DNA from: Eubacteriales bacterium
GTDB taxonomy: Bacteria > Bacillota > Clostridia > Saccharofermentanales > DTU023
Assembly (NCBI GenBank): GCA_030532065.1
Contig: JAUNLW010000001.1
Coordinates: 1 to 64,000, forward strand
Length of the DNA stretch: 64,000 bases
Direction of reading: 5' to 3'
In this document: one piece after another, positions 1 through 64,000 of the stretch
How positions within the stretch are numbered: position 1 is the first letter of the stretch
Layout: every line of letters begins with the position of its first letter
The notes under the pieces: generated by a model
Database searches by the model: none
The model's input: the letters and a program-made list of their open reading frames with translations, nothing else
What the model was told of the DNA's origin: nothing
Position numbers and translations under genes: made by a program

Positions 1-65
1 GGGTAAAGCTGGCTTTGAAGGCTCAGATAGATTGGAAATCCTGGAATCCCCGTAGAATTTGCAAG

Positions 66-371
66 TAATGGGTGATTTTTCCACCCATTATCTGCAGATT
101 TGCAGTAGAAACGCAAACCATCGATATACTAGGCCAAGCAAGACCCGGCCGGCCATCCATTATCTGCAGATTTGCAGTAGAAACGCAAACCATCGATATA
201 CTAAGCCAAGCAAGAGCCGGCCGGCCACCCATTATCTGCAGATTTGTAGCAGAAATGCAATCCATCAATTTACCAAAGTAAACAATGACGGGCATAGCAC
301 CTATTATCTGCAGATTTCACGTAGAATCTGAAAAGTCGAATCTAGACGATCGTCTCCGACCACTAAGCCAC
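66..371. repeat. 72-bp degenerate tandem repeat
   Basis: Units begin with a CCATTATCTGCAGATTTG-like block at 85, 157, 229 and 301, exactly 72 bases apart, and a fifth weaker unit begins at 372. Units 1 and 2 are nearly identical and include GGCCGGCC; later units diverge. A perfect 9-base inverted repeat (TAATGGGTG at 66-74, CACCCATTA at 82-90) precedes the array. Because 72 is divisible by 3, several frames stay open by chance. I see no gene, RBS or CRISPR-like spacer structure. Function unknown. Confidence 0.8.
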
Positions 372-384
372 CCATTAGCTGAAA

Positions 385-476
385 TTTTGCATAGGCATCA
401 GAATCACTGCATTTTGTATAGTCACCAAGATCACTGCATTTTGTATAGGCACCAGGATCAACTCGGTTTTGCATAG
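385..476. repeat. 27-bp tandem repeat continuing the 72-bp array
   Basis: The motif TTTTG(C/T)ATAG recurs at 385, 412, 439 and 467, spaced 27, 27 and 28 bases, with the intervening ACCANGATCACTGCA-like sequence also conserved. It continues directly from the 72-bp array and shares its ATTTTGCA core, so the two arrays probably have a common origin. No coding function is evident. From 480 to about 610 the DNA is A-rich with scattered CGCAAA words and no gene. Confidence 0.7.
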
Positions 477-613
477 AAACTAGGCCTAAGCATCCAGTCT
501 ACTAGCTGGGAACTTGACTCCCCAAACAAGCCCGGAAGCTCGCAAATAAGAACACCCGAAACCCGCAAACAAGAGAAAAAATGCGAAAAATAGCAAAAAA
601 CAGAGGAACAATC

Positions 614-622
614 TGTTAAAAT
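614..622 (+). promoter_or_regulatory. Extended -10 promoter candidate for rplM-rpsI
   Basis: TGTTAAAAT at 614-622 is a TGn extended -10 with no clear -35. A transcript from it would begin just before the structured leader. A TTGACA at 634-639 is an alternative -35 but lacks a good -10 at 16-18 bases. Confidence 0.4.
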
Positions 623-640
623 GGAAAGCGCACTTGACAA

Positions 641-702
641 AGCCCGCCAGAAGCCTTACCTTATGTAAGCGCTCAGTTGTGGGCGCTTGCTCCCGGCGGG
701 TA
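641..702 (+). promoter_or_regulatory. Structured 5' leader of rplM-rpsI, possibly an L13-type autoregulatory leader
   Basis: CCCGCC (643-648) pairs with GGCGGG (695-700), enclosing GTAAGCGC (665-672) against GCGCTTGC (683-690). CTTAC (655-659) can pair instead with GTAAG (665-669), so two folds compete. Position directly upstream of rplM fits the ribosomal-protein leaders known in Bacillota; membership of that RNA family is my inference. Two direct copies of TAAGGCAGCTTGC follow at 738-750 and 757-769. Confidence 0.5.
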
Positions 703-807
703 GTGTTTTCACTCCGAGCCGGACCTTGAGTAGAAATTAAGGCAGCTTGCAGAGAGTAAGGCAGCTTGCCTTGGATACTAGAAGCAAGAGATTTAGGAGG
801 ACAAGAA

Positions 808-1239
808 ATGTCAACTTACATGGCTAAGGCCGAAACAGTTGAGCGCAAATGGTACGTGGTGGATGCCGAAGACCAAGTCTTAGGTCGTTTGGCTAGCCAG
901 ATCGCTGCCATTCTGCGTGGCAAGCACAAACCCGAATATACCCCCTTCGTAGACACCGGTGACTACGTCATCGTGATCAACGCTGATAAGGTCAGAGTAA
1001 CTGGTAATAAGGCAGCTCAGAAGACCTATTGGAGACATTCCGGTTATATGGGTGGTCTCAAACTGACCCCATACGAAGAGATGCTGGAAAAGCACCCCGA
1101 ACGCATTATTGAATCGGCAGTCAAAGGTATGTTGCCTCATAACAGCCTGGGACGCCAAATGTTCAGAAAGCTGAAAGTCTATGCCGGCCCTGAGCATCCG
1201 CATGCCGCTCAACAACCGGAAGTTTTAGAATTGAAGTAG
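808..1239 (+). CDS. rplM: 50S ribosomal protein L13
   Basis: A 143-residue protein of usual L13 length. Recognisable L13 segments are [17 protein letters not shown] near the N terminus, [12 protein letters not shown], and the C-terminal [21 protein letters not shown]13 binds 23S rRNA early in 50S assembly. The ATG at 808 is chosen because AGGAGG lies at 795-800, eight bases upstream; the frame is open further upstream without a comparable RBS. It is the first gene of an operon with rpsI, which starts 11 bases after its stop. Confidence 0.97.
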
Positions 1240-1250
1240 GGAGCAAGTAA

Positions 1251-1649
1251 ATGGCAAACAAAGAATTTTTCGCCGGCACCGGCAGACGTAAAGAATCTAT
1301 CGCTCGTGTTCGCCTCTATCCCGGTAGCGGCGTAATCACGATCAACGGTAAAGATATTGATGACTATTTCCCCATGGAGACCCTCAAATATATTGTGCGC
1401 CAGCCGCTCAACCTGACTGGCACCACTACTGAATTTGATATCAAGGTCAACGTCAGAGGCGGCGGTATCTCCGGACAAGCAGGCGCTATCCGTCACGGCA
1501 TTTCTCGTGCCATGGTAGAAGCCGACGCTGAGAAATATAAATCCGACCTCAAACGCGCAGGTTTCCTCACCCGTGATGACCGGGTCAAGGAACGCAAGAA
1601 ATACGGACTTAAGAAAGCTCGTAAGGCTTCTCAGTTCTCCAAGCGTTAA
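1251..1649 (+). CDS. rpsI: 30S ribosomal protein S9
   Basis: A 132-residue S9 with the diagnostic N-terminal [14 protein letters not shown], the central [18 protein letters not shown], and the basic C-terminal tail ending in KASQFSKR that reaches the decoding centre. It follows rplM in the standard bacterial arrangement, with GGGAG eight bases before the ATG. Its stop overlaps the start of tsaE by one base (TAATG), so tsaE is probably translationally coupled. Confidence 0.97.
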
Positions 1650-2191
1650 TGGTACAGACAACAAACAACTTGGGAGGCGCGGTTTACCGCGCCTCTCTTA
1701 TTTCACCCTCGCCACAGGCTACCGAAGAACTGGCCAGACGCATGACAAAATTTTTACGGGTGGGCGATCTCATTCTGGCTTTCGGAGATCTGGGATCCGG
1801 CAAGACCTGTTTTGCCAGAGGACTGGCTCGTGGACTACAAGTAGAAGGGGAAGTCGCTTCTCCCAGTTTTACTTATATGCGCGAATACTATCCAGAAGTG
1901 GAAGCAGGAGTGGCCTTATACCATTTTGACTGCTACCGGCTGAGAACTGCCGAAGAGTGGTATGAGATGGGATTTGACGATTATCTTGACGGATCAGGCG
2001 TGGCCTTGATTGAGTGGCCGGAAAGAGTTTTGACGTCACTTCCCAAAGCTTATTTGCGTTTAGAGCTTCGCCCCACCGACAAGGCTGAAGAAAGAGAAAT
2101 CAGTCTCAGCCTGCCTAAGGAGATGGAGCCCGAGCGGCGAGACGCTCTTCTGGCGCTTTGGCAGAATTTTGCTGCTGAGATTCGCGGCTAG
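1649..2191 (+). CDS. tsaE: tRNA threonylcarbamoyladenosine biosynthesis ATPase TsaE
   Basis: A 180-residue P-loop ATPase of the TsaE/YjeE family that works with TsaB and TsaD to make t6A37 on ANN-decoding tRNAs. The Walker A is [14 protein letters not shown] (about residues 48-61), followed by [18 protein letters not shown] and a C-terminal IEWPER, all characteristic. Its start overlaps the rpsI stop and its own stop touches the tsaB region, so the t6A genes ride on the ribosomal-protein transcript. Some start uncertainty remains because no strong RBS precedes 1649. Confidence 0.93.
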
Positions 2192-2205
2192 TGAGGAATT
2201 TGAGC

Positions 2206-3489
2206 ATGGCATATTGTTTAGCTGTAGATACTTCTGGTAAGACTTTATCGCTTGCCCTCAGTGAGGATGAGCGTATTTTGGCCGAGCGCTTTATTGACGA
2301 AGGACTGACTCATTCCGAGACCTTCCTGCCCCAATTGGCCGACCTGCTGTCCGAGCTGAAACTGAGTGTAAAAGACCTGGACTATTTGGCAGTCACACTC
2401 GGCCCCGGATCTTATACTGGCATTCGTATTGGTCTTGCCAGTATGAAGAGTCTTGCCTGGCTCTTGGACCTGCCGCTTTTTGCCTACAGTTCCCTCCGAG
2501 TGATCAACACCCACTACTTGAGGGAACTGACGGCCGAAGAGGTGGAACAACACTTTAACCTGACTTTGCTGGATGCCAGGTCAGGCCGTGTTTTCTCCGC
2601 TCTTTACAAAGGCGAACGTGGCATTTTACCGATTGCCAACCGCCAGTCCTCTGATCTGGTAGCAGAACTCAAAGACCTCTTCTACCTGGGCCGCTCAGAA
2701 AAGCCGACACTCTATGTCAGTGGCGATGGTGCTTCTGCCTTGCAGGAAGCTTACGCTGCCGACCCGGAAGCAGCGCAACATTTTGCTATTTCTGTACTAA
2801 CGGACGATCTTTCCGGCCTTAGAGCGAAAGACCTGGCTTACCTGGCTTACCGAGATTATAAGCAGGGCGAGAGACCTGGCTGGGAAGAGGCGGAAGCGAT
2901 TTATGCCTCACCCACGCAGGCGGAACGCGTCAGGCGTGACAACCTGGCCAAGGTAAAAATTCGCCAGGCCGGACCCGAGGACGTGGACAGTGTCCACAGG
3001 ATAGAACTGGCTTGTTTTAGCACCCCCTGGTCGCGCAAATCGCTTTTGCACCAGCTGGATCCAGAAAATAAGATCACCAGGCTTTTTGTCGCCTGCCGCG
3101 AAGCCGAGAGCAAAGACGAATCAGAGCTAAAGAGTGAAGAGCAAAACGATGAGGTAGATACAATAGCAGGATATCAAAGTCCTAAGTCGGCAGAAGAGAT
3201 CTTGGCTTACGGTGGTTATACACTCCACTTTGATGAGGCTGAGATACTCAATATTGCAGTCTTGGACCAAGCCCGCCAAAAAGGAGTGGGGCGTAAATTA
3301 CTAACTCATCTTATGCGTAATGCCATGAGTCGTGGGGCGGAACGCATGACTCTTGAGGTGCGCGAGTCTAATGAGCCTGCCCGCCGCCTTTACGATTCAA
3401 TGGGTTTTAAGCCCTGTGGCCGACGCAAAAATTACTATGAGAAACCCAGAGAGGATGCTTTGATACTCTTGTGGCAGGATAAAAGTTAG
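2206..3489 (+). CDS. tsaB: TsaB-RimI fusion: t6A synthesis subunit plus ribosomal alanine acetyltransferase
   Basis: A 427-residue fusion. Residues 1 to about 230 are TsaB, an ASKHA-fold partner of TsaD ([13 protein letters not shown] near the start, then [13 protein letters not shown]). Residues about 248-427 are a GNAT acetyltransferase of the RimI type, with acetyl-CoA motif [11 protein letters not shown] and the C-terminal [15 protein letters not shown]. An acidic low-complexity insert of about 35 residues, rich in E, D and S, interrupts the GNAT half. The ATG at 2206 places the N terminus as in TsaB proteins, with GAGG upstream; a GTG at 2191 is the alternative. Confidence 0.93.
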
Positions 3490-3644
3490 TCTAGTCTTAG
3501 ACAAAATAGCTAAAAACTTTAACTTTAAGTTTAAAAGCATGGCATAGTTACCAAGAAAAATTGCGTGATATAGCCGCCGGCTGCACCAGCGCCTATAATC
3601 TGAGCTAGTAGTGACATACATATCTTTGCGAGAAGGAGATTAAC

Positions 3645-3911
3645 ATGCAAGAAGCAAAGCTCACGTTAGAATCCAGTGATGCTACCCAGATGAAAGCAAT
3701 CGCCATGCTGATTCAAACAGCGTCCAGTTTTCGTTCCAGCATCCATGTTCAAGTTGGCGAGAAACGAGCTAACGCCAAGAGTTTGCTCGGTCTAATGTCC
3801 CTGTCTCTTACTAGCGGCGACCAGATCAGCTTTATTGTAGACGGACCTGACGAAGAACAAGCTGTCAAGGCTCTGCTGCGCTGGGCAGAAGATCCTTTAC
3901 AAGAGAATTAG
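3645..3911 (+). CDS. HPr-like regulatory protein without the phosphocarrier His (Crh-like)
   Basis: An 88-residue HPr-fold protein with a strong AGAAGGAGAT RBS. Alignment by eye to Bacillus HPr puts Gln at the position of the PTS His-15 (DATQMKA for SGIHARPA), and the flanking Arg and Pro are also changed. The Ser-46 region is intact (NAKSLLGLMSLSL). In Bacillus, Crh has the same combination: Gln-15 with a phosphorylatable Ser-46, used for CcpA-dependent control and not sugar transport. HPr/Crh genes often sit near uvrC and hprK in Clostridia. A regulatory role is inference; it cannot be a normal PTS carrier. Confidence 0.82.
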   Translation: MQEAKLTLESSDATQMKAIAMLIQTASSFRSSIHVQVGEKRANAKSLLGLMSLSLTSGDQISFIVDGPDEEQAVKALLRWAEDPLQEN

Positions 3912-3917
3912 GACCGA

Positions 3918-5807
3918 ATGTCCGAACGCTCTTCCGGCTTTGATGTACGTCTAGACCTCATACCGGAAAAACCTGGCGTCTACCTGATGAAGGACGCCCA
4001 AGGTGAGGTCATTTATGTAGGCAAGGCCATTAATCTCCCACGTCGCCTGCGGTCCTATTTCGGGCAGAATCCGCAAGGTAACCGTAAGGTCCTCAGTATG
4101 ATTTCTCATATTGAGGATTTTTCCTATGTGCTATGCGCCAACGAGCTGGAAGCCTTGATTTTAGAGAATAATCTCATCAAGCAGTACCAGCCGCGCTACA
4201 ACATCCTCCTCCGAGACGATAAAGAATACCCCTACATCAAGATAACGCTCAACGAGCCTTATCCGCGTGTCCTAAAGTCTTTCCATATCGAGGAAGACCA
4301 CAAAGAAGGCGTGCGCTATTTTGGACCCTACCAATCAGGCGATTTGCAGCGGGCCTTAGACGCCATCTACGAGATTTTTCCACTAAAACGCTGCCGCCGA
4401 GTGTTGCCGCGCGATATCGGCAAGGAGAGACCTTGCCTTTACTATTACATAGGTAACTGTATCGGCCCTTGCCTGGGTTCGGTCTCGGTAGAAAAATACC
4501 GCGCTGTTATTGACGACCTGGTAAATTTTCTGGATGGTAAATCCTCTGAATTCAGCCAGCGACTGGAAAAAGAAATGCAGGATGCAGCGGAACGACTCGA
4601 ATTTGAAGAAGCAGCCCGCATTAGAGACCGTCTGCAGGCTTTGAACAAACTGCATGAGCGTCAGGTGATCGTGAACCCGGAACAGCAGGGTGAGGCCGAT
4701 GTCCTGGCTCTGGCTGGCAATGATAATGAGAAAGCCATTCAGATCCTAAAGATCCGTGAAGGGAGGATCATCTCAACCGGCACTTACTTTTTCCCTGAAA
4801 GAGGCGAGTCAGATGCCGAGCTCTACCAGTTTTTCCTGCTTCAGTATTATAGCCGCGGCCAGATTATACCGCCGGAGATCATCCTCTCTGAGTTACCCGA
4901 CAATGAAGCGGAAATTGCCCAATTGCTGAGCGAAGAAGCCGGACGCAAGATAAATCTGCACCGCCCGCAGCGTGGATTGAAACGCCGCTGGCTGGAAATG
5001 GGCGAGCTCAATGCGCGTGAAAGCCTCATCCGTCATACGCTGGTTGGTGGCGGACAAGCTGACCGTGAGCAGACGCTGGCAGACTTGCAAACTTGTCTGG
5101 CTTTAGACAGTTTTCCCAGACGCATTGAGGCCTACGATATTGCCAACCTGGGTAAGGATGACCTGGCTGCGTCCATGGTAGTCTTTGTGGACGGTAAACC
5201 CAAGCGGCAAGACTACAGGCATTTCAAACTCAAACGGGTAGAAGGACAGGACGATTACGCCGCCATGCGCGAAGTCTTAGAGCGCCGCCTGGAGCGACTT
5301 CCCGAAGAAAACTTCGGGCAAAAGCCTCAACTGATCCTGTTAGATGGTGGACTGGGCCATGTTAACGCCCTAGCCGATATCATGGTTCGCTATGGTTACG
5401 ACAAGTCCTATGCCGGCATGGTCAAAGATGACCGCCACCGTTCACGAGGCCTGATCACGGCAAAAGGAGAGGCGATCCAGCTGCGCCATGACCATAAGGT
5501 AGCCGATAATTTGGACACAGCTCAACGCAACCGTGACCTGGCTCTTTTAAGACTGGTTACGGCCATCCAGGATGAGGCTCACCGCTTCGCCGGTAGATTA
5601 CAAAAGAAGCTGGGCCAAAAACGCAATCTGCGCTGGTCACTGGAAGAAATACCCGGAATTGGCCCCGCGAGAAGGAAAACTCTGCTTCAGCACTTTAAAA
5701 CACTCAAAGGAGTTTCCAGTGCTAGCCTGGAGGAGATTGAGCAAGTGCCAGGCCTGCCGGCAGAAGTTGCCGCAGCCGTTTATCAACATTTCCACGAAGA
5801 GGAATAA
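3918..5807 (+). CDS. uvrC: UvrABC excinuclease subunit C
   Basis: A 629-residue UvrC, full length. It has an N-terminal GIY-YIG nuclease (KPGVYLMKDAQGEVIYVGKA), a UvrB-binding UVR segment (EKEMQDAAERLEFEEAARIRD cut near residue 225), the RNase H-like 5' nuclease domain (AYDIANLGKDDLAASMVVF; ILLDGGLGHVNA) and C-terminal helix-hairpin-helix repeats (EEIPGIGPARRKTLL). It makes the two incisions of nucleotide excision repair. It starts six bases after the HPr-like gene. Confidence 0.97.
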   Translation: MSERSSGFDVRLDLIPEKPGVYLMKDAQGEVIYVGKAINLPRRLRSYFGQNPQGNRKVLSMISHIEDFSYVLCANELEALILENNLIKQYQPRYNILLRDDKEYPYIKITLNEPYPRVLKSFHIEEDHKEGVRYFGPYQSGDLQRALDAIYEIFPLKRCRRVLPRDIGKERPCLYYYIGNCIGPCLGSVSVEKYRAVIDDLVNFLDGKSSEFSQRLEKEMQDAAERLEFEEAARIRDRLQALNKLHERQVIVNPEQQGEADVLALAGNDNEKAIQILKIREGRIISTGTYFFPERGESDAELYQFFLLQYYSRGQIIPPEIILSELPDNEAEIAQLLSEEAGRKINLHRPQRGLKRRWLEMGELNARESLIRHTLVGGGQADREQTLADLQTCLALDSFPRRIEAYDIANLGKDDLAASMVVFVDGKPKRQDYRHFKLKRVEGQDDYAAMREVLERRLERLPEENFGQKPQLILLDGGLGHVNALADIMVRYGYDKSYAGMVKDDRHRSRGLITAKGEAIQLRHDHKVADNLDTAQRNRDLALLRLVTAIQDEAHRFAGRLQKKLGQKRNLRWSLEEIPGIGPARRKTLLQHFKTLKGVSSASLEEIEQVPGLPAEVAAAVYQHFHEEE

Positions 5808-5835
5808 GAGCCGCTGTTGTGCCCCTAACTGATAC

Positions 5836-5864
5836 TTGGCACTTTACTCGGCATAATTTAAGAT
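5836..5864 (+). promoter_or_regulatory. Promoter candidate implying a nearly leaderless transcript
   Basis: TTGGCA (5836-5841), 17 bases, then TAAGAT (5859-5864). The predicted start of transcription falls at about the ATG at 5871, and no Shine-Dalgarno sequence precedes that ATG. Confidence 0.35.
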
Positions 5865-5870
5865 ACCCTT

Positions 5871-6590
5871 ATGAGGATTTTTATCATCGCTGATACCCAT
5901 CTGAGTGAGCAGGCCGACAAGTCGATGGAGGTCTTTGGTTGCCGTTGGGAAAATTACACGCAAAGGCTCAGAACAAATTGGCAGCGAGAGGTTGCGGAAG
6001 AAGATACTGTTTTAGTGGCGGGGGATATTTCCTGGGCCATGAAGTTGGAGCAAGCGGAAAAAGATCTGCGCTTTTTTCATGAGCTTCCGGGGCAAAAGAT
6101 TTTCTTGCGTGGCAACCACGATTACTGGTGGTCTACGCTCAGTAAGGTGGAAAATTTTTGCCGCGAAAAAGAATTTGACAGCCTGCGTTTTATGCAAAAC
6201 AAGGCCTTTCCCATCGGAGAGGATTTCCTGGTAGCAGGTTCACGTCTTTGGATTTTACCAGACGACAGCCGCTTCGCCCAAGCTGACCGCAAGATCCTGG
6301 CACGAGAAGAAAAGCGCCTGGCTCTGTCGTTAGAAGATGCTAAAGCCCAGAAGGCAGGTCGTAGCTTGTTGGTCATGACTCACTATCCCCCGTTCGAGAA
6401 AGATCTCAAGCCCAATCCTCTGACCGTGCGGATCAGGGAAGCAGGCGCGGTAGAAGCCTTCTATGGCCACATCCACAGGGCGGACAGCCCTTATTGCCTG
6501 GAACGGGTAGAAGTGGATGGTGTGCCTTACAGCTTGGTAGCAGCAGATCATATAGATTTTTGCCCCCGCCTCATAGCGGAAGGGAAATAA
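5871..6590 (+). CDS. Calcineurin-like metallophosphoesterase
   Basis: A 239-residue metallophosphoesterase. All five metal-site motifs are visible: IADTHLSE near the N terminus, AGDISWAM, RGNHDYWW, MTHYPPF and YGHIHR. The family hydrolyses phosphoesters with a dinuclear metal centre; the substrate cannot be told from sequence. The start is firm because the first motif begins at residue 6, yet there is no RBS upstream. It sits alone between uvrC and yicC on the same strand. Confidence 0.9.
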   Translation: MRIFIIADTHLSEQADKSMEVFGCRWENYTQRLRTNWQREVAEEDTVLVAGDISWAMKLEQAEKDLRFFHELPGQKIFLRGNHDYWWSTLSKVENFCREKEFDSLRFMQNKAFPIGEDFLVAGSRLWILPDDSRFAQADRKILAREEKRLALSLEDAKAQKAGRSLLVMTHYPPFEKDLKPNPLTVRIREAGAVEAFYGHIHRADSPYCLERVEVDGVPYSLVAADHIDFCPRLIAEGK

Positions 6591-6644
6591 GGCGAACGAA
6601 TGAGGCCTGGGCGCGAAATGCTCAGTCTGGAGAGGAGAAAAACA

Positions 6645-7532
6645 ATGCCTAAAAGCATGACCGGCTTTGGCCGGGCTACAGTAGAAACCGACCAGTATTA
6701 TTTAAATCTGGAACTAAAATCGGTTAATTCCCGTTATTTTGACTTGACGATTAAGTCACCCGGTATATTTTCTGCTTGGGAAGGAGACTGGCGTAGACAA
6801 ATCCAAAATAAGATCACTCGCGGTAAACTGGAACTCAAAGTCAGCTTCTATCAAATATCAAGCACTGTGCCGGAGATCTTCATCGACCAGGCCAAGCTGC
6901 AGGCTTACGCTACGGCTTACCGTCAGGTTTACAGCTTGTTGGGTGAAGAAGCCAAAAATCTGGCTCCCGATCTTTTAAAACGAGGAGATATTTTTACTAT
7001 TTCGGAAGCGCTAACCGATGCGGATGAGTTGCAAGCAGCCTTCAATACGGCCTTGGACAGTTGCCTGGAAGACTTCGATCGCATGAGAAGCGCCGAAGCG
7101 GAGCATTTGACTCAAGACCTCTTGCGTCGTCTGGACCACATGGAAGAACTCCGACAACAGGTAGCAGCGAGAGCTGCTACTGTGCCCGAAGCTTATCGCA
7201 AGAAACTCCTGGCCAGAGTGGATGAGCTTCTGGGATTAGATCAGGAGGAATTCTACGATGGCCAGAGAGTTGCTGCCGAAGTAGCCATTTATGCTGATAA
7301 AGCCGACGTAGCTGAGGAACTGGTAAGGCTTGCGGCTCACATCAAACAATTCCGCAAGACTTTGGACCAGACTGCCCCTTGCGGCAAAAAGCTGGACTTT
7401 ATCGTGCAGGAGATGAACCGCGAAGCCAATACTCTGGCTTCCAAGGCGCAAGACCTGGAGATGGTACAGGCGGCAGTAGAACTTAAGAGCCAGATCGAGC
7501 AATTGCGAGAGCAGATCCAAAACCTGGAGTAG
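6645..7532 (+). CDS. yicC: YicC family endoribonuclease
   Basis: A 295-residue YicC/YloC protein beginning MPKSMTGFGRA, the family signature, and ending in the DUF1732 region (KLDFIVQEMNREANTLASKA). The family has been linked to endoribonuclease activity on small RNAs and to stationary phase. The ATG at 6645 is chosen because AGAGGAG precedes it and the signature starts there, although the frame is open from 6600. It is followed by remA-gmk-rpoZ, a conserved Bacillota cluster. Confidence 0.94.
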   Translation: MPKSMTGFGRATVETDQYYLNLELKSVNSRYFDLTIKSPGIFSAWEGDWRRQIQNKITRGKLELKVSFYQISSTVPEIFIDQAKLQAYATAYRQVYSLLGEEAKNLAPDLLKRGDIFTISEALTDADELQAAFNTALDSCLEDFDRMRSAEAEHLTQDLLRRLDHMEELRQQVAARAATVPEAYRKKLLARVDELLGLDQEEFYDGQRVAAEVAIYADKADVAEELVRLAAHIKQFRKTLDQTAPCGKKLDFIVQEMNREANTLASKAQDLEMVQAAVELKSQIEQLREQIQNLE

Positions 7533-7682
7533 GCTTTGGTGCCGAATTTATCTGCCTTTGCCCCTCTGTCTAGTGGCAGAATCCGTGAGAATTTGCTATT
7601 CTATACGAATGTAGTTAGAGCAGCAGCGTGTGGAGATGATTTCCGCATAAGGCAGGGATAAGTGAGTTGAGTTTATATACCG

Positions 7683-7943
7683 ATGCAGGAGCAAAAGAAT
7701 TTCCTTAGTTGTGGCTTTGGTAGTTTTGTCTCCCTGGCACGCCTGATCGCGGTGGTCGTTCCTGAGGCCGCGCCTATTAGGCGCTTGATCCAGGAGGCCA
7801 GAGAACGTGGTGCTCTGGTAGACGCTACGGCTGGACGCAAGACCAAATCGGTATTAATAATGGACACAGACCAGGTCATCCTGTCCGCGCTTCCCCCCGA
7901 AAGCCTGCTAGCTGATATAGCAGAGGAGACAGAAGCCGAATGA
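7683..7943 (+). CDS. remA: RemA-like extracellular matrix regulator (DUF370)
   Basis: An 86-residue RemA/YlzA homologue. It keeps the family core GFGSFVSLARLIAVVVPE, then PIRRLIQEARERGALVDATAGRK and VLIMDTDQVILSALPPE. In Bacillus RemA is a DNA-binding activator of matrix and osmoprotection genes. The upstream 150 bases hold no strong promoter or RBS that I can defend. Its stop overlaps the gmk start by four bases (ATGA). Confidence 0.9.
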   Translation: MQEQKNFLSCGFGSFVSLARLIAVVVPEAAPIRRLIQEARERGALVDATAGRKTKSVLIMDTDQVILSALPPESLLADIAEETEAE

Positions 7944-8527
7944 GCAAGAATCAGGCTTTAGTTATTTGTATTTCCGGTCCTTCCGGTGTAGGTAAGGATA
8001 CGGTGATTACACGTTTGCGCCGTTTAAATCCGGATATGTGGTTATCTGTTTCCGCTACCAGCCGCAAACCGCGTGAAAGGGAAATAGATCAGAAAGATTA
8101 TTTCTTTTTGACGGAGGAAGAGTTCCAACATCGTATCGAGGCAGGAGAAATCCTGGAATATGATCGCTTCTGCGGTGCCTACTATGGTACGCCACGCACA
8201 GCTGTCGAAGAGAAATTGGCTGAGGGTAGAGATATAATAATGGATATCACAGTCAAAGGAGCCTTGGCGATAAAAGAGGCCCTGCCGGAAGCGGTGACCA
8301 TTTTCTTACTACCGCCGGATCTGGACACGCTACGTATGCGTCTTTCCGCCCGCGGCACCGAGACTGAAGAGGCCATTGAGGCCCGGCTGGCAAAAGCTCA
8401 GTCAGAAATAGATCAAGCCACTAAATTTGATCACACTGTTACTAACCGAGATTTAGATCAGTGTGTGGCCGAAATAAAAGAGATTATTCGTCAAGAAAAA
8501 AGCAGGAGGATAGCAGATGTTAATTGA
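7940..8527 (+). CDS. gmk: Guanylate kinase
   Basis: A 195-residue guanylate kinase converting GMP to GDP with ATP. The P-loop is SGPSGVGKDTVI, where most homologues have GKST or GKGT; the Asp is a mild departure. The GMP-binding segment VSATSRKPREREIDQKDYFF and the C-terminal NRDLDQCVAEI are typical. It overlaps remA upstream and rpoZ downstream, so the three genes are coupled. Confidence 0.96.
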   Translation: MSKNQALVICISGPSGVGKDTVITRLRRLNPDMWLSVSATSRKPREREIDQKDYFFLTEEEFQHRIEAGEILEYDRFCGAYYGTPRTAVEEKLAEGRDIIMDITVKGALAIKEALPEAVTIFLLPPDLDTLRMRLSARGTETEEAIEARLAKAQSEIDQATKFDHTVTNRDLDQCVAEIKEIIRQEKSRRIADVN

Positions 8528-8972
8528 TCCGCCTCTGGAGAGGCTTTTACCTAATGTAGAAAATCGCTATGTGCTGGCGATCCTGAGCGCTAAACGCGCC
8601 AGACAACTGGTCGACGGAGCGCAACCCTTATCTGAGCGCAAGTCTGCCAATGCCTTGACTCAGGCTTCCTATGAAGTGGATGAGGAAGTAGTGGTACCCG
8701 TAGAAGGTTACCACGATGTCATTGTTCCCCTGCGTCCAGAAGTAGAAGCTGAGCGCCTCGAGGCCAGACGCCTGGCTCAAGAAAAGGAGCAGGAAGTTTT
8801 CCTGGAAGAGCAGAAGCTGGCTGATAGTCACCAGATCACTCCTGATGAGCGTCAGGCTCAGGAAAGAGCTGAGAACCAGGCCTTGCAGCAACAGAACGCG
8901 CGTGAGTTTACCGCCCAGCTGTTGGAAATCATTGGCCAACAGGATGAGGAGAGGAAAAATTCAGATGAGTGA
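8517..8972 (+). CDS. rpoZ: RNA polymerase omega subunit with long C-terminal extension
   Basis: The first 70 or so residues match omega: [20 protein letters not shown] then [11 protein letters not shown], with RBS AGGAGGA. Omega usually stops at about 70-90 residues; this protein runs to 151. The extra part is a Glu/Gln/Arg-rich, probably helical tail ([20 protein letters not shown] and onward). It overlaps gmk by 11 bases and glyS by 8. Omega assignment rests on N-terminal sequence and gene position. Confidence 0.85.
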
Positions 8973-10350
8973 TCTTGCTTTGACCATGGAAAAGTTGGTA
9001 GCCCTCTGCACCAACCGCGGTTTTGTTTACCCCGGCTCCGAGATTTATGGCGGCCTGGCCAACAGTTGGGACTATGGTCCCTACGGCGTTGAGCTGAAGC
9101 GCAATATCAAAGCCTATTGGTGGGAAAGCTTTGCTCAACATGAGCTCAACGTCGGTATTGACGCCGGTATTTTGATGAATCCCGCGGTATGGGAAGCTTC
9201 TGGCCACGTCGGCTCTTTCTCCGACCCGCTGGTAGACTGCAAAAACTGCCATAGCCGTCATCGCGCGGACAAGCTGATCGAAGATTACTTTGAGGAACAG
9301 GGAATCGAGCGCTCGGTAGAAGGCTTGAGCAACGAAGAACTGGTAGATATCATCCGTGAGGAAGGTATCCCTTGCCCACGTTGTGGAGCCAAAGACTTCA
9401 CCGATGTGAGGCAGTTCAATCTTATGTTCAAGACGTTTCAGGGCGTGACTGAAGACGCTTCCACGCAACTTTATCTGCGCCCGGAAACAGCCCAGGGTAT
9501 CTTTGTAAACTTTAAAAATGTAGCGCGTACCTCGCGCCGCAAGATCCCCTTTGGTATCGCCCAGATCGGTAAGTCTTTCAGAAACGAAATCACACCAGGC
9601 AACTTCGTATTCCGTACCCGTGAATTTGAGCAGATGGAACTTGAGTTCTTCTGCCAGCCGGACTCCGACATGGAATGGTTCAACTACTGGCAAGATTACA
9701 TATATGCCTGGCTTTTGAGCTTGGGTATGGACCAGGAGATGCTGCGTCAGCGCGCCCATAATAAAGAAGAGTTGTCTTTCTACTCCAAGGCTACCGTTGA
9801 CTTTGAATTCCGTTACCCCTTTGGTTGGGGTGAGCTCTGGGGCTTAGCTGCCCGTACCAACTACGACCTCAATCGTCACATGGAGTGCAGTAAGGATGAT
9901 TTGCGCTACTTCGACCCGCAGACTAATGAGAAGTACCTGCCGCACGTAATCGAGCCTTCTGTGGGTGTAGAACGCCTGCTTCTGGCCTTCCTTTGCTCGG
10001 CGTATGAGGAAGAAGTAATGGATAACGGTGATACTAGAACCGTACTGCACCTCCATCCCAAATTAGCGCCCGTAAAGGTAGCGCTTTTGCCCCTATCAGC
10101 TAAACTAGCCGAGCCGGCTCAAGAACTGGAGAAAGTTCTCCGTCGCCATTTCGCGGTGGAATACGATGACCGCCAGTCCATCGGCAAACGCTATCGTCGC
10201 CAGGATGAGATCGGAACACCTTTCTGTGTAACCTACGACTTCGAGAGCCAGGAGGATTATTGCGTCACCGTACGTGACCGCGACAGCATGGAGCAAGTTC
10301 GCCTGCCCATTGCTGATTTGGTCCAATACCTCAAGGAGCGTTTGGACTAG
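8965..10350 (+). CDS. glyS: Glycyl-tRNA synthetase, single-chain type
   Basis: A 461-residue class II glycyl-tRNA synthetase of the homodimeric type. It contains [20 protein letters not shown], motif 2 ([20 protein letters not shown]), [15 protein letters not shown], motif 3 ([14 protein letters not shown]) and a C-terminal anticodon-binding domain. The ATG at 8965, with AGGAGAGG upstream, lies inside the end of rpoZ; the open frame further upstream belongs to rpoZ sequence. Confidence 0.96.
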
Positions 10351-10368
10351 TTAATAACCGGTGAAAAT

Positions 10369-10402
10369 ATCTGCCGTTTTTCAGCGAACGGCAGATTTTT
10401 TT
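10369..10402 (+). terminator. Rho-independent terminator after glyS
   Basis: ATCTGCCGTT (10369-10378) pairs perfectly with AACGGCAGAT (10387-10396), with an 8-base loop and a run of T. Confidence 0.92.
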
Positions 10403-10484
10403 ATAAATACTGAAGAGTTTTACAGAAGCGCAGGTCAAGCGGAACATGTAAAACAGAGTGTCAAAGCTCATGAAGGAGGGAAAT

Positions 10485-13148
10485 ATGACCAAATTTGTGT
10501 ATCTGTTCGAAGAGGGTAACGCTAATATGCGTGACCTCTTAGGTGGTAAAGGAGCAGGCCTGGCAGAAATGACCAACCTGGGTATGCCGGTGCCGCGTGG
10601 CTTTACCATCACGAGCGAAGCCTGCAACGACTACTACGCCAAAAACAAGAGCATTGCCGATAACATTCGGGAAGAGATCAGCAAGAGTCTGGATACTTTG
10701 CAGGAAGAAACCGGCAAAGAACTGGGTAACCCCGAAAAACCTCTCTTAGTCTCTGTTCGTTCCGGTGCCCGCGCATCTATGCCCGGCATGATGGATACTG
10801 TACTTAACCTGGGTCTTAATGATCAGGTCGTAGAAGGCTTAGCCAGCTTAACGGATAACCGTCGTTTCGCTTATGACTCCTATCGTCGCTTTATCATGAT
10901 GTTCGCCGATGTAGTCATGGAAATCGACAAGCAGGAATTTGAGAGTATCTTGGACGCAGCCAAGGCGGCTCGCGGCGTTGAGGCCGACATAGACCTCACA
11001 GCCGAGGATCTGGAAGATGTCACTCACAAGTCTCTGGCCCGCTATGAAGAAATCAAGGGCGAACCTTTCCCACAAGACCCCATTGTCCAGCTCTATGAAG
11101 CAGTGGAAGCGGTATTCCGCTCCTGGGATAACCCCAGAGCCCAGTACTATCGCCGCATGAATAACATACCCCATTCCTGGGGCACTGCTGTCAACGTCCA
11201 GGAAATGGTATACGGCAATATGGGCAACGATTCTGGTTCCGGCGTAGCCTTCTCCCGTAGCCCTTCTATTGGCGACAACCACATTTATGGTGAGTTCCTC
11301 CCTAACGCTCAAGGTGAAGACGTTGTAGCCGGCGTGCGTACTCCGGTAGACCTGGAAAAGATGAAAGAATGGCTACCAGAAGTTTATGACCAGTTCACAG
11401 ATCTGGCCAAGCGCCTGGAATCTCACTACGGTGATATGCAAGACATCGAGTTTACCATCGAAAAAGGTAAGCTCTTCCTCCTTCAGACCAGAAATGGTAA
11501 ACGCACGGCTCAAGCAGCCATGAAGATCGCCGTAGATATGTACGAAGAGGGCCTGGTTAGCAAAGAGCGCGCTCTCATGCAGATCAACCCGGTTTCCCTG
11601 GACACTCTTCTGCACCCCCGTTTCTCCGAAGAAGAACTGAAAAAAGTTAAGCCCATCTGCAGCGGCCTGCCCGCATCTCCGGGTGCCGCTTCCGGCAGCA
11701 TTGTATTTGATGCCAATGAGGCTAGAAAGCAGGCACTTAAGGGCCGCAAGGTTATCTTGATCCGTCAGGAAACTTCTCCGGAAGATATCGAAGGTATGAA
11801 CCTGGCCCAAGGCATCTTAACCGCCAGAGGTGGAATGACCTCTCACGCCGCCGTAGTTGCCAGAGGTATGGGCAAGCCCTGTATTACCGGTTGCTCCAGC
11901 CTTTTGATCGACGAGAAGAATAAAACCGTGACCATCGACGGTGTGGACTACAAAAAAGGCGATATTCTCTCTTTAGATGGCTCAACTGGCCAGGTTTATG
12001 CCGATGAGATTCCCACTGTGGACGCAGAGATCGCGGGTAACTTTGAGACCATCATGGAATGGGCCAAGGAGATCAGCAAGATGAATGTCCGCGCCAACGC
12101 CGATAAGGCCGAAGATGTAGCCAAGGCCATTGAGCTGGGCGCTGGTGGTGTAGGCCTGACCCGTACCGAGCACATGTTCTTTGAAAAAGACCGTATCTTC
12201 GACTTCCGTAAGATGATTTTGTCCAAGACCAAAGAAGAACGCGAGGAAGCCCTGAAGGTAATCCAACCCATCCAGGAATCCGACTTCGAAGGTATTTTCC
12301 GTGCCCTAAACGGTCTGCCCGCTACGATCCGCCTTCTGGATCCGCCTCTGCATGAGTTCCTGCCCAAGAAAGGCGCTGAGATCAACGAACTGGCCGAATC
12401 CATGGGTATGAAACCCAAGGATGTCAAGAAGGTAATCAAGTCTCTGCAAGAGCTTAACCCCATGTTGGGTATGCGTGGCTGCCGTCTGGCCATTATCTTC
12501 CCCGAGATCCCCAGAATGCAGACTGCCGCTATCATCCAGGCTGCCATCAACGTATATAAGGAAGGCATTCCCGTACATCCCGAAATCATGGTCCCCTTGA
12601 TTTCTACCGTCAAAGAACTGCACTTCCTGCGTCAGCTGATCTCAGAAGAAGCTGACCGCCTTATCGCGGAAGCCGGTGTGGATATTCACTACACCATTGG
12701 CACTATGATCGAGATCCCGCGCGCCGCGCTCACAGCGGACGAGATCGGCAAAGAAGCTGACTTCTTTAGCTTTGGCACCAACGACCTGACCCAGATGGGC
12801 TTCGGTCTTTCCCGCGACGATGCAGGCCGTGTCTTGGATGCCTACTACAAACAGGGTATCTTCGAGAATGACCCCACCGCGGTATTAGACCAGAAGGGCG
12901 TTGGCCGGATGATGGACATTGCTGCCCGCGAAGGTCGTGCCGCTAATCCCAACATCCACTTGGGTGTTTGCGGTGAGCACGGTGGTGAGCCCAGCTCCGT
13001 CAAATTCTGTCAAAAATTAGACTTTGACTATGTCTCCTGCTCACCCTTCCGAGTACCCATCGCCATCCTCTCTGCTGCTCAGGCAGAGATTGAGAGCCCG
13101 CGTGAGTACCTCTCCAGCGACCTTAAGAAATACTTTGGTCGCAAATAG
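10485..13148 (+). CDS. ppdK: Pyruvate, phosphate dikinase
   Basis: An 887-residue PPDK of full length, interconverting pyruvate, ATP and Pi with PEP, AMP and PPi; in anaerobes it often serves PPi-linked glycolysis. Visible are the N-terminal ATP-grasp region (GGKGAGLAEMTNLGMPVP), the swivelling-domain His motif (GGMTSHAAVVARGMGKPC) and the C-terminal PEP site (HLGVCGEHGGEPSS). The start at 10485 is set by AAGGAGG at 10473-10479. It is a single-gene unit with terminators on both sides. Confidence 0.97.
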   Translation: MTKFVYLFEEGNANMRDLLGGKGAGLAEMTNLGMPVPRGFTITSEACNDYYAKNKSIADNIREEISKSLDTLQEETGKELGNPEKPLLVSVRSGARASMPGMMDTVLNLGLNDQVVEGLASLTDNRRFAYDSYRRFIMMFADVVMEIDKQEFESILDAAKAARGVEADIDLTAEDLEDVTHKSLARYEEIKGEPFPQDPIVQLYEAVEAVFRSWDNPRAQYYRRMNNIPHSWGTAVNVQEMVYGNMGNDSGSGVAFSRSPSIGDNHIYGEFLPNAQGEDVVAGVRTPVDLEKMKEWLPEVYDQFTDLAKRLESHYGDMQDIEFTIEKGKLFLLQTRNGKRTAQAAMKIAVDMYEEGLVSKERALMQINPVSLDTLLHPRFSEEELKKVKPICSGLPASPGAASGSIVFDANEARKQALKGRKVILIRQETSPEDIEGMNLAQGILTARGGMTSHAAVVARGMGKPCITGCSSLLIDEKNKTVTIDGVDYKKGDILSLDGSTGQVYADEIPTVDAEIAGNFETIMEWAKEISKMNVRANADKAEDVAKAIELGAGGVGLTRTEHMFFEKDRIFDFRKMILSKTKEEREEALKVIQPIQESDFEGIFRALNGLPATIRLLDPPLHEFLPKKGAEINELAESMGMKPKDVKKVIKSLQELNPMLGMRGCRLAIIFPEIPRMQTAAIIQAAINVYKEGIPVHPEIMVPLISTVKELHFLRQLISEEADRLIAEAGVDIHYTIGTMIEIPRAALTADEIGKEADFFSFGTNDLTQMGFGLSRDDAGRVLDAYYKQGIFENDPTAVLDQKGVGRMMDIAAREGRAANPNIHLGVCGEHGGEPSSVKFCQKLDFDYVSCSPFRVPIAILSAAQAEIESPREYLSSDLKKYFGRK

Positions 13149-13202
13149 CATTTAGCAAGACTAAGTCAGTTTTAGCCGATAAAATTCAGCCAAGTAATAA
13201 AA

Positions 13203-13243
13203 TAGCCCCTGGCAACACCACAAAGGTCGCTGGGGGCTTTTAT
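13203..13243 (+). terminator. Terminator after ppdK
   Basis: AGCCCC (13204-13209) pairs with GGGGCT (13233-13238), followed by TTTTAT. The hairpin sits between convergent ppdK and the LysR gene and may serve both. Confidence 0.7.
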
Positions 13244-13304
13244 ATTGTAAAAATAATTACAATTTTCTGAGCGGCAATACAAGATCGCTGTAATTTATAT
13301 TAAT

Positions 13305-14243
13305 TTACTCACCCGTATAATGCTCCTTGATCGCCTGGGTTGGCAAAATAATATTATCAAGTGTATCGATATATCGCAGCAACTCATCAATTACGTAGTT
13401 TATACTCTGGATCTTGTCGTAGATGGGCTGCTTGTGGGTGATAAGATAGCAGGTTCTCACCGGTGGACTTTGCTCCAGAAAGGCCAGTTCCTTGCCGGTA
13501 AGCTTGCTGATGGTTTTGGCCGCGGAGTAAGGAGCGATCATCCAGCGTTCTGGTGAAGTCATGTAGCGGATGGCCAGAGGCAGTAAGTCTACACTGATGC
13601 AGGAATCCCTGACCAACCCGATTTGCTCTTCGTGCCAGGCAAGAAAGTATTGATCCCAGGGCAAGAGGATTTCCGAGTTCAGATCCAGTTCTTTTAAATT
13701 CACTACTTTGCGAGCATCTAAAGGCCAGTCTTTGGGGACAACAGCTACGTAATCCTCGGAAAACAGCGGTACCAGATCGATCGTAGGGTAGAAGATAGGG
13801 TGTACCGTCAGGCCAAAATCAATCTCGTGGTACTTAAGCAACTCATAGAGACTAGAGGCGATACGCGTCCGTATCTGCAGCTTGATCTGCTTACGAGCGG
13901 GAGCGGTAAAGCGCTCATAGAAGGGAGCGAACACACAAGTGTTTAGCGTCTCAAGAGAGCCGATAATGATGGTGTTTTGTGTAGATGAGGTCATCCAGTT
14001 ACAGGTCCGGAGATAGAGATCCAGCCAGGCCTGCGCCAGCGGAATAAAGCTCTTGCCGTTCTCGGTGATTTTAGTACCCCGCTTGCCGCGCCCGCGCGAG
14101 AAAAGAATGGTATTGAGCTCTTCCTCCAGACTGCGCAGACGATTAGATATCGTGGATTGAGATAAATCCAGGCTGTCAGCGGTCTCGGAAATGCTTTCCG
14201 TCTCTATAATTGAGAGAAAAGTTCTGATTTGCTCGTAATCCAT
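13305..14243 (-). CDS. LysR family transcriptional regulator
   Basis: A 312-residue LysR-type regulator. The N-terminal winged helix is clear (EQIRTFLSIIETESISETAD, then LSQSTISNRLRSLEEELN), followed by a co-inducer domain with weak conservation. GGAGGAACG provides the RBS. It is divergent from the M42 peptidase gene, the usual layout for a regulator and its target. The effector is unknown. Confidence 0.92.
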   Translation of the reverse strand: MDYEQIRTFLSIIETESISETADSLDLSQSTISNRLRSLEEELNTILFSRGRGKRGTKITENGKSFIPLAQAWLDLYLRTCNWMTSSTQNTIIIGSLETLNTCVFAPFYERFTAPARKQIKLQIRTRIASSLYELLKYHEIDFGLTVHPIFYPTIDLVPLFSEDYVAVVPKDWPLDARKVVNLKELDLNSEILLPWDQYFLAWHEEQIGLVRDSCISVDLLPLAIRYMTSPERWMIAPYSAAKTISKLTGKELAFLEQSPPVRTCYLITHKQPIYDKIQSINYVIDELLRYIDTLDNIILPTQAIKEHYTGE

Positions 14244-14267
14244 TAGGCGTTCCTCCAGTTAATTATC

Positions 14268-14285
14268 TAAGATATCGATATTTTA
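14268..14285. promoter_or_regulatory. Palindromic operator candidate between LysR gene and M42 peptidase
   Basis: TAAGATATCGATATTTTA is an 18-base palindrome with one mismatched pair, centred about 33 bases upstream of the LysR start codon in the divergent intergenic region. AT-rich interrupted palindromes of this kind are typical LysR sites; binding is inferred. Confidence 0.45.
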
Positions 14286-14403
14286 TATAGAAGTCAACTG
14301 GTAGAACGAGCGGTATTATCATGCTAAATTGTCTAATAAATACTTATTTTAAACACGAGGTCTGACTTTGTCTTAAAGCATCAGAAACAGTGAAGGAAAT
14401 GTT

Positions 14404-15525
14404 ATGGAAAAACAAGAAGTAATTCAGCTAATTTCAGCCTTATCTGACCTATATGGCGCTCCCGGCTTTGAACAGGAAGTCAGCTACTTTATCGCTGATT
14501 GGGTTAAAAACCATGACCTGGGTAAAAGCGATAAAGATGCCATGCATAACCTCTATGTAGAGAAAAAGACCAATAAAGTCGGCCTCGATGAGGCAAGACC
14601 TCGTTTGAATGAAGGCGGACGTGTACGTGTCCAGCTTGACGCTCACATGGATGAAGTCGCTTTTATGGTGAGGGCCATTCTTCCTAATGGAACTTTGCGC
14701 ATCGTGCCGCTCGGTGGCTGGGTCTCTTCCAATATTCCGGCTCATACTGTAAAAATCCGCACCAATACCGGCAAATATATCTCCGGACTTACCGCCAGCA
14801 AACCACCCCATTTTATGACTGATGAAGAGAAAATGAAGGCCGTTAGCGTCGATGAGATCGTGGTAGATGTGGGCGTGTCTAGCCGCCAGGAAGCAATTGA
14901 CCTGGGTATTGAGGTAGGCGCGCCTATCGTGCCAGAGGTCAGCTCCTGCTACAATGAAGAACTTGATGTCATCAGGGGTAAAGCTTTTGACTGCCGCTCT
15001 GGCTGTGCCGCTATCCTGGATACCTTCACTCAGTTAAAGGATGAAGAACTGGAATGCGATGTAATCGCTGCTTTCTCTACTCAGGAAGAAGTTGGTGTGC
15101 GTGGCGCTACCGTAACTTCACAAAGAGTGAAACCAGACCTGGCTATCGTCTTTGAAGGCTGCCCGGCGGACGACACCTTTGGTGATCCCGAGCTTAGCCA
15201 GACCAAGTTACATCAAGGTCCTATGTTAAGACACGTTGATGCCCGCATGATCACCCATCCGGGTTTTCAGAAATATGCGCTTGACCTGGCCCAAGAGCAG
15301 CAAATTCCCGTACAACGGGCAGTCAGGACTGGTGGTTCCACCAATGGCGCGCCAATCCACCTCACCGAGCGCGCGGTACCTACTATCGTAATCGGCCTAC
15401 CAGTACGTTATATCCACACTCACTACGGTTATGCCTCTTATTTTGATCATCAAGCAGCAGTCAAACTGGCAGTCAGTATCTTAAAGAGCATGAATTACAA
15501 GACTTACCAGCAGATCGTCAAGTAA
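14404..15525 (+). CDS. M42 family metallopeptidase
   Basis: A 373-residue M42 aminopeptidase or endoglucanase-like dizinc peptidase. Metal-site segments visible are LDAHMDEVAFMV, CRSGCAAIL, TQEEVGVRGA with its adjacent Glu pair, and a late His in RYIHTHYGYAS. These enzymes form tetrahedral cytosolic particles that trim peptides. AAGGAA precedes the ATG. The adjacent LysR gene is the obvious candidate regulator. Confidence 0.93.
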   Translation: MEKQEVIQLISALSDLYGAPGFEQEVSYFIADWVKNHDLGKSDKDAMHNLYVEKKTNKVGLDEARPRLNEGGRVRVQLDAHMDEVAFMVRAILPNGTLRIVPLGGWVSSNIPAHTVKIRTNTGKYISGLTASKPPHFMTDEEKMKAVSVDEIVVDVGVSSRQEAIDLGIEVGAPIVPEVSSCYNEELDVIRGKAFDCRSGCAAILDTFTQLKDEELECDVIAAFSTQEEVGVRGATVTSQRVKPDLAIVFEGCPADDTFGDPELSQTKLHQGPMLRHVDARMITHPGFQKYALDLAQEQQIPVQRAVRTGGSTNGAPIHLTERAVPTIVIGLPVRYIHTHYGYASYFDHQAAVKLAVSILKSMNYKTYQQIVK

Positions 15526-15552
15526 TAATTACCTAAAGAACTGGAGGAGCTT

Positions 15553-16698
15553 ATGAGGGTTGGAGGTCTATTCCCCGTAATAAAGAAAGATAAGCTGCCG
15601 GCAGCTGGTCTTACCTGCCCGGCAGATGACAGCCGCTGGATGATGTCTGGCCGCTGCGGTATCTTGCTGACTTTAGAAGATTGGCTGGCTAGTGATCCAC
15701 AGCGTAGAACAAGGACGAGCCCTCGGGTTTATCTGCCTGCCTACACCTGCGAGACAGTGGTGACCTCCTTCCTAAAACTGGGGCTGAGTATAGAATATTA
15801 TCTTGTAGATACAGAGCTTAAGCCTCATTTTGAATCAGATAAGCTCTTCAATACTGATCTCTGTCTATTTTCGGCCTACTACGGTCGGGAAACCTACCGT
15901 GAGGCCTATCTCGACGGTAATCAGATAGCATCTTTTGATTCGCTCCTGCAAAAACTGCAGGAAAAAGAGATTTGCGTCTTTTTCGACCTGACACACAGTC
16001 TGTTGAATACCGAGCCCTTGCCGGAAATTTGGGATTACGCCGCCGGTAGCTTCCGCGAATGGATGGGTATATATTCTGGTGGCTTTGCCCTCAAGCATCA
16101 AGGCAGCTTTAAGCCAGACGTTCTTCCCGCTAATGAGCAGTATATCGCCCTGCGTAAACAGGCCTTGAACTTGGCCTCTGCACTTGCCTCAGCCAGTAAC
16201 CAGGCAGATATCGCAAAGCTGCGTGACCTGTGTGATGACGTCTTCTGGCAAGGTGAGATGATGCTTAGCCAATCATTTGACCTCTACGCAAGTGACCCGG
16301 AATCTTTGGAAATTCTCAAGGCCTGTGACTTTGAGTGTATGAGAAGTGTCCGACGCGATAATTATCACTTCCTGGCAGACAAAGTCAGTCAGATGTTGGA
16401 GAAGTATAACCAGGCTGGCGTGAAGATCGTTTTCCCGACCATCCAAGCCACTGAGTGTCCCAGTCATTTCACTTTATTGGTGGAAGACCGAGAGGCCTTT
16501 ACTAAAAAGATGGATAGCTGGCAGATAAAAACTTCTGTCTACTGGCCCATCTTGGATGGCCTACAGGGTGATCTCAGAAAACAAACCGAGAAGATTACTG
16601 ACCATATTATTTCACTGCCCTGCGATCAAAGATATGATCGCCAGGCCATGATTTGGCTGTTGTGCGCAATAGCCGAATACCTTGAAGAGAACCATTAA
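15553..16698 (+). CDS. PLP-dependent aminotransferase-fold-like protein of unknown activity
   Basis: A 381-residue protein with RBS GGAGGAG. LPAYTCETVVTSFLKLG and the later FDLTHSLL and GSFREWMGIYSGGFAL resemble the DegT-type fold I aminotransferase layout, where a SxRKxx...GG segment carries the PLP lysine. Here the expected lysine position reads Glu (FREW). It may therefore be a non-catalytic or altered member, or my alignment may be off. It follows the M42 gene by 27 bases and ends before a strong hairpin. No substrate can be proposed. Confidence 0.5.
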   Translation: MRVGGLFPVIKKDKLPAAGLTCPADDSRWMMSGRCGILLTLEDWLASDPQRRTRTSPRVYLPAYTCETVVTSFLKLGLSIEYYLVDTELKPHFESDKLFNTDLCLFSAYYGRETYREAYLDGNQIASFDSLLQKLQEKEICVFFDLTHSLLNTEPLPEIWDYAAGSFREWMGIYSGGFALKHQGSFKPDVLPANEQYIALRKQALNLASALASASNQADIAKLRDLCDDVFWQGEMMLSQSFDLYASDPESLEILKACDFECMRSVRRDNYHFLADKVSQMLEKYNQAGVKIVFPTIQATECPSHFTLLVEDREAFTKKMDSWQIKTSVYWPILDGLQGDLRKQTEKITDHIISLPCDQRYDRQAMIWLLCAIAEYLEENH

Positions 16699-16718
16699 GC
16701 GAGTCCTTCTCATGATAC

Positions 16719-16800
16719 AGGTAAAAGGCTCCCTCTCTTGCCTCCGGGAAACCCCACCCCCCGGAACAAGAGTTGGGAGTCTTTTACCTTGTCTTTTGTT
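16719..16800 (+). terminator. Very long nested hairpin, probable terminator
   Basis: AGGTAAAAG (16719-16727) pairs with CTTTTACCT (16781-16789). The stem continues through CTCCC/GGGAG, CTCTTG (16735-16740)/CAAGAG (16767-16772) and CCGGG/CCCGG around a C-rich loop, with only a small bulge. A T-rich stretch follows. It is much longer than an ordinary intrinsic terminator. Confidence 0.7.
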
Positions 16801-16909
16801 ATCTAAGAATTTACTTTGATTTGATGCCAGCCGCGGATCGCTCCTGTAACTTGTAAGCAGAGTAATAATGAAGACTGCTTTTGCTTATAAATAGAACGAG
16901 GTGACGCTC

Positions 16910-17086
16910 ATGGCCAAGAAAGACTTTTACTTTATTTTATCCTTAGTAATATTAGTGCTTTGTGTGTTGAACTTTATTCTCAATCTTGGCAAGGGAAATG
17001 TGCTCAGCTTAATCACCACAGGCGCAGCCATCTTTGCCATCCTCCTGATCGTGATCAAAGAGTGGAAAGAGAGAAAACAGGGCTGA
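16910..17086 (+). CDS. Small two-helix membrane protein
   Basis: A 58-residue protein starting at the ATG at 16910, with GAGGTG seven bases upstream. It has two hydrophobic segments (about residues 6-24 and 31-50) separated by NLGKGN and ends in a basic tail, KEWKERKQG. No family is recognised. It stands alone between a strong hairpin and the convergent cbiK. Confidence 0.6.
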   Translation: MAKKDFYFILSLVILVLCVLNFILNLGKGNVLSLITTGAAIFAILLIVIKEWKERKQG

Positions 17087-17181
17087 GGTCCTCACGCTGC
17101 AGGGAAAATACTTCCCCTGCTTTCCTGAGCAAAGACCCACAGCCCTTATTTAACAGCTTATTGCTTTAGTCTGGAAAAGGC

Positions 17182-17973
17182 TTATTTGAGCGGGAAATCT
17201 TCTGCCGCTTTGGCCCGTTGGACAAAAATCTCCCGGATAGCGGGCAGTTCTCCTAAGCCCCTAAGCTTATAACTTACCTGCCAGCCTTGCTGCGTTAGAA
17301 CATTGCGCCAGGAGTCAGGCTCATCACCGATCATATCGTTTCGAGCGTGATCGCCCGCGACCAGCATCAGCGGTAGCAAATGGATCTCAGTGTAGTTTTT
17401 CTCGCGCAGCATGGGGATGACGTGATCTAGGCCGTATTTACCTTCTACCGTGCCAATATACGCATTTTTGTAGCCGGCTTGGCGGAAGGTGTTAGTGAGA
17501 TCTTGGTAGACATGGTCATTAGCCAGTTGGGTGCCGTGGCCCATATAGAGTAAGGCGACGTCTTCCGAAGATTTATCGAGGTCAGGTTTTAAGGCAGTAA
17601 GGATCCCCGTTAGATCTGCTTCTGGAGACAGGAGAGGCAAGCCCAGCTTGATCCAGTCGAAGCGTTCCCGGTAAGCATCCAAAGCCAGCTTTAGCCGGTG
17701 AAATTCCAGGCCGGAGACTAAGAAGCTGGGCTGGACCAAAATCCGGTTACAGCCATCGGATAGGATCTGATCCAGTGCTTCTTGGACAGAATCTACTTTT
17801 ATATGATCGCGCTCCCAGAGTATTTTGCGGATGGTGACTGAGGTGTAGGCCCGATAGAAGCGGTAGTCAGGGAAGGACTGAGCCAGGGCTTTTTCTAGGG
17901 TAAGTATATTTTTCTCAACTGTGTCAGGGTAGCTGCTACCGAAAGTAGTAACGAGTAAGGCAGTTTTAGTCAT
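17182..17973 (-). CDS. cbiK: Sirohydrochlorin cobaltochelatase CbiK
   Basis: A 263-residue CbiK that inserts Co2+ into sirohydrochlorin, the committing step of the anaerobic B12 route. Catalytic histidines are in LYMGHGTQ and VAGDHARNDM, and the N-terminal VTTFGSSYPDT is typical. A good RBS (AGGAGAAA) precedes the ATG. It is the last gene of the riboswitch-led cbiMNQO-K operon, coupling cobalt uptake to chelation. Confidence 0.93.
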   Translation of the reverse strand: MTKTALLVTTFGSSYPDTVEKNILTLEKALAQSFPDYRFYRAYTSVTIRKILWERDHIKVDSVQEALDQILSDGCNRILVQPSFLVSGLEFHRLKLALDAYRERFDWIKLGLPLLSPEADLTGILTALKPDLDKSSEDVALLYMGHGTQLANDHVYQDLTNTFRQAGYKNAYIGTVEGKYGLDHVIPMLREKNYTEIHLLPLMLVAGDHARNDMIGDEPDSWRNVLTQQGWQVSYKLRGLGELPAIREIFVQRAKAAEDFPLK

Positions 17974-17997
17974 AGTTTCTCCTTTTTGATTATTGTA

Positions 17998-18843
17998 TTA
18001 ATTAGCGGATAAGGTTTTCATTTTTGCTTCCAGGTCTGCCAGACTACGAGCCGGTTTCCCAGCTGCCGCGAAGTGCTCTTGTAACAATTTGTCAAAGCTA
18101 AGCAGAAGCGGCAGATGTAAGCCAGCCTTAGCAATGGCTTCATGGTTATTAAAGGCTTCTTCCGGAGTACCGTCATGCAGCAGTCGTCCCTGGCCTAGGA
18201 TCAAGATACGGTCGGCTAAAGCCCAAGCCAGATCAACGTCATGGGTAGAGACGATTATAGTCACGCCACTCTGACTAAGTTCTTCCAGAACTTCTACGAT
18301 CTGGCTGCTGCTACGATTGTCTAGCCAGGCGGTAGGCTCATCCAAGAGCAAGAGTTTATTGTCCATGACCAAAAGATCAGCAATAGAGACGCGCTTTTTC
18401 TCGCCAAAGCTGATTTGCTCCAAAGGACGATCGCGCAAGGGCTGCGTCCTGGTCATAGTCAGGGCATGATCTACTCTTGCGCGAACCTCATCTTCCGAAA
18501 GTCCCAGGTTTACTGCGCCAAAGGATACCTCCTGCTCCACGGAAGCGGCAAAGAGTTGCTCCTCGGAGTCCTGGAAAACGAGGCCCAGTTGGCTGTAAAG
18601 CTTGCGCAGGAATTTCTTGTGATAGTTATAGGGTTCTCCCTGCCAATAGAGCTGCCCCTCGACAGGGCGCTCTGTTGCTGTCATGAGCTTAAAGAGCGTA
18701 GATTTGCCGGAGCCATTCTCGCCTAAAAGTACGATCTTTTCTCCCGCTCGAACGGTAAAACTCAGCTTATCCAGCACGATAGGACCACGATCGTAGTGGA
18801 AGCGGATATCTTTGGCAGAAAATATTTCTTTGCTATCTTGCAT
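17998..18843 (-). CDS. cbiO: Cobalt ECF transporter ATPase CbiO
   Basis: A 281-residue ABC ATPase. Walker A LLGENGSGKSTLFKLM, Q-loop LGLVFQDSEEQLFAAS, signature ISFGEKKRVSIADLL (LSGGQ-like, altered as in CbiO/EcfA), Walker B KLLLLDEPTAWLD and H-loop STHDVDLA are all present. The FQDSEEQLF segment is typical of ECF ATPases. It energises the CbiMNQ membrane complex. Confidence 0.95.
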   Translation of the reverse strand: MQDSKEIFSAKDIRFHYDRGPIVLDKLSFTVRAGEKIVLLGENGSGKSTLFKLMTATERPVEGQLYWQGEPYNYHKKFLRKLYSQLGLVFQDSEEQLFAASVEQEVSFGAVNLGLSEDEVRARVDHALTMTRTQPLRDRPLEQISFGEKKRVSIADLLVMDNKLLLLDEPTAWLDNRSSSQIVEVLEELSQSGVTIIVSTHDVDLAWALADRILILGQGRLLHDGTPEEAFNNHEAIAKAGLHLPLLLSFDKLLQEHFAAAGKPARSLADLEAKMKTLSAN

Positions 18844-18858
18844 AAGGCTATTTTTCTC

Positions 18859-19632
18859 CTAAAACCAGAGCATATACTTTGCCGCCTGGGCGAGGCCCGT
18901 GAAAATTAAGAGCAGGATCAAGGCCAGTTTGATCTGTTTCTCGGCAGGACCGGAATTCGGGTAGAGCTTGGGCAATGTCTGTAAACTTCCTTGGTAGAGC
19001 CGCAGCTCCAAAGCGCGTCCCATGCGCTCAGATTTTTTTAACGCTGCGGAGAATCCAGAACCTAAGGCTAGACCCAAGGAGCGAAGTCCACGTCTGAGTC
19101 CGACATAGCCCAAACGCTGGTGTTGAGAGTCTATTTTAGTTTGCAGGTTATGGTGCAAAGTAAAGGTCAAACGGTAGATGAGTTCCATAAGGGTCAAGAT
19201 GCCTTCAGGTAAATGCCAGGACTTTAGACCTTGCATAAAGTCCACCATGGAACAGGATAAACGAATGAAGAACAGACTGGCCAGGGCGGACAGGATGCGG
19301 GTGGTCAGTAGCAAGGCTTCGACCCCGCCCGTCTTAGTCATGAAAAGCCCACGCCCAGAACCCCAGGCAAAGAGCAAATTCTCTGTCGGAGGGAAGTTAC
19401 CATATTCAAAGGCGACGGTTATTACGCTGAGGATCAGGTAGATGAGGGGAATGCGGTAACAGCGCAAAAAACGAGTCCAAGACACAGCAAAGAAGCGCCT
19501 GAGCAACTCAGCTGTCAGGATAACCAAAATCAGCCCCAGCCAGGGCCAGGGAGCGAGCAAGGCGCTTAGTAAGATGGCCAGGCCCAGCCCAATCCTGTAG
19601 TTGGGCCGAGCCTGACTCCAAGTGCTAGGCAT
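18859..19632 (-). CDS. cbiQ: Cobalt ECF transporter transmembrane subunit CbiQ
   Basis: The T component of the cobalt ECF transporter, with about five hydrophobic helices and the ATPase-contacting ALELRLYQGS region (the Ala-Arg-Gly coupling motif of this family). I choose the ATG at 19632 (257 residues), which overlaps the cbiN stop by eight bases; a TTG at 19674 would overlap by 50. Part of this gene (19531-19611) is copied in the scar near 29.65 kb. Confidence 0.92.
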   Translation of the reverse strand: MPSTWSQARPNYRIGLGLAILLSALLAPWPWLGLILVILTAELLRRFFAVSWTRFLRCYRIPLIYLILSVITVAFEYGNFPPTENLLFAWGSGRGLFMTKTGGVEALLLTTRILSALASLFFIRLSCSMVDFMQGLKSWHLPEGILTLMELIYRLTFTLHHNLQTKIDSQHQRLGYVGLRRGLRSLGLALGSGFSAALKKSERMGRALELRLYQGSLQTLPKLYPNSGPAEKQIKLALILLLIFTGLAQAAKYMLWF

Positions 19633-19918
19633 TGGCTTGTTTAGAGTTTTTCTCTTTACTCTTCTGCGTGCCAATATAGTAGCCGATCAGGCCGGCACCG
19701 ATAGCTGCCTGTAAAGCAAAGAGCGCGCTTTCAATTTCGCCTGGCAGGTCTCCAATGGGTGGCTCAAACCAGGGCTCGTAGTTTTCATCAATGTCTGCGA
19801 TAACATCCTCTGCCTGATCATCAGCGCCGCCGAACTCTGCATCTTTGGCTACGAAGATAGGAAGCAGTACTAGTGCCAGGACGACAAGTAGAAGAAGAAC
19901 AATAGTAGATTTTTTCAT
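19625..19918 (-). CDS. cbiN: Cobalt transporter small subunit CbiN
   Basis: A 97-residue protein with the CbiN layout: an N-terminal helix (STIVLLLLVVLALVLLPIFV), an extracytoplasmic acidic loop containing GADDQAEDVI and a WFEPPIGDLPGEIESALFALQ segment, then a second helix. It is needed for metal loading of CbiM. AGGAGGT lies ahead of the ATG. The gene order cbiM-cbiN-cbiQ-cbiO is standard. Confidence 0.93.
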   Translation of the reverse strand: MKKSTIVLLLLVVLALVLLPIFVAKDAEFGGADDQAEDVIADIDENYEPWFEPPIGDLPGEIESALFALQAAIGAGLIGYYIGTQKSKEKNSKQANA

Positions 19919-19927
19919 GTTGACCTC

Positions 19928-20689
19928 CTAGGCAAAAACTTTGAGCTGGCTGAGTTCTTCTTTGTTGTGCTCAGCGATAAATGAGAAGAGGATAGTAGTG
20001 ATGATGCCTTCTACGATTGCCAGAGGGATCTGGGTTACGGCAAAGACAGATAGGAACTTACCTAATGAGCCGAAGAAACTGGCTCCCGGATGGGCAAAAG
20101 CTAACTGGAAGGACGTGACCACGTAAGTGATGAGGTCACCTAAAGTTGCTGCTAGGAACACAGCCAACAGCACACGCTTTTTGTTGTGCTCATAGTCAGC
20201 CTTGCCACGTACAGCTTTATAGATACCATAAGCGGCGAGCGGTCCAACAATAGCCATGGAGAAGACGTTAGCGCCCAAAGTGGTGAGACCGCCGTGAGCG
20301 AGGAGCAGGGCCTGGAAAACTAGCACGATCAGGCCGAGTACTGATGTAACCGCAGGTCCAAAGAGGATAGCAGCCAGGCCGGTACCGGTGGGATGGGAGC
20401 AAGAGCCGGTTACTGAAGGAATCTTTAGAGCGGAGAGCACAAAGATAAAACCACCAGCTAAAGCCAGAAGCATAGTCATCTTACTGTCCGTCTGGAAATC
20501 TTTAATGTGCTTGATACCGATAAAAAGTACAGGCAGGCAAAGAATTGCCCAGGCAATGCACCAGCCTACGGGTAAAAAACCTTCCATGATGTGCATGGCG
20601 TAGACAGGAGTAGTTGAGAGAACTAACACCAGAAATGAGAAGAGAGGGAAACAACGTACAAAATTGCCCCTAATCGTTTTGACTTTCAC
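19928..20689 (-). CDS. cbiM: Cobalt ECF transporter substrate-binding subunit CbiM
   Basis: A cobalt-specific S component. A signal peptide ends PVYA, and cleavage there exposes MHIMEGFLP, whose N-terminal Met-His is the metal site in CbiM/NikM. Several membrane helices follow, with [14 protein letters not shown] also conserved. Start choice: GGAGG (+ strand 20697-20701) lies seven bases before a GTG at 20689 but only one base before the ATG at 20695, so I prefer GTG. The SD can be sequestered by a complementary CCTCC (see next entry). Confidence 0.92.
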
Positions 20690-20696
20690 TTTCATA

Positions 20697-20727
20697 CCTC
20701 CGAAGTAAGTCAAGATACCTGCGGAGG
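20697..20727 (-). promoter_or_regulatory. SD-sequestering hairpin ahead of cbiM
   Basis: On the minus strand CCTCCG (+ 20722-20727) can pair perfectly with CGGAGG (+ 20697-20702), which contains the cbiM Shine-Dalgarno sequence. It lies downstream of the riboswitch and would let it act on translation. A palindrome, CCAGTTGACCAACTGG (20752-20767), lies between. Confidence 0.55.
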
Positions 20728-20849
20728 AATTTTAGATATGATAATACTTCGCCAGTTGACCAACTGGGGATCAGTAAATCCCTGTTTAAAGCAAAGTCAC
20801 AGCTAAACATTACACTACCTCCAAAGTCCTCGTAGCAGGTATATGCGAA

Positions 20850-21005
20850 GTTTTTAAGCAGGTCTTCTGGCTTAGGGTTTCCTGACAGCCTTCCCACACT
20901 TGGCAGTGGCTTACTTGGTCAGAACTTTTATCCCTTCACAGCGGCGGGTCCGCGTGGGCTTTGCACCCAACTTCCCTATTCTCTCGGCAGGGCCGAGCAC
21001 TTAAA
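20850..21005 (-). ncRNA. Cobalamin riboswitch of the cbiMNQOK operon
   Basis: Read on the minus strand, the leader contains GGGTGCAAAGCCCACGCGGA, CCGCCGCTGTGA, AAGCCACTG, GGGAAGG and the B12 box AAGCCAGAAGACCTGC, in the order of the cobalamin riboswitch family. It lies between a good promoter and cbiM. Adenosylcobalamin binding should repress cobalt uptake. Confidence 0.92.
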
Positions 21006-21019
21006 AACGGAATAGCTAT

Positions 21020-21048
21020 ATTCTAGTGGTGTCACCTGGTAGTGTCAA
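21020..21048 (-). promoter_or_regulatory. Promoter of the cbiM riboswitch transcript
   Basis: On the minus strand TTGACA (+ 21043-21048), 17 bases, TAGAAT (+ 21020-21025). Spacing and position just upstream of the riboswitch are ideal. Confidence 0.75.
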
Positions 21049-21121
21049 TTGAGAGGGCCTCTGGCTCTTTCTACTTTTACACCATTTTAGGGACGTGACC
21101 CCCACCCACTACTTGCAAACT

Positions 21122-21155
21122 TTACGAGGAATCCGGAAAGTCGGATTTCTCGTAA
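21122..21155. other. Hairpin at the left edge of the defence island
   Basis: TTACGAGGAATCCG (21122-21135) pairs with CGGATTTCTCGTAA (21142-21155), 14 pairs with one G-T. Around here the base composition changes from core-like to AT-rich. From 21160 to 21345 I see no gene. Confidence 0.6.
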
Positions 21156-21348
21156 GGCAGACTGAGTTACGTTTTCATTCTATAAGAAGCTCTTATGAGG
21201 ATTAGTAATTAGCGAACCTACAAAATAATGAGCGAAATAAAAACAGCCAACAAAATTAATATGACACTGGACAATGATTTAATCGATCCAACCATAAATA
21301 TTACCTCCAATTATTCTATACTGTAACATAAAGGCAGGTAATTAACTT

Positions 21349-21582
21349 ATGAAATGCCCATATTGTCAAAAGGAGATGAAATCTGGTTATATTCCTAACG
21401 GTGAGCAACCGGTACAATAGATCCCCGACGGAGGCAGGCCTTAGCTTTTCTCATTCTCAACTGCTGGAAAGGGAGTTCAGATAAATAACGAATTCGCACC
21501 GCTTGAAATCAACGGCTATAAGGCTAAAGCTTAATATTGCGAGGACTGCGGGTTGGAGGTTGCGTTTACAGAAAACGAATAG
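21349..21582 (+). pseudogene. Zinc-ribbon protein remnant with three in-frame stops
   Basis: One frame reads MKCPYCQKEMKSGYI at the start and YCEDCGLEVAF at the end, the two CxxC halves of a small zinc-ribbon protein, resembling the PF20097-type family common in Bacillota. The frame is kept throughout but carries TAG at 21418, TAG at 21442 and TAA at 21532. Two of the stops fall where Trp is plausible (TGG to TAG). It appears inactivated by point mutation only. From 21583 to 21844 nothing further is seen. Confidence 0.65.
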
Positions 21583-21844
21583 TAGATGAGGAATAGCAAG
21601 CTATGTAATTAGAACAGCAAGTCAATCAAGACTGCTTAGTATAATAAATTTATTTAATCGCTGATGGCTAACCTTGAAACGGCTTTTTGATATCGGTGTG
21701 AGATTGATAGTATAAAGGTGTATCTAAAAGGTTGGTATAATTCCAACTTGATGAAAAATATTTTTTTAGAAACGCAGCTTGACAAAAATGCAGAAATACG
21801 TAAAATAAAGATACTAAATTTCGGAATTACAAAAAGGGAGACTT

Positions 21845-22621
21845 ATGAATCAGGATATAGACATTAAAAAACTGGACCCTATAGTTAAAGCAATTGTAAA
21901 GGCAATCAAGAAGGGATGCGATGAAGATACGCATGTTTACTTGTCAACAACAAACAATGCGACCAATAACGCTTTGAAGTTTATGAGAGCAGACTTTATT
22001 AATACGAATCTGCGTGATAGTGTCGCATCAGAGGTCGTTGAGCTAAAATATTTTAAACGCCGTTCGTGGGTTGGCTGCCTTTTAATAGACCGAGAAAACA
22101 AAGTGACATTTACTATCTGTTCCAAGAGTACATTGGATAGTATCCCTAAAAAGACAGATAGAAAATCCCCTCACTTCCTACAAACTTTATTGCATGTTCA
22201 AAATTCAAAGGTAGAGGTTAAAAATAAACAATTAAGTTTTTTTGATGTAACTCCTAATTTGAAAACCGAATTTTCTGACGAAGATTATAAAGAGGATTAC
22301 GTAAAAATTATGGGTGAAGATTTGATACCTGAGGATGAGTATCTACATCTCGTAATCGCTTACGAGACTTCTTATTTTGGGATTAAGTCTATATCTATGC
22401 TTGTGTTGGACAAAGACTTTCAGATCGCAACAGAATATCCTCTTACTAGATTTCTACATCCTGACTTTGCCGAACTTACTCGTCAAGAAGAAATTTTTCA
22501 AGAAAATGATGTTCATAATCTTATCAAGGTTAAACCTGTACTTGGAAGGAAAAAACGAGATTCATCAAATCACGGAGCAATAATTTCAGCGAAAAGAAAG
22601 AAGGAGCAAAAGCAGATATAA
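21845..22621 (+). CDS. Uncharacterised protein next to XRE/ImmA regulator (DUF5986-like)
   Basis: A 258-residue soluble protein with RBS AAAGGGAG. An N-terminal STTNNATNNALKFMRADFINTNLRD segment (cut here to its idea: repeated Asn, then Thr-Asn-Leu) recalls DUF5986 proteins, which are found beside XRE-ImmA genes; I am not sure of that family. The C terminus is Lys-rich. AT-rich codon use differs from the core. It is followed closely by the XRE/ImmA gene, so the two are probably one functional pair, possibly target and regulator. Confidence 0.6.
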   Translation: MNQDIDIKKLDPIVKAIVKAIKKGCDEDTHVYLSTTNNATNNALKFMRADFINTNLRDSVASEVVELKYFKRRSWVGCLLIDRENKVTFTICSKSTLDSIPKKTDRKSPHFLQTLLHVQNSKVEVKNKQLSFFDVTPNLKTEFSDEDYKEDYVKIMGEDLIPEDEYLHLVIAYETSYFGIKSISMLVLDKDFQIATEYPLTRFLHPDFAELTRQEEIFQENDVHNLIKVKPVLGRKKRDSSNHGAIISAKRKKEQKQI

Positions 22622-22630
22622 CTGCTTTTT
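22608..22630 (+). terminator. Possible weak terminator or attenuator inside the pair
   Basis: AAAAGCAG (22608-22615) pairs with CTGCTTTT (22622-22629) across the stop codon of the preceding gene and just before the XRE/ImmA start. It may reduce read-through between the two genes. Confidence 0.45.
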
Positions 22631-22637
22631 ATGAGAA

Positions 22638-23843
22638 ATGGATAACTACAAATTCAATGGCCAGAGACTTAGAGATGCATTGCAGTTTCGTGGTATCAGA
22701 ATGGCTGATCTTGCGAAACAAATCGACATTAGCAAGCAATCGCTATCTTTATACGCGAATGGGAATAACAATCCACCGTTTGAAAATGTAGCTAAAATAG
22801 CTAAGGCATTAGATTTTCCGTTTGAATTTTTTATGACAGAAGATCTGTGCAGTACAGTTACAAATAATACGTATTTTAGATCTCAGGCTTCGGCGTCTAA
22901 ATTGATGCAAAATTCACAAAAGATAAAGTTGGAGTTTGTTGCCAAAATTTACGAGGTTTTCCTTGATTACGTTGATTTCCCTGAACAAAATTTGCCGCCA
23001 GTGTCATTCTTAGGTAGCGATGCTTGTGTTGATGCATGTGCTGACAAGACATTTGAACAAATTGAGGATAATGCTCGTTTTGTCAGAAAATATTGGAAAA
23101 TTGGTATGGGACCAATTGACAATATGCAATATCTGTTGGAGTCAAATGGTATAATTGTTTCAGGGATGAAAAATGTTGATAAAAAGATAGATGCTTTTAG
23201 CCAACGTGTTAATATACAAAACCACGGCTCCATTTTCATAGTTGCTCTTGCTGTAGGTAATAAACCTGAAGTGCGACTGCGGTTTGATATGGCACATGAG
23301 CTTGGTCACATACTTATGCATAACTGGGATGACAGTAACGATAACTTAAGCAGAGAGGAATTCAACGTACTGGAAAAACAGGCTAATATGTTTGCTAGTG
23401 CCCTGCTCTTACCTAGAGAATCGTTTGGATCGGACGTAGCTCCATATGCAACAAACGTTGAATTTTATAGATCTCTTAAGAAAAAATGGGGTGTCTCAAT
23501 GCAAGCCATGATGTATAGGGCTCACCAACTTGATTTGATTAATTACAATCAGTTTCAATACATGATGAGAACAGTATCTGCAAAGGGCTGGCGTCGCCGA
23601 GAGCCAGGGGATATTCCTGGCTCTCTAAATAGCACTATCTTTCAAGGGGCGGTTGATGTCCTTTTTGAAGGAGGATATCTTAGTTCATCTGAATTGATGC
23701 AGGCATTCCATGAATACGGAATCTATCTATCTCAAGATGATTTGGAAGATATTTTGGGGCTAAAGCCAGGAACACTTACGGTGAATGACAAGGTAATACC
23801 ACTGATCAGACCTAAAACCATAACAGATACAAATAATCGATAA
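22638..23843 (+). CDS. XRE helix-turn-helix protein with ImmA/IrrE metallopeptidase domain
   Basis: A 401-residue protein. Residues about 5-65 form an XRE helix-turn-helix (MADLAKQIDISKQSLSLYAN). Residues about 170-290 carry an ImmA/IrrE peptidase with zinc motif AHELGHILMHNW and a following Glu-rich helix (EKQANMFASALLLP). In this family the peptidase domain typically cleaves or derepresses a partner repressor, and such fusions occur in mobile elements and toxin-antitoxin-like pairs. No integrase is near. The C-terminal 100 residues are of unknown role. Confidence 0.88.
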   Translation: MDNYKFNGQRLRDALQFRGIRMADLAKQIDISKQSLSLYANGNNNPPFENVAKIAKALDFPFEFFMTEDLCSTVTNNTYFRSQASASKLMQNSQKIKLEFVAKIYEVFLDYVDFPEQNLPPVSFLGSDACVDACADKTFEQIEDNARFVRKYWKIGMGPIDNMQYLLESNGIIVSGMKNVDKKIDAFSQRVNIQNHGSIFIVALAVGNKPEVRLRFDMAHELGHILMHNWDDSNDNLSREEFNVLEKQANMFASALLLPRESFGSDVAPYATNVEFYRSLKKKWGVSMQAMMYRAHQLDLINYNQFQYMMRTVSAKGWRRREPGDIPGSLNSTIFQGAVDVLFEGGYLSSSELMQAFHEYGIYLSQDDLEDILGLKPGTLTVNDKVIPLIRPKTITDTNNR

Positions 23844-23891
23844 AAATTAACTGTAGCTATTAAGATCAGGATAATTTAGCTACAATAACTA

Positions 23892-23930
23892 GCTCCCACA
23901 GAAAATTTAACTATTGTGGGGGCTTTTTTA
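23892..23930 (+). terminator. Rho-independent terminator after XRE/ImmA gene
   Basis: GCTCCCACA (23892-23900) pairs with TGTGGGGGC (23915-23923), one G-T pair, followed by TTTTTT. Confidence 0.9.
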
Positions 23931-24032
23931 TATGAAATTTATAAATGAATCTGTGCGAAGCACTTCTTCTGTGAACAGAAATCAAAAATGATGATACCAT
24001 GGGAAAAAACATATAAAATTTATCTTGAGAAA

Positions 24033-24045
24033 CAGTGTTTCACTG
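24033..24045. promoter_or_regulatory. Short operator-like palindrome ahead of the restriction-modification genes
   Basis: CAGTGTTTCACTG is a perfect 5-3-5 inverted repeat located just after TTGAGA (24025-24030), about 50 bases before the methylase start. It could be a regulator site over the promoter. No regulator is assigned. Confidence 0.35.
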
Positions 24046-24092
24046 GATTATGCCTACTACAACTTAGAGTATGAAAGGGAGGTTAACTGATT

Positions 24093-25031
24093 TTGAATAA
24101 GCTTATAGATATTACACACACCTCGATTGCCTCTCTTCTCGATTTGTTACTTAAAGATAAATCAACAAGAAAAAACATTATTTGGGCAACCGATACCTAT
24201 GAGGAATTAGGTGAAGGTTTCTCAGATAAAGATCATATAAGTAAAAGAATTCTTCTGCAAAATACAGATATAATTCAGCCTCGTATACAAAAAACTCAAG
24301 AAACGCAACAGGAGCGTACACGTAAGAAGGCGGAGGTTTTTACCCCTGCGTGGCTCTGTAACCAAATGAATAACTACTGTGATGAGGAGTGGTTTGGCAG
24401 AAAAAATGTCTTCAATGTAGAAAACGAAGATAACACTTGGACTGTGGTCGATAAGACTATTGAATTCCCGGAGGGGAAACATTGGCAACAGTACATAGAT
24501 TCGAGGTGTTTAGAAATCACTTGCGGAGAAGCACCTTTTCTAGTTTCTCGATATGACGTTTCAACTGGAGTAATGATAGTACCTACGAAAAATAGGATAG
24601 GTAAGCTAGATCGCAAGCTGCGTATTGTCAATGAGAATACGACTGAGTATAGCGAATGGGAAAAATGGGCAGTGCGAGCGTTTGAAGCTTCATATGGCTA
24701 CGAATATCAAGGAGACAGCCTTATTATTGCCAGAATCAACCTGCTGATGACATTTATTGATTATTATAAAGAGCGCTGGAATAAGTATCCGGATGGAAAA
24801 TTACTTCGCGAAGTTACAAATAAGATTGTCTGGAATATATGGCAGATGGATGGACTTAAAGATACGGTTCCACTTGGAAAGCCACACGAAGACTTAATGC
24901 AGCTTACCTTTTTTGACATATGCCCTGGCCTCAAAGTATCAGATACGAAAGTATCAGAAGTCGTGCCGTGCAAGATTTATGACTGGAGAAGAGATAATTC
25001 CATTATCTTCAGAAGAATAAAGGAGAACTGA
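24093..25031 (+). CDS. N6-adenine DNA methyltransferase, N-terminal part
   Basis: A 312-residue protein with a TTG start and GGGAGG 10 bases upstream. It contains AEVFTPAWLCNQMN and a SAM-binding motif I, CLEITCGEAPFLVSRYD, typical of N6-adenine methylases of restriction systems (Eco57I-like). It lacks the catalytic NPPY, which lies just downstream in the same frame after a single TGA (25029-25031): MGNKLFDCVIGNPPYND. The split here may be natural, since some relatives are two proteins, but the next piece is also frameshifted. Confidence 0.75.
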   Translation: MNKLIDITHTSIASLLDLLLKDKSTRKNIIWATDTYEELGEGFSDKDHISKRILLQNTDIIQPRIQKTQETQQERTRKKAEVFTPAWLCNQMNNYCDEEWFGRKNVFNVENEDNTWTVVDKTIEFPEGKHWQQYIDSRCLEITCGEAPFLVSRYDVSTGVMIVPTKNRIGKLDRKLRIVNENTTEYSEWEKWAVRAFEASYGYEYQGDSLIIARINLLMTFIDYYKERWNKYPDGKLLREVTNKIVWNIWQMDGLKDTVPLGKPHEDLMQLTFFDICPGLKVSDTKVSEVVPCKIYDWRRDNSIIFRRIKEN

Positions 25032-25034
25032 GTT

Positions 25035-26074
25035 ATGGGAAACAAATTGTTCGATTGTGTAATTGGAAATCCGCCGTATAATGATGATGTTGTGGAGACA
25101 ATAAGAGTTACGGAAAACCAATATACAATTATTTTATTGAAGGAGCGTATGAGGCCGCAAATAAAGTTGAATTGATACACCCAGCTCGTTTCCTTTTTAA
25201 TGCTGGTGGAACGCCCAAAGCCTGGAACCAGAAAATGCTGAATGATCCACACTTCAAAGTCTTACACTATGAACCTGATGCAAAACGAGTTTTTCCTAGC
25301 ACTGATATAAAAGGCGGTGTGGCTATTAGCTATCGCAATGCAAATGAGAATTATGGGGCTATTAAAACTTTTTACGCTTTCCCAGAACTAAAATCCATCA
25401 ATCAAAAGGTTCAGAAAATTGCAGATGAAAGTTTTAGCACGATTGTATACAGTAGAACGGTATACCGATTCACGGATAAGCTCCACGAAGACAATCCGAA
25501 TGCTATTAATCAGCTGAGCAATGGGCATGCCTATGATATGTCAACTAATATTTTTGAACGCTTACCGCAGGTTTTCTTCTCTGAGCAGCCTCAAGATGGA
25601 GCAGAATATATCGGAGTTTATGGTCTAGAGAAAAATGATCGGACTCTAAAATATATAAAGAGAGACTTAGTAAATCAGGTGGAAAATTTAGATTATTTTA
25701 AAGTATTATTGCCTAAATCGAATGGATCAGGAGCCCTCGGGGAAGTCTTGTCAACACCCTTAATCGGGCAGCCCTTAATCGGGCACACAGAATCATTTAT
25801 AAGTATAGGCTGTTTTAAAGAAGAGAAAATAGCTGATAATTGCAAGAAGTATATAAAAAGTAAATTCTGCCGTTGCTTATTAGGAATCTATAAAGTTACA
25901 CAAGATAATCCACCTGAAAAATGGCAATGTGTACCTCTAGAGGACTTCACTTCAGCAAGTGATATTGATTGGTCACAACCAATTTCAGATATAGACAGGC
26001 AGTTATACCACAAATACAGGCTTGACGCAGAGGAAATCGAGTTTGTTGAAACTAAAGTGAAGGAGATGGCGTGA
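25035..26074 (+). pseudogene. N6-adenine DNA methyltransferase, C-terminal part, frameshifted
   Basis: The frame from ATG 25035 gives FDCVIGNPPYNDDVV, with catalytic motif IV NPPY, then runs into a stop. After about 25096 another frame continues the protein (GKPIYNYFIEGAYEAANKVE then LIHPARFLFNAGG), ending at 26074. One missing base near 25095-25097 explains this. The downstream frame carries the rest of the methylase and target-recognition region. Its stop overlaps the next gene. Not at a homopolymer, so simple mutation or sequence error are both possible. Confidence 0.7.
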
Positions 26075-28095
26075 TGGCTGACATAAAGATTCAAACAACC
26101 ACCAGAGTAGTTCCTCAGTGCTATGCCTACACCCTGCCTCAAGTACCTGACCTAGAAGGTTGGACTAAGATCGGTTTTACTGAGCGTGATGTAGAAACTC
26201 GCATCAAAGAGCAAACACATACTGCCGGTCTGAATTACCAAATAAACTGGAAGATGAAAGCATCTTATTTGACTGAGCCTTATGGTATCTTCAAAGATAG
26301 TGATTTCCATGCTTATCTCAAAAAACTGGGAGTTCCTAGACAATCTGGTAATGAGTGGTTCAAGATTGATCCGAACGTAGCTAGAGATCACTTTGTCGAA
26401 TTTACTCAAAACCATGGTGTAATTGAAGAAGATGCACATGAGGTTATCCCTTATCAACTCCGCGAAGAACAAAAACAAGCCGTTGAGATGGCCAAAAACT
26501 ACTTTGATTCACATGACCAAGGTGAGTTCCTCTGGAATGCGAAGCCTCGTTTCGGCAAGACACTATCGGCGTATGATCTATGTAAAAGACTCAATGCAAC
26601 TAAAATCTTAATCGTCACAAATCGTCCTGCAATAGCTGACTCATGGTATCAAGATTATGAAACTTTCTTCGGTCCGCAGTGCGGTTTGGCATTTGTTAGT
26701 AATGTTCCAGGGATTAGAGATTGTAAGTATGTGTTAGATCATGACTCTTATGAGCAAGAACAGAGGTACTCTAAAGGAAAAAAGTGGAAGGGATATATTA
26801 AATTTGTTAGTTTACAAGACCTGAAGGGTTCTCTCTACTTTGGTGGTGAGTTCGACAAATTATCGGAAATCAGTGCGGATAGTGGGGTGGTATGGGATAT
26901 TTTAATCATTGATGAAGCGCATGAAGGGGTAGATACTTTCAACACGGATTATGCTTTCCAACGTATCAGACGTAAGTATACACTCCATCTTTCAGGGACT
27001 CCATTCAAAGCCCTGGCTAACGAAAAGTTCTCTGAATCTGCCATCTTTAACTGGACCTACGCGGATGAACAGCAGAAGAAACGTGAATGGGATACTTCTT
27101 GTGAACTGGAGAACCCCTACGAAAAACTTCCACGGCTGAACCTTTTTACCTATCAGATGTCAGAAATAATTCGAGATAAATTAAAACAAGGAATTGATAT
27201 TGAAAACATAGGAGTGACAGAATACGCTTTCGACTTAAATGAATTTTTTGCAACATATCCTAGTTCAGGAAAATTTATTCATGATCATGATGTAGATAAA
27301 TTCCTTGATGCTTTAACTCGACAGGATAAATTCCCCTTTTCTACCCCAGAGTTACGCAACGAACTCAAGCATACACTTTGGCTTCTCAATCGTGTTGCTA
27401 GTGCTAAGGCCCTAGCTGATAAGCTGGAACAGCATCCTGTATTCAAAGACTATACTATTATTCTCGCCGCTGGTGATGGTAAACTGGATGCAAATGAAGA
27501 GAATGAAAAGGCTTTATTTCGAGTCAAGAGAGCAATTAGTGAGGCTGGTTCACAAGGTAAGACTATTACTCTATCTGTTGGACAACTTACAACAGGAGTA
27601 ACCATTCCGGAGTGGACAGCAGTCATGATGCTTTCTAACACGTCTTCTCCAGCGTTATATATGCAGGCAGCTTTCCGTGCGCAAAATCCTTGCCTATTTT
27701 CAGATGGGCAGGAAACTTACAGGAAACGAAATGCTTATGTCTTTGACTTTGATCCAGCCAGGACTTTAACTATCTTTGATCAGTTTGCAAATGACCTTAT
27801 TCCAGATGGTTCTGGAAAGAAAGAAGATTTTGATCAACGCAAACAGAACGTACGTGAACTGCTGAATTTCTTCCCTGTATATGGCGAGGATGATGATGGC
27901 TCCATGATAGAGCTAGACGCTGAAAAGGTGCTTACTATCCCACGTCATATTCATGCGAAAGAAGTTGTGGAACGTGGCTTTATGTCGAATTTTCTGTTTG
28001 CAAATATATCTGGAATTTTTAATGCACCGAAAGAGGTCATAGACATAATAAATAATATGGAAGTGTTTAAAAAACCCAAAAAAATGCTTACCTAG
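26074..28095 (+). CDS. GIY-YIG nuclease / SF2 helicase of a restriction system, N-terminal two thirds
   Basis: A 673-residue product up to a frameshift. Residues about 15-120 match a T5orf172/MUG113-type GIY-YIG domain (WTKIGFTERDVETRIKEQ, later EWFKID). An SF2 helicase follows, with Walker A-like AKPRFGKTLSAYD, DEAH in IIDEAHEG, SGTPFKA, and a C-terminal helicase domain with QLTTGVTIPEW and QAAFRAQNP. RBS AGGAG lies nine bases before ATG 26074. At the A7 run 28078-28084 the frame breaks and stops at 28095; the protein continues one base out of frame. Confidence 0.82.
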   Translation: MADIKIQTTTRVVPQCYAYTLPQVPDLEGWTKIGFTERDVETRIKEQTHTAGLNYQINWKMKASYLTEPYGIFKDSDFHAYLKKLGVPRQSGNEWFKIDPNVARDHFVEFTQNHGVIEEDAHEVIPYQLREEQKQAVEMAKNYFDSHDQGEFLWNAKPRFGKTLSAYDLCKRLNATKILIVTNRPAIADSWYQDYETFFGPQCGLAFVSNVPGIRDCKYVLDHDSYEQEQRYSKGKKWKGYIKFVSLQDLKGSLYFGGEFDKLSEISADSGVVWDILIIDEAHEGVDTFNTDYAFQRIRRKYTLHLSGTPFKALANEKFSESAIFNWTYADEQQKKREWDTSCELENPYEKLPRLNLFTYQMSEIIRDKLKQGIDIENIGVTEYAFDLNEFFATYPSSGKFIHDHDVDKFLDALTRQDKFPFSTPELRNELKHTLWLLNRVASAKALADKLEQHPVFKDYTIILAAGDGKLDANEENEKALFRVKRAISEAGSQGKTITLSVGQLTTGVTIPEWTAVMMLSNTSSPALYMQAAFRAQNPCLFSDGQETYRKRNAYVFDFDPARTLTIFDQFANDLIPDGSGKKEDFDQRKQNVRELLNFFPVYGEDDDGSMIELDAEKVLTIPRHIHAKEVVERGFMSNFLFANISGIFNAPKEVIDIINNMEVFKKPKKMLT

Positions 28096-29471
28096 ATATA
28101 GACAGCAATACCGTTGACGAACTGAGCATAAATGAAGACGGGGAAGTCGAGCTTTCCAGAGAGAAAGTGATAGGAACCGCCAAAGACTTATTCGGTGATA
28201 AAGTTTACGCTAATATGAAACAAGATCTGACACAAGTTGTTGCCAATCTTGAGGTGGAGCGTGCTAAGAAGCCAGTCTCACAAGTAGAAGAGCTACAGAA
28301 GTTACAAACAAAATTTTCGCAATCTATATCCAAAATCTTGCTCGATACGGCAAAAGAGCAGTATGGGAATGACTTAAAGAAGCCTACCAGAAGACAACTT
28401 GAGCACAAGACCAAATCCATTACAGATACGGTGGTTAACCAGGAATACGGCGATTATTCTATCCGTAGCAATCAGCTATCTAAAGAGAGAGAAGAAGCAA
28501 TGAAACAAGCCCAAGCTAGTGGTTTGGATATAGCTGAAATAACAAAAATAAATGAGTGCTATGATGAACGATGCAAGCAAGCCTATGATGATATGATTAC
28601 TGAAATTCAACGTAAATTTTACAATGATGATATTATCCAGAAGGCTGCGGAAACGATAGTTGAGACTGTAGAAACCGAGAAGCTGAATAATAAGAAGAAC
28701 TCGATAGAGGCAAGCGCACGTGATCACTTACGCGGATTCTCTCGTACGATCCCTGCTTTTCTTATGGCTTATGGAGATGAGAGTACTACGCTCCAGAATT
28801 TTGATTCATTGGTACCGGAAGATGTCTTTTGGAAAGTTACTTTTAACCCCAATACTAAGGCAGGCGTTAGCTTAGATGATTTCCGCTTATTGCGTGATGG
28901 TGGTGAATATACGGAAAAAGACAGCGGAGAGATAAAGTATTTTGAGGGAAAGCTGTTTGATGAAGCAGTCTTTAATGCCGCTGTCATTGAATTTATGAAA
29001 AGACGCGCTGAGCTAGCGAATTACTTTGATGAGGATAGCACAGGCGACATCTTCGATTATATTCCGCCGCAGCGTACCAATCAGATATTTACCCCTAAAC
29101 ATGTGGTTAAAGAAATGGTAGATTTATTGGAAATAGAAAATCCAGGCTGCTTTGATGATCCTAAGAATACTTTTGCAGATCTCTATATGAAATCTGGCAT
29201 GTATATTACAGAGATAGTTACTAGACTATATCAGAGCCCGCGCATGAAAGTCCTGTACCCGGACAGCGTTGAGAGATTAAATCATATTTTTGGCAATCAG
29301 GTATATGGATGCGCTCCGACAGAAATCATATATCGAATTTGCCTTCGTTACATTCTAGGCTTCAGTGATGAGATAAAGATTGACAAACACAATATTGTAC
29401 TGTGCGATACATTAGATTATGCAAAGATCGGCGACCTTCATGAAAAACTAGTTGATGTATTTGATTTTTAG
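28096..29471 (+). CDS. C-terminal part of the same restriction protein: coiled region plus methylase-like domain
   Basis: The frame that continues the helicase after the A7 slip reads LDIDSNTVDELSINEDGEVE and onward; the first ATG-type start inside it is at 28167. It has a long charged helical section (about 200 residues) and then an N6-methylase-like module: QIFTPKHVVKEMVDLLE, a degenerate motif I FADLYMKSGMYI, and FGNQVYGCAPTEIIYRI. No NPPY follows before the stop. With an intact run the whole protein would be about 1130 residues. Listed as CDS because slippage could restore it. Confidence 0.65.
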
Positions 29472-29557
29472 CAATATTAAATAACTGCACGAAGAGTGTT
29501 TTGCAATTTTCTTGTTAGTGGGAGACGCATTGGATTTATCACTATTACATCACCCCA

Positions 29558-29746
29558 CATTGACCTCCCCCTCATAGCCGTTGTACCATAGGGGACGCAA
29601 AGCAAATAGCGTTAGCAACAGGGAAGCCGGTGCTAAGCCGGCACAGCCCCAGCCAAGACCAGGGAGCAAGCAGTACGCTTAGTAAGATGGCCAGGCCCAG
29701 CCAAATCCTGTAGTTGGCCGAGCAATTAAAAACGAAATAACTATAG
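29558..29746. other. Mosaic scar of cobalamin-locus fragments
   Basis: Three copied pieces lie end to end in direct orientation. 29558-29650 matches 41502-41594 (promoter and 5' half of the + strand B12 riboswitch, about ten differences in 93 bases). 29644-29722 matches 19531-19611 inside cbiQ. 29716-29746 matches about 20990-21021 upstream of the cbiM riboswitch. The pieces join at shared CAGCCCC and GGCCGAG. No intact riboswitch or gene results; the B12 box is absent. Confidence 0.85.
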
Positions 29747-29776
29747 TTCGGTATATTTTTTCCTCTTGTCTCTAGT

Positions 29777-30076
29777 TTATTCAACAGGGTACTTTTTGCC
29801 GTTAAGCGCTATCTTTTTCATAACCAGCTCATCATCATCCCAGCCCATGCGCATAGCAAGTTGGTAGCTATAGATTAGTACATCAGCTAATTCTTCCTGA
29901 ACAGAGCTTTCGTCATAGTCTTCGTCTGACCATTGGAAATTTTCTAAAAGTTCGGCTGCTTCCAGGACAATCGATTTTGCTAAGTTCGCTGGTGAATGGT
30001 GTTGACCCCAGTGTCGATCCTTATTGAACTTTTCAATCTCTTTTAGAACCTCTTGATGACGGTTTGTAGATTCCAT
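29777..30076 (-). CDS. MazG-like nucleotide pyrophosphohydrolase
   Basis: A 99-residue all-helical NTP pyrophosphatase. It carries ANLAKSIVLEAAELLENFQW (E-x-x-E motif) and EELADVLIYSYQLAMRMG (E-x-x-D), the Mg-binding signature of the MazG/RS21-C6 group that hydrolyses (d)NTPs to monophosphates. RBS GGAGGC precedes the ATG. It stands beside restriction genes, where MazG-like proteins are common; a house-cleaning or defence role cannot be told apart. Confidence 0.88.
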   Translation of the reverse strand: MESTNRHQEVLKEIEKFNKDRHWGQHHSPANLAKSIVLEAAELLENFQWSDEDYDESSVQEELADVLIYSYQLAMRMGWDDDELVMKKIALNGKKYPVE

Positions 30077-30111
30077 GTGTAATTAGCCTCCATGCTTATC
30101 ATTACGTCCCA

Positions 30112-30153
30112 TTATAAACAAACTAAGTCGTTCTTAGTATAGCGTATACTAAG
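30112..30153 (-). promoter_or_regulatory. Promoter and operator candidate of the MazG-like gene
   Basis: A perfect inverted repeat CTTAGTATA-GCG-TATACTAAG occupies 30133-30153, and on the minus strand TATAAT lies at + 30112-30117 just downstream of it. The palindrome covers the -35 region, suggesting repressor control. Confidence 0.5.
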
Positions 30154-30301
30154 AGTCAATAAAATTCCATACTGCTGTATTTAAAGTTTATGTTTACTAA
30201 TCTTCTTCAAATTAGTAGTCATATTTGTTGTTTGCGCACTAAAGTCTAAATTTATGTAAGCCTATATGGCGTTACACTAATTTGGCTCTGGTCATGGTCA
30301 A

Positions 30302-30402
30302 AAGTTTTTGTAAAAACTTGCTAATGTTGGTGTATCCCGTCCTTGACAGTAGAAAGATATGCAGTCGCCCGCAAAGCCTTGAGGGTAAGGGATTACGGGC
30401 GA
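30302..30402. other. Intergenic structured DNA (two inverted repeats)
   Basis: The stretch 30154-30489 holds no gene. It contains AAGTTTTT/AAAAACTT (30302-30319) and a hairpin with TCGCCCG (30365-30371) against CGGGCGA (30396-30402), symmetric 5-base internal loops and an inner CCTT/AAGG. The second could be a terminator for either side or a recombination-site relic. No integrase accompanies it. Confidence 0.4.
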
Positions 30403-30489
30403 TTTAAATTTGTGTGGATTTTGCGTACATTCTACTTGTGAGTTACTTTTAGAATGTTTTTCATATGCTGTACAGAGATCACTTCAAAG

Positions 30490-31809
30490 TCAGTGCGAAA
30501 GCCCATCGCTGCCATGCGGCAGAGCATTTTCTTCTTCCATAACTAGGATTTCCTCTTCAGATTTCCCTTCACATACGATCGGGTAATATACAGAAGGTGC
30601 GTCATTTAATATTCCCATGTTGTCCTTCCAATCGATGAATGCGTAGTTTGCCATCTGATTTATACTAGAGTCTCCATAACCATTTGATTTGAGATAATCC
30701 TTAGGGAATAGATGATGTTTTTCGAGGGATTTCCTGTTGGCGTCAGTCCCTGCCTCGAAAAGCTTTGATGCCAATAGGTTTCTCTTTGAGAACAAAATCT
30801 TTGCGTTCATGATATTTAGAGATGCGACGTAGGCGTTCCATGCGTTGTTGCCCCTTCCGGAGACCGCAAGACCATCAGAGCCTAGTAGGGTAATGTCAAA
30901 GTAATCATTAAAGATTGCATTTTTTGAAAGAATGAGGTCTCCAGATAGGTACCCAGCGTTCAGGATAGCCTTCAAGAACTCGTGCCAGCTGTGGACGTCA
31001 AGAACATCCGGTAACTTGGCTTTCAGCGTATCAAATCGTTGCACTCGCAGCTCATCATCGATTATGCCTCCACGACTGTCAATATCTGTCCCGCGAAGGA
31101 GTTTATACCCGTACTTAAGTAATGAAGCCGTTTTGCTTCAGATGAACTCCTCCGGAATTAACACGGACGAAGATTTCTGATACGCCCTCTTCCTCTGCAT
31201 TTGCCTTTATATCGAATACTGGTAGTATGTGCTGTTTCAGATTGGACAGTGCACTGATATTTTCTGAGATTTCGTCCTGCTCCTCTTCGCTAAGTTCACC
31301 CCCCCCTTGGAAGTGCGGTATTCTTCCAAATTTTTAGTGAAATTGATTATCAGCTTGGTAATATTCGGTGTGGTAAATACCTCTCTGATGTTGTAGATCC
31401 ATTCCGGATCTTTCTTAGTAGCAGAATCGCCTACTTCAAATTTGTTTTGCAGCGGGCAATATGAAATGATGATTGCTTTCTCATTGAACTTGGAATTGAC
31501 AACCTTCTTATCTTTCATGACTGCATATAGAGAGGTCAGACGCTACTGCTCATCTATGATGACTTCCTTAGGAGAGTCATAGCTATGAGCATCTATGCCG
31601 ATGCTTTTCTTTTTCCTCAAGGTCGGGCACTCCCACAACATAAGATAGCCGATTGGATATCCCCGCATCATCGAATCAAACAGATCCCTTACCTTAGAAT
31701 CTTTCCAGATGAAAGGACGCTGCAGCTCAGGTAGGCCAAGCTCGCCAGTGTCTATCTTTTCAATGAGCTGATTTACCGTCAGGGTAGTGTTACTAAATAT
31801 CTCCTGCAC
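30490..31809 (-). pseudogene. DUF262/GmrSD-like restriction protein, multiply disrupted
   Basis: From 31809 the frame reads LPELQRPFIWKDSKVRDLF, the DUF262 N terminus, then VIIDEQ, a TAG, and RLTSLYAVM: the conserved DGQQR motif with the second Gln codon CAG changed to TAG (about 31553). The frame next breaks at a G8 run (+ 31299-31306), continues as ELSEEEQDEISENISALSN to VRVNSGGVHLKQNGF, and breaks again near 31130. The last part has an HNH-type EKHHLFPKDYL. Members of this family (GmrSD, type IV) restrict modified DNA. Length is also below full-length relatives. Confidence 0.78.
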
Positions 31810-31845
31810 CCCAGTTTCTCCTAGTCATACCGAGCACCATTAAAC

Positions 31846-34800
31846 TTATTTCATCACCTTCTCCAACAGGGACTGGTAGCTGTCTACCACGTCATATACG
31901 ACGTTGCCGTTGGATATGGCTTTGAAGTGTTCTCGTGCACAGTAAATCTTCGATTCTTCAATCAATCGGAGCTGCATCGACTTCATTGATCCCTTTGTTT
32001 CTGCCACGAAATAAATATGTTTTACCTTGCCTTCGTAGAAGGCGATAGCCCAGTCTGGATTATATTTACCGACCGGAGTTGATATGTAGAATCCGTTAGG
32101 TAATTTTACGTAGATTGCAACATCTGTGTTAGTGTCCAGTTCTGTTGCGTATTTACGCTCATTGTCGGAGTCGTAAATGATGTGGTCGTACAGATGTTTG
32201 TTTGCTTTCATTGCATTGACGTCCAGTTTCCCTCTTATAGTGGGGTCAGTGAAAATATTCATACTATAGTGTTCATCAAGAATGTCGTAGGTGATATGCT
32301 GGATGATCGCCGTTGCCTTTTCGTCATTAATCAGTGATGCTGCCTTCAAAATAAATTCTTCCGGGTTGTGCTGAAATTGGTTAAACACTTGTGGCTGGAT
32401 ACCTTGCAGGATTGCAACAATGTCCTTTCTTGTAAGCCCCGTCTCGTCAACCAGTTTTCCTATCATATCGTATTTCACATTGGAGTTCGCTGATACTGTT
32501 AAACAGGGGAGGTTTGTTGACTCATCCTTAACAAATGCTACTCCGGAGAGTAACTCATCCTTTGAATTGATATTATCCATTGCGCCTGATTCCACTCGAA
32601 AGTAGATCTTCGAGACGCGCAACTTACTATCCAAAGATGCGATAGAATTTTGGATCAATTCGTCTGTGTCAAAGTTGACAACGTAGACTGACTTTGCGTT
32701 GATCTTTGACCAGAGTGATTTGAATTCAGGCATTGCCAGCTTTTCCTTATCCACCTGTAGTTCAACATTGTTGCTGCGAGCATTTTCGACCAACTGATTC
32801 TTTGGATCGTAGATGGAGTCGACGATTTCTATCACATCTGTAGCGTAATCAACGACTTCCTCAGCAACTTTGATTATACCGTTTGATTTGTCTTCATAAT
32901 ACTTATCAGTGAGTATGCCTTTGCGGTCGATGTAACCGTTGATGATCATCTCGAATTGAATTGCTGTGGCGGTGTCCTGATTGATGACCTCCTCGTTGCC
33001 TTGATCGTCACGTATGACTTTACCTATGAAGAGTTCGGGAGTTACTGCCCTCGGACGGTCAGCTACAGCTTCGGCCAGCTCAGTTTGTAGAGCCTTAGCA
33101 AAATTATCATAGCTTTCACTGGCAATAACTGTGAGAACATTAACATTGTGTACGTCGTTTCCTAGGATAGTAGTATCCATACGTTCTCCGTCTTGGTTTA
33201 CGCATAAGCGCAGTCCTCGACCTACTTCTTGCCGCTTCCTAACATAACTTAAACTCTGCTTTAATGTGCAAATTTGAAATACATTCGGATTATCCCATCC
33301 CTCACGTAGAGCTGAGTGTGAAAAAATAAAACGTACAGGAGAGCGCTTAGGATCGAGATCCAGCAGTAACTCTTTATTTTTCATAATCAACTCATAAGCG
33401 CTAACATCATCAGAAGTCTGTTCTTTTTTCTTTATTTTTCCGTTAGTCATCTTGCCTTTGCCGTCAATTGAAAAATAGCCAGCATGTGTTTTTGCAGCAT
33501 CTATGCTATTCAGATATTTTATGTAATTGTCTTCTCCAAACGAAAATTGGAGGTTACTGACAATATCTTCATATTCTTCTTCAAACATGGCAGCGTATTT
33601 TCCGTTTACAGATTGGCCTGAGGCATCGTATTTTCTGTAATTTGCCACTTCATCAATAAAGAACAGACTTAGAACCTTTATCCCTTTGTTATATAATTGA
33701 CGCTCTCTCTGAATATGGGAAAGAATAGTTTCCCTTATTTGAATGCGTCGCAACTGATCTTCATCAACCTTTCCAATCACATCACCAGTAAAAAGCTTCA
33801 CTCCATTAAGGAACTCAATTGAGTCATCGCGTCCATCAATAGATTTAACCACGAAACCCTCTTTGTATTCCTCCAAACCATTAGAGTAGTCGTAGAGGTT
33901 ATCTCCGATCTTAACGATACGGCTCTTTGGTTTAGTGCCTTTTGCTTGCTTGACATCGAACTGAATCGTGGCAGTTGGATCGCTCTTAGAAAGATTGATG
34001 CTCTCCAGATAGACGTAGCTTGTAGTGGCTGTAGTTCCGCTCTCAGTTATGCCCTTTACTGCGATCTTTTTGACGAACCGTTTGTTGTATGCGTCCATCG
34101 CATCTAAACGATAAACCATGTTGTAGACGCTATCTGCTTTGTGGGTAGCGGAATATCGCAGTGTCAAAAGCGGTTTGAATTCTCTAAGACGCTTCTTTGT
34201 CTGCTTGCCCTCTACTGACTGTGGCTCATCAATGATCAGAATAGGGTTGGTTTTAGCAATGATGTCAATAGGTCTGCGTGAACGGAACTCGTCCAACTTC
34301 ATATAGATTCTTCTAGCATCTTTCCCTCTGGCATTGAATGCCTGAGAATTAATTATCATGGCGTTAATGGAGCTGTCGGATGCAAAACGGTCAATCTCTG
34401 TTAATTGTGAAGAGTTGTAGATAAAAAAGCGGATCTTCTTTCCGTACTCTTCGGCGAAATGTTCTTGGGTCATTTCAAAAGATTTATAAACACCTTCACG
34501 AATAGCGATACTTGGTACAACAATAATGAACTTGGTCCAGCCATAAGCGCGGTTCAGCTCATACATGGTTTTTATATAGGTATAGGTCTTGCCTACCCCG
34601 GTTTCCATTTCTATGGTTAAGTTATAACCGTCAGCACGTCCTTCTAATTTATCTGAAGGAGCAACTTGATTGGCACGCTGGATTTTTTGCAAGTTCTCCA
34701 AGATGAGTTGATCATTTAATTCAGGTACGATCGGGTGATTGCTCCAACCGGTATAATCTTCATCTTCTGTCAGACTCTGCTGATAGCCTCTCCCTCTGTC

Positions 34801-34902
34801 AATCATATAAGAAGGTGTCATGTAAGGCTGACCCTCAAATACGTCAACGACTGACTTCGCGGCATCGGCTTGGAATTTTTGATGCTTGTATTGAATCTTC
34901 AT
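31846..34902 (-). CDS. res: Type III restriction endonuclease subunit Res
   Basis: A 1018-residue Res. Helicase motifs: Walker A METGVGKTYTYIK, motif II LIIDEPQSVEG (DEPQ in place of DExH, as in type III Res), motif III RYSATH, and a late SALREGWDNPNVF with RQEVGRGLRL (motif VI). The C terminus has a PD-(D/E)xK nuclease pattern (NPDWAIAFYEG, then YFVAETKG). It translocates DNA and cuts when joined to Mod. It reads intact. The start lies 15 bases after the end of mod. Confidence 0.93.
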   Translation of the reverse strand: MKIQYKHQKFQADAAKSVVDVFEGQPYMTPSYMIDRGRGYQQSLTEDEDYTGWSNHPIVPELNDQLILENLQKIQRANQVAPSDKLEGRADGYNLTIEMETGVGKTYTYIKTMYELNRAYGWTKFIIVVPSIAIREGVYKSFEMTQEHFAEEYGKKIRFFIYNSSQLTEIDRFASDSSINAMIINSQAFNARGKDARRIYMKLDEFRSRRPIDIIAKTNPILIIDEPQSVEGKQTKKRLREFKPLLTLRYSATHKADSVYNMVYRLDAMDAYNKRFVKKIAVKGITESGTTATTSYVYLESINLSKSDPTATIQFDVKQAKGTKPKSRIVKIGDNLYDYSNGLEEYKEGFVVKSIDGRDDSIEFLNGVKLFTGDVIGKVDEDQLRRIQIRETILSHIQRERQLYNKGIKVLSLFFIDEVANYRKYDASGQSVNGKYAAMFEEEYEDIVSNLQFSFGEDNYIKYLNSIDAAKTHAGYFSIDGKGKMTNGKIKKKEQTSDDVSAYELIMKNKELLLDLDPKRSPVRFIFSHSALREGWDNPNVFQICTLKQSLSYVRKRQEVGRGLRLCVNQDGERMDTTILGNDVHNVNVLTVIASESYDNFAKALQTELAEAVADRPRAVTPELFIGKVIRDDQGNEEVINQDTATAIQFEMIINGYIDRKGILTDKYYEDKSNGIIKVAEEVVDYATDVIEIVDSIYDPKNQLVENARSNNVELQVDKEKLAMPEFKSLWSKINAKSVYVVNFDTDELIQNSIASLDSKLRVSKIYFRVESGAMDNINSKDELLSGVAFVKDESTNLPCLTVSANSNVKYDMIGKLVDETGLTRKDIVAILQGIQPQVFNQFQHNPEEFILKAASLINDEKATAIIQHITYDILDEHYSMNIFTDPTIRGKLDVNAMKANKHLYDHIIYDSDNERKYATELDTNTDVAIYVKLPNGFYISTPVGKYNPDWAIAFYEGKVKHIYFVAETKGSMKSMQLRLIEESKIYCAREHFKAISNGNVVYDVVDSYQSLLEKVMK

Positions 34903-34917
34903 GCGTCGGGCACCTTC

Positions 34918-35553
34918 TTAGATTACTTTGATTCTTGTGTCTGGCGCCAACATTTTAAATATTTCGCCTACATTTATTTTGGCAGGACTGTTTTCAAAAC
35001 TGCTATCACGGAAGACAGCACGAAGTGGGTGCCTCTTTGCTATGGCCTTTATTACAGAGTCAGGAATATTCTCATCGAAGCAGGCAATAAGATCACCGTC
35101 ATTGTAAGTGTGTACGGTACAACCGTCGATTTTATCTGAGGTGTATGGCATCGAAAGGGGAAGTCCCCAATCGAGCAGGCAACCAAATAGCAGGTCAAGG
35201 TCAGTGCGATCGGATTTGACGTTGGATTCCAACATGGAGAGCATGTCCTGATTGTATTCTCCAGCGGAATAATACACGTCGTTCATGTTGCTGTCATCAA
35301 GTTTCAGCACACGGAAACCGATATCAAGATTCTTTGTTGTCAGCGGGCTTTCTTCTTTTATTTTTTCCCCGGCGCGGCGTATGCGCTCTTTGCCGATTTC
35401 ACAAATGTTCTTAAATCCGGATTTATATGCTTCGCTCTTTTTCTCACATTCCTCTGGAAGCTGAACCATAATAAACTTTCTGTTCCCGTCATCCTTAGAG
35501 TTCAACTGCATAACAGCTTGAGCTGTAGTTGCCGAACCAGAGAAGAAGTCCAT
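34918..35553 (-). CDS. Type III Mod methyltransferase, C-terminal part after frameshift
   Basis: A 211-residue open frame starting MDFFSGSATTAQAVM, which is the SAM-binding motif I (FxGxxTT) that lies at the C-terminal side in beta-class Mod enzymes. It is the out-of-frame continuation of the preceding gene. The join lies at an A7 run on the minus strand (+ 35567-35573) or the nearby T5. Translation of this piece alone would give no catalytic motif. Confidence 0.8.
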   Translation of the reverse strand: MDFFSGSATTAQAVMQLNSKDDGNRKFIMVQLPEECEKKSEAYKSGFKNICEIGKERIRRAGEKIKEESPLTTKNLDIGFRVLKLDDSNMNDVYYSAGEYNQDMLSMLESNVKSDRTDLDLLFGCLLDWGLPLSMPYTSDKIDGCTVHTYNDGDLIACFDENIPDSVIKAIAKRHPLRAVFRDSSFENSPAKINVGEIFKMLAPDTRIKVI

Positions 35554-35563
35554 AACAATATCA

Positions 35564-36745
35564 CTATTTTTTTCTGCTAAAAAGGGTCAAGCCAGAAACC
35601 ATTTCACTAATCAACGAAACTGGCTTAGGATAGCTGAAGTACTTGTCCATATTGAGCGCTCTTAGGTCTACGATTCCATTAGACGAGAGATGCTTGAGCA
35701 CCGAGTAGAACTTTGAAGAATCCTCTTTCAGGTTTCTTAACTTGCCAACAATGTTCATCCCGTTGGATTTCGGAATCAGCATATACTGGTCATTTGCTAA
35801 ACCAGCATTTATCTCATCAAGTTTTTCCTGCCCCTTGTACTCTAAAATCTCCTCATAATGGCAGTTACCGTATTTTCCAAATTCTTTTCTGAGCCAGTCT
35901 TCCTGTATCCAGTATCTTTCTCCGTTGCGCTCAACTATTTTTCCTCGCACATCCTTAGGCTTCCCTAAAGGAATAAATTTGGCAACATTCTTTGCGTAAA
36001 CGTACAGATAGTCATGGCCTTTGATGACCTGTTTTGCCATGCCGCCACCTTCGGCTCGAATTACAACGAACTCTGCGACCTTATTTTCTTCGCCATAAAT
36101 TTCATTACACAGGTTTTTAATGTTTGTCTGTTCATTGTCATCAATGGAAATAAAGATCGCTCCATCATCTGTTAAGAGATTTCGTGCAAGTAGGAGGCGG
36201 GAATACATCATGGAGCACCAGTCAGAATGAAATCGTCCGTTGCTGTTGGTGTTCTTAATCATTCGATTACCTTCTTCATCTACTGCACCAGATTCAATCT
36301 CCCACTCATCACTTGCAATGCGAAAATCATCTGCGTAGACGAAGTCATTTCCCGTATTGTACGGTGGATCAACATAAATCATCTTCACCTTGCCAAGGTA
36401 GCTTTCCTGCAAGAGCTTTAAGACTTCGAGGTTATCACCCTCAATATAAAGGTTCTCCGTTGTATCCCAATCTACACTCTCCTCAGGACACGGACGCAGT
36501 GTCTTCCTGATTGGCTTGTTGGCCTCAACGATGGCAGCTTTTTTACCAACCCAAGTGAATTCGTATGCTTCATCGCCTTCAATTATCTCATCAGAGAGCA
36601 TCTGACGTAACAAATCAAAATTAACTGCTCGTTTCAGATTTCCCTTTTCATCTATAGTCTCTGTAATGCAGTTAGGAAACAAATCGGCGATCTTGTCTAT
36701 GTTTTGTGAAGTCATATCAACCGACTCCATTTTCAATTTTTCCAT
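35564..36745 (-). CDS. mod: Type III Mod methyltransferase, N-terminal part before frameshift
   Basis: A 393-residue product with NLYIEGDNLEVLKLLQESY, the catalytic VDPPYNTGNDFVYADD (DPPY motif), FHSDWCSMMYSRL and AIFISIDDNEQ, all classic for type III Mod. It ends LTLFSRKK-stop, where removal of one base gives EKNSDIVMDFFSGSATT in the following frame. The break parts DPPY from the SAM motif, so this allele should be inactive. About 609 residues would result if joined. Mod also supplies target recognition for Res, so Res should be silent too. Confidence 0.85.
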   Translation of the reverse strand: MEKLKMESVDMTSQNIDKIADLFPNCITETIDEKGNLKRAVNFDLLRQMLSDEIIEGDEAYEFTWVGKKAAIVEANKPIRKTLRPCPEESVDWDTTENLYIEGDNLEVLKLLQESYLGKVKMIYVDPPYNTGNDFVYADDFRIASDEWEIESGAVDEEGNRMIKNTNSNGRFHSDWCSMMYSRLLLARNLLTDDGAIFISIDDNEQTNIKNLCNEIYGEENKVAEFVVIRAEGGGMAKQVIKGHDYLYVYAKNVAKFIPLGKPKDVRGKIVERNGERYWIQEDWLRKEFGKYGNCHYEEILEYKGQEKLDEINAGLANDQYMLIPKSNGMNIVGKLRNLKEDSSKFYSVLKHLSSNGIVDLRALNMDKYFSYPKPVSLISEMVSGLTLFSRKK

Positions 36746-36750
36746 TGGAC

Positions 36751-37431
36751 TTACTCTCTTTCTGATTGTTTCTTGCCATACATCATAGCGTAATACCTGC
36801 CGTTCAACTCACCCTCAATAGTTCTAACTAATTTATTAATAATGCAATTGCCAATAAATTCCTGCCCGTTATTCAGTGTTGATTTAAAGGTTATTTTATC
36901 CATAAACAGCTTTTCAATCATTCTAACAAACTCTTCCATTACAGAATCGTTCTTAACTTCACCATTCTTGTACAACTTAAAGTGTGGCACAGATTTGGAA
37001 ACCATTTGATTAAAGTTTAGGATCGGTTTGTAGATGTTAAAGTAGATATATCTAAATTTTTTATGGCCTGGATCAATCAGGAAATAGATAGCTCCAAGGT
37101 TTGAATCCCATGTTGACTTACAGATGTCTTCATACTCCAAGAAAAAGTCTATCTTTTTTTCTAGATTCCAGCTAAGATTATATTTGATTATAAAGTGTAA
37201 TAAAGAATGTGTGCTATAGCTAAAACTCTCTAATGTATGCCTTTTTTCTGAAGTATACCCGATGTAAGAGGTAAGAAAAGCCAACAATCCGCTTCCGAAA
37301 ATTGCTAAGCATACGTTACACCAAAATTCTGCTTCTGCCCCAAGCCAGCAGTAGTGAACAAGCAGTGTAATCAAGAATGATATTGAAGTCAATACGGCTG
37401 TAATTTTAGTTGTTATTACGTAATTTCTCAT
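36751..37431 (-). CDS. Two-helix membrane protein of unknown function in the type III operon
   Basis: A 226-residue protein. Two N-terminal hydrophobic helices (about residues 8-27 and 34-56, containing FWCNVCLAIFGSGLLAFLTS) are followed by a soluble domain with EKRHTLESFSYSTHSLLHF, FFLEYEDICKSTWDSNLG and a C-terminal GRYYAMMYGKK. No family is recognised. Its start overlaps the DUF4391 stop by four bases and its stop lies five bases before mod, so it is built into the operon. A membrane-acting defence effector is one guess; the N-terminal two-helix layout is shared with such proteins. Confidence 0.7.
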   Translation of the reverse strand: MRNYVITTKITAVLTSISFLITLLVHYCWLGAEAEFWCNVCLAIFGSGLLAFLTSYIGYTSEKRHTLESFSYSTHSLLHFIIKYNLSWNLEKKIDFFLEYEDICKSTWDSNLGAIYFLIDPGHKKFRYIYFNIYKPILNFNQMVSKSVPHFKLYKNGEVKNDSVMEEFVRMIEKLFMDKITFKSTLNNGQEFIGNCIINKLVRTIEGELNGRYYAMMYGKKQSERE

Positions 37432-38111
37432 TGCTTTATAGTTATAGAATTTAGATTGCCAGAAAGTTGATTCAGCTTATTTCTTAATTCCTTAAGATCT
37501 CCGTTTAACTTTACCTGCTTGTTCAGCTGTCTTTCTTTCCTGATCTTGTCCTCCAAAGCAGAGATTTTTTCCCTAAGACACTCCTGACGTTCTGACCGCT
37601 CAACCGACTCTTTGAGTGATTCTCCGCCTCTTTTCTGGAGTGCGTCTCCAGCGATCTCCCTAACGAAGTTCTCATAGACTTTGTCGATATCCAGACCGTC
37701 TAGCTTGAGGGTCAACTCAGCTTCTGGGAGCCAATCGGAGTGGTAGTAAGGCCCGACTTTGAAGTAGTTGTTTCCGACTTCTGATTTCTCCTTGTAGGCT
37801 GTCCATATCTGATATTTACTCTCAAATTCCAGAACGAAAATGATGTGGTACTTGATTGCTAGGTCAATTTGACGTAGCAACGATACATCCAGCTTCGGGA
37901 CTGAGAGCCGTATATAGAATACCTGAATCTCGGACACATTCTCGCCCGGAGCTATATTAATAGAAGTAGGAGCGACCTTGTTTTTCCAGTAAATCGCTTT
38001 TATTTGATCTATGAATACTCGCTTCATAGGGGGTGTCAAAGACAGTTTTTCATAAAATTTCTGCTTGGAAATTCTATGATGGAGTTCTGTGCTATTGGGC
38101 AATCCTAACAT
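37428..38111 (-). CDS. DUF4391 protein of the type III operon
   Basis: A 227-residue protein beginning MLGLPNSTELHHRISKQKFYE with PPMKRVFIDQIKAIYWKNKV, the DUF4391 pattern. The C-terminal 60 residues form a charged coiled coil (ECLREKISALEDKIRKE). DUF4391 genes commonly sit between a large helicase gene and type III mod/res; their function is not established. RBS AGGAGA lies before the ATG. Confidence 0.82.
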   Translation of the reverse strand: MLGLPNSTELHHRISKQKFYEKLSLTPPMKRVFIDQIKAIYWKNKVAPTSINIAPGENVSEIQVFYIRLSVPKLDVSLLRQIDLAIKYHIIFVLEFESKYQIWTAYKEKSEVGNNYFKVGPYYHSDWLPEAELTLKLDGLDIDKVYENFVREIAGDALQKRGGESLKESVERSERQECLREKISALEDKIRKERQLNKQVKLNGDLKELRNKLNQLSGNLNSITIKQ

Positions 38112-38121
38112 GCGCGATCTC

Positions 38122-41100
38122 CTATTTCACTACGAGAAAGCAGATCAGTTCAAAGTCATCCAGACCACTGATCTCCGACATAAGGGCTGATGTGCCTCCG
38201 GGGGCGAACAAACTGTCGATATCGCTCTCTTTCTTTACATCGATGATGGAATTAATTGCATCATTAAGAAGGTCTGATACTTCGCGCATATTCCGGCCGT
38301 CGTCAGTTTCTTCGTTAAATTTTCTACACAGATAGAGCAGAGGTTCTTTCTTGCCTCGGCACAGTAGTCTCACCGTATCCAGCAACTTCTTGGGATTCAG
38401 GTAGTCGCATACTATCTCTCCATCAATCCCAATATAGACCATATAGAAAGGGTGTATGCGGTTCTGGTTGTCGATGTTTACGCTGTTATTGATGTTCCGC
38501 AAAACAAAAATTACGCCTTCTGGATTCTCTTCACTAGCGGGTACAACGGCGTGCAAGCCCTTCGGCTTCTTATCTAGGTAATCGTGCGTCTTTATGTATT
38601 CCAACAGGTCAAGTCTGAACTCGTTCAGACCTAAATCCATGATTGAAATACCTCCAGACATCTCCTCTATGTCTACGACCTCTTCTTTAAGACGCTTGAG
38701 CTGCTGCTTGCGGTATTTGAGATCGCCCTTCTCCTCAGGATTGATGAGGTCGTCGTCGCCAGTTGAGGTCATGATAGAAATTTTCATCCTTGTTTCGACG
38801 CGTGACTTCAAGTTTATGTAATCGTCAAGTGTTACATCCGGCCAGAAATTTACCAGTTGGATATATTTGTTCCTGCTGCCGATGCGGTCGATACGTCCGA
38901 ATCTCTGGATAATGCGTACAGGATTCCAGTGGATGTCATAATTGATCAAATAGTCGCAATCCTGCAAGTTTTGACCCTCGGAAATGCAGTCGGTAGCAAT
39001 TAGAATGTCAATATCTGTTGTGCTCTCTGGCATTAAAAGGTCTCGGTTCTTTGAAATTGGTGAGAAGCAGGTTAATATGTTGTTCAGTGTAGGCTTAAGC
39101 CCCCTGACGGTCGTTCGACCATCAATGGTTCCGGTTATTACTGCTGTGCCGAGGCCGTGATTTTCTTTCATGTACGTGCTTACCTGATCGTATAGGTACT
39201 CGGCAGTGTCTGAGAAGGCTGAGAAGATCAGAACTTTTTTGTTTCCATCGTTTATAGGATGTTGTATTTTGTCGTCCAGCAGTCTTAATAGTGTCTGTAA
39301 CTTTAAATCGTGCTCCGGTGTGATATCCGCTATCATGAGAGTGAGCAGTTCCAGCGTTTCGGCATCCTTCTGTAATTCTGCCTTCCAAGTCTGGTAATCC
39401 ATGTCAGCAAGGTCAATTTTGACCTTTTTCCCGACAGTGAAGTAGTCGGTGTTGCTGTCGTCCATGTCGAACTCGTTTTCCGATGCCTCAAACATATCAA
39501 GATCCGCGGTGCCATACTTCTCAAAATTGTTGATTGCCTTAATGGTTCCGTTGATGAGGTCAAGTATCCTGGACAGCGTGAGCTTAAATGAGTATACAGA
39601 ACTTTCTAGACGTTTCAGGAGATTGATACTCATGAGGCGCTGGATGCCCTGTTCGCGACCTAGCTGTGTAAGATTGTTATCTTTGTTGTGCGTCAGGTCT
39701 ATGTACTTTGATAATTTGCTAGGGAAGATATAGTTCGATGGTGTGTAGATACACAAAGTCAGCAACGTCAGCTGCTCATATATCTGGTCGTAGTTAATGG
39801 CGCTGTCCAGATCTGTCATAGAAGGTTGCAGAGATATGGGCTTGAGTCGCTGTGGAAACTGGCCTATTTCCGCGATGTTGTAGTACTTTTTTATATGCTC
39901 TCTGGAACGTGCTATAGTCACGCTATCTAACACTTCAAAGAAGTCGAAGTCCAGCATCCTAAGCAGGGCTTCCGTCGTCCTATATTCCGGTTCCAGCTTA
40001 CTCCACTCGTTGAACGCCTTTTGTGCCTGGCGGAAGATCTCTTCTATGGGCTTTTTTATGTCCAGCTTCTCATTAATGTAATCTGAGTTGCCCTCGTAGG
40101 CCAGAGCAAGCTGATTCTTAAGATCTACAAAACGATTGTTGACCGGCGTAGCAGAAAGCATTAGAACTTTTGTCTTAACACCCGCTCTGATTACCTTTTC
40201 CATCAGTTTAGTGTAGCGGTTTCCCTGCGTGTTGGCATCGGTGCCAGCGCCATTTCGAAAATTGTGAGATTCATCGATAACAACCAGATCATAGTTGCCC
40301 CAGTTGAGACGCTCCAAATCTAGCCCATTTGAATCTCCGCCTTTCCTAGATAGGTCAGTGTGGAACAAAACATCGTAGTTCAGACGGTCGCTGGCTATAG
40401 GATTATTCACGTAATTGTCTTTATACGTGTTCCAGTTTTCGGCTAACTTCTTTGGACAAAGCACAAGGACGCTCTTGTTTCTGTTCTCGTAGTACTTAAT
40501 CACGGCAAGTGCGGTGAAAGTTTTGCCAAGGCCAACGCTGTCCGCCAAGATGCACCCATTATACTTCTCGAGTTTGTTAATGATCGCAAGTACCGCGTCC
40601 TTTTGGAAATCGTACAGCATGCTCCAGATCTTACTTTGCTTAAAGCCGGTTGCCTCGTTGGGAAGCATGTCTTCGGACAGGTCGTATAAGAATTCACTAA
40701 ACACATTGTAAAGTAACATGAAGTAGATCAACTCTGGGGAGTTCTCGTTATAGGCTGACGCGATGTTGTCGATGATTACGTCAGTGACATCTTGCAACTT
40801 CTGGCGATCGTTCCAAAGGGAATCAAACAATTGCATATACTGCACAGAGTTAGGTACCTCTACGCGGTTTACCATGTTGTAGCTGTTGTTGCCACGCTCG
40901 CATCCTATATCTACCGTGGTAAAACCTACCAGCGGCATGTAGACGACCTCTTCGGACGGAGAGCTAACTGTCATAAAGCCGCTCATATTTTCCCCGGTAA
41001 TGTTAGATTTAAAGCGTGCCTTCCGGCGAATCCAATCGGCGCATTCCTGGGCGATGGCCTTCTGCGTCATCTCATTGCGCAGTTTTATTTCAAATTCCGT

Positions 41101-41352
41101 GCCGTACAGGCTTTGCTCACGTGATAGGCGCGGAATGTAAAATTCTCTTTTTTGTTTTTCGGACTTCTCCGTGACAAAGGTAGGGGAAGTGAATATAAAT
41201 CGCAGCTCGTCGACTAACTCTAATTGCTTTTTTAGTTCGCGATACGCATACATCGAGAAACAGGCCGCAGCGATCGACACCTTGCTGCCCTTTAAAATGG
41301 TCTGAGCCATATCGTCACGTACGATCTCTGTGACGTTGTCAAAAACCTTCAT
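38122..41352 (-). CDS. SNF2/DEAD-type helicase with PLD-like N terminus, type III operon
   Basis: A 1076-residue protein. The N-terminal 170 residues (KGSKVSIAAACFSMYAYREL) resemble a phospholipase D-like domain. The helicase core has YDFQKDAVLAI (Q motif), ADSVGLGKTFTALAVIKYY (Walker A), VVIDESHNFRN (DESH), LMLSATPVNN, and the C-terminal domain ISEGQNLQDCDYLINYDIHW with RIIQRFGRIDRIGS (motif VI). It reads intact. The ATG at 41352 is preferred to a TTG at 41379. It is first in the operon leading to DUF4391, membrane protein, mod and res. Confidence 0.9.
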   Translation of the reverse strand: MKVFDNVTEIVRDDMAQTILKGSKVSIAAACFSMYAYRELKKQLELVDELRFIFTSPTFVTEKSEKQKREFYIPRLSREQSLYGTEFEIKLRNEMTQKAIAQECADWIRRKARFKSNITGENMSGFMTVSSPSEEVVYMPLVGFTTVDIGCERGNNSYNMVNRVEVPNSVQYMQLFDSLWNDRQKLQDVTDVIIDNIASAYNENSPELIYFMLLYNVFSEFLYDLSEDMLPNEATGFKQSKIWSMLYDFQKDAVLAIINKLEKYNGCILADSVGLGKTFTALAVIKYYENRNKSVLVLCPKKLAENWNTYKDNYVNNPIASDRLNYDVLFHTDLSRKGGDSNGLDLERLNWGNYDLVVIDESHNFRNGAGTDANTQGNRYTKLMEKVIRAGVKTKVLMLSATPVNNRFVDLKNQLALAYEGNSDYINEKLDIKKPIEEIFRQAQKAFNEWSKLEPEYRTTEALLRMLDFDFFEVLDSVTIARSREHIKKYYNIAEIGQFPQRLKPISLQPSMTDLDSAINYDQIYEQLTLLTLCIYTPSNYIFPSKLSKYIDLTHNKDNNLTQLGREQGIQRLMSINLLKRLESSVYSFKLTLSRILDLINGTIKAINNFEKYGTADLDMFEASENEFDMDDSNTDYFTVGKKVKIDLADMDYQTWKAELQKDAETLELLTLMIADITPEHDLKLQTLLRLLDDKIQHPINDGNKKVLIFSAFSDTAEYLYDQVSTYMKENHGLGTAVITGTIDGRTTVRGLKPTLNNILTCFSPISKNRDLLMPESTTDIDILIATDCISEGQNLQDCDYLINYDIHWNPVRIIQRFGRIDRIGSRNKYIQLVNFWPDVTLDDYINLKSRVETRMKISIMTSTGDDDLINPEEKGDLKYRKQQLKRLKEEVVDIEEMSGGISIMDLGLNEFRLDLLEYIKTHDYLDKKPKGLHAVVPASEENPEGVIFVLRNINNSVNIDNQNRIHPFYMVYIGIDGEIVCDYLNPKKLLDTVRLLCRGKKEPLLYLCRKFNEETDDGRNMREVSDLLNDAINSIIDVKKESDIDSLFAPGGTSALMSEISGLDDFELICFLVVK

Positions 41353-41377
41353 TACAAAACACTCCAAATTTGTAGGC

Positions 41378-41433
41378 AAAACGTACTTAAGTGCGTTTTC
41401 TACTCGAAAACTACATTCCTGGCAATCAGGAAT
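41378..41433 (-). promoter_or_regulatory. Palindromes upstream of the type III defence operon
   Basis: AAAACGTACTTAAGTGCGTTTT (41378-41399, shown for its symmetry, one mismatched pair) lies 26 bases upstream of the helicase ATG. ATTCCTG (41415-41421)/CAGGAAT (41427-41433) lies further up. Both are likely operator or attenuation sites of the minus-strand operon. No -35/-10 pair stands out in the AT-rich DNA to 41460. Confidence 0.45.
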
Positions 41434-41503
41434 ACTTATTACTTTATTTTAACACATTTTTTGCGATTTCCAGTCTACTGTTAGTATCGCCATCCACCCC
41501 TCA

Positions 41504-41533
41504 TTGACCTAGCCCTAAAAGCCGTTGTACCAT
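41504..41533 (+). promoter_or_regulatory. Promoter of the btu/cob riboswitch transcript
   Basis: TTGACC (41504-41509), 18 bases, TACCAT (41528-41533). Both boxes are kept in the diverged copy near 29.56 kb, which supports function. Confidence 0.55.
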
Positions 41534-41537
41534 TAGG

Positions 41538-41697
41538 AATGCAAAGCAAATAGCGTTAGCAACAGGGAAGCCGGTGCAAAACCGGCACAGCCCCCGCTAC
41601 TGTAAGTATCTTGGGTTTAGCAAATGCCACTTAGTTCTCCTTTGGGAGACTTGGGAAGGCGCTGACCCTTACATATACAAGTCAGGATACCTGTTAC
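41538..41697 (+). ncRNA. Cobalamin riboswitch of the transporter and biosynthesis operon
   Basis: The leader contains GGGAAGCCGGTGCAAAACCG, GGCACAGCCCCCGCTACTGT, TGCCACT, TGGGAAGGC and the B12 box AAGTCAGGATACCTG in family order. It lies ahead of an intrinsic terminator and the btuC-like gene, so it should switch off B12 uptake and synthesis when cobalamin is plentiful. Confidence 0.95.
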
Positions 41698-41701
41698 AAA
41701 C

Positions 41702-41739
41702 GACCTTTCTTTCGGTGGGAAAGAAGTCTTTTTATTTTG
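41702..41739 (+). terminator. Riboswitch-controlled intrinsic terminator
   Basis: GAC plus TTCTTTC (41702-41713, two-base bulge) pairs with GAAAGAAGTC (41719-41728), followed by TTTTTATTTT. It directly follows the riboswitch B12 box. Confidence 0.75.
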
Positions 41740-41816
41740 CCCATTTATATGGGTGGCATGAGGCGACTGACTAGGCATACCCCCGAAAGCTAATAAAACA
41801 GAGGGGATCAAGCCTG

Positions 41817-42806
41817 ATGAAGCCTAAGCAAAAAAATATCCTTCTTATTATCCTGTTCGTGGGCCTGTGCTTCCTGTTCTTTCTTTTGAGCGTGGCTGTC
41901 GGAGCGGTAGACATCAGTGTTGGTGAGATCTTACGCGCTCTCTTTGCCGGTGAAGACACGGCTAATTTCCGCATCATTTACCATATTCGCCTGCCGCGCA
42001 CTTTAGTGGCCATGTTGGTAGGAGCGGCTTTGGCTGTCGCGGGTATTGTTCTCCAGGGAGTTATGCGCAACCCCTTGGCCACCCCTAATATCATTGGTGT
42101 ATCCAGTGGCGGCGGCATAGTAGCCCTGGCTATCATTATTGTTTATCCCCAGTACTATTATCTGATACCGGCCGGTGCTTTCGTGGGTGCCTTACTAACC
42201 ACCAGCCTTATTTATGGCCTGGCCTGGAAAGAAGGCATAGTGCCTACCAGACTTATCCTGGCTGGCGTAGCTGTTAATACGATTTTAGGAGCTGGCAACA
42301 AGATCCTTTTGAGTTTATTTCCTACCCGCATCCACGGGGCGGTGGACTTTATGGTCGGTGGACTCTCCGGCACTAACTGGCAGAATGTCAGGATGATCAC
42401 GCCCTATGTGTTGTTTGGCCTAGTGGCAGTCTGCCTCATGACCCCCCAGATGAATATCCTCATGCTGGGCGATGAGCTGGCTGCTGGTCTGGGGCTCAGA
42501 GTGGAGCGGACCAGGCGCTGGCTGATTATTCTCTCGGCCCTTTTGGCTGGCGCCGCGGTCAGCGCGGCAGGTCTTTTGGGCTTTGTCGGCCTTATTGTGC
42601 CGCACATCGCCAGAGCTTTATTAGGCAACGACCATCGCTATCTGGTGCCGGGCTGTATTTTTCTGGGGGCCTTCACCCTCATGGCTTGCGACCTTCTGGC
42701 GCGCTGGCTCTTTGCTCCTTTCGAGGTGCCGGTGGGCGTGATCATGAGCATCTTGGGTGGCCCCTTTTTCTTGCTTATTTTGCGCCAGCAATACCGCTTG
42801 AGCTAA
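41817..42806 (+). CDS. btuC: BtuC/FecCD-type ABC transporter permease, probably for cobalamin or cobinamide
   Basis: A 329-residue permease with about ten hydrophobic segments. Family signatures are IRLPRTLVAMLVGAALAVAG, QGVMRNPLATPNIIGVSSGG and, near the end, GFVGLIVPHIARALLG, the ATPase-contact loop. FecCD permeases carry siderophores, heme or B12. Placement right behind a cobalamin riboswitch and ahead of cbi genes makes a corrinoid the likely substrate. Confidence 0.88.
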   Translation: MKPKQKNILLIILFVGLCFLFFLLSVAVGAVDISVGEILRALFAGEDTANFRIIYHIRLPRTLVAMLVGAALAVAGIVLQGVMRNPLATPNIIGVSSGGGIVALAIIIVYPQYYYLIPAGAFVGALLTTSLIYGLAWKEGIVPTRLILAGVAVNTILGAGNKILLSLFPTRIHGAVDFMVGGLSGTNWQNVRMITPYVLFGLVAVCLMTPQMNILMLGDELAAGLGLRVERTRRWLIILSALLAGAAVSAAGLLGFVGLIVPHIARALLGNDHRYLVPGCIFLGAFTLMACDLLARWLFAPFEVPVGVIMSILGGPFFLLILRQQYRLS

Positions 42807-42842
42807 GCGGAGGAACTTAGATACAGTGAGGGAGGAAGAGCA

Positions 42843-43646
42843 GTGAAAATCTTAGAAGCAGAACAACTTAGTTTGTCCTACGGCGGCAGGCAGCTCAAAG
42901 AAGTAGTGCGCGAGGCATCACTTTCAATAGAAGCTGGCGAGATCGTCTCCATCATCGGACCTAACGGCTCCGGCAAGTCTACGCTGCTCAAAGGACTGTG
43001 TCGTTTATTGCGGCCGACTGCCGGTCAAAGCCTGCTCAAGGGTCAGGATATCTGGCAGCTGGCTCCCAAAGAGGTAGCCAAAGAATTGGCGATCTTGCCT
43101 CAAATGAAGTCAAGTCCCAGTGATCTTACTGTCACACAACTGGTCAGCTTTGGCCGCTATCCGCACAAACGTTACGGCAGTGGCCTGACGGAAAAAGATC
43201 AGGAGTTTATCCGCAAAGCTATAGCTAAAACAGGCCTTAACGGCTATGAAGGGCGCTACATCTCCAGCCTTTCCGGCGGAGAGCAGCAGCGTGTCTGGCT
43301 GGCGGTGGCTCTGGCTCAGGATCCGGAAATCCTGATTTTAGACGAACCCACTACTTACTTAGATATCGCCTGCCAATTGGCCTTTATGGAGAATATTCGC
43401 CAGCTCAACCAGGAGGACGGCCTGACTGTGGTTATGGTCCTGCATGACTTAAACCAGGCTCTGCGTTATTCCGACCGCACCTGCGCGATCAAAGACGGCC
43501 GTATCCTCGCCTTTGCGGAGTCTGATCAGGTGATCACGCCGGATTTGATCCGCGAACTTTATGCCATCGAAGGGGAACTGGTGGATTGGCAGGCAGGCGA
43601 GACTCCCTTCTTTATACCCCGTAAAACTTCAGGCACTCCCGCCTAG
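42843..43646 (+). CDS. btuD: ABC transporter ATPase of the corrinoid uptake system
   Basis: A 267-residue ATPase with a GTG start and RBS GGGAGGAAG. Walker A IIGPNGSGKSTLLKGL, Q-loop ILPQMKSS, signature YISSLSGGEQQRVWLAVALA, Walker B EILILDEPTTYLD and H-loop VMVLHDLNQALRY identify an iron/B12-type importer ATPase. It pairs with the permease 36 bases upstream. Confidence 0.9.
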   Translation: MKILEAEQLSLSYGGRQLKEVVREASLSIEAGEIVSIIGPNGSGKSTLLKGLCRLLRPTAGQSLLKGQDIWQLAPKEVAKELAILPQMKSSPSDLTVTQLVSFGRYPHKRYGSGLTEKDQEFIRKAIAKTGLNGYEGRYISSLSGGEQQRVWLAVALAQDPEILILDEPTTYLDIACQLAFMENIRQLNQEDGLTVVMVLHDLNQALRYSDRTCAIKDGRILAFAESDQVITPDLIRELYAIEGELVDWQAGETPFFIPRKTSGTPA

Positions 43647-43688
43647 AAGATAGAAAAGCTGCTTAAACAAGCAAAATAGGAGGAACTT

Positions 43689-44819
43689 ATGAAAAAATTA
43701 TTTACCTTACTACTTACCCTGAGCTTGCTCGTAGGCCTCACCGCCTGCCAAGACCAGGATAAGCCTAAAGTTGAGCCTAAAGAAACTACTGCGCAAGAAG
43801 CGATTGAAGCTCCCAAGAGCGAAGTAAAAGAAGAGGCTACTGAAGAAGCAACTGAGGAAGCCACAGAAGCTGATCCCGCAGCCAAAGACAGCAAGGCTAC
43901 AGTTTCCCGCGATGGCGTGGACTATTACGAAAAATATGGCCTAGAAGATTTAGGCGACAGCATCCGCTTCAAGGACTCAATGGACCGTGAGATCACGGTG
44001 AAAAAGCAGCCCCAGAACGTAGCTATGCTCTACAACTCCTATCTGGACCTGTGGAAACTCTGCGGTGGCAAAGTCGCGGCAGTAGTCGAGCAGGCAGACG
44101 AGAAGCCGGTTGAAGGCGTTGAGAACGCGGAAGTACTGGGTACGCCCAGCAAGCCCAACCAGGAACGCCTGATCCAAATGAACCCGGATTTCTGCGTTAT
44201 TGCCCCTTTTTCCAGCAACCAGGAACTGGCCAGCCAGCTGAACGACATGGACATCCCCACCGCCTACTTTGAGTGCAAATCAAAAGACGATTACTATCGC
44301 CTAGTTAGGATCTTCAGCGGACTCTTGGAAGACGAAGCCATGTTTGAAAAATACGCGTTGGATATTGAAGCTGACATCCAACAGATCCTGTCCAAGGTTC
44401 CAGAAGGGGAGCACCCCCGCATCCTCATGCTCATGGCTACGACCAAAGCGGTTAAAGTCCACCATCTCAACAACCAGACCGGTGAGATGCTCCTGGATCT
44501 TGGCGCGGTAAATATAGCCAAAGAGGGTATTGAGGGCGAGGCCGCCAGTGACTACAGCCTGGAAGAAATCGTCAGTGAAGACCCGGAGATCATTTTTGTA
44601 ACCGAGATGGGTTCTGATATGGAAGCAATCGCTAAACAGCGCCGTGAGAACGTAGAAGAAGATCCAGTTTGGTCTGGCTTGACCGCGGTCAAAGAAGGCC
44701 GCTACCATGTCCTGCCTAAAGAACTCTTCACTTATAAACCTAACCAAAACTATATCGAAGCCTATCAAATTCTGGCTCAATATCTCTACCCTGACGTAGA
44801 TTTTAGTTTAGACAAATAG
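43689..44819 (+). CDS. btuF: Corrinoid ABC transporter substrate-binding lipoprotein
   Basis: A 376-residue lipoprotein. The signal peptide ends LLVGLTAC, a lipobox with Cys-20 as lipidation site. An acidic, Glu/Thr-rich linker (residues about 22-75) leads to a class III periplasmic-binding fold: AMLYNSYLDLWKLCGG, AVVEQADEKP, then VTEMGSDMEAIAKQ. It would capture corrinoids for the BtuCD-like pair. RBS AGGAGGAAC is strong. Confidence 0.88.
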   Translation: MKKLFTLLLTLSLLVGLTACQDQDKPKVEPKETTAQEAIEAPKSEVKEEATEEATEEATEADPAAKDSKATVSRDGVDYYEKYGLEDLGDSIRFKDSMDREITVKKQPQNVAMLYNSYLDLWKLCGGKVAAVVEQADEKPVEGVENAEVLGTPSKPNQERLIQMNPDFCVIAPFSSNQELASQLNDMDIPTAYFECKSKDDYYRLVRIFSGLLEDEAMFEKYALDIEADIQQILSKVPEGEHPRILMLMATTKAVKVHHLNNQTGEMLLDLGAVNIAKEGIEGEAASDYSLEEIVSEDPEIIFVTEMGSDMEAIAKQRRENVEEDPVWSGLTAVKEGRYHVLPKELFTYKPNQNYIEAYQILAQYLYPDVDFSLDK

Positions 44820-44832
44820 ATATTTTCTCCCA

Positions 44833-44871
44833 GATGCCGGTCAGGAGCGATAGTCGTTTCTGGCCGGCATC
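44833..44871 (+). terminator. Hairpin between transporter and biosynthesis genes
   Basis: GATGCCGGTCAG (44833-44844) pairs with CTGGCCGGCATC (44860-44871), one G-T. The following T run is delayed (44879-44883), so it may be a partial terminator or an mRNA-stabilising element setting the uptake to biosynthesis ratio. Confidence 0.55.
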
Positions 44872-44903
44872 CTCAAGCTTTTTCGCGGAAAGGTGAGGGC
44901 TTT

Positions 44904-46049
44904 ATGGAATGGACCAAGCGATACCAAGGTAAAGAACTGCGTTATGGTTTTACGACCGGCAGTTCCGCGACAGCTGCGGCCAAGCGGGCAGCCAGCCAGT
45001 TGCTCCTGGGACAATCTGAGGACGAGGTAGAGATCACGACGCCTCAGGGACAGGTCTTAACTATTCCCACCAGGCTGGTTTTCGCCGAGCCTGATCACGC
45101 CAAGGCCAAGGTGGTCAAAGATGCCGGCGATGACCCGGACATTACTGACGGTATAGAAATTTTCGCGGATGTATCACGTATCCCTCAGGGACTGGAGATC
45201 ACTGGTGGTGAGGGCGTGGGCACAGTGACCAAGCCGGGCCTGGATCAGCCAGTTGGAGAGAAGGCTATCAACTCTGGCCCACGCTATATGTTGACGCAGG
45301 CACTCAGCTCGGTCTGTGAGGCAGCCGGCTATCAAGGAGGTTTGCGGATAGTTATTTCTATCCCGGCTGGTACAGAACTGGCCAGGAAAACCTTCAATCC
45401 CAAGTTGGGCATTGTAGGAGGTATTTCTGTGATCGGCACGACCGGCATCGTAGAACCCATGTCTTCCAAGGCGCTCTTTGACACCATCGTCCTAGAGATC
45501 CGCCAGGCAGCTACCAGGCAGCAGGACTTTCTCATGCTGATCAGTGGCAATTACAGCAAAGACTTCCTGCGCGTCCAAATGCAACTGGACAATATACCCT
45601 ATGTAGTAACTTCCAACTTTGTGCGAGATTCACTGGAAGCGGCTTGGAAAGAAGGTTTCCAGCAAGTCCTGCTGGTTGGCCACATAGGGAAATATGTCAA
45701 GCTGGCCCTGGGTATGCCCAATACTCACTCCGACTACGGCGATGGCAGGATGCCATGCTTGGTTTATTGCGCGCTCAAAGCCGGCGCGGACCGGGATGTT
45801 CTCTTAGCCATCAGCAACTCTGTAACTACAGAAGCCGCGCTTTATATTTTGCGGGAACATGACTTGCTCTGGACCACAATGGAGATCTTGGGCCAGATAA
45901 TTGAGGAACAACTTACGCGCCATCTTCCAGAAGGAAAGAGGCTGGGTTTTATCTTTTTTTGTAACAAAAAAGGCCTGCCAGGCGAGCTGTATCGCAGCGA
46001 GGAGGCTAAAAAGATGTTGGCAGAACTGCCTGCCTTAGAAGGGAATTAG
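44904..46049 (+). CDS. cbiD: Cobalt-precorrin-5B C1-methyltransferase CbiD
   Basis: A 381-residue CbiD, the anaerobic-route C1 methylase. It begins with LRYGFTTGSSATAAAKRAA, and has DAGDDPDITDGIEI and VTKPGLDQPVGEKAINSGP, all diagnostic. First of a run of ring-modifying enzymes; the next gene starts two bases after its stop. Confidence 0.95.
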   Translation: MEWTKRYQGKELRYGFTTGSSATAAAKRAASQLLLGQSEDEVEITTPQGQVLTIPTRLVFAEPDHAKAKVVKDAGDDPDITDGIEIFADVSRIPQGLEITGGEGVGTVTKPGLDQPVGEKAINSGPRYMLTQALSSVCEAAGYQGGLRIVISIPAGTELARKTFNPKLGIVGGISVIGTTGIVEPMSSKALFDTIVLEIRQAATRQQDFLMLISGNYSKDFLRVQMQLDNIPYVVTSNFVRDSLEAAWKEGFQQVLLVGHIGKYVKLALGMPNTHSDYGDGRMPCLVYCALKAGADRDVLLAISNSVTTEAALYILREHDLLWTTMEILGQIIEEQLTRHLPEGKRLGFIFFCNKKGLPGELYRSEEAKKMLAELPALEGN

Positions 46050-46050
46050 C

Positions 46051-46827
46051 ATGATCTATTTTGTTGGAGCCGGGGCGGGCGCGCCTGACCTCATAACCGT
46101 ACGTGGTAGAAAACTGCTGGAAGAGGCTGATGTGGTGGTCTATGCCGGTTCATTAGTAAGTAAGGAACACCTGGACTATTGCAAGCCGGGTTGTGAGATT
46201 TACAATTCCGCCTTGTTAAATTTGGAAGAAATTGTCAGCATCTTAAAAGATGCCGAAGCCCGTGGCCTCTTGACTGTGCGTCTCCATACCGGTGATCCAT
46301 CGCTCTACGGAGCCATCAGGGAACAGATGGAAGCCATGGATGAGCTGGGTATTGACTACGAGGTCTGTCCGGGCGTCTCTTCTTACGCGGCTGCCGCGGC
46401 AGCCCTGAAGGCGGAATATACCGTGCCTTCGGTCAGCCAGACTTTGATCATCACGAGGATGGCCGGCCGTACCCCGGTACCAGAGGAAGAAAGCTTACAC
46501 TCTTTGGCCGCTCACCAAGCCAGCATGGCTATTTTCTTAAGCTCCGCATTATCTGAAGAAGTGCAAAGAGAACTGCTGGCTGGCGGGCTATCTCCCTCTA
46601 CACCCTGTGCCATTGCCTACAAGGTATCCTGGCCTGACCAGAGCCTACTTTACTGCCACTTGGAAGACTTGCACGATACCATGTCAGAAGCGGCTATCAG
46701 TAATTTTGCCCTCATTTTGGTAGGTGAGTTCCTGGGTGAGCGCTTTGAGCCTTCTCAGCTATATGACCCTTATTTTGGCACAGCTTTTCGCCATGCCCAA
46801 GATCAGCCGGAAATAAGTAAAGAGTGA
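46051..46827 (+). CDS. cbiF: Cobalt-precorrin-4 C11-methyltransferase CbiF
   Basis: A 258-residue tetrapyrrole methylase. Family motifs: FVGAGAGAPDLITVRGRKLL, the SAM-loop RLHTGDPSLYGAIREQM, and CPGVSSYAAAAAALKAEYTV. YAGSLVS and the RLHTGDPS loop are typical of CbiF/CobM among the methylases. It methylates C11 using SAM. Confidence 0.94.
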   Translation: MIYFVGAGAGAPDLITVRGRKLLEEADVVVYAGSLVSKEHLDYCKPGCEIYNSALLNLEEIVSILKDAEARGLLTVRLHTGDPSLYGAIREQMEAMDELGIDYEVCPGVSSYAAAAAALKAEYTVPSVSQTLIITRMAGRTPVPEEESLHSLAAHQASMAIFLSSALSEEVQRELLAGGLSPSTPCAIAYKVSWPDQSLLYCHLEDLHDTMSEAAISNFALILVGEFLGERFEPSQLYDPYFGTAFRHAQDQPEISKE

Positions 46828-46838
46828 GGTAAAGCTCT

Positions 46839-47864
46839 GTGTCTCAAGTAGCGATCATCAGTTTTAGCGCGCAGGGAGAAAATCTGGCGCAGCATATCCG
46901 AGCGCTCATGCTGCCTCTGGGCTGGGAAGCTGATGCGACCCGCTGCCCTAAGGGTAGCTTAGGAAATTGGGTATCTGAACATTTTCCCAAGAAAGACGCG
47001 CTGATCTTTATTGGCTCTTGTGGCCTTGCGGTACGAGCCATAGCCGGACAGGTCCGTAACAAAACAGAAGATCCGGCCGTAGTCGTTATTGATGAGAGCG
47101 GGTGTTTTGCGGTTGCTTTACTCTCCGGCCATCTGGGCGGAGCCAATCAGCTGACAGAAGACCTGGCAGAGCTTATCGGCGCGACTCCCGTGATCACAAC
47201 CGCCACTGACCGGCGAGGGATCTTCGCGGTAGATAGCTGGGCTAAAAGCCAGGGCCTTACTGTGCTAAATCCAGAGCGCATTGTGGAGGTCTCTTCTAAG
47301 CTGCTGGCAGGCAAACAGGTCTATTTCGCGAGTGATTTGCCCATCAAGGGACCAGTGCCTCAAGGCCTGATCGAGCTGGGTTATGAGCAAAGAGCAATTA
47401 CACCCGACTTTAGAGTCAGCCTTAAAGCCGGGAAGGAAGCTACAGCGCTAGAGCTAATCGCCCCGGTGATCAGTGTTGGTATAGGCTGCCGCAGGGGAAC
47501 AGAGCGAGAAGTAATAGAAAGTGTGGTCAAAGACTGCCTGGAACAGGTGGGAGCCAGTCCTGAGGCAGTCTTACGTATAGCCAGCATTAACCTTAAAGCA
47601 GAAGAGCCGGGCCTTTTGGCCCTGGCAGCAGCCTGGGGTCTTGAGCTATACACTTACAGCGCGGAGCAACTCAATGCTCTGGCCGGAAGCTTCACTGGCT
47701 CTGAGTTTGTATGCCGCGTCACCGGTACCGACAACGTATGCGAGCGGGCGGCTGTGTGCGGACTGAAAGGGGCAAAGCTTATCTTGACCAAGACCGCTGG
47801 CCAGGGAGTGACGGTGGCTTTAGCTCAAGTAGACCTGACGTTAAGTTTTTCCAAGGAAAGATAG
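46839..47864 (+). CDS. cbiG: Cobalt-precorrin-5A hydrolase CbiG
   Basis: A 341-residue CbiG with a GTG start. The N-terminal part has IFIGSCGLAVRAIAGQVRNK and GCFAVALLSGHLGGANQLTE; the C-terminal domain has SVGIGCRRGTEREVIE and the closing AVCGLKGAKLILTKTAG. It opens the ring lactone and releases acetaldehyde, a step unique to the anaerobic pathway. Confidence 0.94.
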   Translation: MSQVAIISFSAQGENLAQHIRALMLPLGWEADATRCPKGSLGNWVSEHFPKKDALIFIGSCGLAVRAIAGQVRNKTEDPAVVVIDESGCFAVALLSGHLGGANQLTEDLAELIGATPVITTATDRRGIFAVDSWAKSQGLTVLNPERIVEVSSKLLAGKQVYFASDLPIKGPVPQGLIELGYEQRAITPDFRVSLKAGKEATALELIAPVISVGIGCRRGTEREVIESVVKDCLEQVGASPEAVLRIASINLKAEEPGLLALAAAWGLELYTYSAEQLNALAGSFTGSEFVCRVTGTDNVCERAAVCGLKGAKLILTKTAGQGVTVALAQVDLTLSFSKER

Positions 47865-47871
47865 GATTTAT

Positions 47872-48609
47872 ATGGATAGAAAATATTATTTGTGCGCGGT
47901 GGGCATTGGCCCCGGCTCCAAAGAGGAAATGACCTTCCGAGCCTATGCCGCGTTAGAAGCAGCCGACCTGATCGTGGGTTATAAGACTTATATTGACTTG
48001 CTTAAGCCACTTTTCCCCGTGAAAGAATTTTACAGCACTGGTATGCGTGGAGAAGTTGAGCGTTGCCGCGAGGCGATCAGGCTGGCTTTGGAAGGAAAAC
48101 GCGTAGCCGTGATATCCAGTGGCGATGCCGGGGTCTTTGCGATGGCAACCCTACTGTTGGAACTGGCTCAGGAGGAGCCAGAGCTGGCGATTGAAGTAAT
48201 TCCCGGCGTTACGGCTGCTACTTCTGGAGCCGCTCTTCTGGGAGCTCCCCTGGCTCACGACTTTGCCTGCATCAGCTTATCTGACCAACTGACACCCTGG
48301 GCCTTGATTGAGCGACGCTTGCGCGCGGTAAGTGAGGCTGACCTTTGCCTGGCGCTTTATAATCCTGCCAGTAAGGAACGGCCTGACAGCTTACGCAAGG
48401 CGGCAGCGATAATGAGTGAGTTTAAGGCTCCAGAGACCGTCTGTGGCTATACACAGAAGATTGGCAGATCAGGTCAGGAAATCGGCTATCTGACTTTAGC
48501 AGAACTGGCGGATTTCCCGGCTGACATGCAGACTACGATCTTTGTTGGTAACTGTGAGACTCGGATCTTGGCCGGGCGCATGGTGACTCCTAGAGGCTAT
48601 AGACGTTAA
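47872..48609 (+). CDS. cbiH: Cobalt-precorrin-3B C17-methyltransferase CbiH
   Basis: A 245-residue methylase with VGIGPGSKEEMTFRAYAALE, VGYKTYIDLL, FYSTGMRGEVERCREA, the SAM-loop ISSGDAGVFAMATLLLE and PGVTAATSGAALLGAPLAHD. These are the CbiH/CobJ signatures. It performs C17 methylation and ring contraction in the cobalt route. It ends one base before cbiJ starts. Confidence 0.95.
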   Translation: MDRKYYLCAVGIGPGSKEEMTFRAYAALEAADLIVGYKTYIDLLKPLFPVKEFYSTGMRGEVERCREAIRLALEGKRVAVISSGDAGVFAMATLLLELAQEEPELAIEVIPGVTAATSGAALLGAPLAHDFACISLSDQLTPWALIERRLRAVSEADLCLALYNPASKERPDSLRKAAAIMSEFKAPETVCGYTQKIGRSGQEIGYLTLAELADFPADMQTTIFVGNCETRILAGRMVTPRGYRR

Positions 48610-49383
48610 ATGGACTTGATTCTTTTTGCTGGTACCAGTGAGGGTAGGCAATTGGCGTCCCTGGCGGCAGAGTGGGGGTTGGAAACCCTGGTCTCAGTAG
48701 CTACAGACTATGGAAAGGAGCAGATTGAGCCAGCGCCTTGTTTGCAAATCCAAGATGAACGGCTGGAAGAGGCGGAAATGGAAGCGCTGTTTGCTAAATA
48801 CCGCCCCAGCCTGATTGTGGACGCTACCCACCCGCACGCCGTCGTGGTCAGCCAAAATATTCGCCAGGCCGCCGCGGCACTTGATTTACCTGTATTGCGT
48901 ACAGCCCGCGCTAGCCAGCGCTTGCCTGCTCTTAATTACTTCTCGGATCTAGATACCTTGCTTACCTGGCTGACTGAGCAGGAGGGTAAGGTCTTTTCTT
49001 CACTGGGCCTCAAGAGCGCAGCCGCCCTGACTCAGCTCCCCGATTTCCAGGAACGCCTGGTCATACGCGTTTTGCCGCATTCAGAAGGTCTGCGCCAATT
49101 AGAAGAACTGGGTTATTTGCATCGGCAGGTGATCGCCATGCAAGGCCCTTTTTCCAAAGAGCTAAACCTGGCTATGTTTCAGGCTTCCGAGGCCAAAATC
49201 CTGCTGACCAAAGATTCCGGTAGCCGGGGAGGCTTTGAAGAAAAGATTAGAGCAGCCCAAGCCCTGCATATGCAAATAGCTGTCCTTGAGGCGCCCTCCG
49301 CACCCGGTGGAATGGCTCTGGCCGAACTGGAACAAAAGATGCGAGAGATTTTCTTCATAGGAGAGTGTGAAAAGCATGTCTAG
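48610..49383 (+). CDS. cbiJ: Cobalt-precorrin-6A reductase CbiJ
   Basis: A 257-residue CbiJ/CobK. LFAGTSEGRQLASLAAEWGL marks the N-terminal NAD(P)H fold, followed by VDATHPHAVVVSQNIRQAA and, near the C terminus, LLTKDSGSRGGFEEKI, all characteristic. It reduces the corrin ring. Its end overlaps cbiE-cbiT by eight bases. Confidence 0.94.
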   Translation: MDLILFAGTSEGRQLASLAAEWGLETLVSVATDYGKEQIEPAPCLQIQDERLEEAEMEALFAKYRPSLIVDATHPHAVVVSQNIRQAAAALDLPVLRTARASQRLPALNYFSDLDTLLTWLTEQEGKVFSSLGLKSAAALTQLPDFQERLVIRVLPHSEGLRQLEELGYLHRQVIAMQGPFSKELNLAMFQASEAKILLTKDSGSRGGFEEKIRAAQALHMQIAVLEAPSAPGGMALAELEQKMREIFFIGECEKHV

Positions 49384-50560
49384 AGTAAAGATCATTGCCT
49401 GTGGCCTGTCTCCGTCTACGCTTACTTTGGAGGCCCACGCGGCTCTCAGCGAAGCGGACTTCTTTATAGGAGCTCGCCGCCTATTGGCTAGTTTTGTCCC
49501 CAGAGAAGCGGAGCAGGCAGAGGCTTACCTAGCCCAGGAGGTAGCTGATATTGTCGCTTCCAGGCCGAATAACAACTGTGCCGTGCTAGTTTCCGGAGAT
49601 TCTGGCTTCTACAGTGCCGCTGCCGGCATCTGTCAATTCCTGGATGAAGCTCCGCAAATCTACCCCGGCATTTCTTCGCTATCCTATTTTTTCGCCAAGT
49701 TGGGTCGTCCCTGGCATAAAGCCAAGATTATTTCCTGCCATGGGCGTAAAGGAAACTTGCTGGCTGCCGTACGCCGGAATCAAGAAGTGTTTTGCCTTAC
49801 CGGCAAAAATACTACAGAATTACTGCGGCATTTAACTGATTCTGGCTGCGGGGCCTTAACCGTCACAATCGGTGAAAATCTAGGTTTTACTACGGAAAAG
49901 ATCCGCTCCGGGAAAGTGGAAGAATTGGCGCGGGAGACGGACTATTCTTCTTTGGCAGTTCTGCTCGTGGATAATCCAGCGGCCACTAAGGCTATTACTA
50001 CCGGTATCATGGACACAGAATTCTGTCGTGGCTCACTGCCTATGACCAAGAGCGCGGTCCGGGCACAAGTGCAGAGTCTGCTCCAGCTAGAGCCAGACGA
50101 TATTTGTCTGGACTTGGGTTGCGGTACGGGTTCAGTAGCCATTGAGATGGGCTTGGGAGCCTATGAAGGCCAGGTTATGGCGGTAGACAAAGAGGAAGAA
50201 GCGGGACAACTTCTAGCAGCCAATGCCTTAAGGTTTCAGCTGGATAATGTCAGCTTCCATAAGGCGGATATTGGGGAATTTCTTGCCACAGAGCCTCTTT
50301 GCGACAAGATCTTCCTCGGTGGGGGAGGGGCGAAAATTATCCCTCAGGTACTGGAATTCTTTGCCAGCCATGAGAGAGTAAAACGGCTGGTTTTGACGGC
50401 CATCAGCCTGGAGTCACTGGAGGTTGCCCTGGCGGCTATAAAAGCGCTGGGCCTTTCTGCCAAAATTATGCAGATCCAGGTTACGCGTGCCAAACATCTG
50501 GGCACAAACCACTTACTCATGGCCGAGAATCCCACTTTTATTTTGGAGGCCAGTCGATGA
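49376..50560 (+). CDS. cbiET: CbiE-CbiT fusion: cobalt-precorrin-7 C5 and -6B C15 methyltransferase
   Basis: A 394-residue two-domain enzyme, like CobL. Residues 1 to about 195 are CbiE (IACGLSPSTLTLEAHAALSE, ADFFIGARRLLASF, LVSGDSGFYSAAAGI). Residues about 215-394 are CbiT, a class I SAM methylase (PMTKSAVRAQVQSLLQL, ICLDLGCGTGSVAIEM) that also decarboxylates. ATG 49376 fits AGGAGAG upstream better than a GTG at 49367. Confidence 0.95.
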   Translation: MSRVKIIACGLSPSTLTLEAHAALSEADFFIGARRLLASFVPREAEQAEAYLAQEVADIVASRPNNNCAVLVSGDSGFYSAAAGICQFLDEAPQIYPGISSLSYFFAKLGRPWHKAKIISCHGRKGNLLAAVRRNQEVFCLTGKNTTELLRHLTDSGCGALTVTIGENLGFTTEKIRSGKVEELARETDYSSLAVLLVDNPAATKAITTGIMDTEFCRGSLPMTKSAVRAQVQSLLQLEPDDICLDLGCGTGSVAIEMGLGAYEGQVMAVDKEEEAGQLLAANALRFQLDNVSFHKADIGEFLATEPLCDKIFLGGGGAKIIPQVLEFFASHERVKRLVLTAISLESLEVALAAIKALGLSAKIMQIQVTRAKHLGTNHLLMAENPTFILEASR

Positions 50561-51894
50561 ATCAACGTTTACTTATTGCTGCCACCAGTTCTGATTGTGG
50601 CAAGACAACTCTGACTTTGGCCTTGCTGGCAGCCTTAAAAGCGCGTGGCATTCCCTTATTGAGCTATAAATCCGGACCAGACTATATCGATCCCGCCTTT
50701 CATCGCCAGGCCCTGGGCATAGAGTCGTATAATTTGGATCCTTTTTTCCTGGATAGCGATGGCCTTTGCCAGATGCTGGACCTGGCTCATGACCGCCTGG
50801 CTATTATGGAGGGCGCTATGGGTTACTATGACGGTATTGGACTGGAAGGCAAATGCTCAAGCTACGAATTGGCTCAGGCCACGCACACACCGGTCATCTT
50901 GCTGATCAATGGAAAAAAACTCTACCAATCCGTGGCAGCTATGGCTCAAGGTTATCGTGATTTTCGCCTGGATTCGCGTATTAAAGGAGTAATCCTTAAC
51001 CGGATAAAGCCCTATCTCTACCCCGGGATGAGTGCCATGCTTGCTCAAGTAGGCATCAAGACCTACGGCTTTTTACCGGAGCTGCCGGAGGCAGAATTGG
51101 CCAGCAGCTATTTAGGACTAAAACAGCCGACAGATGAGAAGTGGTCTCGAGTATTGCGCAGCCTGGCAGCAGCCGCGGAAGAGTATCTGGACCTGGATGG
51201 CCTCTTAGAATTAGCTAACTCCGCGCCAGAACTACGCTACCAGAAAAGGGAAATGGAGCCTCTCGGAAGCTTTAAGCTAGCTGTTGCCAGAGACGCTGCT
51301 TTTTGCTTCTTATACCCGGAAAACATCCTGCTCTTAGAAAAAATGGGAGCAGAGGTCAGCTATTTTAGCCCGCTGGCTGGGGACACTTTGATGGAAGATA
51401 TCGACGCGCTTTACCTGCCCGGAGGCTATCCCGAACAATACGCGAAAGAGCTTGCCGCATCTGCTAGCAGATTTATCCTAAAAGAAGCCCTTGAGCAGGG
51501 AATGCCTTGTATAGCAGAAGGTGGAGGCTTCCTCTACTTACAGGAAAAACTGCAGGGTCAGCCCATGGTTGGCTTTCTCGAGGGAAGCTCCGAGCTGACT
51601 GATCACCTGCAGGGCTTTGGTTACCACTATATTGAGCCGCGCGAGATAGGAGCTTATCTCTTAGGCCAAGCCGGACAGCCTTTCCCGGCTCATTGTTTCC
51701 ACTATTGTCGAACCGATGGTCCTGGTCAGGATTACAGCTACCGGCGAGCAGCTTCGGGTAAAAGCAAATTTTCCGGCTATGGCGGAATCCGTCTCTACTC
51801 AGGTATGGCTCATCTGTATTTCCCCGCCATGCTAAATGAGATAAGTAATTTCGCGCGCCAGGCCCTGGCTTACCAGACTGAAAAACAGAACTGA
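50557..51894 (+). CDS. cbiA: Cobyrinate a,c-diamide synthase CbiA with altered glutaminase site
   Basis: A 445-residue CbiA of normal length. The ATP-dependent synthetase half has ATSSDCGKTTLTLALLAAL and KSGPDYIDPAFHRQALG. The GATase half keeps YLPGGYPEQYAKELA and the late His in GMAHLYFPA. The nucleophile motif, AECGG in the family, reads CIAEGGGFLYL here: codon GGT (Gly) stands for TGT (Cys). Amidation from glutamine should fail; ammonia use remains possible. A Cys lies four residues earlier but is not in the usual elbow. Confidence 0.93.
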   Translation: MNQRLLIAATSSDCGKTTLTLALLAALKARGIPLLSYKSGPDYIDPAFHRQALGIESYNLDPFFLDSDGLCQMLDLAHDRLAIMEGAMGYYDGIGLEGKCSSYELAQATHTPVILLINGKKLYQSVAAMAQGYRDFRLDSRIKGVILNRIKPYLYPGMSAMLAQVGIKTYGFLPELPEAELASSYLGLKQPTDEKWSRVLRSLAAAAEEYLDLDGLLELANSAPELRYQKREMEPLGSFKLAVARDAAFCFLYPENILLLEKMGAEVSYFSPLAGDTLMEDIDALYLPGGYPEQYAKELAASASRFILKEALEQGMPCIAEGGGFLYLQEKLQGQPMVGFLEGSSELTDHLQGFGYHYIEPREIGAYLLGQAGQPFPAHCFHYCRTDGPGQDYSYRRAASGKSKFSGYGGIRLYSGMAHLYFPAMLNEISNFARQALAYQTEKQN

Positions 51895-51952
51895 CAATTG
51901 TAGTTTTTTAGAAGAGGTTGTGATACGAACGCGATCTTAGGAGAAAGAGAAA

Positions 51953-52582
51953 ATGAGTAATTATGAGAATTTACCGCCACAGGAAATAGAGAACACCAGC
52001 TTCCAGATTATTCGCTCTGAGTTGAGTCACCGCCTGGATCCGGAACAAGAGCCGATCATCTTGCGCTGCATCCATACCAGCGCGGACTTTGATTACCAGG
52101 ATAGTCTCTACTTCTCTGAGGGAGTGATTGAAAAAGCCTTAACAGCGTTTCAAGGCGGAGCCAATTTGATTACTGATACACAAATGGCCCTGGCCGGCAT
52201 CAATAAACGCGCAGCTAAAGAGCTGGGCCTTAGCCTACACTGCTTTGTGGCCGACCCGGAGCTAGCGACAAAGGCCAAGGAATTAGGCGTTACCCGCTCT
52301 AAGCTGGCGGTAGAAAAAGGACTGAGCTTACCTGAGCCACAGATCTTGGTCATTGGCAACGCCCCTACTGCCTTGCTCCACCTGGCGGACTTAATCGCTA
52401 AGGGACAGGCGGACCCGGCGCTGGTGATTGGTGTGCCAGTGGGCTTTGTCAATGTCTTGGAAGCTAAGGCTGCCATTATGGAACAGCCCGTGCCACAGAT
52501 AGTCAACCGAGGAAGAAAAGGCGGCAGCAATATTGCCGCCGCCATAGTAAACGCGTTGATGTATCAGCTGGTGGAGCGTTAA
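51953..52582 (+). CDS. cbiC: Cobalt-precorrin-8 methylmutase CbiC
   Basis: A 209-residue CbiC/CobH. IENTSFQIIRSEL near the start, RCIHTSADFDYQDSLYFSEG with the catalytic His, DTQMALAGINKRAAKELG and the C-terminal RGRKGGSNIAAAIVNALMY identify it. It moves a methyl from C11 to C12 to give cobyrinate. It ends base to base against the convergent MATE gene with no visible terminator between them. Confidence 0.95.
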   Translation: MSNYENLPPQEIENTSFQIIRSELSHRLDPEQEPIILRCIHTSADFDYQDSLYFSEGVIEKALTAFQGGANLITDTQMALAGINKRAAKELGLSLHCFVADPELATKAKELGVTRSKLAVEKGLSLPEPQILVIGNAPTALLHLADLIAKGQADPALVIGVPVGFVNVLEAKAAIMEQPVPQIVNRGRKGGSNIAAAIVNALMYQLVER

Positions 52583-53962
52583 TTAAACACGCTTCAGTTT
52601 CCAGTCGCCGCGACGGTAATAGTAAACAATTACTGACAGATCCGCGATCTCCGCAATTAGGAAGCTGATCCAGATTGAGTTCATGTCTACTTGCATGATC
52701 TTGACTAGAACGTACATCAGAGGCAGATGCACTGCCCAACGAGATACAAGAGTCGATACCAGGATAGGGCGGTTATAACCGGAACCAGAGAATGCGATGC
52801 GCATGCCAGAGCCGATTGAGGTGATTATGATGGCGATGGAGATCCAGCGCAGCATGGGTGTTCCTGCGGCCAGTACTTCCGCGTCGGGAGTAAAGATACC
52901 CAGGAAAGTTTGCGGGAAGATGATCAAGAGGACTGAGAAGACGGTAATAAGACCCGAGATGATAAAGGTGGAAATCCGGGTTAGGAAGGTAGCTTCCTCT
53001 ATATTGTCGCGTCCCAGGGCATGACCGACTAAGGTAGAACCAGCAAAGATGAAGCCTAATATGGGTGTAAAGCTAAACATCATGAGCTTGGCGCCTAGTC
53101 CCATAACGGTTAGCGCTAAGGTACCGTAGCTGGTAATAAAGAGCATCATCAGGGAGTTAAAGCCTTGGCGGACCAGAAGTTGCAGGCCGGCAGGAAGTCC
53201 AATAGACAGTAACTGCAGATCGATCTCCTTGTCCAGTCGCAAGAGTCCTTTAAAGGAGATAGATACATCTTTTTTACCACGCAGCAAGATGATAAAGCCT
53301 GCCACAAAGGAGAGGGCGTTGAAGATAACGGTAGCCAGACCAGCTCCGTATACACCCAGGTTGAGACCGGGAATGGTGAGTGAGCCGATGCTGATAGACG
53401 GGAACATGAAGATAGGGTCAAAGATCAGGTTGCCGATAGAGGCTGCGATCATGATCTTCATAGGCGTCTTACTATCGCCGGTACAACGGAAAATGGTGTT
53501 TATTGAATAGGAGGAGAAGGCAATGGGCAGAGCAAAGATACGGATCATACCGTAATCTAACGCTGCCTGCTTGACCACTGGATCGTCCGAATATAGGTTG
53601 AGCAGAGGATGGATAAAGATAAGCAACAAGGCCGCAGTGATCAAAGCCAAGACGACCTTAAAGCTGATGGTCTGCTCGGAAATACGCTTGGTGCGTTCTT
53701 CTGTTTTGCGACCGAAAGATTGTGAGATCATCGAGACAGAGCTTGCCCCAGCGATCTCATTTAAAACGGTAAAAAGACCATAGATGGTAGAAAATAGGGT
53801 AACTCCGCCAATAGCCTCTTTGGAAATTTTTCCGACCCACATCATATCGATTAGGTCGTAGAAGGCTTGTAAAGAGTAGGCGATAATACTGGGATAAGAA
53901 AGCTTCCACAAATTACTGGTAAGCTCTTTCTTCCTCCGCGAATCTAAAACCGTTTCTTCCAT
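52583..53962 (-). CDS. MATE family efflux transporter
   Basis: A 459-residue polytopic protein with about 12 hydrophobic segments in two halves. ELTSNLWKLSYPSIIAYSLQ and DLIDMMWVGKISKEAIGG at the N terminus and the later GLPAGLQLLVRQGFNSLMM are MATE-type. MATE proteins export drugs or metabolites with Na+ or H+. The ATG at 53962 has AGGGG upstream; the frame is open to 54145 without a better start. It interrupts the + strand B12 cluster, so a link to corrinoids is not shown. Confidence 0.9.
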   Translation of the reverse strand: MEETVLDSRRKKELTSNLWKLSYPSIIAYSLQAFYDLIDMMWVGKISKEAIGGVTLFSTIYGLFTVLNEIAGASSVSMISQSFGRKTEERTKRISEQTISFKVVLALITAALLLIFIHPLLNLYSDDPVVKQAALDYGMIRIFALPIAFSSYSINTIFRCTGDSKTPMKIMIAASIGNLIFDPIFMFPSISIGSLTIPGLNLGVYGAGLATVIFNALSFVAGFIILLRGKKDVSISFKGLLRLDKEIDLQLLSIGLPAGLQLLVRQGFNSLMMLFITSYGTLALTVMGLGAKLMMFSFTPILGFIFAGSTLVGHALGRDNIEEATFLTRISTFIISGLITVFSVLLIIFPQTFLGIFTPDAEVLAAGTPMLRWISIAIIITSIGSGMRIAFSGSGYNRPILVSTLVSRWAVHLPLMYVLVKIMQVDMNSIWISFLIAEIADLSVIVYYYRRGDWKLKRV

Positions 53963-54166
53963 CACTTGCCCCCTGCTGTTAAGAATTAGGGACCGGCTAC
54001 GTAAATAAATACGCAATGGCGCGCAACAAGCCGCAGGCTCGGAAATAACTGAGCCTGACCCCTGAACTTTGATGAATGCTATTATAGCAGATAGGCCTTG
54101 GGAAAATTCGCTATAATACTGGTTGGCTCGCACGAGCGGTAACATTTAATAGAAAGAGAACTACTT

Positions 54167-55051
54167 ATGGACAAGCTATGGGAAATAGTAAAACTCTTTA
54201 TATACGGTCTGGTAGAAGGCATTACCGAGTGGTTACCCGTCAGTTCTACCGGTCACCTTCTACTCTTAGAGGAGCACTTACCCCTCAACTTCTCAGACAA
54301 GTTTCTGGCTTTTTTCCGGATTGTTATCCAGCTGGCTGCAATTTTAGCTGTAATCATATACTTCTGGCAGGAAATTTGGCCGGTGAAGAGTTTAGCCGGC
54401 CTTTCTGGTGGCTACCAGGGCAACCTAATTAAGGAAGAAAACCCGGTATTATTGCGCTTGGGTTCCTATTATCTGGATCGGGCCACAATTTTTCTTTGGC
54501 TTAAGATCATTCTGGCCTGCCTGCCAGCGGCCATCGTAGGATTGCTCTGGGATGATGTATTTGAAGCTAAATTCTATAATCCCTTTAGTGTTTCACTTGC
54601 GCTGATCATCGTGGGTGTTTGCTTTATTCTGATCGAATCACTGCAGGGTCAGGCAACACCTCGCTATCAAAGCGTAGCCGATATTACCTGGCAGATGGCG
54701 CTTTTTATTGGCCTTTTCCAGATGCTGGCAGGAGTCTTCCCTGGTGTATCACGTTCTGGTGCCTGCATCCTGGCGGGCCTGATTCTGGGTCTCGCGCGAC
54801 CAGCGGCCGCTGCCTTTAGCTTCTACCTGGCAATTCCCGTTATGTTAGGAGCCAGCTTTTTAAAGCTGTTACGACTGGACCTGGCACCTGGCAGCTACGA
54901 GCTCCTGGGACTCGCTTTGGCCTCTTTGGTTGCCTTCATCGTATCTATGTTAACTATTCGCTTTTTCCTGGGATTTGTCAGGAGCCATAGCTTTTTACCA
55001 TTTGCCATCTACCGAATCATTCTCGGCTTTGTGGTACTCATCAGCGGATAA
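54167..55051 (+). CDS. uppP: Undecaprenyl-diphosphatase-family membrane phosphatase (UppP/BacA)
   Basis: A 294-residue membrane phosphatase with both catalytic signatures: GLVEGITEWLPVSSTGHLLL near the N terminus and FPGVSRSGACILAGL later, with about eight membrane segments. The family dephosphorylates undecaprenyl diphosphate in peptidoglycan lipid recycling. It begins a gap-free run of B12 genes (next gene 12 bases on). As no CobC-type phosphatase is in the window, a role on membrane-bound cobalamin phosphate is a possible alternative. Confidence 0.9.
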   Translation: MDKLWEIVKLFIYGLVEGITEWLPVSSTGHLLLLEEHLPLNFSDKFLAFFRIVIQLAAILAVIIYFWQEIWPVKSLAGLSGGYQGNLIKEENPVLLRLGSYYLDRATIFLWLKIILACLPAAIVGLLWDDVFEAKFYNPFSVSLALIIVGVCFILIESLQGQATPRYQSVADITWQMALFIGLFQMLAGVFPGVSRSGACILAGLILGLARPAAAAFSFYLAIPVMLGASFLKLLRLDLAPGSYELLGLALASLVAFIVSMLTIRFFLGFVRSHSFLPFAIYRIILGFVVLISG

Positions 55052-55063
55052 AGGAGTTAGTCC

Positions 55064-55714
55064 ATGTCGAAATTAGCTTTTTTCCTAGACTTGACCGACT
55101 GGCCTTGTCTGGTAGCCGGTGGCAGCGCGCTTTGCGCAGAACGCTCAAGAGATCTCTTGGAAGCGGGAGCCATTCTCTCTTGCTGGTCAGAGGATTTCAG
55201 TGAAGGTTTTAATAAATTAGTGGCTAACTACCGTGATCAGATTTCGCTGATCCGTGGCCGTTTGGACACTACTTTACTTAGCCATATGCTCAAGTCACAG
55301 CAGGGACCGCGTCTGGTGGTGCTGGCTACTGATGAGCCGGAACTGGATCTGGCCCTTTGGCAAGTGTGCGAGGCGCATAGTGTGCCCGCTTGCCTTCCAG
55401 AGCGCCCGGGCCGCCTGGATTTTGGCCATACTATTGATCGCGGTGCCCTACGCATGGCTGTTTCCGCGGAGACAGCTCCAGAAGTAGAAGAAATGCTGGG
55501 TCGACGTATGGAAAGAGAGTTATCACGCGACTGGATTGAGGGTTCCGAGGCCTATGCCGCTTTGCGCAATTCGGAAGCTATTAAGGCCCGCCACCCTGAT
55601 TTACGTGACCCGGAGCTCAGAGAACTTGCCGCAGCTCTCCTGGACTGTAACGGACGTTTTGCCGCGGCCAGGATCCGCACAGAAAGGCGTTTAGGTAAAG
55701 AATTTAATGGTTAG
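55064..55714 (+). CDS. Precorrin-2 dehydrogenase-like protein (CysG N-terminal domain type)
   Basis: A 216-residue protein of the Met8/CysG-N type, making sirohydrochlorin from precorrin-2 with NAD+. It has PCLVAGGSALCAERSRDLLEAG (Rossmann loop, with AGGSA for the usual GGGxVA) and LVVLATDEPELDLAL, the catalytic Asp region. It provides the CbiK substrate. No ferrochelatase function is implied. It overlaps cobT by eight bases. Confidence 0.85.
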   Translation: MSKLAFFLDLTDWPCLVAGGSALCAERSRDLLEAGAILSCWSEDFSEGFNKLVANYRDQISLIRGRLDTTLLSHMLKSQQGPRLVVLATDEPELDLALWQVCEAHSVPACLPERPGRLDFGHTIDRGALRMAVSAETAPEVEEMLGRRMERELSRDWIEGSEAYAALRNSEAIKARHPDLRDPELRELAAALLDCNGRFAAARIRTERRLGKEFNG

Positions 55715-56882
55715 TGATTTTCAAAGTGGATTTAGTGAACGCAAGCATAACCTTTTGTCAAAAAGACCGCGTTTAGAAGAGCAAGCTGATTTTTCCTTTG
55801 CGGATCTTAAGGCTTATCTAGCAGAGATACCACCACTGGATACAGACTGCCGTGATGCTTCTTATAAGGCCTGGAACGGTCTTTGCAAACCCTTGCATTG
55901 CCTTGGAATATTGGAAGATATTATAGCTGAGATGGCCGGCATGCAGGGCGAAGAGCAAGTAAACCTCCGGCCGGCAGCTCTCTTTTGTTTTGCCGCTGAT
56001 AACGGCATTGTGGAAGCAGGTGTCAGCCAGAGTGGCCAGGAGATAACGGCGCAGGTCTTAAGTAATATGGCGGCAGGTCAGGCTACAGTAGCTATTTTCT
56101 GCCGTAACCAGCAAATGGACTTTTATCCCGTGCATGTAGGAGCCAGCCACTATAAAGAACGCTGTCCTGGCGTAATCGACTATCCCATTTGTCCTCAGGG
56201 AACTCGCAATTTTCTCAAGACAGAAGCCATGACTGAGCAGGAGACCCTGGCTGCCCTGCAATTGGGAATCAGCCTCGCAGACTTAGCTCATGAGCAAGGC
56301 TATAAATTAGTTGTCGGTGGCGAGATGGGTATTGGCAACACCACCACCTCAACGGCTCTGGCTACGCTTTTGCTGGACTTAGATCCCTTCCAGGTGACTG
56401 GCAGAGGTGCTGGCCTTTCGGATACAGCTCTTCTGCGCAAAAAACAGGTGATCCAAGAAGCTAAAATACGCTACGCCTCTTATAAAAATGATCCTTTCCG
56501 TGCTTTGTCGGCTGTGGGTGGCTTAGACATCGCCTCCTTGGCGGGGCTATACCTGGGAGCGGCTCACAACCGTATGCCAGTAATTTTAGATGGGCTCATC
56601 TCCTACGCCGCAGCTTTGGTCGCTTGCAGGTTAGCACCTCAGGCCAGAGCTTATCTGCTGGCCAGCCATTTGCCCCAGGAAGCGGCGGGTCAGGCTATCG
56701 CCAGCGACCTTAAGCTAAGACCTTTCCTGGATTTGGGCCTCTCTCTGGGCGAAGGCGCGGGGGCCTTGTTTCTCTTACCTCTCTTAGACATGGCAGTGGC
56801 AGAATTGCAGGAGATGCCTTCCTGGGATGATGGCAAGATTGAGGCTTACGAAGATTATCAGGAAAAACATGAAGTCAAATAA
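55707..56882 (+). CDS. cobT: Nicotinate-nucleotide-dimethylbenzimidazole phosphoribosyltransferase
   Basis: A 391-residue CobT making alpha-ribazole phosphate for the lower ligand. Motifs: FAADNGIVEAGVSQSGQEIT, EMGIGNTTTSTALATLLLD, TGRGAGLSD, and LGEGAGALFLLPLL, which normally reads GEGTGA and carries the catalytic Glu. The N-terminal 30 residues extend beyond the usual start. Confidence 0.94.
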   Translation: MVSDFQSGFSERKHNLLSKRPRLEEQADFSFADLKAYLAEIPPLDTDCRDASYKAWNGLCKPLHCLGILEDIIAEMAGMQGEEQVNLRPAALFCFAADNGIVEAGVSQSGQEITAQVLSNMAAGQATVAIFCRNQQMDFYPVHVGASHYKERCPGVIDYPICPQGTRNFLKTEAMTEQETLAALQLGISLADLAHEQGYKLVVGGEMGIGNTTTSTALATLLLDLDPFQVTGRGAGLSDTALLRKKQVIQEAKIRYASYKNDPFRALSAVGGLDIASLAGLYLGAAHNRMPVILDGLISYAAALVACRLAPQARAYLLASHLPQEAAGQAIASDLKLRPFLDLGLSLGEGAGALFLLPLLDMAVAELQEMPSWDDGKIEAYEDYQEKHEVK

Positions 56883-57582
56883 GACTTGCTATATTGAGCT
56901 GCTGCAGGCAGAAGAAAGCCCTAAAACTGGGGAAAATTTCATCCGCACGCGATCACGAGCGGTGGATCTTTTGTCTTATCGCGCTCTCCTAGCTATTGGT
57001 GGCAGTAAGTCCGGCAAGTCTCGTCTTTTAGAGAACTGGGCTCAAGCCGCCGCTAAAGCCTTAGATGCTCCGCTTATATATTTGGCGACCCTCCAGGCGG
57101 ATGAGGATCCGGAAAATCAGGCTCGTATTGCGCGCCATCAGGCGCAGCGAGCAGGCAAAGGCTTCCACAGTTTGGAAATTGCCTATGATCTGACCCGTCA
57201 GTTGGACGAGATACCCCAGGGATCAGTGGTGCTCTTGGAGTGCCTGGGTACTCTTTTGGCAAATGAATGTTTTGATCCGGCTAACGCTGATCGTCAAGCC
57301 TTATGGCAGGATTCAGCGAAACTTATCAGTGACAGTTTACTGGCAGATCTGGCTCAGATCATGGACCGGACCGGTTTGCTGCTTATTGCGGCCAACGATG
57401 TGTTTTGTGATGGAGAGATCTTTACCGGTGGTACCCGTACCTGGTTAGAGGCCAATGGCCTAATTTTACAAGGCCTGGCCCAAAGGTCTGATCTCTTGGC
57501 CCTTGAGGTAAGCGCCGGCTTGCCCTTAATGCTGCATAAACGTTCGCAAACCGTAGATAGTGAAATAGCGGAGGAAATCTGA
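56869..57582 (+). CDS. cobU: Adenosylcobinamide kinase/guanylyltransferase CobU
   Basis: A 237-residue CobU. The P-loop ALLAIGGSKSGKSRLLENWA and RIARHQAQRAGKGFHSLEI, with the His that is guanylylated, are clear. The C-terminal part is weaker: CobU usually has NEVGxGIVP and RxxRDxxGR, but here it reads AANDVFCDGEIFTGG. The ATG at 56869 overlaps the cobT end. An N-terminal leader of about 40 residues precedes the P-loop. Confidence 0.85.
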   Translation: MKSNKTCYIELLQAEESPKTGENFIRTRSRAVDLLSYRALLAIGGSKSGKSRLLENWAQAAAKALDAPLIYLATLQADEDPENQARIARHQAQRAGKGFHSLEIAYDLTRQLDEIPQGSVVLLECLGTLLANECFDPANADRQALWQDSAKLISDSLLADLAQIMDRTGLLLIAANDVFCDGEIFTGGTRTWLEANGLILQGLAQRSDLLALEVSAGLPLMLHKRSQTVDSEIAEEI

Positions 57583-57584
57583 GC

Positions 57585-58379
57585 GTGGGTAGTAAGCAAC
57601 ATAGCTTTGGCAGTTTTTGGCGTGGCCTTTGCTGCTCTTTTTCGACTTATTCTCTTTTGCCGCCGCCCGGCTACCGTTACCGGGAAGGGGATCTTGCCTA
57701 TTGCCTGGCAAGCTTTCCTCTGGTGGGCTTTTGCCTCGGCCTCTTTTCCTGGCTGCTGCTGTTGGTGAGCCGTAGCCTGGCCTTCTCGGCAGGCCTGTTT
57801 GCCGCTTTCAATTTTGCGCTGCAAGCCATTCTTACTGGTGCTATCCATCTGGATGGCTTTGCCGATGCCGCTGACGGCATCTGGTCGCGGCGTGACCGAG
57901 AGCGTATGCTCGAGATCATGCACGACCCACATATCGGCCCCATGGCCGTGATCGCCTTGATTGTGCTTGCCGTAGTTGATGTAGCCCTGGAAGCGGAGTT
58001 AGCTGCGCGGGCGGTATCGGTTTGGCGGCTGGGACTTAGTTTTGCTTTATTGGAAGGTTTGACCAGGACTCAGACTGCGGCCTTGATCTTGCGGCTGCCC
58101 TCTGCGCGCGAAGATGGTATGGCCAAGTCTGCCAACGCGGTCCAGGCCCCTAAAAGCGAACTTCTAGTCTGGTCGTTCTTTGTGATATCCAGCCTGGCGC
58201 TCCTCTGTGTTTGGGGCTGGACAGCTTGCTTCCTGCCCTTGGCCGTGCTTTTAGCTACTTATGCTTTCGCGCGTTACACGCTGGGCAAGTTTTCCGGCAT
58301 GACAGGTGACCTGGCCGGCTACTACCTTTGCCTACTGGTCCCTCTGACCCGCTTGCTTTTGCTCTTGATTATGGGTTGA
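57585..58379 (+). CDS. cobS: Adenosylcobinamide-GDP ribazoletransferase CobS
   Basis: A 264-residue integral membrane protein with GTG start and RBS GAGGAA. It has GAIHLDGFADAADGIWSR (metal-binding Asp motif) and IMHDPHIGPMAVIAL, then several hydrophobic helices. It joins the activated lower ligand to adenosylcobinamide-GDP at the membrane. Confidence 0.94.
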   Translation: MGSKQHSFGSFWRGLCCSFSTYSLLPPPGYRYREGDLAYCLASFPLVGFCLGLFSWLLLLVSRSLAFSAGLFAAFNFALQAILTGAIHLDGFADAADGIWSRRDRERMLEIMHDPHIGPMAVIALIVLAVVDVALEAELAARAVSVWRLGLSFALLEGLTRTQTAALILRLPSAREDGMAKSANAVQAPKSELLVWSFFVISSLALLCVWGWTACFLPLAVLLATYAFARYTLGKFSGMTGDLAGYYLCLLVPLTRLLLLLIMG

Positions 58380-58422
58380 TAAGAGCGTTTAGATCGGCTT
58401 ACTTGAGAAAGGAAACAGAAAT

Positions 58423-58851
58423 ATGATTTTGGTTTATGGTGGAGCTTATCAGGGCAAGTTGGATTTTGCCCGTTCATTATTGAAAGATAACTATGTGGAA
58501 CTGCCGGATCTGGCTCAGTGGGAGGACGTGGTGGCCACAGGAGAGGCAGCACTGCTTGGACTCGGTATGGATCTGGGCCTGCTGGTGGCAGACATTGAGG
58601 ACTGGCTGGAGCGCAACTATCGCTTATCTAATGCTGACTGGGATGAAAGCCTGACTCTGCTTACCGAGAGCATGCCGGAACCTGCGGTCATCGTGATTGA
58701 GGACCAAGGCCAGGGCGTAGTGCCCCTCGACGCTGAGCTGCGAGCCAAGCGTGAAGCAAACGGCAGAGCTCTGCAATATTTTTCTTCTCAGGCGACCGAG
58801 GTTTACCGCATTATGGCTGGTCAGGCTTTGCAGTTGAAAGGTGGTAATTGA
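58423..58851 (+). CDS. CobU-like half-length protein with degenerate P-loop
   Basis: A 142-residue protein. The start MILVYGGAYQGKLDFA mirrors the CobU start MILVxGGxxSGKSxFA, but GKS has become GKL. The C terminus keeps what CobU1 upstream has lost: GQGVVPLDAELRAKREANGR and EVYRIMAGQALQLK. The middle with the guanylylated His is missing. It may be a partner or relic of CobU. It overlaps cbiB by four bases. Confidence 0.65.
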   Translation: MILVYGGAYQGKLDFARSLLKDNYVELPDLAQWEDVVATGEAALLGLGMDLGLLVADIEDWLERNYRLSNADWDESLTLLTESMPEPAVIVIEDQGQGVVPLDAELRAKREANGRALQYFSSQATEVYRIMAGQALQLKGGN

Positions 58852-59855
58852 TGCCTTGGCGGGAATTGGGTTTTGCGCAGCTGACAGCTTACAGTTTTAA
58901 TCTCACGGCTGCCCTGGCCATGCTGTTGGATTTTACCTTTGGTGACCCGGAGAGCTTCCCTCATCCGGTAGTGGGCGTAGGTAAGCTCATAGCTTTTCTG
59001 GATCGCCGACTGAATCGACCTTTGCTCACAGATCAACAGCGATTGTCTCGGGGCGTGCTGGTTGCTGCTTTCATTCCGGCGGGACTTACTCTCTGCCTCT
59101 ATGGCTTTCTCAAAATTTTCTATCACATTCATCCGCTGTTTTATCTGGCTGCGCGCCTTTTCCTGGCTTATCAGTTGCTGGCGCTCAGAAGTCTTGGCCA
59201 TGAGGCAGAACAAGTAGCCGTGGCTATGCGTGAGCAGGGCATCGTGGCCGCCCGCGCCCTACTATCGAGGATCGTGGGACGTGACACAGAACAACTGACC
59301 GCGCCTGAGATCGTAAAGGCCACCGTCGAAACCGTGGCAGAAAATTTTAGCGATGGAGTGGTAGCACCCCTGTTTTTCCTTGTCCTCTTCGATTTGCCGG
59401 GCATGTTCTTTTATAAAATAGTAAACACTCTGGATTCGATGCTGGGTTATCGCAATTCCCGTTATGAGTACTTTGGTAAGTTCGCTGCCAAGCTGGATGA
59501 TGCGGTAAATTTCATACCGGCGCGCCTGGCCGCTTTATTTCTCTGGTTTGCCAGTTGGTTCTGTGGACTAGATGGCAAAGCTGCCTGGCAGATCTATTGG
59601 CGTGACCGGAAAAATCATCTGTCCCCCAACTCTGGCCATCCGGAGGCGGTTGCGGCTGGCGCTTTGGGGCTCGCCTTGGGCGGTACCCATACGTATGGCG
59701 GTCAGACTGTAGTAAAACCGACTATCGGTAAGGAAACACGTCTGCCTGATATTGAAGACATAGATCGCGTGGTCAAACTGCTCAATGTGGCAGCCGTTTT
59801 GGCTTTGGCCCTTTTACTGCTGGGGCGCTACGCCTGGGAACGTTTTATTTGGTGA
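58848..59855 (+). CDS. cbiB: Adenosylcobinamide-phosphate synthase CbiB
   Basis: A 335-residue membrane protein beginning with LDFTFGDPESFPHPVVGVGK, then SRIVGRDTEQLTAPEIVKAT, ENFSDGVVAPLFF and GYRNSRYEYFGKFAAKLDD, all CbiB/CobD(Ps) signatures. It attaches aminopropanol phosphate to adenosylcobyrate, working with the CobD domain encoded next. Confidence 0.95.
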   Translation: MMPWRELGFAQLTAYSFNLTAALAMLLDFTFGDPESFPHPVVGVGKLIAFLDRRLNRPLLTDQQRLSRGVLVAAFIPAGLTLCLYGFLKIFYHIHPLFYLAARLFLAYQLLALRSLGHEAEQVAVAMREQGIVAARALLSRIVGRDTEQLTAPEIVKATVETVAENFSDGVVAPLFFLVLFDLPGMFFYKIVNTLDSMLGYRNSRYEYFGKFAAKLDDAVNFIPARLAALFLWFASWFCGLDGKAAWQIYWRDRKNHLSPNSGHPEAVAAGALGLALGGTHTYGGQTVVKPTIGKETRLPDIEDIDRVVKLLNVAAVLALALLLLGRYAWERFIW

Positions 59856-59861
59856 TTAATT

Positions 59862-61985
59862 ATGGGAACACAAGCAAAAACTGATTTAACCAAGGCTGAA
59901 CTCTTAGCCGCTATGCCGCACGGGGCTGACCGTCAAAAGGTGGCCGACATTTGTGGCCTGGATCCGGATCAGATCTTAGATTTTTCGGCTAATATCTTTG
60001 CGCCGGGTTTTACCCCTGCCATAGAAAAGAGTGTTAATAGTGCCGCAGCTAAGATTTATCCGGAACCTTACGCGGACAGCCTGCGCCAGGAGTTGGCTAA
60101 AAAACGTAAGTTAAGACCGGAACAGATCCTGCTGGGCAATGGGGGGGCAGACCTCATCTATCGCCTGGCTGGGTTTCTGCGTACCTGCCCCAATTTCCCC
60201 TTGCGCTCAGAAGTACTGGTGTTGGCTCCCGGCTTCTCTGAGTATGCTAAGGCCTTAAGAGCTTATGGTCTGGGAATAAAAGAATATCCCTTAAAAGCTG
60301 ACCTGGATTTCCGCGTAGACGAGGAGATTCTAGCTTATCTTGATCAAAGTACACTGGCGGTCTGGCTCTGCCAACCGCAGAATCCAACTGGTCAGCTGCT
60401 GGACTCAGAACTTCTGGCAAAACTAAGGAGAGCTTGCTCTGAGAACGGCATTTATCTAATCCAGGATGAATGCTTCTTGGATTTTCTCTCGCCGGCTGAG
60501 TCTGAGGCATGCAGTTTGAGCCCGGGACTTAAGCCTCAGGAATTCGTGCTCAAGTCCTTTACCAAACTCTATGGTATGCCCGGATTGCGCTTGGGCTGGC
60601 TGGAAGCAGGTAGCGTGGAAACGCTGGAGCTCTTGCGTGCCCAAACTCCTACCTGGCAGGTATCGGGTCCTGCTCTGGCTGCCGGATTGGCTGCGCTTCT
60701 GACGCCGCATGAGGAACTGGAACAGTGGCGATCTCAGATAGATGAAGAAAGAGCAAAACTCAGCCGCGCCCTTACTGCCTTTGGCGCGAGCCAGATTACA
60801 GGTAAGGCTAATTTCCTCTTCTTTCGGCATAAATTGGAGGATCTGCAAGTTAGGCTGTTACAAGACACAGAACGTCCTGTATTGATCCGTAACTGCGCGG
60901 GCTATGCCGGCCTCAGCGCCGGTTACTATCGCATAGCAGTCTTAGAGCCGGAAGAAAACTCGCTCTTAATACGGGCGCTGGAGCGTCTGGCAAAGACCAG
61001 GCAGTCAGAGCCAGCGCAGCCTGAAACCAAGGCGAAGTTTCAAATTGTAGGGGTGAACGCTCTTGAGCGCGCTTCAGTTTTAGTTGAAGAACAGAAACCC
61101 GTCAGCACGGAAACTCGTTTGCGTAAGCTTCAAGAGAGCCTCCGCGGTCAAGGCCCTTTGAGCCTTATGGTCTTAGGCTGCTCTTCTTCGGTTGGTAAGA
61201 GTGTTATAGCGGTAGGACTCTGCCGCCTCTTTGCGCGCCTGGGTTTCCGGGTCATGCCTTTTAAATCACAGAATATGGCGGAGTATGTGGAACAGGCGGA
61301 CGGACGTCGCTTTGCCGTGGCGCAGATGCAGATGGCCGAGGCCGCCTGTCAGGATTACATACCGGAGATGAATCCAGTCCTGCTTTGCCCCAAGACGGAG
61401 CGCGGCTCCGATGTTTATCTTTTGGGCAATTACTGGCAAAGCCCTTCCGCAGGTCAATATTATAAGATTAAACATCAGCTGTGGTCGGAAGTAGAGAAGG
61501 CCTACCTCGAGCTTGAAAGCCGAGCGGATATAATTATCATTGAGGGCGCGGGCAGCCCGGCAGAGATCAACTTGCAAAAAGATGACTTTGTCAATTTAGG
61601 CCTGGCCAGGCGCTTAGACCTGCCCTGTATTCTGGTGGGAGATATCGACCGGGGTGGTGTCTTTGCCGCGCTCTATGGTACTTTGGCCTTGACCGGTGAG
61701 CTTGGCCAGGAGCAGATCCGCGCCATGTTGATCAATAAATTCCGCGGTGATCCCAAGATCCTGGCTCCTGGTCTGGTACAGTTCGAAACCCTGGCTCGCA
61801 AGCCGCTCCTGGGTGTTATGCCTAGATTCCCTCATCTCACTCTGGAACGCGAAGACACCATGTCAGATGACACGTCCAGTTACAGCAGGGAAGAGCGAGA
61901 AACAGCTTACGACCTTTTGGCCGATGGCCTGGCGGAGCATTTAGACTTGGAGCTTTTAAGCAAAATTATTTTGCGGCAAGACTAA
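59862..61985 (+). CDS. cobD-cbiP: CobD-CbiP fusion: threonine-phosphate decarboxylase plus cobyric acid synthase lacking GATase domain
   Basis: A 707-residue fusion. Residues 1 to about 385 are CobD, a PLP decarboxylase (LDFSANIFAPGF; LILLGNGG-type loop; PLP Lys in LKSFTKLYGMPGLRLGW). From about 445 is the cobyric acid synthase ATP domain (LGCSSSVGKSVIAVGLCRLF; PFKSQNMA; IEGAGSPAEINL; GDIDRGGVFAALYGT; INKFRGDPKIL). At EREDT the sequence jumps to REERETAYDLLADGLAEHL, the normal C-terminal tail, so the GATase domain of about 200 residues is missing in frame. No GATase gene follows. Confidence 0.92.
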   Translation: MGTQAKTDLTKAELLAAMPHGADRQKVADICGLDPDQILDFSANIFAPGFTPAIEKSVNSAAAKIYPEPYADSLRQELAKKRKLRPEQILLGNGGADLIYRLAGFLRTCPNFPLRSEVLVLAPGFSEYAKALRAYGLGIKEYPLKADLDFRVDEEILAYLDQSTLAVWLCQPQNPTGQLLDSELLAKLRRACSENGIYLIQDECFLDFLSPAESEACSLSPGLKPQEFVLKSFTKLYGMPGLRLGWLEAGSVETLELLRAQTPTWQVSGPALAAGLAALLTPHEELEQWRSQIDEERAKLSRALTAFGASQITGKANFLFFRHKLEDLQVRLLQDTERPVLIRNCAGYAGLSAGYYRIAVLEPEENSLLIRALERLAKTRQSEPAQPETKAKFQIVGVNALERASVLVEEQKPVSTETRLRKLQESLRGQGPLSLMVLGCSSSVGKSVIAVGLCRLFARLGFRVMPFKSQNMAEYVEQADGRRFAVAQMQMAEAACQDYIPEMNPVLLCPKTERGSDVYLLGNYWQSPSAGQYYKIKHQLWSEVEKAYLELESRADIIIIEGAGSPAEINLQKDDFVNLGLARRLDLPCILVGDIDRGGVFAALYGTLALTGELGQEQIRAMLINKFRGDPKILAPGLVQFETLARKPLLGVMPRFPHLTLEREDTMSDDTSSYSREERETAYDLLADGLAEHLDLELLSKIILRQD

Positions 61986-61997
61986 GGAGAATTTTAT

Positions 61998-62297
61998 ATG
62001 GCTGCTACAGCAAAAATTTTAGAAGAACTTTATCAACTGACAGTCGAACGTGATAAGGATCCGGTAGCGGGCTCCTATACTAATTATTTATTGGATAAAG
62101 GTTCGGATCGTATCTTGCTAAAACTGGGTGAACAATGCCTCAGCCTTATTCTAGCAACTAAGAACGAAGAAGATGAGCAACTTAAGAATGAGCTGGCGGA
62201 CTTGCTTTACCATCTCACGGTTTTGCTTTATACTCGTGGCCTGGACTGGCAAGAAATATACGAAGAACTGGAAAAGCGTAGAAGGGAAAACGCTTGA
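61998..62297 (+). CDS. HisE-like phosphoribosyl-ATP pyrophosphatase family protein, degenerate
   Basis: A 99-residue helical protein: SYTNYLLDKGSDRILLKLGE and ELADLLYHLTVLLY match HisE. The metal motif of HisE is GEExxE; here it is GEQCLS, so two of three Glu residues are lost, while the E-x-x-D half is kept. It follows the CobD-CbiP gene by 12 bases and has no his genes around it. Activity is doubtful. Confidence 0.75.
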   Translation: MAATAKILEELYQLTVERDKDPVAGSYTNYLLDKGSDRILLKLGEQCLSLILATKNEEDEQLKNELADLLYHLTVLLYTRGLDWQEIYEELEKRRRENA

Positions 62298-62321
62298 CAG
62301 TCGAGTCCTTTGTGCTATAAT
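62294..62321 (+). promoter_or_regulatory. Strong promoter for rpmG-secE-nusG-rplK
   Basis: TTGACA (62294-62299), 16 bases, TGCTATAAT with consensus -10 TATAAT at 62316-62321 and an extended TGn. It overlaps the end of the preceding gene. The leader up to 62445 contains no tRNA that I can see. Confidence 0.88.
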
Positions 62322-62445
62322 TGCTAGCGCTTGTTTCGCACAAGTCTTTTTTATTGTGGACGAAAAGCCCAAGCAATAATAATGTAATGTATTAGAGAAA
62401 CAGCGTGAGTATCGGACTCTCGACTAGCTGGAGGTATAAGAGAAT

Positions 62446-62610
62446 ATGGCCAAACCCGGTGCAAGAGAAAGAATTGCCTTAGTGTGTGAAGAATGCAAAC
62501 AACGCAACTACACCACCAAGAAGAACAAAATGAATACTACGGAAAAGCTTTCCCTTAATAAGTATTGTCCGTTTTGCCGCAAGCATACCAAACACAACGA
62601 ATCCAAATAA
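62446..62610 (+). CDS. rpmG: 50S ribosomal protein L33, zinc-binding form
   Basis: A 54-residue L33. It has two CxxC pairs, in [11 protein letters not shown] and [12 protein letters not shown], the zinc-binding C+ form. GGAGG lies 12 bases upstream. The position immediately before secE-nusG is the usual one in Bacillota. Confidence 0.93.
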
Positions 62611-62669
62611 GGATCAGCAGGTAGGCTGGTGTCCTTTGTGGATGCCTGACTTTGAGAAAGAGGAAGACC

Positions 62670-63089
62670 ATGGCAAAAAACGAGCAAAAAGATAAAGCAA
62701 AGAACAAGAAAGATAAGCCTTCATTTGGCCAACGAATCAGATCTTGGTTCAAGGGTATTCGGGCAGAACTTAAGAAAGTAACCTGGCCGGAAAAACTCAA
62801 ATTCCGTAAGAACGTTGCCGCTGTACTTGTGATCATCATTGTTTCTGTAGTCGTGATCTACTTCTTTGATACTCTAGTCACAGCCTTCTTGAATGTAACC
62901 GGCTTCTACGAGATAAAGCCAAATGAAGCGCCTCTGGCAGTTCAGCCCGCAATCGAAACGTCGATCGCAGAAGAAGCTCCGCCTGAGGAACAGGAAGCTG
63001 AGCCGGAAACTAAAGAGAACGAGGAAGAAAAGGCTGCTGAAGCGGAAAAAGTTGAAGCAACCGCTGAAGAAACTACGGGTGACAAGTAA
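62670..63089 (+). CDS. secE: Preprotein translocase subunit SecE with acidic C-terminal tail
   Basis: A 139-residue SecE. The core is standard: a cytosolic amphipathic helix with IRAELKKVTWPEKLKFRKNV and one membrane helix (AAVLVIIIVSVVVIYFFDTL). Bacterial single-span SecE normally ends near 60-75 residues; here about 60 more residues follow, rich in Glu, Ala, Pro and Lys. The tail would lie outside the membrane. ATG 62670 has AGAGGA upstream; a TTG at 62652 is less likely. Confidence 0.9.
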   Translation: MAKNEQKDKAKNKKDKPSFGQRIRSWFKGIRAELKKVTWPEKLKFRKNVAAVLVIIIVSVVVIYFFDTLVTAFLNVTGFYEIKPNEAPLAVQPAIETSIAEEAPPEEQEAEPETKENEEEKAAEAEKVEATAEETTGDK

Positions 63090-63127
63090 CACCCTGGCAG
63101 CTTGATAGACCAGAAAGAAAGCTAAGG

Positions 63128-63664
63128 ATGTCAGAGAGAAACACAAAAGATGCACTGTGGTATGTAGTCCACACTTACTCCGGTTACGAGAACAAGGTTA
63201 AGAACACTTTGGATATGATCGTGGAAAATCGGGGTCTGCAGGACTATATCCAAGAAGTCTTGGTGCCCACCGAAGAAGTGGTGGAGATCAAGGATGGTAA
63301 GCGTAAGACTTACGAGCGCAAGATCTACCCTGGCTATATTTTGGTTAAACTCGTACTCACAGACGAGATTTGGTACATTGTGCGTAATACCCATGGCGTC
63401 ACCGGCTTCGTTGGTTCTTCCAGCACTAACCCCGTGCCGCTGACGGATGAGGAACTCATGATCATGGGGCTGGAATCCAACTGGGAGCCCATTGTGGACT
63501 ACGGTATTGGTGACTCTGTAAAAATCATTTCCGGTCCTCTGGATGGTTTTGTGGGCACAGTAGAAGAAATCAACAACGAGAAAAAGAAACTCACGGTTTT
63601 GGTATCCATGTTTGGCCGCGAAACCCCGGTTGAGCTGGAACTTACTCAGGTGCTCAGAGTTTAA
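63128..63664 (+). CDS. nusG: Transcription termination/antitermination protein NusG
   Basis: A 178-residue NusG. The NGN domain begins [20 protein letters not shown] and has [20 protein letters not shown] and [12 protein letters not shown]; the C-terminal KOW domain has [20 protein letters not shown]. It links RNA polymerase with Rho and the ribosome. Gene order secE-nusG-rplK is conserved. Confidence 0.97.
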
Positions 63665-63666
63665 TG

Positions 63667-63750
63667 AGCAGAGCCAGCGCGCATGGCCTTAAAGCTATGT
63701 GGGCGTTTATTTTGCTGTATAGCAGCAGCCGAGTCTAACTTAGCTCTGCT
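63667..63750 (+). promoter_or_regulatory. Possible structured leader of rplK
   Basis: AGCAGAGC (63667-63674) pairs with GCTCTGCT (63743-63750), enclosing a smaller GCTG/CAGC region. It lies between nusG and rplK, where ribosomal-protein leaders are found, but I cannot assign it to a known class. Confidence 0.3.
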
Positions 63751-63786
63751 TTCAGAATAGATTTTAGAAAAATTGGGAGGTGGCAT

Positions 63787-64000
63787 ATGGCAAAAAAAGT
63801 AGTAGCCATGGTCAAACTGCAGATCCCCGCAGGTAAAGCAACACCAGCGCCGCCGGTCGGACCAGCCCTTGGACAACACGGATTGAACATTGCTCAGTTC
63901 ACCAAGGAATTTAATGAAAGAACCAAGAATGATATGGGAATGCTTATCCCTGTCATTATCACCGTTTATGCGGATAGGTCCTTTACTTTCATTACCAAGA
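63787..64000 (+). CDS. rplK: 50S ribosomal protein L11, partial
   Basis: The first 71 codons of L11, cut by the window end. [20 protein letters not shown] then [19 protein letters not shown] is the conserved N-terminal domain that binds the GTPase-associated 23S rRNA region. GGGAGG lies before the ATG. Confidence 0.96.

Follow-up and report, generated by a model that had tools for sequence, protein, structure and literature searches.

Background

To our knowledge, the tethered glutaminase with its ammonia tunnel is treated as near-universal among glutamine amidotransferases, because free ammonia is kept low. The CbiA and CbiP of Salmonella also take ammonia in vitro, with a millimolar Km. Free ammonia is normally low because it is captured by glutamine synthetase (PMC3376133), and over 660-800 genomes per enzyme the glutaminase-less forms of pyrG, guaA, purL and asnB amount to 0%, as counted by domains and not by active-site residues (PMC3376133 Table 1). 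In vitro, GMP synthetases accept external ammonia with a high Km (PMC10526850), the ammonium Km of the E. coli enzyme being 103 mM (PMC10526850 Table 1), and CTP formation from NH3 is established (PMC9138612). The short NadE, an ammonia-dependent NAD synthetase, is likewise a synthetase without glutaminase, and it uses free ammonia in vivo (PMC3376133); however it is described as ancestral (PMC3376133), whereas in the bacterial family studied here the glutaminases were lost secondarily and in several unrelated enzymes. As another comparison, Blochmannia vafer is also without glutamine synthetase; it is an intracellular insect symbiont, and the passages that deal with it report no loss of amidotransferase nucleophiles (PMC3017870). 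The lipid II amidotransferase MurT/GatD also combines a synthetase with a CobQ-like GATase partner, and the GATase half of our CbiA model resembles GatD; in MurT/GatD, however, the GATase is a separate subunit and the Cys is kept in the solved enzymes, while some GatD-like proteins of the family are Cys-less.

The window, namely the whole stretch of 64,000 nucleotides that was analysed, contains both corrin amidotransferases of the B12 pathway. Its CbiA is the same as the known CbiA/CobB in family, length, fold, synthetase motifs and place in the operon, but has Gly for the nucleophilic Cys; its CbiP shares with CbiP/CobQ the ATP domain and the C-terminal helix, and with genome G055 the fusion to CobD/CobC, but is without the whole GATase_3 domain. 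Judging from the sequences, we consider that the two are probably working synthetases fed by free ammonia, as part of a state that extends over the family.

The two corrin amidotransferases of the window

The features of the locus are collected in Table 1. The B12 pathway around cbiA and cbiP is complete, and two cobalamin riboswitches are present.

Table 1. Features of the corrin locus, in positions of the window
Feature	Position	Strand	Basis
Cobalamin riboswitch, 5' of FecCD/ABC/binding-protein genes and cbi operon	41520..41712	+	Rfam RF00174, 91.5 bits
cbiD, cbiF, cbiG, cbiH, cbiJ, cbiET, intact upstream anaerobic corrin genes	44904..50560	+	
cbiA, cobyrinic acid a,c-diamide synthase with catalytically dead GATase_3	50557..51894	+	NF002204, PF07685, AlphaFold
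Gly322 codon GGT, nucleophilic Cys position	51520..51522	+	Cys in 36/36 CbiAs outside the family
His419 codon, catalytic His position, kept in the window genome (G000)	51811..51813	+	alignment
cbiC, precorrin-8X methylmutase	51953..52582	+	
Precorrin-2 dehydrogenase-like gene, cobT, cobU, cobS, CobU-like short ORF, cbiB; rest of B12 pathway	55064..59855	+	
cobD/cobC-type aminotransferase fused to cbiP without GATase domain	59862..61985	+	TIGR01140, NF001989
CbiP ATP/synthetase domain, motifs SSVGKS, EGAGSPAEINL, DIDRGGVFA intact	61161..61886	+	sequence motifs
C-terminal CbiP tail helix (REERETAYDLLADGLAEHLDLELLSKIILRQD), retained and directly following the ATP domain	61887..61982	+	alignment with full-length G055, G007, G031

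The window CbiA is a protein of 445 aa, which scores 356 bits against the curated full-length model NF002204 (cut-off 254) and 282.5 bits against TIGR00379 (cut-off 261.4). Both Pfam domains, CbiA and GATase_3, are still matched, the latter (PF07685) with 58.7 bits. The protein reads CIAEGGGFLYL, and the replacement of the nucleophilic Cys by Gly, as noticed in the initial annotation, is borne out by the alignment: the catalytic Cys of the GATase domain is absent while the catalytic His is present. The synthetase half, said earlier to be intact, is indeed so, with the P-loop SSDCGKTT in place and 26 kept out of the 29 columns whose identity outside the family is 95% or more. A sequence search of the solved structures found no match for CbiA. 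In the AlphaFold model (pLDDT 92, pTM 0.90), the strand 318-321 leads into the helix 323-328, forming a nucleophile elbow whose turn is occupied by Gly322, and the GATase half resembles HisH besides GatD; the dead GATase domain is thus predicted to keep its fold. By the known mechanism, the use of glutamine by this CbiA should be impossible.

The second protein, of 707 aa, joins a threonine-phosphate decarboxylase/CobC-type aminotransferase (about residues 20-375, with the TIGR01140 match at 20-373) to a cobyric acid synthase, for which NF001989 matches residues 434-669 with 288 bits (cut-off 273). This match covers only the profile positions 2-238 of 480, and the CbiP half gives no match to PF07685 in Pfam. 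The alignment places the junction of ATP domain and C-terminal helix near residue 675/676 (near position 61886/61887), with the GATase excised between them, just as had been read from the sequence at first; the motifs of the synthetase half are kept here as well. That the fusion as such is compatible with an intact enzyme is seen in G055, a genome of the same taxonomic order, whose CobD-CbiP fusion is full-length and has its GATase intact.

Loss of both glutaminases in the relatives

The window genome, G000, was compared with its family, which is represented by a set of 38 genomes (G numbers, genera g2-g7), and with named loci from outside (L numbers). Inspection of the Cys and His positions in the relatives gave a clear result for CbiA. 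The Cys is lost in seven of the eight same-family CbiAs, being Gly in G000, G014, G026 and G031, Gln in G001, Ala in G008 and Ser in G007, with only G002 having Cys; four of the eight (G001, G008, G014 and G026) lack the His. Outside the family, both residues are kept in the alignment by all 36 CbiAs, including L134, L157 and L193, for which an apparent loss of Cys was rejected as their true motif is AECGG. For CbiP, the glutaminase is lost in eight of the nine family members: the GATase is absent in seven, G031 is full-length with a Cys-to-Gly change (GIGGGYHM), and G007 alone is intact. About 78 of the 80 named outside loci have an intact CbiP, and there are two clear cases of loss, L171 (GIGSSYP) and L186 (truncated). 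Two further outside loci are incomplete in another manner, L201 being frameshifted and L211 ending with its contig. Comparing family with outside by Fisher's test gives 2e-7 for CbiA and 6e-9 for CbiP, values to be read with the sequences being related and not independent. The explanation by a local sequence error, which intact close relatives would have favoured, is rejected, since the relatives share the loss with different residues (Gly, Ala, Gln, Ser) and with deletions.

It could also be that these genes are decaying, i.e. heading to pseudogenes after de novo B12 synthesis has ended, as catalytic residues and domains have gone and the CbiP branches of G000, G014 and G026 are fast. Several observations make this very unlikely. 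The frames are open at 40-50% identity, all CbiP deletion variants retain an SSVGKS-like P-loop and the motifs EGAGS-AEINL and RGGVFA, and the excision of the GATase is clean and spares the C-terminal helix. In the CbiA pair G007/G002, dN (about 0.165) is far below the saturated dS in both halves of the protein. Intact synthetase halves, a dead domain that seems still folded, and a full operon with its riboswitches all argue against decay, and the same loss occurs in GuaA and PyrG, which belong to central metabolism.

Glutaminases elsewhere in the genomes

The genomes are drafts, the window genome being 92.9% complete, and the absences given here are absences in HMM searches. The initial annotation had suggested ammonia-dependent amidation or a separate shared glutaminase, for which an unlinked GATase of the CobB/CobQ type was to be sought. 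Of these, ammonia is the natural reading; a shared GATase of that type was not found by the PF07685 and PF00117 searches in the window genome, where PF07685 has a single match, the dead CbiA itself, and PF00117 a single match to a PuuD-like hydrolase. Extra PF07685 matches in the relatives were considered as a shared corrin GATase and rejected, for they are GatD, MurT-GatD fusions or DJ-1-like proteins. One may still imagine a distant, unrecognised GATase subunit serving CbiA and CbiP in trans, since in a draft that is 93% complete a gene may be absent, or too divergent for an HMM search to pick up; with no candidate from either Pfam family in G000 and no unexplained conserved ORF in the operons, we find this hardly credible.

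The loss had been described at first as a parallel one within one pathway of one genome, and this view turned out to be too narrow. The GuaA of the window genome (C7:41623, L128) keeps its ATP pyrophosphatase intact, but its GATase is reduced in size and has no catalytic region. Throughout the family, GuaA is truncated in every g2, g3 and g4 copy that is readable at the N-terminus and also in G022, and is intact in five genomes; weak PF00117 matches in frames of 430-457 aa, tried as CarA, were rejected as being GuaA with an eroded GATase. PyrG, whose residues were counted in the family genomes only, has a Cys-to-Gly change (GIGLGMQ-type) in 34 of the 37 copies from the 38 genomes, several of them with an altered His or Glu too. 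The three copies with Cys (G001, G006, G012) form a separate clade, and Gly-type copies occur in the same genomes. All four Gly codons are found among the Gly-type copies, which suggests that the residue is kept by selection. Moreover, the Cys of PurL is lost in two genera (GINNGFQ in G002, GIGAGMC in g2), PurF in g2 starts MSGIVG with Cys1 changed to Ser, and AsnB-like proteins in g3 start MSDY or MADY, again with the Cys lost. Intact PurF or GuaA in some members means that the use of glutamine is not abolished everywhere.

A loss that hits the nucleophile in unrelated enzymes, the class II PurF and AsnB-like proteins included, is what natural glutamine antagonists would produce if these DON-, azaserine- or acivicin-like compounds, which alkylate the nucleophilic Cys, had selected for removal of their target, and DON is reported to modify the active-site Cys of CTP synthase (PMC9138612). 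We regard such a cause as highly improbable, for antagonists alone leave both the absence of glutamine synthetase and the excision of whole domains unaccounted for, several members retain intact PurF and GuaA, and a supply of ammonia would be needed in any case.

The glutamine synthetase model PF00120 had no match in 26 of the 38 family genomes, among them G000, G001 and G002, with 14/14 controls positive. Most genomes thus seem to be without the main ammonia sink, which makes a direct use of ammonia plausible. The enzyme is present in g2, in g5 and in some members of g3 and g6, and its occurrence beside Gly-type PyrG in g2 and g5 indicates that its loss is no precondition for the loss of glutaminase.

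Possible sources of ammonia

For the preferred reading, that free ammonia feeds the synthetases, we propose that ATP would activate the corrin carboxylates at the P-loop synthetase domain, no differently from what happens in normal enzymes. Ammonia from solution would then enter CbiA through the inert and probably still folded GATase domain, and would enter CbiP directly, the GATase having been excised. In the family as a whole, GMP synthetase, CTP synthase, FGAM synthetase and others would work in the same way without glutaminase function. Activity of the enzymes, ammonia as their in vivo donor and a high internal ammonia level are all inferred here; given the high ammonium Km of normal GMP synthetases, either the internal ammonia must be high or the Km must have come down. 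Other points stand against this reading. The nucleotide and amino-sugar metabolism of G000 is partly unaccounted for, as the genome has no match for PyrG, GlmS or a class II GATase (PF13522), nor for glutamine synthetase, with 14/14 controls positive for each model; and the free glutaminase GlsA occurs in this genome.

GlsA might supply ammonia locally, as a shared and detached glutaminase for the synthetases. It is found in G000 (C12:34483), in G002, in g6 and in all five genomes of g3, where in the four genomes with a full-length match it sits immediately 5' of pyrG, in the same orientation and about 160 bp away; the fifth (G016) has a fragment at this place. However, no fusion of GlsA to the synthetases is seen, its partnership with them is putative, and in G000 it is unlinked to the cbi genes and to guaA. 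Moreover, GlsA was not found in 27 of the 38 genomes, including g2, g4, g5, g7 and G001, and the nucleophile is equally lost there. For example, in G001, from the same genus as G000, both corrin glutaminases are lost and GlsA gives no match. GlsA hence cannot be the general answer, and as an explanation of the corrin enzymes of the window we consider it unlikely.

Order of events

The trees permit a rough view of how the losses came about. That the nine family CbiPs form one clade is rejected (AU p = 3e-4), and so is one clade of the eight family CbiAs (AU p = 2.5e-5), while one clade of the eight CbiPs with loss is not rejected (AU p = 0.096). The CbiP of G007 is sister to an intact outside sequence, and its CbiA, with Ser, is sister to the CbiA of G002, with Cys. 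The deletion and the point loss in CbiP are separate events, so the loss is a repeated one. It seems from these trees, in which some branches are long, that the cbi genes probably entered the family more than once and lost the glutaminase repeatedly. The Gly-type PyrG forms a single old clade, while the glutaminase disappeared from each of the cbi lineages, which have more than one origin; the state of the host thus seems to have come first. The simplest history would be that an ammonia-adapted family took in cbi genes more than once, and that their glutaminase was lost afterwards.

Implications for the family

Our literature search had partial coverage, and no family-wide loss of glutaminase was reported in what it covered; as far as we could find, the individual chemistry is known, and the breadth of the loss and its repetition are new. 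As a warning for annotation, enzymes of this type are labelled as glutamine-hydrolysing, which from their active sites they apparently cannot be. Removal of the whole domain is tolerated in CbiP and GuaA, while an inert domain is kept in CbiA and PyrG, and the ammonia-type and glutamine-type homologues are sets ready for testing the evolution of the tunnel and of the Km. With the nucleophile lost in at least six enzymes and glutamine synthetase mostly undetected, the family offers a natural experiment on the purpose of the glutaminase half.

In a wider sense, the whole family may be largely off glutamine as a biosynthetic nitrogen donor, a proposal for which we see the chances as evenly balanced. 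CTP synthase, GMP synthetase, FGAM synthetase, PurF, the AsnB-like proteins and both corrin amidases would then be fed by ammonia, glutamine synthetase would have been dropped from most genomes, genes acquired from bacteria that use glutamine would lose their glutaminase after entry, and the GlsA of g3 may be the detached ammonia source of PyrG.

Glutaminase variants in related proteins

Loss of the CbiP glutaminase has also occurred independently outside the family, namely in a Thermoanaerobacterales MAG (L171) and in an Oscillospiraceae MAG (L186), the latter of which has an intact CbiA. Besides, in genomes G042 and G055, which belong to other families of the order, divergent CbiA-like paralogues (L012 and L013, respectively) are found with neither the P-loop nor the catalytic Cys. 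As for the lipid II amidotransferase, MurT and its GATase partner GatD are fused into a single open reading frame in L047 (G008) and L049 (G014), where the Cys of GatD is intact. In the GatD-like proteins L055 (G028), L061 (G017) and L066 (G026) the catalytic Cys is replaced by Ser, Gly and Ala, respectively.

Three genomes possess two CTP synthases each (L105/L091 in G001, L106/L082 in G006 and L238/L220 in G012), one with Cys and the other with Gly at the nucleophile position, and the Cys-bearing and Gly-bearing enzymes of these genomes form separate clades.

Other features of the window

The island contains ResIII helicases, an N6/N4 methylase, a type III endonuclease domain, DUF4391 and a SNF2 helicase; the two ORFs within the cob genes encode a multidrug-efflux-like membrane transporter (minus strand) and an undecaprenyl-diphosphatase-like protein.

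Additional features of the window
Feature	Position	Remark
Restriction-modification-like island	22638-41379	between cobalt transport genes and cbi operon
Two ORFs	52583-55051	interrupt the cob gene run
TsaB-like domain fused to GNAT acetyltransferase (RimI-like)	2191-3489	one ORF

Neighbourhoods of glsA

The free glutaminase gene glsA adjoins a NifH/ChlL-like gene in L112 (G007). In four genomes of the genus g3 (G004, G010, G024 and G020; loci L087, L088, L090 and L077, respectively), the Cys-less pyrG is preceded on the same strand by glsA, with about 160 bp between the two genes, and a fifth, G016 (L078), has a partial copy of glsA at the corresponding place. The g3 glsA beside pyrG is thus a candidate for a detached glutaminase of CTP synthase.
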